From: Candidatus Pacearchaeota archaeon
GTDB lineage: Archaea; Nanobdellota; Nanobdellia; Pacearchaeales; GW2011-AR1
NCBI GenBank assembly: GCA_018304985.1
Contig: JAGVWP010000011.1
Coordinates: forward strand, 1-35,035
Reading direction: 5' to 3'
Length of the DNA: 35,035 nt
In this document: positions 1 to 35,035 of the stretch, piece by piece
Layout of the letters: every line of letters begins with the position of its first letter
Position numbering within the stretch: position 1 is the first letter of the stretch
The notes under the pieces: model-generated
What the model saw: only the letters and a program-made list of their open reading frames with translations
Databases searched by the model: none
What the model was told of the DNA's origin: nothing
Translations under genes and position numbers: made by a program

Positions 1-32
1 TTTGATTTGCATTTTGGACATTTAAATTTCAT
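1..32 (-). CDS. N-terminus of a Zn-ribbon-like protein (MKFKCPKCKS...), truncated by window edge
   Basis: Reverse complement reads ATGAAATTTAAATGTCCAAAATGCAAATCA = MKFKCPKCKS with a CPxC knuckle; SD-like AAAAGGAGGT just upstream. Confidence 0.6.
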   Translation of the reverse strand, partial: MKFKCPKCKS

Positions 33-117
33 AGGTTGCACCTCCTTTTAACAAGGAAGCAAACAAACTACTTAAATGTGACGTTTAGTAGACAATATCA
101 ACTCTCAAAAAGGTTTA

Positions 118-140
118 AAAACCCAGCACATCTGGGTTTT
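118..140. other. Perfect 9-bp hairpin AAAACCCAG-CACAT-CTGGGTTTT just 5' of SRP RNA
   Basis: Inverted repeat read directly. Confidence 0.6.
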
Positions 141-144
141 ATGT

Positions 145-350
145 AGACAGGCCGGCGTGTTAGCTCTACGCCATTTGCTAGCGAGCTTTAAGCAGGCCGC
201 AAGAAGGCGAGTGATTTAGGATCAGTCAAGTCCTTGTTTGGACGTTGATGTTTTGTCCTATTCGATCTTGCTCTTGCGAAATGGGTCAGATCTTGATCGA
301 AGCAGCCCTAAACAGGAATCAAGGTGCTTATAGGGTAGCAAAGCGGAGAA
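145..350 (+). ncRNA. Signal recognition particle RNA (archaeal SRP/7S RNA); boundaries approximate
   Basis: Helix 8 signature CTTGCGAAATGGGTCAGATCTTGATCGAAGCAGCCCTAAACAGG (GGTCAG...AGCAGCC). Alu-like 5' domain GGCCGGCGTGTTAGCTCTACGCC...AGCGAGCTTTAAGCAGGCC with AGCTC/GAGCT loop-loop complementarity. Helix-6-like TCAAGTCC..GGACGTTGA. Confidence 0.85.
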
Positions 351-689
351 AAAATAAGGGTAGCTTTTCTGGTTTTAATGAGCAGACCTTCGGTCTACGC
401 TGATGAATTTTGAAAACATACCATAATTTTGCCTGACTTATCGGGTGAAAGTTACTTATTTATTATTATATTAATATTATCATACTATTAATCAATATAT
501 TAAATCAAGCATAAATTTTCTAAATGAAAATTTATTTATTATGTGGATTCAAAATCTTCTGGAAACATACTATAACTCCACCAGATTTTTTATAACTTAC
601 AAAGCTTAAATTTTGAATTGTCTCTTCTAGTTCCAAAGTCTAGTTATTATACACATTTAAATTATAAAATCAAAAGACTTAAATACTTG

Positions 690-705
690 GTAAGAATAGT
701 CTTAC
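690..705. promoter_or_regulatory. Putative operator GTAAGA-ATAG-TCTTAC between TATA-like ACTTAAATAC and AbrB start codon
   Basis: Perfect 6-bp inverted repeat ending 1 nt before the ATG at 707. Confidence 0.45.
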
Positions 706-706
706 T

Positions 707-976
707 ATGGCTCAAATAGATATAACTAAGATGAGTTCAAAGGGGCAAATTGTAATACCTCAAGAACTTAGAAAAGGAATAAATGAAGGCGATAAACTTC
801 TTGTAATCAGAAGTAAAGACCAGATAATTCTTAAAAAGGCAGATAAATTTGATAAAGCTCTGCAAGAGGACTTAGAATTTGCAAGAAGAACTGAAAAAGC
901 ATATAAAAGAATAGAGGCTGGAGAGTATATTAGTGTAGATTCAGAAAATCTTTTTGAAGAAATGATGAAATGGTAG
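707..976 (+). CDS. AbrB/MazE-type (SpoVT-AbrB swapped-hairpin) antitoxin
   Basis: ITKMSSKGQIVIPQELRKGINEGDKLLVI is a typical AbrB N-terminal domain; overlaps the downstream RelE-like ORF. Confidence 0.85.
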   Translation: MAQIDITKMSSKGQIVIPQELRKGINEGDKLLVIRSKDQIILKKADKFDKALQEDLEFARRTEKAYKRIEAGEYISVDSENLFEEMMKW

Positions 977-1218
977 AAATACGATTTGATAAAAAATTTG
1001 CTATATTGTTTTCTAAAATTAAAGATAATTCTCTAAAAGAAAAAGTAGTGAAACAAATTAAAAAAATATCAGATAATCCTGAAATTGGAAAGCCCATGAG
1101 GAATATAAGAAAAGGAACAAGAGAGGCATATATTAGTCCATTTAGACTATCTTATATTTATGATTACACAACGAAAATTGTATGTGTAATGGATTTATAT
1201 CATAAAGATGAGCAATAA
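970..1218 (+). CDS. RelE/ParE-type toxin
   Basis: 82 aa; VEIRFDKKF...IGKPMRNIRKGTREAYISPFRLSYIYDYTTKIVCVMDLYHKDEQ matches the RelE/ParE pattern. Confidence 0.8.
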   Translation: MVEIRFDKKFAILFSKIKDNSLKEKVVKQIKKISDNPEIGKPMRNIRKGTREAYISPFRLSYIYDYTTKIVCVMDLYHKDEQ

Positions 1219-1341
1219 ATAATCTACAAAATAACTTTTTAGAAGTTTTGAAAACATGCTATAATTTTACCTAACTTATCATAAGAAAGCTACTGAGTTA
1301 AAATTATCATAACTCAATTAATCTTGCTAATAAAATATGTT

Positions 1342-1364
1342 AAATTTTTCACATAGAAAAATTT
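1342..1364. repeat. AAATTTTTC-ACATA-GAAAAATTT hairpin family
   Basis: Other copies at 513-533, 13796-13818, 17259-17281, 18864-18887, 29648-29670, 29808-29830, 34172-34194. Confidence 0.7.
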
Positions 1365-1418
1365 GGCATTGCATATTTTTCAGAATAAGCTTAATTTTTA
1401 AGGTTACCAAAATTATAT

Positions 1419-1811
1419 TTATTTCACAAACTCTGCATTATCTAATGTTTCAAATTCTTTATCTCCTGTAAGAAACTTTATTCCTAATTGTTTTGATAAA
1501 ATATATCCTATGCAATCTGCCATAGATAAATTTCTATTATTTAATTTATTTTTAAGTTTAGCAGCTCCTTTAATAACATCTTCATCAAAATCAATTACAA
1601 ATTTGTAGTATTTATTCAGAAACTTTTCTGCAGTTTCTTCATTAACTTCTCTTAATAACCCTAAATATAATTCAAAAATGTTTAATTTTGTTGTTATAAT
1701 CCTGCATTTTTTATAAATTTCATAATTTTTATTGCCTTTCAGAATTTCAAAAAAAGCATAACTGTCAAAGAAGAAAGAATCTTCTTCAGTATAACTCTCT
1801 TCTAAGTTCAT
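1419..1811 (-). CDS. PIN-domain ribonuclease (VapC-like toxin)
   Basis: FFFDSYAFFEIL, LSMADCIGYILSKQLGIKFLTGDKEF: spaced PIN acidic residues. Confidence 0.8.
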   Translation of the reverse strand: MNLEESYTEEDSFFFDSYAFFEILKGNKNYEIYKKCRIITTKLNIFELYLGLLREVNEETAEKFLNKYYKFVIDFDEDVIKGAAKLKNKLNNRNLSMADCIGYILSKQLGIKFLTGDKEFETLDNAEFVK

Positions 1812-2010
1812 TTTTTAATTCCTGGGACGATTTTTTCAATTTATTTTTTAATGAACCAAAAGTTTCTTCTAAGACTTTTTTAGAATCTTCAAGGATTATT
1901 ACACTTATCTCTTGATTTTCCCTGATTCTTTTAGAAGTAATTGTTTCACTGGGGATAATTATTCCAAAAGAGTTCCCCCAACGTTTCACTTTAGTTTCTA
2001 TAATGACCAT
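1786..2010 (-). CDS. AbrB-family antitoxin partner of PIN toxin (VapB-like)
   Basis: VIIETKVKRWGNSFGIIIPSETI AbrB motif; overlaps the PIN ORF. Confidence 0.8.
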   Translation of the reverse strand: MVIIETKVKRWGNSFGIIIPSETITSKRIRENQEISVIILEDSKKVLEETFGSLKNKLKKSSQELKNELRRELY

Positions 2011-2012
2011 AA

Positions 2013-2027
2013 TTATACATTGTATAA
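2013..2027. promoter_or_regulatory. Putative operator TTATAC-ATT-GTATAA upstream of VapB-like gene
   Basis: Perfect 6-bp inverted repeat between TATA-like TTTAAATAC (minus strand) and the ATG at 2010. Confidence 0.45.
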
Positions 2028-2114
2028 CTAGTATTTAAACTTTTCTAATAAGCATTCTTCTCTTTATTTTATGCTTCTAATAAAATAAATGTTCCTAAAA
2101 TTATATACGCAACT

Positions 2115-2157
2115 ATGAACCTTTTACAAATAAAAAGGTTCCCAAAACCTATAAAAA
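2115..2157 (+). repeat. Leader hairpin family copy (ATGAACCTTTT...AAAAGGTTCCCAAAACCTATAAAA)
   Basis: Matches family consensus ATGAACCTTT..AAAGGTTCCCAAAATCATATAAA. Confidence 0.55.
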
Positions 2158-2198
2158 CTCATTTTATTTATTAATTATATAAAAAAGAGGAGAAAGAG

Positions 2199-2720
2199 AT
2201 GTTTATTAAAATGGCAAATAAAACAGGCCAGTTTTATCTAATAGCTGCTATTGTCATAGTTGTTGTGCTTTTTGGGCTTGTAAGTGTAACAAATAAAATT
2301 ATCACAAAACCTAGTGACACAGATACTTATCAGCTATCAAAAGAGCTTAATCTAGAGGGAGAGAGTGTTATTAATTACGGAATTTTAAATGGCGAAGCAG
2401 AAATAAATAATTTGCTTGCTGCCTTTACCCGAGATTACGGTAAATATATTGGGGAAAGCTCCAATGTTTACTTTGTTTATGGAGATAAAGACGGAATAAA
2501 GGCAACAGTTTATCAAAGAGTTGAATCTGGAAGCATTTCACTTGGAGATTCAACAATAACTATAAAAGCAGGAGTGGTTGATGTTCAGGATTATCCCCAG
2601 ATAGAAACTGGTGAGCCTATTGAAATTGAAATAAAGGAGAAGAAATACACTTTTGAATTAAAAGGGGGCGAAAATTTCTTTTTTATAATAAAAGAGCAAA
2701 AAGTTCCAAAAGCTAATTAA
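2199..2720 (+). CDS. Prepilin-like secreted protein
   Basis: MFIKMANKTGQFYLIAAIVIVVVLFGLVSV: short basic N-terminus, GQ, single hydrophobic helix. Confidence 0.55.
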   Translation: MFIKMANKTGQFYLIAAIVIVVVLFGLVSVTNKIITKPSDTDTYQLSKELNLEGESVINYGILNGEAEINNLLAAFTRDYGKYIGESSNVYFVYGDKDGIKATVYQRVESGSISLGDSTITIKAGVVDVQDYPQIETGEPIEIEIKEKKYTFELKGGENFFFIIKEQKVPKAN

Positions 2721-2724
2721 GAAA

Positions 2725-3258
2725 ATGAGAAAAATTAGAAAAGAGAATAAAAAAGCAGTTAGCGAGGTTGTTTCATATGTTTTATTAATCGTGGTTGCAA
2801 TAAGTCTGAGCATCATTGTATATGCCTGGATAAAGATCCAGCTTCCAAAAGAAATAATAGAATGCCCTGAAGGGGTGTCTGTTATAATCAAAGACTACCA
2901 GTGCAACGAACAAAATAATATAATAAATATTACTTTCCAGAATAAAGGTTTTTTCAGCATTGATGGAACTATTATCAAGATTTCAAATAAGTCTAATGAA
3001 GCTCCGACAATCTCTGCCGAACATGTCGGTGGAATAGGAATTAACCAAAATCTTGAAAATAATGGCTTTATTTACTTTACTCCTTCTTTAAATCCGGGGT
3101 TAAATCTTAAAGCTAATTTTAGCTACGGCTCTTTTAATCAGATAAATAAAATTCAGATTACTCCTTTTGTTTCAAGCAAGAAATTAGGGGAGAAAAAGCT
3201 GTATGTTGTGTTATGCAATGAAAAGAAGATAGTGCAGGATATTGAGAAGTGTGCGTGA
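2725..3258 (+). CDS. Archaeal type IV pilin-like protein
   Basis: MRKIRKENKKAVSEVVSYVLLIVVAISLSIIVYAWI: class III pilin N-terminus. Confidence 0.75.
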   Translation: MRKIRKENKKAVSEVVSYVLLIVVAISLSIIVYAWIKIQLPKEIIECPEGVSVIIKDYQCNEQNNIINITFQNKGFFSIDGTIIKISNKSNEAPTISAEHVGGIGINQNLENNGFIYFTPSLNPGLNLKANFSYGSFNQINKIQITPFVSSKKLGEKKLYVVLCNEKKIVQDIEKCA

Positions 3259-3476
3259 GAGATTACTAAAAAAGTTTTGAAAATAATATAATACCTTTCC
3301 CTAATTTAAATGTGTAAGCTGCTGATATTTTATCAATTAACAGCTTAATACTTTAATATTATATAAGTTATATACTAAAATTTAGCTTGATTTATTATAA
3401 TTAATCTATTTATTTAACTATTAACTTAATTATTCAAGCTGATAAATTATGTAGAGATGTGGCGTATTTAGCATCT

Positions 3477-3515
3477 AAAAGGAAGATTCATAAAAGAAAC
3501 CCTTGGTGTCTTTTA
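3477..3515 (-). repeat. Trailer hairpin family copy (minus orientation)
   Basis: AAAAGGAAGATTCATAAAAGAAACCCTTGGTGTCTTTTA, just after the ATPase stop codon. Confidence 0.5.
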
Positions 3516-3520
3516 TTTTA

Positions 3521-5107
3521 TTAATAACGCAAACCTGTTGGATATGTTCTTTGATGCTCTTTTTGCGGAGCTGGAGGCGGCAGAAGATTGAATTTTTGAA
3601 TAATTGCCTCCGGGTTTTTATAATACTCATTAACAATCATTTGGATTTCATTAAAATCAAATATTTTCTTCTTATACATTTCATAGATAAGCTTAGTCCT
3701 TATTGTAAATTCTGCCTGAATTTGTTCGTCAGTTAAACCATAACGCCTCTTGATTTTATCAAAAACTTTGCTGTCTTTCTTAAAATAAAATTTATCATCA
3801 GCAGGATTCCATATAAATGGAGTGTTTGTTATTGCAATTCCTTCCGGGCTTACATTAATTATTTCAACAATAGAGCTCAATCTTCTGGTATGCTCTTTTT
3901 TGACTATCGAATGGGACATGATTGCAACAGCATCAAGAGTATTGATTAATGTAGGAGAAAGCTCTATTGGAGGTGTTTCAAGACGCTTTATAACAGTGTC
4001 AACTGAATCTGCATGCATTGTGCTTAGTGATGAATGTCCTGAAGCCATCCCTTGAAATAAGACAAATGCTTCCTGGCCCCTAACTTCTCCAACAATTACA
4101 TAGTCTGGATTCTGCCTGAAAGAATTTTTAAGCAATTTAAAAAGATCAACCTCTCCAACTGTTCCAATACCTATAGCGCTTCTTGCAACACTTGGAAGCC
4201 AGTTTTCACGAGGGATATTTAATTCTCTAGTGTCTTCTATACTTACAACTCTTGCTTCTGGAGGTATGAAAAAAGAAACTGCATTCAATAAGGTTGTTTT
4301 TCCTGATGAAGTTCCCCCGGCAATTAATATATTGGATTTATACTGGATTAAAAGCCAAAAATAAGCAAGCATTTCCGGGCTAAGAGTATTAAATGAGACT
4401 AATTGAACCGGAGTCCATGGCAGGGTTGTAAATTTTCTAATCGTGAATGTAGGTCCCTTGCTGCTTATATCTGTTGTGTACGTTGCATTTACTCTCGAGC
4501 CATCTGGGAGAGAGCCGTCAAGAATCGGAGAAGCATAAGAAATATATCTTCCGCATCTTTGGGCAAGTTTTTCAACAAAACTAGCCAGTTTATCTATTGA
4601 ATCAAAATTAATATTGGTTCTTATATTTCTGTAAATTCTATGGACAATATAAACCGGGCTGTTTAATCCATTGCATTCAATATCCTCTATAAAATAATCG
4701 TTAATTAAAGGATCAGTTTCATTCAACCCGACAAAATCTCTGTAAAGATAATAAAAGATTTTATTATAGGAAGATTCAGAAAGAGATAAATTAAGCTCGT
4801 CAATCAGCAACCTGGCAGTTTTATCCAAATATCCCAATACTGCCTCCTGCGTTTTCTCAACAACTACATTAACATTTATCATTTCAACCATAGCATTCTC
4901 AAGCTTATCCAGAAGTTTTTTTTCATCTTGGGTAAGAACTGGCTCCTCAACTTCATACTTTAATTCAGAATTTTTTGAATCCCAGTATATATGAACGGTT
5001 GTATAAGGGGAGATAACTGCATATCTTACATCAATTTTAGTTTTATCCTTAGTAATTGGCAGAGCGGGCACCGGGGGAGTTGTGTCTATATCAAATTTAT
5101 ATGCCAT
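3521..5107 (-). CDS. VirB11/TadA-type type II/IV secretion (archaeal pilus) ATPase
   Basis: Walker A GGTSSGKTTLLNA; VVSIEDTRELNIP; NPDYVIVGEVRGQEAFVLFQGMASGHSSLSTMHADS. Confidence 0.95.
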   Translation of the reverse strand: MAYKFDIDTTPPVPALPITKDKTKIDVRYAVISPYTTVHIYWDSKNSELKYEVEEPVLTQDEKKLLDKLENAMVEMINVNVVVEKTQEAVLGYLDKTARLLIDELNLSLSESSYNKIFYYLYRDFVGLNETDPLINDYFIEDIECNGLNSPVYIVHRIYRNIRTNINFDSIDKLASFVEKLAQRCGRYISYASPILDGSLPDGSRVNATYTTDISSKGPTFTIRKFTTLPWTPVQLVSFNTLSPEMLAYFWLLIQYKSNILIAGGTSSGKTTLLNAVSFFIPPEARVVSIEDTRELNIPRENWLPSVARSAIGIGTVGEVDLFKLLKNSFRQNPDYVIVGEVRGQEAFVLFQGMASGHSSLSTMHADSVDTVIKRLETPPIELSPTLINTLDAVAIMSHSIVKKEHTRRLSSIVEIINVSPEGIAITNTPFIWNPADDKFYFKKDSKVFDKIKRRYGLTDEQIQAEFTIRTKLIYEMYKKKIFDFNEIQMIVNEYYKNPEAIIQKFNLLPPPAPQKEHQRTYPTGLRY

Positions 5108-5285
5108 TCTAATCCTCTTTTAATAAAATAAAAAGCCCATTGAGATATTTAAACTTTCCTAGAAAGTTTAAATTATGTTAAATTAATGCCATTTGGGCAT
5201 AACTATTGTTGCTATTGAATTAGTAAACACATCATTAATACAAAATTAACTTAAACAACTATAAATCCTGAAAAATTTTTCCTAT

Positions 5286-5325
5286 TAAAAGGAAAGTTTC
5301 ATAAAGAAAACCATTGGTTGTCTTT
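5286..5325 (-). repeat. Trailer hairpin family copy (minus orientation)
   Basis: TTAAAAGGAAAGTTTCATAAAGAAAACCATTGGTTGTCTTT; one mismatch to the reverse complement of 29748-29788. Confidence 0.65.
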
Positions 5326-5394
5326 ATTATTTAATATTGTATGTTTTCAAATAGATAATAAAATTAAATATGAAGTTTAGATAATTTTTGGATG

Positions 5395-5415
5395 CCCTAT
5401 GGTCCTGCCATAGGG
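5395..5415. terminator. Hairpin CCCTATGG-TCCTG-CCATAGGG downstream of pilin gene (minus strand)
   Basis: Perfect 8-bp stem 28 nt beyond the pilin stop. Confidence 0.4.
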
Positions 5416-5442
5416 AGGTTCACATACAATAAATTCCATTAT

Positions 5443-5994
5443 TTAAGAGGTTGTGTAAATGTCAATATTAACCAAAGATTCTAGATTTGGTATTCCATTA
5501 TTTTCCACAAGTATGACATACGGAGTTGAGGCCTGAGTAAGGGTTTTTGCTTCGTCCTTACTGTTAAAAGTGATATTTATTTTCTGACGGTAATCAAGGG
5601 ACAAGGTTATCAGGTATTTTTTTCCTTTTTTTTGAGTTAAGACTTCCTGATTTGTTCCGGGAATCTCAACAGATTTTCCAGCCTCGCTGTATTGGTATGA
5701 ACTTTCATCAATCTGGAAAATTATCTTATCATTGGAACTGTTTACAATTAAATTCCCTTTTCCTATTGAAAAACTCATTTCTCGGGTATTGGCAACGCCC
5801 GCTCCCTTAACTCCAAGAATATTTCTGTCAAGCTCGTTCATTGTGTCAATTGTCCTTTCTATTGTTGACTTGTCTTTTTGCTTCTGAATTGCCGGAGTTG
5901 CAACTGCAAGAACAACTCCTATTAAAACAAGACCTATAAGAGTGTAAATAACTGTTTCAACCCAGACCTGCGCTTTATTATTTTTGTTCAGCAT
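5443..5994 (-). CDS. Prepilin-like protein
   Basis: MLNKNNKAQVWVETVIYTLIGLVLIGVVLAVATPAIQKQKDKSTIERTIDTMNELDRNI; overlaps the upstream pilin ORF. Confidence 0.65.
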   Translation of the reverse strand: MLNKNNKAQVWVETVIYTLIGLVLIGVVLAVATPAIQKQKDKSTIERTIDTMNELDRNILGVKGAGVANTREMSFSIGKGNLIVNSSNDKIIFQIDESSYQYSEAGKSVEIPGTNQEVLTQKKGKKYLITLSLDYRQKINITFNSKDEAKTLTQASTPYVILVENNGIPNLESLVNIDIYTTS

Positions 5995-6473
5995 TTTACT
6001 AATTCCTGCTCGTCAAGCTCGCATCTTGATTTTCCATTATAAACTCCAAAAACTGCTTTTTTTGATGCAAGACCATCAAAAATATAAGTTCTTTCTCCGC
6101 CGTTTGGACTCGGCATTTTAATTTCAGCATTACTATTTATATTTGTGTACTTTTTTCCTTCCTCTAAATTATAAGAGCTGGTGTCTCCGTTAGCATTTGT
6201 TTCTAAAACAATAAAAATTTTAGTTGCATTAATATCTCCAAAACGAATCCTCACATTTGTACTTAGCGCAGAAGACAGATTATAACAAGATTCTTCAGAA
6301 ACAATTGTGGCTTTTTCCTCCATTCCAAGGCAACCCGAACTATTTCTTAAGCTGTTCTTGACAAATGGAATTAGAGTATAAGCAATTAAGCCTACTGCTA
6401 CAATTGTAATAAGTATCAATAATACTGTTGTTATAACCTCACTAACACCTTTTTTTCCATGATTAATAGACAT
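5988..6473 (-). CDS. Archaeal type IV pilin-like protein
   Basis: MSINHGKKGVSEVITTVLLILITIVAVGLIAYTLI. Confidence 0.75.
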   Translation of the reverse strand: MSINHGKKGVSEVITTVLLILITIVAVGLIAYTLIPFVKNSLRNSSGCLGMEEKATIVSEESCYNLSSALSTNVRIRFGDINATKIFIVLETNANGDTSSYNLEEGKKYTNINSNAEIKMPSPNGGERTYIFDGLASKKAVFGVYNGKSRCELDEQELVKC

Positions 6474-6481
6474 ATTATCCT

Positions 6482-6967
6482 TTATTGATTGAACTCAATC
6501 TCGTTTTTATCGCAAGTAAAATCCTTTTCCGCACTATCTTGTGTGCCTCTAAGAATAGGAGCAACACTTATAATTTCTCCACTACCAGCATATGAACTTA
6601 CATCAATTTCTCCTGTTGACTGGCCCTGGGTCAAAGGAAAGTCTGTTGAAGAAAGATCTTCAGATACTTTATCCCCGTTATCATCGAAATTTATTTTAAT
6701 ATTATAGATTGCAACTTCTCCGTTATTAGTTACTTTTAGCATATCGGTAGCAGTGTCTAAAGTAGCTGTCCAGTCAACCCTGTCGCAAGCTCTGTCTATT
6801 GGCTCTCCAAATTTTTCTATTGGCTCTTTAACAACACTTCTCGCCCAAATAAATATTATAACAATAACAACGATGACAAATGCTACTAACAGAACTGTTG
6901 CAATAATCGGGGATAAACCTCTCTTATCATTATTATTTAATAAAATATTCTTTGATTTAAACACCAT
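6482..6967 (-). CDS. Archaeal type IV pilin-like protein
   Basis: NNDKRGLSPIIATVLLVAFVIVVIVIIFIWARSVV; C-terminal beta-rich domain. Confidence 0.8.
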   Translation of the reverse strand: MVFKSKNILLNNNDKRGLSPIIATVLLVAFVIVVIVIIFIWARSVVKEPIEKFGEPIDRACDRVDWTATLDTATDMLKVTNNGEVAIYNIKINFDDNGDKVSEDLSSTDFPLTQGQSTGEIDVSSYAGSGEIISVAPILRGTQDSAEKDFTCDKNEIEFNQ

Positions 6968-7123
6968 CTTTATAACAGCTATTCTAGGCAGGGATTATTT
7001 AAATAGCTTTTGTTTTTATAAAAAAAGGAAATATTAAACAAGAGGCAAGTTATAAAAATACGAAAATCGTGATAATTTCATAAATTGTATATTTACATAT
7101 AGCAATAAGTAAAAGAGGAAAGA

Positions 7124-7288
7124 ATGGATCAGCATGACTTACAAGTTTTAAGGCAGTATATTGAAACTCTAGAAGAAGCTGGCAATAACCTAGAAAAGGC
7201 TTATGTTAATAAAAACCTTGAAGAGCTTGAAAAACTAAAAAAGTTAATTCTTGAAATTCAATCTAAAATTGATAGTATGCTTAAATAA
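7124..7288 (+). CDS. Small coiled-coil protein (54 aa), not in ORF track
   Basis: MDQHDLQVLRQYIETLEEAGNNLEKAYVNKNLEELEKLKKLILEIQSKIDSMLK*; upstream AAAGAGGAAAGA; ends 5 nt before the TadC-like ORF. Confidence 0.7.
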   Translation: MDQHDLQVLRQYIETLEEAGNNLEKAYVNKNLEELEKLKKLILEIQSKIDSMLK

Positions 7289-7293
7289 ATAAA

Positions 7294-8646
7294 ATGAGTA
7301 TTGAACAAATAAAGTTAAACATTACGCAAGAAAAATCTCTTTTGGCTAGATTGGAATGGCTTTTCTATAATTCTTATAAATTCGGGGCAAAAGAAAGAAG
7401 TAATTTTAACAATGCCATGGCCTCAACTATTAACCAGATAAAAATACTTAACAATTCCCTTCCAGTGCTTATCGGGGGAGTATCCTTAATTAAAAGGTTG
7501 CCTTCTGAAAATAAGCCTGCGGAGAATACTAATTCAGAAAAGTTGGGCGATCTGGTAAGCGTAAGCTATAAACCTTCTGATATTATACCTATAGTAAATT
7601 ACTCTGCAAGCAATAATATAGTTGCTATAAAAAAATCTGAAAGGCAGGATTACTTAAAGGAATTGCACATATCAGAATCTTACCTTAAAAATATAAAGAA
7701 AAAAAGAAAGATAATCAGCGAATTTGGAGATGAATTCAAAAAGCCAAACCCATATGTTGTGATTTCAAACAAGATATTTTTAAAACTTTCGAATAATTTC
7801 ATTGACAAAGGATATTTCGGAAATTTAAAAAATTCCTTGAAAAAGGGCAATTTTACAATTATAATAAACAGCTATATTTCAGTAATGTTTTTTACAGCTT
7901 TTCTTGCTTTGCTGGCAGGATTACTTTTAACTGTTTTCCTTACTTTCTTTGGAATATCCCTAACCTCTCCGTATATTTATCCGAATCCAAACCCGTTTAT
8001 AAAATTAATACAAACAATATGGATAATCCCTCTTCTTCCAGTTATTACTTTTTTAATACTTTATTTTTATCCTTCCACTGAAAAATCCACTATTGAAAAA
8101 AATATTGATTATGAACTGCCATTTGTCACAGTGCAAATGGCTGCAATTGCCGGTTCCGATATTGAACCGAGCAATATTTTCAGAATAATTGCGCTAAGCA
8201 AAGAATACCCTTATGTAAAAAGAGAAGCAAAAAAACTGATGAACCAGATAAATCTTTATGGCTATGATTTAATTAATGCCTTGAGAAATGTTGCAATGGC
8301 AAGCCCAAGCAAAAGCTGGGCTGAAATGCTTAATGGAATGTCAACAACAATCCGCTCTGGAGGAGATTTATCAAAATACCTTAATAAAAGAGCTGAAACA
8401 CTTCTTTTTGAATACAAATTAAAAAGAGAGAAGGCAACAAAAGCTGCTGAAACATTCATGAATATTTATATAAGCGTTGTAATTGCAGCTCCGATGCTGA
8501 TGATGCTTCTGCTGATAATGCTTAGCATAAGCAATATAGGGCTTGGATTGCCAATGATTATGATTACTATCATAATCGTATCTATAGTTGCACTGATAAA
8601 TATAATATTCCTTGTATTTTTACATCTTAATAAAAATAAAATTTAA
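7294..8646 (+). CDS. TadC/T2SSF-like pilus assembly membrane protein
   Basis: Central TM segments plus YELPFVTVQMAAIAGSDIEPSNIFRII...ALRNVAMASPSKSWAEMLNGMSTTIRSGGDLSKYL. Confidence 0.8.
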   Translation: MSIEQIKLNITQEKSLLARLEWLFYNSYKFGAKERSNFNNAMASTINQIKILNNSLPVLIGGVSLIKRLPSENKPAENTNSEKLGDLVSVSYKPSDIIPIVNYSASNNIVAIKKSERQDYLKELHISESYLKNIKKKRKIISEFGDEFKKPNPYVVISNKIFLKLSNNFIDKGYFGNLKNSLKKGNFTIIINSYISVMFFTAFLALLAGLLLTVFLTFFGISLTSPYIYPNPNPFIKLIQTIWIIPLLPVITFLILYFYPSTEKSTIEKNIDYELPFVTVQMAAIAGSDIEPSNIFRIIALSKEYPYVKREAKKLMNQINLYGYDLINALRNVAMASPSKSWAEMLNGMSTTIRSGGDLSKYLNKRAETLLFEYKLKREKATKAAETFMNIYISVVIAAPMLMMLLLIMLSISNIGLGLPMIMITIIIVSIVALINIIFLVFLHLNKNKI

Positions 8647-8656
8647 TAAATATAAA

Positions 8657-8748
8657 ATGAACCTTTAAAAAAAGGACCTACGGTCCAGAACCTATGGTTC
8701 TAAAGGATCCCAAAATCATATAAAATATAAAAAACATATATACTTAAA
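8657..8748 (+). repeat. Leader hairpin family copy with multi-branch structure
   Basis: ATGAACCTTTA...GGACC-TAC-GGTCC-A-GAACC-TAT-GGTTC-TAAAGGATCCCAAAATCATATAAA upstream of the ATG at 8749. Confidence 0.6.
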
Positions 8749-9648
8749 ATGGAAATGAAAAGAGGAGTTATTGCAGGCGTTGTTGCAGGAGTGTTAATCA
8801 TACTCTCGTCCTTATTATTCTACCTTCCTTATTTTGAAAGCATAGGGATGAAACAGAATACAAATCTCTTTTATTTTTTGCTGGGAACCGGAATTTTGGT
8901 TATACTCTTTCCTTTTGTTGTTAACTCCATCACTCAAACGCGTGTTGAAAGAGAAAAAGATGAAATGTTTCTGGAATTTTCAAGAAGCCTGGTTGAAACT
9001 GTTGAATCTGGAACACCTATAAGCAAAGGAATTATAAATATGAAAAATAAAAGTTTTGGAAGCTTAAGTCCCCATATACAGAAATTAGCAAATCAAATAG
9101 AACTGGGAATACCTGTAAAAGATGCCTTGGAAGTATTTGCATATGATACAAAAAGCAGGACAATCATGAGGGCAATAACACTTATAAGGGAAGCTGAAAA
9201 AACAGGAGGCAATATAAGCACTATACTTGAATCTGTTGCAGCCTCTGTTTCTGAAATAGAAAAATTAAGGGCTGAAAGAAGAGCGGCAATATCTGCAATT
9301 GTTGTTGAAGGATATATAATATTTTTTGTTTTCATAATAATAATCATCGTAATGCAGCTGCAGATAATTCCAATGGCTGCAGAAATTGCAAACCTGGGGT
9401 CTCAGGGATCGGATCTTCCGGGAAGCCCGGGAGTTGGCTTTGGTCAGGGAGGTAAAGGAGAAGCAATTGATCCTACAAAATTTTCCGCAGCTTTCCTTTC
9501 ATTGCTTGTTGCTCAAGGACTTTTTGCAGGTCTTATTATCGGAAAATTATCTGAAGGAAATATTAAAGCTGGCATAAAACACTCATTTATCCTGGTTGGA
9601 ATGGCAATATTAATATCAATTGGGGCAAGTGTTATTTTGGGAAAATGA
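8749..9648 (+). CDS. TadC/T2SSF-like pilus assembly membrane protein
   Basis: FLEFSRSLVETVESGTPISKGIINMKN...AITLIREAEKTGGNISTILESVAASVSEIEKLRAERRAAI; several TM helices. Confidence 0.85.
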   Translation: MEMKRGVIAGVVAGVLIILSSLLFYLPYFESIGMKQNTNLFYFLLGTGILVILFPFVVNSITQTRVEREKDEMFLEFSRSLVETVESGTPISKGIINMKNKSFGSLSPHIQKLANQIELGIPVKDALEVFAYDTKSRTIMRAITLIREAEKTGGNISTILESVAASVSEIEKLRAERRAAISAIVVEGYIIFFVFIIIIIVMQLQIIPMAAEIANLGSQGSDLPGSPGVGFGQGGKGEAIDPTKFSAAFLSLLVAQGLFAGLIIGKLSEGNIKAGIKHSFILVGMAILISIGASVILGK

Positions 9649-11015
9649 AACTACAAAAAATAAAATCAAAGAAAGGAACAAGCCATGTTGAAATGATGAT
9701 ATCGTTTGTCATATTTATAGGTTTCCTTATTTTTTTATTTGCAATATTTAATCCATTGAAAAAAACAACCAACCCCGGCATTTCTGATTTAGTGTTTATG
9801 AATTTAGAAGATAATCTGACTAAAAGCTTGTCAACTGTTTCAATTGGTGTTAAAGACGGAAAATTAACTGCTTCTGATTCCTGCTTTAGCATAGCAAACA
9901 TTACGGACATGGAATGCGGGAATGGAAGAAATCTTATTGTGAAAAATAAAACTGGAAGTATTGTTGGCTCTGTAATAAATCAAGGAGAGAATAAGATATA
10001 CATTGAAAAAATAAATCCTGATAATGAGCAGTTTTACACTCTTTATTGTTCTGATGAGATTGAAAATCCTAAAGAACTCAGCCTCTCGGGAGGCAGTTTA
10101 ATTGAACCTTACTTGGGAACTGTTATAAATAAAGGGGGGTTTGTGTCTCCGGGGTATTGGAGAGGATTTTTAAGGTTGGATGTAGGCAAAGATTATTCAA
10201 ATTCTGAGCATTCAGGTTATGAGGATTTTGAGGCATTTGTTGAGTTCGATACTTCATTAATAGAAGATGATTTGCCCATTACTAGTGTTTTGCTTAATTT
10301 GACCGTTGACTATTATTATGATGAGTGTCTAGATGAAACAGACATTACTTTAGCCTTTTCAAAATTTCGCGGGAAAAAAATCTCAAGTTATTCAGATCCC
10401 GATCAAAATGATAGATTATGGAATGATATTTCAACAGGATATAATAACGAGGGTTTTTATGCAAGTAATTTGCCTGGATATATTGATGCTGGAGAAAAAA
10501 CATTAGATTTAGGACAGCAAGGAATAGATGACTTAAGAAGCCAGTTATCAAACGATTTTTTTGCAATAGGGATATTTCCTGATTCTGGCGCAAGTTCCGG
10601 TAATGATAACTGTAGGCATTATATAGAATTTAACGCAAACGCTGGCGGAGCTGGTCGTCCAAAATTAATTGTAAATGGACGGCTTTGGGATAGTACTGAA
10701 GGCAACTGCAAAGATCTCGCAGTTGATGAATATGCCCTAGGAATAATTACCAACAGAAATTTATGGTCTGAAAAAAATTTAATGCGTTTTGAAAGTGATT
10801 ATAATGAAGAATACAGTGAGTTAAAAGATAATTTTATACAAAAAGTGAATGATTTTGGATTTATTATAAAAGAGGTTGAAACAGGAGGAATATTATTTGA
10901 TGGGCAAAGAAATATTCCGCGTGGTTTAAATGTTTATGCAAAGACAACCCTGATAGACGTATTTGATGAAAATGCTAATATTACAAAAAGCACGATAAAT
11001 ATTATTGTGTGGTAG
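9645..11015 (+). CDS. Prepilin-like protein carrying a large inserted beta-rich (DNRLRE-like?) domain
   Basis: N-terminus KKGTSHVEMMISFVIFIGFLIFLFAIF is prepilin-like; insert about 10083-10692 ends ...CRHYIEFNANAGGAGRPKLIVNGR. Confidence 0.55.
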   Translation: MKLQKIKSKKGTSHVEMMISFVIFIGFLIFLFAIFNPLKKTTNPGISDLVFMNLEDNLTKSLSTVSIGVKDGKLTASDSCFSIANITDMECGNGRNLIVKNKTGSIVGSVINQGENKIYIEKINPDNEQFYTLYCSDEIENPKELSLSGGSLIEPYLGTVINKGGFVSPGYWRGFLRLDVGKDYSNSEHSGYEDFEAFVEFDTSLIEDDLPITSVLLNLTVDYYYDECLDETDITLAFSKFRGKKISSYSDPDQNDRLWNDISTGYNNEGFYASNLPGYIDAGEKTLDLGQQGIDDLRSQLSNDFFAIGIFPDSGASSGNDNCRHYIEFNANAGGAGRPKLIVNGRLWDSTEGNCKDLAVDEYALGIITNRNLWSEKNLMRFESDYNEEYSELKDNFIQKVNDFGFIIKEVETGGILFDGQRNIPRGLNVYAKTTLIDVFDENANITKSTINIIVW

Positions 11016-11256
11016 AAAGATAATATTATTTGATATTATGCCTTATCTCTACATAGCTTATTTAGAGTAAACTACTGAAACTTTTAATTTCAACATAATT
11101 AATCCAGCTTAAAAGTCAGGTAAAGGTATTATGATATTTTCAAAACTATTTCTGATATCACACTATATTTTTATATAATTTGGCATAAGAAAGTGATTGA
11201 GGCTAATAGATTTAATTATCTTGGATTAATGATTAACCAAAAATCTTTAAAGAATA

Positions 11257-11294
11257 AAAAGAACCAAGGTTCTTCTTATGACATCTCCTTTTAA
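11257..11294 (+). repeat. Trailer hairpin family copy
   Basis: AAAAGAACC-AA-GGTTCTTCTTATGACATCTCCTTTTAA. Confidence 0.6.
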
Positions 11295-11333
11295 TAGCAA
11301 TACATTTATTAATTATATTTTGTTTAAAGTATA

Positions 11334-11771
11334 ATGAGGGGGAAAAGAGGTTTTCTTAGGATACTGGAAGCTTTTATAGCAATACTAATTATTGCAGGAG
11401 CAATGACTTTTATTTATGTAAGAGAAATTCCGGAAAAAAATCAGAGAGAGGATATTTTGAATCTGGAGAGAATAATTCTTGAGTCCATTACTAATGATGA
11501 TCAGCTAAGGCAGGCAGTTTTGGACGGCTTTGGCACTAGCGAAACTGCTGAAGGAAACAGGACATTAATAAATTCTACAATTGCAAAACTAGTTCCACAA
11601 GGATATACTTTTATTTTTAAAATATGCGAGCTAAACGAGATATGCGGATTGGATCAGCGCAGCAATTTTTATACTGAAAATGAAATTTATTCTGAGAGAT
11701 CTTCTGTGAGTTCAACACGTGAAGAATATGATCCGAAGAAAATAAGATTATTTATGTGGGAGAAAAATTAA
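11334..11771 (+). CDS. Prepilin-like protein
   Basis: MRGKRGFLRILEAFIAILIIAGAMTFIYVREIPEKNQREDILNLERIILESI. Confidence 0.6.
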   Translation: MRGKRGFLRILEAFIAILIIAGAMTFIYVREIPEKNQREDILNLERIILESITNDDQLRQAVLDGFGTSETAEGNRTLINSTIAKLVPQGYTFIFKICELNEICGLDQRSNFYTENEIYSERSSVSSTREEYDPKKIRLFMWEKN

Positions 11772-11831
11772 AAAGAAGAAGCTTTATAAACATAGGATGA
11801 TTGCATTAAATATAAATAAAAGGAGGGTGAA

Positions 11832-12023
11832 ATGGCAAAAAACGCCTTAGATTGGATTGTTTTAATCTTGGTAATAATTGGCGGACTGAACCTTGGAATA
11901 GCAGGATTTGGTTATAATGTAATTGAAAGGTTGCTTGGAGCAGGATCTCTTATAACTAATATCATATACTGGCTAATAGGTTTAGCAGCTTTATACACAA
12001 TTTGGATAGCAATTAAGAAATAA
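11832..12023 (+). CDS. DUF378-family small membrane protein
   Basis: ALDWIVLILVIIGGLNLGIAGFGYNVIERLLG...YWLIGLAALYTIW; SD AGGAGGGTG upstream. Confidence 0.8.
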   Translation: MAKNALDWIVLILVIIGGLNLGIAGFGYNVIERLLGAGSLITNIIYWLIGLAALYTIWIAIKK

Positions 12024-12130
12024 TTTTAGTTATTTTATCTTTTTCTTTTATTTTTTATTCCTTTTTTATTCTATTTATTTTAAATTCTTACAAGAGGTAA
12101 ATTTATATAAGAAAAAATATTCTAATTATA

Positions 12131-12236
12131 ATGAACCTTTTAAGAATAAACCTTTGAAAAGACAAGCAAAAAACCTATCGGTTTTAAAGGTTCCCAAAAT
12201 CATATAAATAACTTTTGTAAAAGTTGCAAAACAAAA
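12131..12236 (+). repeat. Leader hairpin family, long form, copy 1
   Basis: Near-identical to 30697-30798; abuts the ATG at 12237. Confidence 0.75.
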
Positions 12237-12965
12237 ATGGACTTTCTAAAAGAGAATTATGCTGCAAGAAGAAGGCTTTATAAAAATAGAGACAAATTTT
12301 GGCATGAGAATAAAAAAAATTGCGAAAGAAACTGCTTATTTCTAGTTAATTTGCTTAAAAAACAATATCAAATACCCCAAAAATGGAAGATAAACATCAT
12401 TGTAGGTAATTTTTCTGAGAAAAATAATGCGAAAATAAAACCATTTGATTACTTCTCCTACAGCCTGACAAACCTTGTTGTTGCCTCAAAAAAGCAGAAT
12501 TATGAGTTCCTGATTTTTTTAAACAAAGCGAGAATTGGATTTTTATCAAAAGCAGCATTAATCCCATTAATAGCTCATGAAATGCAACATATAAAACAGG
12601 GAGCATTAAACCCAAAGGAATACCTGCTTTCAACAATTGATGATAAACTTTCTGAAAAACTTGAAAGAGAGGCTGAGCTTTCTGCAAGAAATATAAAAAA
12701 TTGGGATGAATTCAGAAAGCAACAAGTTCTGGAGAGTGTTTTATACTGCTATGATCTGTTTGGATGGAATGGAGCAAGGAAAATGGCATTATTTTTTTAT
12801 AAAGAAATCAAGGAAATTTACGGCGACGGGTATTTGGGAGATATTAATGAGGAAGAATTTAAAATTTTCTTAAATGCAATGAAAAAGAAAGATATAAATT
12901 TGTTTATAGACTATTTTCAGAAATTTAGTTCATTAACAATGTCTTTGCCTGATTTAAATGACTGA
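12237..12965 (+). CDS. Predicted cytosolic zinc metalloprotease (HExxH)
   Basis: PLIAHEMQHIKQG followed by EREAELSARN, a plausible third-ligand region. Confidence 0.6.
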   Translation: MDFLKENYAARRRLYKNRDKFWHENKKNCERNCLFLVNLLKKQYQIPQKWKINIIVGNFSEKNNAKIKPFDYFSYSLTNLVVASKKQNYEFLIFLNKARIGFLSKAALIPLIAHEMQHIKQGALNPKEYLLSTIDDKLSEKLEREAELSARNIKNWDEFRKQQVLESVLYCYDLFGWNGARKMALFFYKEIKEIYGDGYLGDINEEEFKIFLNAMKKKDINLFIDYFQKFSSLTMSLPDLND

Positions 12966-13323
12966 AAGATTTTTAATATAGGTTTAGCTAAATATGCAAT
13001 ACCTTTACCTAATTGATATGTATAAGTGATTGAGATTAATTGATTAATTTTGGTTATTTAGAGTAATCATTTAAGTTGTTTTTATATTTTCAAAATAAGA
13101 TTCTAAAATATATATTTTAACTCAAAAATATATTCGAGAAAATCAAAAAAAGGTTAAGCGCATCACCTCTTTCCCCTATTAGAGCAAGTAAATATAACTT
13201 AAACGCCTAACCCTCTCTTTCTATTAGCAGGAAAAAGCGCTTTATTAATGTTTTGTTTTACTTAAAGGGACAACAAAATATTAAATTGATAAGATATATA
13301 AGTCTGTTTTATTTATATATAAA

Positions 13324-13731
13324 ATGAGATATAAATTCCTGCCGCATACAGCAGACATAAAATTTCAGGCATATGGAAAAACACTGGATGAAAGCTTTGA
13401 AAATTCAGCTCTGGCAATGTTTAATGCAATGCATAAAGAAAAAATTAAAAGCAAGATAAAAAAAACAGCAAAAGCCAGCGGAAAAGACCTTGAATCTCTG
13501 CTTTATAATTTTCTTGAACAGCTGCTTGTTTTGCTAGACTCTAAAAATTTCTTTTTGGCAAACGCAAAGGTTAAAATTAATGAGAAAAACCTGAAGCTAA
13601 TTGCAGAATTATGGGGAGATAATGCTGGAGATTATTCAATTGGCCTTGATGTCAAAGCAATTACTTACAATAACATATTTGTCAAGAAAATAAAGGGTAA
13701 GTGGGTTTGCCAGGTTGTGGTGGACGTTTAA
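13324..13731 (+). CDS. Archease (RtcB activator)
   Basis: MRYKFLPHTADIKFQAYGKTLDESFENSALAMFNAM...; ends VKKIKGKWVCQVVVDV. Confidence 0.92.
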   Translation: MRYKFLPHTADIKFQAYGKTLDESFENSALAMFNAMHKEKIKSKIKKTAKASGKDLESLLYNFLEQLLVLLDSKNFFLANAKVKINEKNLKLIAELWGDNAGDYSIGLDVKAITYNNIFVKKIKGKWVCQVVVDV

Positions 13732-13988
13732 TAAGATAATTTATCATACAGATTAATTAGTTTGCAATAAAGTTAAACAACCATTAAATCATGCCAAATT
13801 TTTCTTGATGAAAAATTTTATATTATATGATTCAGAAACCTTTTGAAAATATACCATAATTTTCCTTATTTTTCTATTAGTGTTATTATATCTGCTTTAT
13901 TATCTTATTAATTTAATCTTTATAGATTATATGTCAAAGGTCCTCCCCAATAACTTTATAAATTTGATTTCTCTTTATTAAATATTAA

Positions 13989-14020
13989 ATGAACCCTTAA
14001 AAAAGGTTCCAAAAATCAAA
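13989..14020 (+). repeat. Leader hairpin family, short form
   Basis: ATGAACCCTTAAAAAAGGTTCCAAAAATCAAA immediately before the ATG at 14021. Confidence 0.55.
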
Positions 14021-16189
14021 ATGAAGAGCAAGAGGATATTGGTTTTAGCTGGAATATTCTTTATATTCCTAATAATATTAAGTTTCAGTATTTCTGCATT
14101 TTCCCTTAATGATTTCTTTAAATGGCTAAAGGGAGAAAAGGAGGTAAGATTAAACCCTGATGAAAACGGATTAATTCTTTATATTCCTTTTAATGACTCA
14201 AAAGATGATGTTACTGGAAATTATGATACCAGCTGCAGAAGCGGCTCTTGCCCTGTTCAAGCTGAAGGCAAGATAAATAACTCTTACAAATTTGACGGAG
14301 TAAATGATTATTTAAAAGTTATTGATAATGAAAAATTTGCATTTGCCAAGGGGGATAATTATACAATTTCTGCTTGGGTTAATATATCAAAAAAAGATCC
14401 AAAAAGATCTTATCCTGCCATAATACAAAAATGGGAGGATACTGAAACATCAATAATGATTCCATTTGAAATGAGCTATGAAAATATAACGGGAAAAATA
14501 ATATGCGGAATAAACAATGGAAGCGCAAGCATATCTACAAAATCCAATGATGTTATACAAGAAAACCAATGGAATATGATAACTTGCATCTATAACAGCA
14601 GTGATATTGTTATGTATGTAAATGGCAATTTTAACAACAAGGTTTCTTATACGATTTTAAGCGGGAATTTTAATAATAACAAAGACATCTGGATAGGATC
14701 AAAAGGAACAAACTACGGATTTTTAAATGCCTCAATTGATGATGTTAGAATTTATAATAAGGCATTGACAAAAGTGGAAATTGAAAATCTTTATTCACAA
14801 GTACAACCAACTCCAGCAATAAGCGCTTGTCCTGACAACCAGACAATTTTAAGATTATCTTCTGAAACAAATGCGCATGCTGGAACCGATACTAATTACC
14901 CGGTTAAAATTTGTTACAATAATATATTTGGAAAAGAATATATTTTTAATAATATAGCCCCCCTTAGAACTTGCAATGCCAATAATTGGATAGTTAACTT
15001 AAGCAGTTATAATAATGCTCATGGATTAATAATTGGTGGAACAACAAAAGTTTGTTATGGTGATCTGTCCTGCAGAAATGTAACTGGAACTTGCAATGCA
15101 ACTGAAAAATTAATTGTTTCTCTTTCTTCCTCGGAAAACGCTCATTTATCAAATTCAAGTGATTATCCCGTTAAGATATGCTGCAGTTCTGCTCAAGCGA
15201 ATCAAGTTCCAGTTGAAATCTGCAATAATAATATTGATGATGACAATGATAATTTAATTGATTGCGCTGATATTGCTGATTGTGGGAGCAATACTGCATG
15301 TCTACAAACAGGCAACTGCGCAATTGGAACAACTTTATGTTCTGATGGAATTTGCAGGCAGACATGCACAGAGTTTACATGCAATAACAATCTTCAATGT
15401 GAGGCTGGAGAAGGCTGTCAATGCAATGACTGCCATGGATTCCAGGATTCATGTAACGTTAATTTAACTTGCAGTTTCAGAACAAATACATGCCAGCAAT
15501 GTCCGAGTGGAACAGCATTTAACTCTGGAACAAAAACATGCGAACCTGATAGAGGAATTGGTGTTAGAATTCTTTCTCCTTTACAATGGGAAAAATTCAG
15601 CAATTCAAGAAATATTACATTTAATCAATCAAGTTACAGTATGAGAAAAGATTTGAATATAACCTGGGCATTTGGGGACGGAAGTTTTGCTAGAATAAAA
15701 AATTGCTTGACAAATGGCAATTGTAATACGACCCATAGATATAGGGAACAGGCACATTACACTATATTTGCAACTGTCAGAGAGCAGGGAGGAGTAAGAT
15801 CCAATAATAGTTTTGTAGATATCTTAGTATATAAACCCGGAATTAATGTTTTTGCAATTATAACAAGCCCTAAAACCGGGGAGAGAATTGAATCTGGAGA
15901 GGCAGTTTCATTTAATGCAAGCGGAAGTTATGCTGCTAAATGCGACTTGAATCAGTGTGAAAATGGAAAAACATGCTATACAGTTGGAGAGTTGAATTGT
16001 TATAACTTGCCAAGACCTCCACAGAATTATAGGCTTTGGTTTGAATGGACATTTGACGCCGGAACCCAGAATCAGGAAATTTTAATAGGCACATGGAATC
16101 AGAATTATACTCAAGTTGTAGAATTTGACAAGATATTTTCAAGAGAAGGTCAGCATTTTGCTTCATTGAGAGTTGGCTTTGAACAATAA
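14021..16189 (+). CDS. Secreted LamG-domain protein with Cys-rich and PKD-like regions
   Basis: Signal peptide; GLILYIPFNDSKDD...NSYKFDGVNDYLKV...NYTISAWVNIS...IDDVRIYNKALTKVEIENLYS (LamG); CNNNIDDDNDNLIDC; WAFGDGSFA..THRYREQAHYTIFATV (PKD). Confidence 0.8.
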   Translation: MKSKRILVLAGIFFIFLIILSFSISAFSLNDFFKWLKGEKEVRLNPDENGLILYIPFNDSKDDVTGNYDTSCRSGSCPVQAEGKINNSYKFDGVNDYLKVIDNEKFAFAKGDNYTISAWVNISKKDPKRSYPAIIQKWEDTETSIMIPFEMSYENITGKIICGINNGSASISTKSNDVIQENQWNMITCIYNSSDIVMYVNGNFNNKVSYTILSGNFNNNKDIWIGSKGTNYGFLNASIDDVRIYNKALTKVEIENLYSQVQPTPAISACPDNQTILRLSSETNAHAGTDTNYPVKICYNNIFGKEYIFNNIAPLRTCNANNWIVNLSSYNNAHGLIIGGTTKVCYGDLSCRNVTGTCNATEKLIVSLSSSENAHLSNSSDYPVKICCSSAQANQVPVEICNNNIDDDNDNLIDCADIADCGSNTACLQTGNCAIGTTLCSDGICRQTCTEFTCNNNLQCEAGEGCQCNDCHGFQDSCNVNLTCSFRTNTCQQCPSGTAFNSGTKTCEPDRGIGVRILSPLQWEKFSNSRNITFNQSSYSMRKDLNITWAFGDGSFARIKNCLTNGNCNTTHRYREQAHYTIFATVREQGGVRSNNSFVDILVYKPGINVFAIITSPKTGERIESGEAVSFNASGSYAAKCDLNQCENGKTCYTVGELNCYNLPRPPQNYRLWFEWTFDAGTQNQEILIGTWNQNYTQVVEFDKIFSREGQHFASLRVGFEQ

Positions 16190-16228
16190 AAAGAGCCTAC
16201 GGTTCTCTTTATGAACTCTCCCTTAAAA
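16190..16228 (+). repeat. Trailer hairpin family copy
   Basis: AAAGAGCC-TAC-GGTTCTCTTTATGAACTCTCCCTTAAA directly after the 16189 stop. Confidence 0.6.
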
Positions 16229-17125
16229 ATGGAAATAAAGAAAAATAAAAAAGAGATGATGAAAAAAGAAAAAATAATATTGGTAGGATTAGTACTTGTG
16301 TTAATTAGTATTGTAAGTATTGGATTTGCAACTGCAGTTCCAATTTGGAGTGATGATACTGGAACTAATTTTTTTACAGGAGGAAATGTTATATGCAGTA
16401 TTTCCAGTTCGGGTTCATCATGGGTAGTGGGAGGAGTTCCAACTGATGGAATGAATGATTGTTATAATGAAAATGGGGTTGACATTAATGGAGATACAAA
16501 AACAAGCTGCTGTCCTAGCGGATATACTTGCAATCAGCAAACAGGAAATTGTGAAGCAGGTCCTATCCAACCACCTCCACCAACAGCAACATCATGCGCT
16601 GATTACAGCCAGGCTGATTGTGGAATTTTCCCTTTAACTGAAGAAATAAAAAATTCTATTGAAGAACAGGCAGATATAAAAGTTGATGGGGAATTAATAA
16701 GATTCTGTGATGAAGATTATTTAAATGATGATCCTAATATATGCCTTTATTTGGCCGAGTGTGCATGTAATTGGATAAATGATGTCTGCAAAGAAACATA
16801 TTTAGTCGGAGACCCTTGCGTTGATGGATTTGATCCAAATAATGTTAATAATGTTCCTAGATGCGAATACACAACAAATCAAGTTGAAAATAAATGTAAT
16901 GAACCTGAAAAAAGTATACTCCTCTCGTGGAATGCTTTGTTTAGATATCTGAATGGCACAAGAGCATTAGATTCAAGGAATTCGTGCCAAAGCGGATTCA
17001 AAGAATTCCCGTGCCCTGTAAAATCAACCCTTCCTTTTTTCGGAGCTTTAGGTTTTATGATAAGCATTTTAGCAATTGGAATGATTTATTATTTAATTGC
17101 GAGAAAGAAGATAAAATTTATCTAG
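16229..17125 (+). CDS. Secreted Cys-rich protein with C-terminal TM anchor; start likely 16229-16259 rather than 16211
   Basis: Signal peptide MMKKEKIILVGLVLVLISIVSIGFATA; C-terminus PCPVKSTLPFFGALGFMISILAIGMIYYLIARKKIKFI. Confidence 0.7.
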   Translation: MEIKKNKKEMMKKEKIILVGLVLVLISIVSIGFATAVPIWSDDTGTNFFTGGNVICSISSSGSSWVVGGVPTDGMNDCYNENGVDINGDTKTSCCPSGYTCNQQTGNCEAGPIQPPPPTATSCADYSQADCGIFPLTEEIKNSIEEQADIKVDGELIRFCDEDYLNDDPNICLYLAECACNWINDVCKETYLVGDPCVDGFDPNNVNNVPRCEYTTNQVENKCNEPEKSILLSWNALFRYLNGTRALDSRNSCQSGFKEFPCPVKSTLPFFGALGFMISILAIGMIYYLIARKKIKFI

Positions 17126-17183
17126 GAAATTGTTCTGAAATCATGCCATATCTTTACATGGATTATTAGAGAAAGTGATTGAA

Positions 17184-17223
17184 TAAAAAGAACCAAGTTT
17201 CTCTTTATGAACTCTCCTTTTAA
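17184..17223 (+). repeat. Trailer hairpin family copy
   Basis: AAAAAGAACCAAGTTTCTCTTTATGAACTCTCCTTTTAA. Confidence 0.6.
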
Positions 17224-17354
17224 ATGTAATATGATTAATCCATTTAATAAAACAGGTTAAATTTCTCACAACGAGAAATTTAGTGTTGAATTAATTTCAA
17301 AACTATAATACATAAAGTTTAATAAACAAGTATTCACTTCCTAAGATAATTAAA

Positions 17355-18779
17355 ATGAGCAAAGAAAAAATAAGGAAAATATCTGAAAATATTTATGAAA
17401 TAGAGAAAGAAGGCAAGATGAATGTGCCTGTTAGAGTTTACGCATCTTCAGATTTATTAAAAGATATGGAAAAAGACCAGTGTTTGCAGCAGGGAAAAAA
17501 TGTAGCAATGCTTCCCGGGATACAAAAATATTCAATCGTCCTTCCTGATGCGCATTTGGGCTATGGTTTTTCCATCGGAGGTGTTGCAGCTTTTGATTTA
17601 GATGAAGGAATTATAAGTCCGGGCGGAGTGGGTTTTGATATAAATTGCAGCGTCAGACTTTTAAGAACTAATTTAACAAAAAAAGATATTGAAGGCAAGG
17701 AAAAGCAAATATCCAAGGAAATGTATAAAGCAATTCCTTCAGGAGTTGGAAAAGGGACTAAAGTTAAGATTACAAAAGAAGAATTAAAAGAAATAATGCA
17801 ATATGGGGCAAAATGGGCTGTTGATAAAGGCTATGGAGTAAAAGAAGATTATGAATTTAGTGAAGAAAATGGTTGCATGAAAGAAGCTGATTCTTCTTGC
17901 GTCTCTGATACTGCAATTGCTAGAGGGATTAATCAGCTTGGAAGTATAGGCTCGGGAAATCATTTTTTAGAATTGCAGTATGTTGAAAAAATATTTGATA
18001 AAGAAACTGCTAGTGTTTTTGGTTTGGAAAAAGATGAAATTGTTATAATGATTCATTGTGGCTCAAGAGGATTTGGACACCAAATTGCTTCTGATTACAT
18101 GAAGCTAATGGAAGATGAATACGGGTTTGAAAATCTTCCAGACAGGCAGTTAATCTGCGCGCCAATAAATTCAAAGCTTGGAAAAGATTATTATAAGGCA
18201 ATGTGCGCTGCTGCTAATTTCGCATTCTGCAATAAACAAGTTTTAACTCATTTAACAAGAGAGGCAATGAAGAAATTTCTTCCAGATTTCAAGGCAGAAG
18301 TTGTTTATGACGTGTGCCATAACATTGCCAAGTTTGAAGAGCATGAAATAGATGGCAAGAAAGTAAAAGTATGTGTGCATAGAAAAGGTGCTACCAGAAG
18401 TTACGGACCCGGAAAAAAAGAATTGCCAAAAAAATACCAAGTTACAGGACAGCCAATTTTAATTCCTGGAAGCATGGGAACAGCAAGTTATGTTTTAGTC
18501 GGAACTAAAAAAGCAGAAGAGTTAAGCTTTGCAAGCACTGCTCACGGAGCAGGAAGAATGATGTCAAGGAATGAGGCAATGAAAAGATTCAGAAGCGAGG
18601 AAATTAAGGATGAAATGGAAAAAAAGAATATCGCTGTAACAGCCGGAAGCTGGAAATCTTTGGTTGAAGAAGCTTCGCAGGTTTACAAAAATGTCGACGA
18701 TGTTGTTAAAGTGAGTGATGAGCTAGGCATTGGGAATATAGTTGCCAGAATGAAGCCTATGGCTGTTATTAAGGGATAA
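17355..18779 (+). CDS. rtcB: RtcB, 3'-phosphate/5'-OH RNA ligase
   Basis: PGGVGFDINCSVRLL; GSIGSGNHFLELQ; HCGSRGFGHQIASDY; GSMGTASYVLVG; STAHGAGRMMSR. Confidence 0.97.
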   Translation: MSKEKIRKISENIYEIEKEGKMNVPVRVYASSDLLKDMEKDQCLQQGKNVAMLPGIQKYSIVLPDAHLGYGFSIGGVAAFDLDEGIISPGGVGFDINCSVRLLRTNLTKKDIEGKEKQISKEMYKAIPSGVGKGTKVKITKEELKEIMQYGAKWAVDKGYGVKEDYEFSEENGCMKEADSSCVSDTAIARGINQLGSIGSGNHFLELQYVEKIFDKETASVFGLEKDEIVIMIHCGSRGFGHQIASDYMKLMEDEYGFENLPDRQLICAPINSKLGKDYYKAMCAAANFAFCNKQVLTHLTREAMKKFLPDFKAEVVYDVCHNIAKFEEHEIDGKKVKVCVHRKGATRSYGPGKKELPKKYQVTGQPILIPGSMGTASYVLVGTKKAEELSFASTAHGAGRMMSRNEAMKRFRSEEIKDEMEKKNIAVTAGSWKSLVEEASQVYKNVDDVVKVSDELGIGNIVARMKPMAVIKG

Positions 18780-19008
18780 AAATAAAAGATATTAATTATT
18801 AAAAATCTTAATCTAATAACCTTAAAATTATCATAACTAATTTAACTTACTATAAACCAAGTTAAATTTCTCATAAACGAGAAATTTATTATTGTATTAT
18901 TTTCAGAAAAGTTTTGAAATATTATAATAATTTTTCCTAATTTTTTATACTCATTCGCTAAGTTTTAGCATATAAGCAATTTTCATTTCTATAACATTTA
19001 TATTCTCC

Positions 19009-19791
19009 TTATTTTACAGAAACCCTTATTTTTTGCAAATAAGATTTAAGATACTCATAAAGCATTTTTCCTTCTTCTAATGGAAGCAACCTTTTGTTTT
19101 CTTTGTGATCTTTTGCATAAACATATCTGTTATAAGCGGTTAAAGAGCATGAAATTTCCTCTATTAACTTAATAAAAGCATTTTTCCTGTAATCTTTATT
19201 TTTTATCAAGCAATCAATCATATAAAGAGTTCTTAATCTTAAAATCAGTGAATAAGCTATAGAGTCGCTTAATTTTCCATCGGGCTTTTTTTTCTCAATT
19301 TTATCTATTGAATTTTTTATTACCTTTAAGCTATTTTCTGTTGTATCTAAAAACCATTTAGTATTCTTTTTGGTTACTTCTATCTTTATCTCTTTTAGGA
19401 ATTTATTATTTAACAAAGGCCTCGCTTCTTTTAACATAGTCCCAATTGGCAATAAATTCTCGTTCAATTTATAGTTTAGCAAATCCAATGACACTATCAT
19501 TATCTCATAATTGCTTATTTTGATAAGTTCTTTACTTGTTTTTTCAGAAATAATCAAAATATCTATATCGCTTATTCCTTCCTGATCATTTCTTGCATAA
19601 CTTCCAACGAGATAAATGCCAATTATATCCTGCAAATCTATAATGGATTTAACAGCATCTAAGACTTCATATAATATCATCTCTGGAGATTTATCTACAA
19701 GCTCTATTCTTACCTGCTTATTCAGCCATGCTTTTGGCAGAACAACTGCAGATGCATTTCCTGATTTTATTGTTTTTTTTAACAGCTCCAT
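19009..19791 (-). CDS. Fusion: AbrB-like N-terminus + minimal nucleotidyltransferase + C-terminal helical domain (HEPN-like?)
   Basis: TIKSGNASAVVLPKAWLNKQVRIELVD (AbrB-like); IYLVGSYARNDQEGISDIDILII (MNT motif); C-terminal RYVYAKDH fits Rx6H. Confidence 0.7.
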   Translation of the reverse strand: MELLKKTIKSGNASAVVLPKAWLNKQVRIELVDKSPEMILYEVLDAVKSIIDLQDIIGIYLVGSYARNDQEGISDIDILIISEKTSKELIKISNYEIMIVSLDLLNYKLNENLLPIGTMLKEARPLLNNKFLKEIKIEVTKKNTKWFLDTTENSLKVIKNSIDKIEKKKPDGKLSDSIAYSLILRLRTLYMIDCLIKNKDYRKNAFIKLIEEISCSLTAYNRYVYAKDHKENKRLLPLEEGKMLYEYLKSYLQKIRVSVK

Positions 19792-19927
19792 TTTATTTTT
19801 ATTTGTTATTTATTTCACTTGTTATTTATTTTCCTCTTCGTCTAGATATTCTTCATCTTCTTCCTTTATTTTCTTGAATTTCTCCTCTATTTCTTTTTTC
19901 CAGTAAGCTTTTTTATAATTTATATTT

Positions 19928-19949
19928 ATGTAAAGACATGTAAAGACAT
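19928..19949. promoter_or_regulatory. Two tandem 10-bp repeats ATGTAAAGAC ATGTAAAGAC AT upstream of NTase fusion gene
   Basis: Direct repeat, each unit with ATGT/ACAT dyad; next to minus-strand TATA-like GGTTTATAAATA. Confidence 0.45.
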
Positions 19950-20048
19950 ATTTATAAACCTTTCTAATACAGCAATTTAGATTTACTTTATAAACCATTT
20001 ATAAGATAGTTTTATAAATTTCATTTTTCTATCTTATTTATTAATAAA

Positions 20049-23000
20049 ATGAGGTGGAAGTTAAGAATATTTTTTGTTGCATTATTCGCTCTAGTTTTAA
20101 TATTTTTAAGTGTTGATGTAAGCGCTTTGCGATACATTACTGGATGCCAGAATATAGATATACCCGATACTTATGTGTTAACAAGGAATATTGATTTAAC
20201 TGCAGAGAGTTTTGCGCCTGGAACATTTAGTTGCATTAATATAAGAGCTAATGATGTAATTTTAGATGGTAATGGATATATGATTAAAGGCGACTCTTCT
20301 GTACAATCTGCAAGAGGAGTATATGCCGCAGATGTAACTAATATACATATTAGAAACCTTAAAATCATTAATAATCAAAAGGGAGAAGGTATTCGTTTTG
20401 ACGAAGTTGGAAATTCTGTTATAGAAGATAATGTTTTTTCTAATAATGAAATTGGAATTGGCATATATAATAGTGTTGCTACAACCATAAATAACAATAT
20501 GGCATGTGGGAATATTAATGATGATATTTTTTGCTATTATTCTACATCTCCCGATCTATCCAGTAATAAATTTACAAAAATTTCTTATGAAAGTTGCGGA
20601 GGAAAAGAACCGTCTGCAGATCCAACTTCATGCGACAATATTCAAATATCCTCATGCACAGACATTATAAGCCCTGGAACTTATGTTTTAAAACAAAATA
20701 TTTTAAGCGGTAAAACAAGCGGAGCTTGCATAAACATTAATTCGAATTTTGTTACTTTTGATGGCTGGAGTTCCTCAATAATCGGGAATAACGATCCGAA
20801 TGTTAATGGAATATATGCTTATGGCAAAAAAAATCTGGAAATAAAAAGGCTTAAAATAAGCAAATTTAACATCGGCATTTATATGTTTGGAAATGAGCCT
20901 GGCGGATATTTAACTGAATATTCTCTGATAGAAAATAATGAGGTTTATTCTAATAATTATAAAGGAATTTTTGTTGTGGGAAATAAAAATAGTTTAGTAG
21001 GAAATAAAGTTTCAAATTCTTATGATGGCATAATTATTGATGGGAATGAAAATAATATAACTAATAATGAAGCATGTGAAAATTCTTATCGTGACTTTTG
21101 GTGCTTTGATGGAGAAGGAAATTATGGCAATGAAAATAAACTTAGAAGGGTTACAAACTGCCGTTCAGGCTGGCCTCAGCAAGGGACTGATTATACTTTG
21201 TGCCCCATATCTCCTCCTTCTGGAACACCTGTAACTGGATGCATGATTCTCACCAATCCTGGAACCTACTTTTTAACCCAGGATATTGGAACTCCTCAAA
21301 ACCCATTTGATCCTGATCCTTCTTTTGAAACAAGTTGTATTGTAATAGGTGTTAATGGTGTTACTTTAGATGGAAGAGGATATAAAATAACCTGTGATTC
21401 TAGGGCTGGAGCAAATGCCGTTTTTGTAGATAGGCCTTTTAGCAATATAATTGTAAAAAATTTAAATATACAAAATTGCGCTGGAAGCGGCATAGAATTT
21501 AAAAGAGTATCTGGATCATCCGAATCAGCATCTATAGAAAAGAACACAATCATTTCAAGCGGATCTGGAATATCATTATTTAATACAAATAATATAAAGA
21601 TAGAAGATACCGCTGCATGTGGCAACACTTATGACATTAATTGCAATGGAGGCGCTTCAGGAACTAGTGGCGCTGGAAATGAATTTCTAAATGTTTACAG
21701 GCCGCAATGCGTAGGCACATGGCCAACAACTCCTGCAGACTACACTCCGTGTTACCAAATATCAAGCTGCGGAGATATTAAAGTTCCTGGAATTTATAAT
21801 TTAATAAATGATATAACAGGAAAAAGCGGTGAATCATGCATTAGGATTCTATCAGATAATGTTATTCTAAATGGGAATGGAAAGAAAGTTCAAGGAGTAA
21901 GTGGAAGCCTTGTAGGAATTGAAGTTTTAAGCAAAAAAAATATAACAATTAATCGAACAATTATAAATGGATTTAGCAATGGAATAAATTTTTTCTATAT
22001 CAGCAATTCTTCTATAATAAATAATATATTAAAATCAAATACTCATGGATTAAATCTTAATTTTATTACCAATGTTATAATAACAAATAATTCCTTAAAT
22101 TTAAACACAAACGGCATAAGCCTTTTAAATGGAGCAAATATAACCGTCAAAGAAAATAATGCCAGCATGAACAGCAACTGGGGAATTTATCTTTCAGATT
22201 TATCTAACAGCTCTGTTTTATTTAATAATATCCACCTTAACTCTAATGGTTTAAATTTAGGAAAAGAAATTAGCGCAATTGGAAGCGATAACAATAGTGT
22301 AAGTTATAACAACATAAGTTATAATACAAATAGTGGATTAACAATATATGGCAATAATCAAAACTTTACAAAAAATAATATAAGCAACAATGGCAATGGA
22401 GTAACTCTGCAAAGCGGGCAAAAAAATACCTTAGAAGATAATATTGCATGTAAAAATACAAATAAAGATTTTTATTGTATTAGCGGATCAAATACATTTG
22501 GAACAGGAAACCAATTTACAAGCATACGACAATGTGACGGAGTGTGGCCGCAATTCGGATCAGGCTATGTTTTATGCCCTTTTCCTGTAGATGTATGTAG
22601 AAATTTTGTAAATGATGATGGTGATACAGGAAATTTAATAGATATGGCTGATGCAGATAATCCTGCAAGCAGGGAATATTGCCCTTCAAATTTGTGCGCT
22701 GGAGATAATCCTCAACTAACCTATCCTGTTGCAGGAAATGTTAATACATCAAATCCGCCCAGTACAAAAGGAGTACCGTGGAATACTGGAGTAAATCCAA
22801 ATAAAATACCGAATATTGCGTGGTGTTGTCCATCAAACCAGTGTTTTTTTAATGGAATTGGATGCCAGCCAGATGGATTCAGATTTGCTAATCCTCCGTA
22901 TGATTTTGTATGTTCAGTAAATGGAAATAGCGCGGTCTGGTGCAATACCACATTTGTGAATAATGGGACAGGATATTGTGAATGTCCAAATCCTGGAACA

Positions 23001-23732
23001 CTATATGATTCAGTTACAGGAAAATGTCTAGCTAGCGGGGGGATATGTAATTTTAATGGAAGATGCGAAACTGATGAAACATTCTGCTCGTGCCAAAGTG
23101 ATTGTTATGACCCTAAAATAGACTGCACCGGGATTTCAAATTTACCGTTGCAAGCTTCGTGCAGCCAGTTTACAAGCGAAGATGAGTGCAATAACTGGGT
23201 TAATCTGCCCAAAGATGAAAAAAATTTAATTTTTACAAGTATAGAAGAACATTCATTTATACCTGAATTAGTCAGATATGGTTTTTGTTCTGACAAAAGC
23301 CTGACTTTTGAAGTCGGACCTGATAGCTGCGGGACTTATACAAAATGCAGCTGTTGGTGGGATACTAACAACAGCAGATGTTTAGAAAGAACAGAAAAAG
23401 CTGAAACTATTCAAGGATGCATACCTGGAGGGATTACAGAAATAAATTTATGCCTAACAGATGTAGGAATAAAAAATTCTCCGGGAAGTTGTGAACAGGG
23501 CGGGGCTGATAATGAAATTATATGGAATTCAACATTCCAAGAAACATCAGCTTCAAGTCCTATCAGCGAGGGAAATCCTGAGAAAGGCTGCGCATCAGGA
23601 AGCAAGCCATTGCCATGTCCTGTGATAACAAAACTTCCATTTTTCACTTTATTTAGTTTAATGATAAGCCTTGGTGTTATTTCTGTGATTTATTTTGTGT
23701 TTAGAAAGAGAATAAAGTTTGTTGAAGAATAG
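20049..23732 (+). CDS. Secreted parallel beta-helix (NosD-like) protein with four tandem modules, Cys-rich C-terminus and TM anchor
   Basis: Signal peptide; repeated N-rich beta-helix rungs (NNxxxxNxxGI); C-terminus PCPVITKLPFFTLFSLMISLGVISVIYFVFRKRIKF. Confidence 0.85.
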   Translation: MRWKLRIFFVALFALVLIFLSVDVSALRYITGCQNIDIPDTYVLTRNIDLTAESFAPGTFSCINIRANDVILDGNGYMIKGDSSVQSARGVYAADVTNIHIRNLKIINNQKGEGIRFDEVGNSVIEDNVFSNNEIGIGIYNSVATTINNNMACGNINDDIFCYYSTSPDLSSNKFTKISYESCGGKEPSADPTSCDNIQISSCTDIISPGTYVLKQNILSGKTSGACININSNFVTFDGWSSSIIGNNDPNVNGIYAYGKKNLEIKRLKISKFNIGIYMFGNEPGGYLTEYSLIENNEVYSNNYKGIFVVGNKNSLVGNKVSNSYDGIIIDGNENNITNNEACENSYRDFWCFDGEGNYGNENKLRRVTNCRSGWPQQGTDYTLCPISPPSGTPVTGCMILTNPGTYFLTQDIGTPQNPFDPDPSFETSCIVIGVNGVTLDGRGYKITCDSRAGANAVFVDRPFSNIIVKNLNIQNCAGSGIEFKRVSGSSESASIEKNTIISSGSGISLFNTNNIKIEDTAACGNTYDINCNGGASGTSGAGNEFLNVYRPQCVGTWPTTPADYTPCYQISSCGDIKVPGIYNLINDITGKSGESCIRILSDNVILNGNGKKVQGVSGSLVGIEVLSKKNITINRTIINGFSNGINFFYISNSSIINNILKSNTHGLNLNFITNVIITNNSLNLNTNGISLLNGANITVKENNASMNSNWGIYLSDLSNSSVLFNNIHLNSNGLNLGKEISAIGSDNNSVSYNNISYNTNSGLTIYGNNQNFTKNNISNNGNGVTLQSGQKNTLEDNIACKNTNKDFYCISGSNTFGTGNQFTSIRQCDGVWPQFGSGYVLCPFPVDVCRNFVNDDGDTGNLIDMADADNPASREYCPSNLCAGDNPQLTYPVAGNVNTSNPPSTKGVPWNTGVNPNKIPNIAWCCPSNQCFFNGIGCQPDGFRFANPPYDFVCSVNGNSAVWCNTTFVNNGTGYCECPNPGTLYDSVTGKCLASGGICNFNGRCETDETFCSCQSDCYDPKIDCTGISNLPLQASCSQFTSEDECNNWVNLPKDEKNLIFTSIEEHSFIPELVRYGFCSDKSLTFEVGPDSCGTYTKCSCWWDTNNSRCLERTEKAETIQGCIPGGITEINLCLTDVGIKNSPGSCEQGGADNEIIWNSTFQETSASSPISEGNPEKGCASGSKPLPCPVITKLPFFTLFSLMISLGVISVIYFVFRKRIKFVEE

Positions 23733-24323
23733 TTCTGAAATCATACCATATCCTTACATGGTTTATATGTGAAAGATGATATGAGAATTCTAGAAAAATA
23801 GATTAAAACCTTTGGCTTTAATATCATATAAAAAATTATCTGTCCAATGTCCAAGACAATTTTTCTGATAAAAATATCGAAAATACTAAAACATAAAATG
23901 GAGGTAAATAAAGAAAAGAAGTGATGTAATATAAATGTTAATAAAATAATTCAAATGCAGAATTTTCATAGAAGTTGCTGAGGTTTATCAATCTATCAAC
24001 ATGATCATGCTTAATTATACTAAACCCTAATTAGTTATTCTTAATCATTAGTGGCTGCAAAAATCGAGAAAAGCAGTAAAAAACTATCATTATATTCGGT
24101 AAAATAAGCAATTTATTTATCAGAAAGAAAATGTTAAGATTATGCAGCGGTAAAAAGATTTTGCTATATTTCAAGATAATATTATGATTTTTATCAATGA
24201 TAATTTACTAAAAAGGCGTTATAATGTGGATTTTATCGCATTTTTCAACCTGATTTATTAGAGAAAGCGACTGATGTTAATTTGAAAGCTGCTGATATTT
24301 ACAATAGAAAAGTATTTAAATCC

Positions 24324-24343
24324 ATTATCTTTAAAAAGATAAT
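24324..24343. promoter_or_regulatory. Palindrome ATTATCTTT-AA-AAAGATAAT overlapping the start codon of the HTH gene
   Basis: Perfect 9-bp inverted repeat just downstream of TATA-like GTATTTAAAT. Confidence 0.55.
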
Positions 24344-24995
24344 GAAAATAGTAAATGAGATAACAGTTGAAATAGTAAAAAATGCCAAAGATGGAGAGAG
24401 CATTTATAGCTTGGCTTCTAAAACAGGGTTTGCCTACTCTGCAGTCTATAAATGGGTTTGCGAATTAGAAAAATATGGAGTTATTAATTTAATTAGGAAA
24501 GGGAATAAAAATGTTATTAAAATTAATAAAAATTTAATTTATAACAAGTTCAGAGAATTAGACTATGCTATTTCAGTTATTGAAAAAGATAATGCTTTCT
24601 GGGAATTTATTAAGAGTTTAAAATTAAAAATAAGATTTGTAAGAGGGACAGCCGCAGTTATTTGGACTCGTGGAAGTTTTATAACTGGGGATTTTTATGA
24701 CAGAATTTATTTTTTAGAGGTTGAGGATAAAGATTCAGATGATTTAAAAAAAATTTTAGAAAAGCGTGGAATTGCATATAGCGAAGATATAATAAATAAT
24801 AAAAGGCCTTTTGTTATCATCATTAAAAAACAAGCATTTGAAATAGAAAGAAAAAATGGTTTGCCTGTTATGCCTTTAAGAGAATTGGTAGAATGGGGCA
24901 AAGAATTGCGCTTGGATAATATTTTAGAGCAGTTGGATGAATTATATAATTTAAAATTGAATATAAAATATGCGGAGGTTTCAACAAATGCCTAA
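24342..24995 (+). CDS. Winged-HTH protein, AbiEi-like antitoxin candidate (start likely ATG 24342, not TTG 24282)
   Basis: SIYSLASKTGFAYSAVYKWVCELEKYGVINLIRKGNKNVI wHTH; overlaps the downstream NTase gene. Confidence 0.6.
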   Translation: MKIVNEITVEIVKNAKDGESIYSLASKTGFAYSAVYKWVCELEKYGVINLIRKGNKNVIKINKNLIYNKFRELDYAISVIEKDNAFWEFIKSLKLKIRFVRGTAAVIWTRGSFITGDFYDRIYFLEVEDKDSDDLKKILEKRGIAYSEDIINNKRPFVIIIKKQAFEIERKNGLPVMPLRELVEWGKELRLDNILEQLDELYNLKLNIKYAEVSTNA

Positions 24996-25674
24996 GATAA
25001 ATTCAAGAATTGGCTTGCTTGAAAGAGAACAGGAAGTTATAAGGATATTGGCATTATTGCTAGACAAGAAATTGGATTTTGTTGTTGTTGGGGGGTATGC
25101 AATTTCAACATATAAAAAAAGATTTTCTATTGATTTAGATATTGTTATTAAAGAGGATGATCTCGAGAAATTTGAAAGAATATTAGAAAAAGAGAGATAT
25201 TCGCTGCACTATGAGAAAGAAATAGCTATGCTATACGGAGAGAATTTTAAGCGTTTTATTAAGAATGTGGGAGACTTGCCTGTAGATATAGATCTGCTGA
25301 TTAATGGATTAGTATCAAGAACAACAGATGCAACATGGGGTTTTGATTATATAAAGAAACATTCTGTGAAAAGAAGGCTGAATAACTTGGAATTTTTAAC
25401 CCCTGAAAAAGAACTTCTTATTGCAATGAAATTACATAGTGGAAGATTATCAGATGTTAGAGATATTGTTGCCTTAATGCCATGCAATAAAGAAGCCCTT
25501 GAGAAACATTTGCTAAAAGGAGATATTAAAAAATTGAAACAGTCCATGAAGAAACAACTTTCTTTTCTGGAGAAGCCACAATTTGATGACAGTTTTAAGG
25601 GAATATTCGGGCCACATGTCTACAATCAAAAAGATGTTCAAACAGCAAAAAGGCTGATTAAGGAGATATTATGA
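24988..25674 (+). CDS. Nucleotidyltransferase, AbiEii-like toxin candidate
   Basis: LDFVVVGGYAISTYKKRFSIDLDIVIKEDD; LPVDIDLLINGL; TPEKELLIAMKLHSGRLSDVRDIVAL. Confidence 0.75.
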   Translation: MPKINSRIGLLEREQEVIRILALLLDKKLDFVVVGGYAISTYKKRFSIDLDIVIKEDDLEKFERILEKERYSLHYEKEIAMLYGENFKRFIKNVGDLPVDIDLLINGLVSRTTDATWGFDYIKKHSVKRRLNNLEFLTPEKELLIAMKLHSGRLSDVRDIVALMPCNKEALEKHLLKGDIKKLKQSMKKQLSFLEKPQFDDSFKGIFGPHVYNQKDVQTAKRLIKEIL

Positions 25675-25726
25675 CTTTTCGAATAACAAACATTTTAAAA
25701 ATCTTAAAATACTATAAAATTAGAGA

Positions 25727-28483
25727 ATGTTAAAAAGAGGCAAAGTGAAAAATAATGTTTTTTTAGGAATAGTTTATACATTAATACTAATTATATTTAT
25801 ATTATTTTTATCCTCTTTTGCAAGCGCTTCCTTCACATTAGGAAATAAAAGCGAGCAGATAAATGCAGTTTATTCTTTGAATGAAAAGATTTCTGGATGG
25901 ATAAACATAAGCATTGCAAATGAAAGCTATAATTCTGAATTTTCTGACAGTTTTGGAAATAAAATTGGATTTATAGATTTTTTAAATAAATATTATCCTA
26001 AAAATTATTCTTGTATTCCATCAAATTGTGGAAATGATTACATTTTAAGTTCCAATGGGGAGGCATCAAAATCATTTTCTTTAAATGCTAATTCTGGAAA
26101 TGAAAAATTAATCGGAATAAGGGTTGATGGCAGAAATGTTGAAGTTACTAAATTTTCTTTAGATATTGCAAGCAATGCTCAGGCATCGTGCAATGCCCAG
26201 CTTGGAATTGATTTTCTTGATAATAATGAATCTAACTGGGGAAATAAAAAAGCAATACTTGAAGATTGTGTAAGCGAGGTAAAATCTTCATGTTATAGTT
26301 CAGGAAGTGGATTCAGTGATTGGTTTATGGTATCTTCTCAGCCCTATTGCGAGAAAATAATCCTGCCTCAAGCGCCGGCATTTGAAATAAAAGCTATGAT
26401 GAAAAAAGATGCTGGAGCAATGCCCGCATTTAGTAATGGATTATTAAAAGCTTCAATCTATGACAAGAACAAGAATTTTGCAGGAGAGTGCAACCTAACC
26501 TCACCACTTGAAACAGAAAGCAGAGTAAGCTGTATTGTTAATTATGCTGCAAAAGAAACAAGCGAGCATTATTTGTGTGTGGAAGCTTATACAATTGATA
26601 ATGTTGAAATATCTGGATATAAACTGCAGGGAAAATCAAGCGGGAGTTTCTGCGGGTTTCTTGGAGAGCCGAGCCAGACAAGCGGATTTTCAAAAGATTA
26701 TAATATTGTTGTTTCTGCAAAAAAATTTGATGCTGTTGGCAGCTTTAAAATAAATGAAACATTATATGAAGAACAAAATGCTAATGGAATTATTACAGAT
26801 ATTAACAATTACCTAACAAGCAGATATTCAAGAAATTGTGATAATGGCTGCTTAATGCCTATAAAGCTCTATGGGGCTGGCCAAGATATTACACTTAATA
26901 ATTTGAAAGCAGAATACACTTCTGAAGGAAGCGCTGGAACAGAAACAGGCACTTTATATTTTCTCGGAAAAACACTTCCAAAGATAAACACAAAATTCCT
27001 TAAATTAGATTTTGGCTTAATGAATTTTTCAGTTAATGGAGAGGGAAATAAAACATTAAGGCTTTATTTAAATGACAATGAAATATTAAATAAGAATATA
27101 ACCATTGTTAAACCAAGAAATCAAGCAATAAAACAGGTTTATCCAAAAAATGTCGCAACAGCTACTTCTACATTATTTGTTGCATTTGTTGATTCTTCAA
27201 TAAACACTTCAGGAAAGAATTTTGTCTGGGATTTCGGAGATGAAAGTTCTATAGAAACAACTTCTACAAACAAAATAAAGCATACTTATAATGAATTAAG
27301 AAATTATACGCTTAGAATCAAATTATTAAACGGAACTAATGAGTTAGGAAGCTCTGTGTTTAATATATCTGCAGAATCCCCAAAACAAGCGATAAATTCA
27401 ACTTTAAAAGAATATCAGGACAAGTTTTCAAAGGCCAAAACTCAAATAAATGCTCTGCCTGCAAGCTATAAAACTATACTAAAGGAGGAGCATAATCTAG
27501 ATGCAGATGAAATAACCTCGACACTAAACTCAATTGACAGTTCTTATAAGCAATTATTATCAAGTGCAACAACCAAGGATTCGGATTATGTTTCAATTAT
27601 GACTGAACTAAACGCTTTAGACATTCCTCAAGCGGTTCAATCAAGTTCAACTTCTCAAATAAAAATAATTAATGATGTAAATGAACTTGATTTAAGCAAG
27701 GCAAATGATGTTTTTGATGAGAGTTATGATCTTGATATGCAAGACGAGTATAAAAATGCAATATTGGCATGGTTTTTGGATAATATTGACGCTGAAGTAA
27801 AGCACAAGATTATAAGCGTTTATTATAATGACCGAACTGAAAACGCGATAAGTGAATTTGTTTTGGAAATAAAACCAAAAGCCGAGCTAGGTGAAGTGTA
27901 TATTATGATCAATGCAAACAGTGAGAAAATTTTGTTTGATGGAGATTATGAAATTTTAGATAGTGATGAAGCAACTGGAGTGAAGGTTGATTTTTCAGGA
28001 ACAAGCGGGAAAACAATAAAATTTGCAATAAAAGATAGTGTTAATGTTTTTGAACTCCCAATGTTTATTCTCCCAAAATCAAGTGATCTTAGTATGGGAG
28101 AAAGTATAATCAGCAGGCTAAAACCTAAAAGTTTCTTAGTTAGATTTTTAATTGGTATGTTAATAACTTTAATAATTGCTCTGGCAATTTACATTTTTCT
28201 TCAGGAATGGTATAAGAAAAATTATGAAAATTCTTTGTTCAAAGACAAAAATCAGCTTTATAATTTAATTTATTTCATAAGCAATGCAAAAAGGCGAAAT
28301 TTGAGTGATGAGGAAATAAGAAAAAGGCTGAAAAGCCAATGGAAATCAGAGCAAATAGGTTATGCTATAAAGAAATTTGAAGGAAAAAGAGTTGGAATGT
28401 GGGAACTTCCAATATTCAGGGGAAGAGAACAGAAGAAAATACGGCAGGAGATAATGAAAAGAGGGCCGAGAAGAATAATTTAG
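25727..28483 (+). CDS. Large exported PKD-containing protein with one C-terminal TM and a cytosolic helical tail
   Basis: N-terminal TM/signal; FVWDFGDESSIETTSTNKIKHTYNELRNYTLRIKLL (PKD); TM FLVRFLIGMLITLIIALAIYIFL; tail LSDEEIRKRLKSQWKSEQIGYAIKKF. Confidence 0.65.
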   Translation: MLKRGKVKNNVFLGIVYTLILIIFILFLSSFASASFTLGNKSEQINAVYSLNEKISGWINISIANESYNSEFSDSFGNKIGFIDFLNKYYPKNYSCIPSNCGNDYILSSNGEASKSFSLNANSGNEKLIGIRVDGRNVEVTKFSLDIASNAQASCNAQLGIDFLDNNESNWGNKKAILEDCVSEVKSSCYSSGSGFSDWFMVSSQPYCEKIILPQAPAFEIKAMMKKDAGAMPAFSNGLLKASIYDKNKNFAGECNLTSPLETESRVSCIVNYAAKETSEHYLCVEAYTIDNVEISGYKLQGKSSGSFCGFLGEPSQTSGFSKDYNIVVSAKKFDAVGSFKINETLYEEQNANGIITDINNYLTSRYSRNCDNGCLMPIKLYGAGQDITLNNLKAEYTSEGSAGTETGTLYFLGKTLPKINTKFLKLDFGLMNFSVNGEGNKTLRLYLNDNEILNKNITIVKPRNQAIKQVYPKNVATATSTLFVAFVDSSINTSGKNFVWDFGDESSIETTSTNKIKHTYNELRNYTLRIKLLNGTNELGSSVFNISAESPKQAINSTLKEYQDKFSKAKTQINALPASYKTILKEEHNLDADEITSTLNSIDSSYKQLLSSATTKDSDYVSIMTELNALDIPQAVQSSSTSQIKIINDVNELDLSKANDVFDESYDLDMQDEYKNAILAWFLDNIDAEVKHKIISVYYNDRTENAISEFVLEIKPKAELGEVYIMINANSEKILFDGDYEILDSDEATGVKVDFSGTSGKTIKFAIKDSVNVFELPMFILPKSSDLSMGESIISRLKPKSFLVRFLIGMLITLIIALAIYIFLQEWYKKNYENSLFKDKNQLYNLIYFISNAKRRNLSDEEIRKRLKSQWKSEQIGYAIKKFEGKRVGMWELPIFRGREQKKIRQEIMKRGPRRII

Positions 28484-28554
28484 AATTGCATTAAAGTAAC
28501 ACAATGGGTTAAGAAAGCTTTAAATAGAAAAATAAATTAAATATTTAATAAAAA

Positions 28555-29190
28555 ATGAAGGTGAAATTTTTCAAGAATTTTGGCAGGAATTTTTTTTCTA
28601 AATTGTTCAGAGGAAAAAAAGAAATAAGCCTTGGTTTTTACGGCCCGCCTAATGCTGGCAAAACAAGCCTTGCAAATAAGCTGTGCAAAGACTGGCTTGG
28701 AGAAGAACTTGGCAAGGTAAGCCATATTCCCCATGAAACAAGAAATGTTCAGTTCAAGGAAAAAGTTAATATTGAGTATAATGGAAAAAAAATGAATTTT
28801 AAACTAGTTGACACTCCTGGAATAGCAACAAAAATTGATTATGAAGATTTTATCAAGTTTGGAATTAAGAGAAAAGAGGCCCAAAAAAGAGCTAAAGAAG
28901 CAACTCAGGGAGTTATTGATGCAATAAAATGGATTGAAGACATGGAAGCTGTAGTTGTTGTGCTAGACTCGTCTAAAAATCCGTATTCTCAGGTTAATAT
29001 TACAATAATAGGAAATTTAGCTGCAAGAAAAATACCTGTCCTGATAGTTGCAAATAAGATTGATTTAAAAAAAGCAGATGTTAAAAAAGTTGAATCTGCT
29101 TTTCCAGAATATAAAGTTGTGGGAATAAGCGCAAGAACAGGGGAAAACATGGAGGAGTTTTACAAGGCGCTGTTTAAATTAGTGAAATAA
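28555..29190 (+). CDS. Era-like GTPase (OapA-like)
   Basis: G1 GPPNAGKTS, G3 DTPG, G4 NKID, G5 ISA. Confidence 0.9.
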   Translation: MKVKFFKNFGRNFFSKLFRGKKEISLGFYGPPNAGKTSLANKLCKDWLGEELGKVSHIPHETRNVQFKEKVNIEYNGKKMNFKLVDTPGIATKIDYEDFIKFGIKRKEAQKRAKEATQGVIDAIKWIEDMEAVVVVLDSSKNPYSQVNITIIGNLAARKIPVLIVANKIDLKKADVKKVESAFPEYKVVGISARTGENMEEFYKALFKLVK

Positions 29191-29198
29191 TAAAAATA

Positions 29199-29232
29199 AA
29201 CCTTTAAAAAAGGTTTCCAAGATCATATAAAA
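29199..29232 (+). repeat. Leader hairpin family, short form
   Basis: AACCTTTAAAAAAGGTTTCCAAGATCATATAAAA immediately before the ATG at 29233. Confidence 0.5.
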
Positions 29233-29622
29233 ATGGCAAAAAAAATAAAAGGACTGACAATTGAATTTATTCCGTATTCGGAAATAAGAGACTTGAACAG
29301 CGGGGAAAGAGTTAAGAAACTATTGTCTATTGTTCTGACAAACAGAATAATTGTTTTACAGGGAAGATTAAAGCCGGAAGAGGAAACAAGGCTGATTGAA
29401 GATACAATGGCTATGATTGATCATGTCAAGCATTTTAAAGGAATAGAACTGGCAGTTATCGGCGCTGATAATGGAAATAATCCTGTAATGAGAAAATTTA
29501 CAAGCGGAATTGCAAAAATGCTCGTTGGAGACACTGCTGCAATGACAATTATAGGTCCTGCAAGCATTGTCAAGGATATAAAAAAGAATCCGAGAAAAAT
29601 TGAGCTGATGCTGAAGAAATAA
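29233..29622 (+). CDS. DUF2073 family protein (OapB-like)
   Basis: LTIEFIPYSEIRDLNSGERVKKLLS...GIELAVIGADN...LVGDTAAMTIIGPASIVKDIKKNPRKIELML. Confidence 0.8.
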   Translation: MAKKIKGLTIEFIPYSEIRDLNSGERVKKLLSIVLTNRIIVLQGRLKPEEETRLIEDTMAMIDHVKHFKGIELAVIGADNGNNPVMRKFTSGIAKMLVGDTAAMTIIGPASIVKDIKKNPRKIELMLKK

Positions 29623-29747
29623 CTTTTTCTTGAATTAATGTAAGAGTAAATTTCTCTATGTGAAAAATTTGGCTTTATTTATATGATATAACTACTAAGA
29701 TTATTAATTAAACTTGCTTAATACATTGTTTTTATATTTTCAAAATA

Positions 29748-29788
29748 AAGACAACCAATGGTTTTCTTTATCAAACTTTCCTTTTAAT
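29748..29788 (+). repeat. Trailer hairpin family copy
   Basis: AAAGACAACCAATGGTTTTCTTTATCAAACTTTCCTTTTAA; reverse complement nearly identical to 5286-5325. Confidence 0.65.
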
Positions 29789-30105
29789 TGCTAAACACAC
29801 AATATTAAATTTTTCTATGTGAAAAATTTATGCCTTATTTATCAGAGTAGCTTCTGATTTAATTCTTGGCTTAATTATTTGTTTTAAATTATTTTTCTTT
29901 ATTTTTTCAAAATCGTATTAAATAACTGCGAAGCAGACAATCTTAAAATCATTAACTTTTCTAAGGGCGGGTGGCGAGCAACTTTGCGAAAGTATCTTGA
30001 ATATAATTATGAGCGAGGTTGTGAGGAAATGGGAGAAGGTGGCGGGAGAAGAGCCGAGCGAAGGAATGAGTGAAGTAAATAAGCCATTTTATTATACTAA
30101 AATAT

Positions 30106-30128
30106 ATAAACAGCGTCTTGCTGTTTAT
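30106..30128. promoter_or_regulatory. 9-bp inverted repeat ATAAACAGC-GTCTT-GCTGTTTAT in 5' region of the Zn-ribbon gene
   Basis: Read directly; lies between TATA-like AAAATATATAAA and the likely start at 30132. Confidence 0.5.
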
Positions 30129-30131
30129 TTT

Positions 30132-30527
30132 ATGCCACATCAATGCGTTCATTGCTCAAAAGTATATCCAAATGCTGCTAAAGAATTACTGGAAGGTTGC
30201 GAGTGCGGAAGCCATTTTTTCTTTTACATTCGCGAAGAGCAACTGAAAAAAGCAATGGATCAGCCTGTAATTGAGCTGACAAGCGAGGAAAAAGAAAAGG
30301 TTGAGCATGATGTTAGAGAGATGATGGGTGTTGAAGACGAGGAAATACCGGTTATCTTAGATTTAGAGGCTGTGCATGTTTTAGGGCCTGGAAAATTTGA
30401 AATAGATCTTGTCAGGCTTTTTGATACAAAAAGGCCTTTAGTGTATAAATTAGAAGAGGGCAAGTATATTATTGATTTAGCTTCTACATTTATGTCAGAT
30501 ATGAAAGATAAGAAAGAAATAAAGTAA
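30132..30527 (+). CDS. Zn-ribbon protein (DUF2072/OapC-like); likely start 30132 rather than 29997
   Basis: MPHQCVHCSKVYPNAAKELLEGCECGSHFFFYIREEQ: CxxC...CxC ribbon near the expected N-terminus. Confidence 0.75.
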   Translation: MPHQCVHCSKVYPNAAKELLEGCECGSHFFFYIREEQLKKAMDQPVIELTSEEKEKVEHDVREMMGVEDEEIPVILDLEAVHVLGPGKFEIDLVRLFDTKRPLVYKLEEGKYIIDLASTFMSDMKDKKEIK

Positions 30528-30534
30528 GTTATAA

Positions 30535-30615
30535 AAAGAACCTATATGTTAAGTTTAACTTAACATCAAGATTATATGTATAATCTTAAAGGTTCTTCCT
30601 ATGCCATCTCCTCTA
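30535..30615 (+). repeat. Trailer hairpin family, expanded three-way-junction copy
   Basis: AAGAACC [ATGTTAAGTT-T-AACTTAACAT] [AAGATTATA-TG-TATAATCTT] AAAGGTTCTTCCTATGCCATCTCCTC. Confidence 0.6.
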
Positions 30616-30696
30616 AGAATACAAGAGCTATAAAGTAAGATATTTAAACCATCTAAACTATTGTTAATAATAAATTAAAAAGAGTGTGATATGGGA

Positions 30697-30798
30697 ATGA
30701 ACCTTTTAAGAATAAACCTTTGAAAAGACAAGCAAAAAACCTTAAGGTTTTAAAGGTTTCCAAAATCATATAAATAACTTTTAAAAAAGTTACAAAAA
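30697..30798 (+). repeat. Leader hairpin family, long form, copy 2
   Basis: Same 46-nt start as 12131 and conserved AAAATCATATAAATAACTTTT end; abuts the ATG at 30799. Confidence 0.75.
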
Positions 30799-33654
30799 AT
30801 GAAAAAGGGGAAGAATTTTGTTTTATTAGGAATTAGTTTAATTATAAGTGTAATTATATTTTCTTCCATGATTTCTGCGCTGACTGCTGATGTTCAGGTA
30901 AATGAAGATCCGTGGTATACTTGGAAAAAAAATAGTAGTTTTGGTGGGGCAAATTTAACTGGGTTTTATGCTCCACTACCTGTTTTTTTTGAGGGATGGG
31001 CTTCGTCGCCAAGAGATGATATTGTTAATTATAGATGGAACTTCGGAGATGGGAATATTTTAGAGGGCGCTGGAATGTTTAATTCAGCGCATGTTTATGA
31101 AATTCCTGGCAGTTACACTGCAACACTTACTATAACTGATTCAAGTGGAGCAACTTCAAGTGATTCTATACTTATAAGTGTATGGGCAAGAACAGGAAAT
31201 ATTTATTATGTTGATTCTGCAATTGGAGATGATACTTTGTATGATGGAAAATGCCAAGCAGTTAGTGAAGGTTGTGGACCTTGGAGAACTGCTACAAAAG
31301 CTTTTAGAAATATGGGAACTAAAACTTGTCCGACAGTTGGTAATGAAACTGATTGCCCTCAAACAACCTCAATATATTCTCCTGGAGATCAGATTTTATT
31401 CAAAAGAGGGCAGACTTTCTATTATGCTAATGTAACTTCTATGTGGAATGGAACAGCAATAATCAACGATAAATATACTTCTAATCCGGGACATGGGAAA
31501 GCAAAATACGGATATTTATTTGGAGCTTATGGAACTGGCAACAAACCAATAATAAAACCTGCTAATGATTTTAGTGGATATTTAATATTGGGCACTGGAA
31601 ATGGGATGGCTTGGATAACTTTTCAGGATTTAAATTTTATTGGAACTTCAGATAATGGTGTTGTTGCTGGAGAGATAATGTTTACTTCTCAAGAAACAAA
31701 TCAAATTTTATTTTTGAGAGATGATTTTAAAAATACAAGTAGGGCAATTACAGCATCAAATAGGGCGGGGCAAGATGCAGTAACTGCAACTCTTTATAAT
31801 GTTTTTAGTGGGCTATTTATTTTTGATTCTACAATTAGAGATACAGTTGAAGGAACTTCATTTTTCGCAGTTGCACATAGATTGGCATTTGTAAATACCT
31901 TAATAGATAATTCAAATAATCATCAAGTATATCTTCCTTTTTTAAATAAGGGATTTATATATAATAATATTTTTACTAGAGGAACATTTGGAGTTGAACC
32001 ATTTAGAATAAGTGGAGCAGCAGGAAATTCTTGGATTCCAAGCGACAATATTTATATTGGAAAAAATAAATTTTTAGGTTGGGTTGATCCTATAGGATGT
32101 GCGTTAACTAGCAGCCAAGCCATGGCATGTTCAACTAATTCTGATTGTGATGATGGCAATTCAATAACTAATGATGAATGTGAAAACGGTAATTTATGCA
32201 AACACTGGACTTGTAGAATACAACCTAGCCTAGATTATGTGTATCCATATTCAGGATGGGATAGGCATAATGGTGGCGGAATAAGATACCATAATCCGGG
32301 AACAATACATTTAGGCCCAAATAGTAATGAAAATCAATCTTTATCAAATATTATTTTCGAAGAAAATATTGTAACAAACGGAGAAAAGTTAATGCATATT
32401 TCTGATGTAGAAAATTTAACCTTGAGAAACAATATTTTTATGAATAACAATACAAGTCCTGATGGCGATGATGCTGCAGGCATTTATCTTACAAGCCATC
32501 ACGGATATGAAAGAAAGCCAAATAAAAATATAAAAATTATAGGCAATACATTTATAATAAAACAGGCTTCATCATTATCCCCTGGAATTATTTACATAGA
32601 AAATTATTCAAAGACAAATAATCATCCATTTGTTTATAAAAATAATCAAGATTATTTAATTAAAAACAATATTTTCTATGTTTTAGGAAGTGGAACAACT
32701 ACTAAAATGATAAAGGTTGATGTTAATGACCTTGATTTAATAAATAATATTACTTTAGATAATAATCTGTACTATTCTACAAGCGGAACTGGAGCAGAGA
32801 TTAAGTTCAGGATTGGGGCAACAAATTATAATTTAACACAATGGCAATCTTTAACAGGAGAGGATTCTAACAGCTTTTTTGCAAATCCGTTATTTATCGA
32901 TGTTAACGGTCCTGATGGAATATTTTCAGAAGATAGTGGTTTTGATGCTAATTTAAGACTATTAACAGGAAGCCCTGCAATTGGCGCTGGAGCTTATTTA
33001 GGAGCTTTGTTGTATTATGATATTGAAAGAAAAATAAGAGGAAGTTTAATGGATATAGGAGCTTATGAATTTATAAGTGATACTGGCGGAGGACCTGTAT
33101 GCCCTAATGGAATTATAGAAGCTGGAGAACAGTGTGAAGGAAGCAATTTTGGAGTTTATAATGGTTTATGTACAAATTATTCAGCAAGTTATACTTCTGG
33201 CAATTTAATTTGTTCCAATTGCTTAATTAATGTTTCAAGTTGTGTTGGTAGTTTAGCCGGATGTGGTAATGGTATATGTGATGGAACAGAAATTGCTGCA
33301 ACATGCCCTGCGGACTGCACTTCTGGAGGTGGAGGTTCTGGTGGTGGCAGTGGGGGTGGCAGTGGTGGAGATATAAGTTTGCCTCCTGTTCAATATGTTG
33401 GAAGAACTTTGACATTTAATGGTATTGTTGAGAAAAATGATGCTGCAGGAACTCCTTGTAATTTATGTGATGTAACTGCAACTCTTGGAAGCTATCAAGC
33501 AACTGATCAATCAAATTCAAATGGAGAATTTACAGCTGTGTTTAACAATGCAAATTTTACATCAGGACCGAATTTAGTTACAATAAGAGTTGAAAGATCA
33601 AGCGATAGTTTAGATAAAACTTATACTAAAGAAGTTAATGTTGAAATAATTTAA
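30799..33654 (+). CDS. Secreted protein: PKD + right-handed beta-helix + Cys motif + Gly/Ser linker + C-terminal beta domain
   Basis: Signal peptide; NYRWNFGDGNILEG..HVYEIPGSYTATLTI (PKD); IYLTSHHGYERKPNKNIKIIGNTF; CGNGICDGTEIAATCPADC; GGGGSGGGSGGGSGG. Confidence 0.75.
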   Translation: MKKGKNFVLLGISLIISVIIFSSMISALTADVQVNEDPWYTWKKNSSFGGANLTGFYAPLPVFFEGWASSPRDDIVNYRWNFGDGNILEGAGMFNSAHVYEIPGSYTATLTITDSSGATSSDSILISVWARTGNIYYVDSAIGDDTLYDGKCQAVSEGCGPWRTATKAFRNMGTKTCPTVGNETDCPQTTSIYSPGDQILFKRGQTFYYANVTSMWNGTAIINDKYTSNPGHGKAKYGYLFGAYGTGNKPIIKPANDFSGYLILGTGNGMAWITFQDLNFIGTSDNGVVAGEIMFTSQETNQILFLRDDFKNTSRAITASNRAGQDAVTATLYNVFSGLFIFDSTIRDTVEGTSFFAVAHRLAFVNTLIDNSNNHQVYLPFLNKGFIYNNIFTRGTFGVEPFRISGAAGNSWIPSDNIYIGKNKFLGWVDPIGCALTSSQAMACSTNSDCDDGNSITNDECENGNLCKHWTCRIQPSLDYVYPYSGWDRHNGGGIRYHNPGTIHLGPNSNENQSLSNIIFEENIVTNGEKLMHISDVENLTLRNNIFMNNNTSPDGDDAAGIYLTSHHGYERKPNKNIKIIGNTFIIKQASSLSPGIIYIENYSKTNNHPFVYKNNQDYLIKNNIFYVLGSGTTTKMIKVDVNDLDLINNITLDNNLYYSTSGTGAEIKFRIGATNYNLTQWQSLTGEDSNSFFANPLFIDVNGPDGIFSEDSGFDANLRLLTGSPAIGAGAYLGALLYYDIERKIRGSLMDIGAYEFISDTGGGPVCPNGIIEAGEQCEGSNFGVYNGLCTNYSASYTSGNLICSNCLINVSSCVGSLAGCGNGICDGTEIAATCPADCTSGGGGSGGGSGGGSGGDISLPPVQYVGRTLTFNGIVEKNDAAGTPCNLCDVTATLGSYQATDQSNSNGEFTAVFNNANFTSGPNLVTIRVERSSDSLDKTYTKEVNVEII

Positions 33655-33665
33655 ACCACAAAAAA

Positions 33666-34139
33666 ATGAAAATAATGAAGTATAAAAAAATAGGCAAGAA
33701 AGGAGTAAGTCCTGTAATAATCACAGTGCTTTTAATAGCTCTTGTTATTATAGCGATTACAATTATTTCGATAGTTATAATAAATTTTGTCAAGAAAGGT
33801 GGCGGGCAAACAGAAGGAGTTTTAGATCAATATACTGGGAAGGTGGGATTTACAATAGAGCCTTTTACAACAGAAGATTTGCTGAATGACAGGATTAAGA
33901 TAATGAATACAGGAGAAAGAACACTGACAAGCTTTATTGTGAGGATAGATGGAGTGAATAAGGATATTATCAGTCAGAAAAACATAAAATCAAGGGAGAC
34001 AAGATATCTTTATTTAAAAAATCCATTCCCGTCTGGCAAACATACTCTAAGCGCAAGTTCTGCTGGAGTTAGTGATGAGAAAAACTTTAATCTAGGAGAG
34101 GACTGGCATGTTTCTATTGAAGATGGTCTGGCTGGTTAA
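33666..34139 (+). CDS. Archaeal type IV pilin-like protein
   Basis: KKIGKKGVSPVIITVLLIALVIIAITIISIVIINFV. Confidence 0.8.
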   Translation: MKIMKYKKIGKKGVSPVIITVLLIALVIIAITIISIVIINFVKKGGGQTEGVLDQYTGKVGFTIEPFTTEDLLNDRIKIMNTGERTLTSFIVRIDGVNKDIISQKNIKSRETRYLYLKNPFPSGKHTLSASSAGVSDEKNFNLGEDWHVSIEDGLAG

Positions 34140-34254
34140 CAGAGAATTAATTTTTGAAAACAGACAATATTAAATTTTTCTATGTGAAAAATTTATGCCT
34201 TATTTATATAAAATAAGTTACTGATGCTTAATTAAACTTACTTAATAAGTTGTA

Positions 34255-34324
34255 AAAATCAGGTGGAGATATTGCAGTATTTTCAAAATTATTTCCGATA
34301 TCACGCTATACCTCCACCTGATTT
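34255..34324. repeat. Long imperfect inverted repeat AATCAGGTGGAG...CTCCACCTGATT with conserved core
   Basis: About 20-bp stem with 2 mismatches; core TATTTTCAAAATTATTTCCGATATCACGCTATA recurs at about 11137-11170. Confidence 0.6.
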
Positions 34325-34434
34325 ATTCGTGTAAGTTACTGATTATTTGTTTAAATTAACTAATCTAATATTTTAATTGTTTTTTATATTTTCAGAATTA
34401 TATTTGATATATCAATACTCTAAAGTGACGTCCT

Positions 34435-35022
34435 CTGAAGCTTGAAAGCTTCAGCTTCCCGTTCAACTTTTTAACTTAGTCTTCCATTATCCAAACGGTT
34501 CCATGATGCGCATCCTGATTTCTTACATATTCATTCACATGTTCAATCTGCACAAAACCTACTGACGCTGCAAATCTGCCTCTACTCCATAGATGATGCT
34601 TGGGATATCTTAATTCTGCTTTTTCATGATTCAGAAAAAACAGCCTTGATGAAATTCCCTTTAGCAAATGCAGCGCTTTAGACGGAGACATTGTCATTGG
34701 AATCGACGCTGTTCCTTGTATATGTTCTGGCTGCACATTTAATTCAATCCATTTTATTCCATGCGTAAAAGCTGCTCTTCTTATGCATGCCTCAATCAAT
34801 TGCTTATATTTCCATTTTCTAAACATCTTGTATCGATATTTAGTCACCCATTCAAATTCCCACATGGAAATTCCAACATAGTGGTTTCCATGTTCATATT
34901 TATTCTCATATTTTTGATAGCTTTCGCTAATTTCTATTTGCATTTTATCCTCCGAAAGATTTATTTAGTTCGAGAAAGTTCAAACTACACTTGATAATTC
35001 AGTGAGCTGAAACAAGCTCACT
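34435..35022 (-). mobile_element. IS200-like element, tnpA only, bounded by RE hairpin (34435-34454) and LE hairpin (35001-35022)
   Basis: CTGAAGCTT-GA-AAGCTTCAG on the tnpA 3' side; AGTGAGCT-GAAACA-AGCTCACT on the 5' side. True ends not resolved. Confidence 0.65.
34476..34943 (-). CDS. tnpA: IS200/IS605-type Y1 transposase TnpA
   Basis: VQPEHIQG; SPSKALHLLKGISSRLFF; YPKHHLWSRGRFAASVGFVQIEHVNEYVRNQ (Y1 helix); SD GGAGG upstream. Confidence 0.9.
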   Translation of the reverse strand: MQIEISESYQKYENKYEHGNHYVGISMWEFEWVTKYRYKMFRKWKYKQLIEACIRRAAFTHGIKWIELNVQPEHIQGTASIPMTMSPSKALHLLKGISSRLFFLNHEKAELRYPKHHLWSRGRFAASVGFVQIEHVNEYVRNQDAHHGTVWIMED

Positions 35023-35035
35023 TTTCATAATCAAA

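Follow-up and report, generated by a model that had tools for sequence, protein, structure and literature searches.

A short hairpin repeat at gene starts of a Candidatus Pacearchaeota archaeon: a probable palindromic mobile element

A dispersed hairpin repeat found in front of unrelated genes in a Candidatus Pacearchaeota-type archaeon resembles, in its behaviour, short palindromic mobile elements and is most likely one of them. We assign a probability of about 0.72 to the reading that these repeats are palindromic insertion elements, small (about 35-100 bp) and non-autonomous, and not a conserved regulon. Near-identical copies occur at unrelated loci, with 33 sites in the source genome and 20-41 matches in three congeners. 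Copies have been inserted in sense orientation at gene starts, their hairpin has been maintained and the family has been amplified lineage by lineage. The repeat had been described in an earlier note as a structured leader family with six copies in the window (the whole stretch of DNA that was analysed, 35,035 nt), and that interpretation of the family as a whole is partly supported.

The six copies lie where they had been reported, all on the + strand and all upstream of genes: a covariance model built from the copies in the genome gave exactly six matches in the window (E 3.5e-10 to 2.1e-15), and the next-best match had E 0.027. A search of the window against Rfam gave 0 matches above the gathering threshold. 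The copies are as follows.

2115..2156, + strand: copy 1, hairpin GAACCTTTT/AAAAGGTTC followed by CCAAAACCTATAAA
8657..8724, + strand: copy 2, outer stem with a GGATCC variant, two inner hairpins (GGACC/GGTCC and AGAACC/GGTTCT) and tail CCAAAATCATATAAA, upstream of the TadC-like gene 8749
12131..12208, + strand: copy 3, nested, with a second AACCTTT at about 12148, inner hairpin AAAACC-TATC-GGTTTT and tail CCAAAATCATATAAA, upstream of gene 12237
13989..14021, + strand: copy 4, degenerate stem GAACCCTT/AAAGGTTC with a short tail that reaches into ATG 14021 (LamG gene)
29196..29231, + strand: copy 5, A-U closing-pair type, AAACCTTT/AAAGGTTT followed by CCAAGATCATATAAA, adjoining the OapB start at 29233
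30688..30696, + strand: GATATGGGA, which corresponds to GATATGAGAAAG in the start region of the sister-species gene
30697..30774, + strand: copy 6, nested, inner hairpin AAAACC-TTAA-GGTTTT followed by CCAAAATCATATAAA, upstream of the PKD/beta-helix gene 30799

Copy 1 stops ~40 nt short of gene 2199, as had been noted, and this gene has its own Shine-Dalgarno (SD) sequence. Copy 4 has one stem mismatch and does not contain CATATAAA; the counterpart of its LamG gene in the sister species is without a copy. Copy 5 is real, but it begins at 29196 (ATAAACC...GGTTTCC) and not at 29199 as first given, and just an ATAAACC-like remnant of it is found at the OapB site of the sister species. The correspondence between GATATGGGA and the start of the sister gene places copy 6 within the ancestral start region. 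The genes that had been named as neighbours were recovered in part: Pfam matches identify T2SSF/TadC at 8749, LamG and PKD at 14021, OapB (= DUF2073) at 29233 and PKD at 30799, whereas the supposed pilin 2199 and metalloprotease 12237 have no Pfam match, though the latter contains an HEMQH motif. The reported absence of SD motifs at the copies holds, but it is ordinary, as an SD precedes just ~13% of the gene starts of the sister genome.

Other features were also observed in the window. A different dispersed repeat (TTCTGAAATCATGCCATATCTTTACATGG...) occurs at 408, 1241, 11023, 13841, 17128, 23728 and 34288, in several cases directly after stop codons, and is often followed by hairpin repeats, namely TAAATTTCTCACAACGAGAAATTTA at 1330, 17247, 18852, 29647 and 34158, and GAACC..GGTTC at 11252 and 17181; it is possibly a 3'-end counterpart of the start-site family. 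A toxin-antitoxin pair (MazE/AbrB-like and ParE-like) lies at 707-1218, and adjoining GTPase, OapB and OapC genes at 28555-30527. Since OapB and OapC are 'origin-associated' families, the latter region may be close to a replication origin.

In the source genome (972 kb, 44 contigs), pattern and covariance-model searches located ~33 sites. One pattern gave 12 matches against 0 for a reversed-pattern control, a second gave 16 against 0, and the covariance model gave 34 matches at E<2e-4; the repeat family is not due to chance. Other genomes of the genus gave 24, 20, 41 and 11 matches, and two genera elsewhere in its taxonomic family gave 9 and 5; in the remaining genomes, matches were mostly absent or weak. 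The repeat is thus abundant in one Pacearchaeota genus and reaches at least two further genera of that taxonomic family. Among public relatives, exact matches come mainly from MAGs of Candidatus Pacearchaeota and Nanoarchaeota, and no match to the element was found in viral contigs. Tandem and nested copies occur. In genome G004 (loci L138, L129 and L134), tandem arrays of the element have ~57-nt spacing, and a spacer hairpin, ACTTTTAAAAAAGTAAC, recurs between copies.

The alignment of 90 copies gave a consensus in which AT[G/A]AACCTTT and AAAGGTT[C/T] are separated by a loop of 3 to about 50 nt and followed by CCAAA. The conserved unit is therefore smaller than the outer stem plus tail described earlier: the hairpin and CCAAA are family-wide, whereas the CATATAAA tail, and sequence past CCAAA generally, is lineage-specific. 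Even in the window, tail CCAAAATCATATAAA is exact in 3/6 copies only. The tails cluster by lineage, a pattern consistent with separate amplifications in each. These observations also bear on the proposal of a mobile promoter cassette, in which the ATATAAA tail would serve as a TATA box. The tail of some copies does resemble an archaeal TATA box; however, it is not conserved in the family, it adjoins the ATG in several copies, and many copies sit between operon genes, so that a promoter role is very improbable. The mobile half of the proposal is borne out by occupied and empty orthologous sites and by start-codon duplications, as described below.

The suggestion that stems stay paired while loops change was upheld at the closing pair, with covariation judged by pair counting. 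This pair is G-C in 53 copies, A-U in 29, G-U in five and unpaired in three, i.e. paired in 87/90, although the two subfamilies may go back to one event. Both the G-C and A-U types occur together in every copy-rich genome but G013, in which three copies were counted, which indicates that the stem was kept through change on both sides; furthermore, a compensatory change from C-G to U-A is seen at SecD. The remaining stem is nearly invariant, and pair counting is thus uninformative within the source genome alone: the closing pair covaries strongly, but the inner pairs there mostly do not vary. The loop is modular, being empty or holding one or two hairpins, and orthologous copies at L13, an M50 peptidase and SecD have matching flanks with different loop modules; the loop has been swapped for other hairpins while the stem was kept. 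Among the short copies, RNA folding recovered the stem with z between -1.6 and -4.4, and it did so for two of the three long copies (z -1.5 and -3.0); in the predicted fold of the 30697 copy, pairing uses the second AACCTTT instead.

Insertion is shown by the comparison of orthologous sites in two species of the genus and by start-codon duplications. Presence in one species and absence in the other was found at eIF1A, S14, L18, S6e, L6, L4, L30, L19e and a TTCAAAATGATATC site. At eIF1A, the occupied site reads TTTAAATGGAA[about 37 nt]AAATGGAAAATCC and the empty sister site TTTTAAATGGAAAATCC, and the copy is bracketed by a duplicate of the start codon (AAATGGAA, element, AAATGGAA). The corresponding pair at L6 is TTTTTACTA[GTGAACC...]AAAATGAAA versus TTTTTATTAAAATGAAA; L19e has its start ATGAACCTCAATAAAA repeated twice with an element after each repeat, and at L4 the element provides the stop codon of the upstream gene. 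Among orthologous pairs, six sites are common to both species and about nine are species-specific; L13, S3Ae, SecD and S4 are held in common by both species, and L24 between genera.

In-register duplicates of the start region, variable in length (about 6-22 nt), accompany about 12/82 copies, and most copies are without clear duplication. Duplicates of effective length at least 8 were found in eight copies, compared with a mean of 0.6 and a maximum of three when flanks were swapped (200 shuffles). An ATG is always present downstream of the element. One duplicated start has decayed from ATG to AGG in the source genome and is intact in the sister; the loss of this upstream ATG leads us to take the downstream ATG as the one used. 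In some insertions a short stretch with the start codon and first codons has been duplicated, so that the gene retains an intact start downstream.

The duplications bear on two further explanations. Initiation might occur at the old duplicated ATG, the element forming a short upstream ORF that stops by the recreated ATG and permits reinitiation. The frame of the upstream ATG does stop near the next ATG in 7/12 copies with duplicated starts (one via the next duplicated start), against a background of 22% for stops that fall within -12..+4 nt when every copy and frame is counted, although this comparison (p 0.007) was made post hoc. The sample is small, however, the decayed start speaks against such use, two copies form in-frame fusions instead and A-type copies have no ATG of their own, and we therefore consider such an initiation device improbable. 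A conserved upstream ORF (MNL*) was rejected, as A-type copies have ATA in place of ATG and the first stop varies; an SD substitute at fixed spacing was rejected because distances from element to ATG vary between 10 and more than 100 nt. A byp-like programmed translational bypass of the hairpin, in which the ribosome would take off from one set of duplicated codons and land in the other, would account for the duplicated codons that flank the hairpin, but it is scarcely credible given that a downstream ATG is always at hand and that copies inside coding sequence are all in frame, with none out of frame that would need a bypass.

These coding copies (6/6 in the same stop-free frame) encode the peptide [N/D/H]KP[L/F]..KV[S/P]K, slightly diverged in the C16 and C43 copies, and are mostly located within lysine- or histidine-rich stretches. 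Under the mobile-element reading, their single frame would be the expected remainder after purifying selection on random insertions, gene-breaking ones probably having been lost. In-frame coding insertion is not the rule, with only six such copies and most copies at starts.

The bias of placement towards gene starts is extreme: 29/33 sites in the source genome are sense and upstream of a start (p about 1e-19), where the strand-specific share of upstream-of-start space is 16% as measured in the sister genome. Gene maps were made with a simple ORF caller and covered about 0.41 Mb in the source genome and 0.69 Mb in the sister. In both species together, 50/57 sites are at starts, whereas an AAAATGA-like target would place about 57% of those non-coding insertions that are tolerated at a start or close to one (p 5e-7). 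Both the sense orientation and the start placement exceed the prediction from this motif, and the excess points to targeting or selection beyond it. Translation genes lie downstream in 10/28 cases in the source genome (S14, L13, EF-1A, S3Ae, L18, eIF1A, S6e, aIF5B, S4 and L24) and in 10/20 in the sister (L19e, L22, L13, S3Ae, L15e, S4, L30, L6, L4 and L21e, with S3Ae, L13 and S4 assigned by orthology), compared with an assumed baseline of about 7%. In G004, at L131 and L141 (C20:4299 and C38:3297), two paralogous genes of 66 aa each have a copy between a strong SD (AAAGGAGGTAAAA) and their ATG, and the hairpin thus parts the SD from the start.

The excess of translation genes, together with the sense, upstream position, the compensatory closing pair, the stable hairpin (z down to -4.4) and the sites in common with the sister species and, at L24, other genera, would suit a cis-regulatory RNA leader in which initiation is controlled by a protein or ligand bound to the hairpin and CCAAA, for example of ribosomal-protein and translation-factor genes. 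However, the gene set turns over between the sister species, many targets are not translation genes (pilins, LamG, SecD), the spacing to the ATG is unconstrained, the inner stem has no covariation support in the source genome, and coding-sequence copies and start-codon duplications do not fit a leader. Such a leader is consequently unlikely as an account of the family. The shared sites also fit a useful element and to that extent count against the mobile-element reading; regulation at L13, S3Ae, SecD, S4 and L24 is possible, as is a regulatory effect of the hairpin on translation. Furthermore, the start bias and the translation-gene excess make a purely neutral insertion model incomplete.

Copies insert at or directly after the start codon in sense orientation, and the mobile-element reading would have a putative trans-acting enzyme mobilise the hairpin and CCAAA. 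An IS200/IS605-type Y1 transposase gene lies in the window (34476-34943, - strand), and Y1 transposases are present in 7/7 copy-rich and 14/38 copy-poor genomes. A reverse transcriptase, whose best NCBIfam match is a group II intron RT below the cut-off, occurs in 6/7 copy-rich genomes. As mobilisers, both are only correlated with the element. The link to reverse transcriptase was set aside, since none was found in G020, which has nine matches, and derivation from IS200 ends was rejected because the hairpins flanking the window IS200 differ from the element. No autonomous element with the same ends was found among the window IS200 copy and three Y1 loci of relatives; in L154, a copy beside a Y1 gene seems to have stood at the start of a gene that the IS interrupted. 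Y1 enzymes are not known to produce target duplications. The irregular length of the duplications, unlike that of a standard transposase, and the lack of a clear one at most copies count against the element reading, and with no autonomous partner found the element is not assigned to a named family.

Several known systems are comparable, of which Rickettsia palindromic elements and yeast mitochondrial GC clusters come nearest. Rickettsia palindromic elements are short, non-autonomous palindromic repeats dispersed genus-wide, several of them in frame inside protein genes (PMC10969869). The archaeal element appears analogous in being short, palindromic and dispersed with some coding copies in frame; however, the Rickettsia elements are about 150 bp and lie inside ORFs, whereas the present element is 35-100 bp, mostly at start codons, sense only and associated with duplicated start codons. 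Yeast mitochondrial GC clusters (GC42) and double-hairpin elements are very short hairpins that turn over fast, have occupied and empty sites, end in direct repeats, form merged or nested copies and encode no enzyme of their own (PMC4478555). The archaeal element shares the short hairpin, the occupied and empty sites and the nesting, but has variable-length duplications and start-codon placement in place of AG/ACT flanking repeats. REP/BIME repeats with REP-associated tyrosine transposases and IS200/IS605 relatives likewise involve single-stranded hairpin repeats, and a Y1 gene is present in the window; the window IS200 ends, however, do not resemble the element. Like ribosomal-protein leader RNAs, the element forms a structured leader upstream of ribosomal-protein genes, but it also occurs at unrelated genes and in coding regions, its gene set is not conserved and it has no Rfam match. 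No description of such an element in DPANN archaea was found in the open-licence literature, nor any of its unusual feature, start-codon placement combined with start-codon duplication.

Dispersed repeats in small archaeal genomes are usually purged or lie in neutral space. The present element inserts where essential genes are most sensitive, including those for EF-1A, eIF1A, aIF5B and many ribosomal proteins. Such genes probably persist because their start codon either remains intact or is duplicated, and insertion at starts would be tolerated for the same reason. A more specific and tentative version, which we regard as somewhat doubtful, is a start-codon 'safe haven', in which a mobile element targets start codons, duplicates the start to rescue the gene and leaves a structured leader. 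Targeting may then act via the start-codon sequence, the transcription or translation state, or an RNA intermediate, and ribosomes may initiate behind the leader or reinitiate after it. If true, the translation start would clearly serve the element as a safe haven, and new 5' leaders would arise in lineages where few genes carry an SD signal. Copies probably lie in mRNA 5' leaders or operon junctions, and the hairpin would therefore be transcribed; its effect on translation may be tolerated or mildly modulatory, with the old upstream start possibly a short upstream ORF. When these genomes are annotated, a predicted start codon, N-terminal extension or conserved leader RNA may accordingly be an insertion product, and the element, being probably within the mRNA, could alter the production of ribosomal and other essential proteins.
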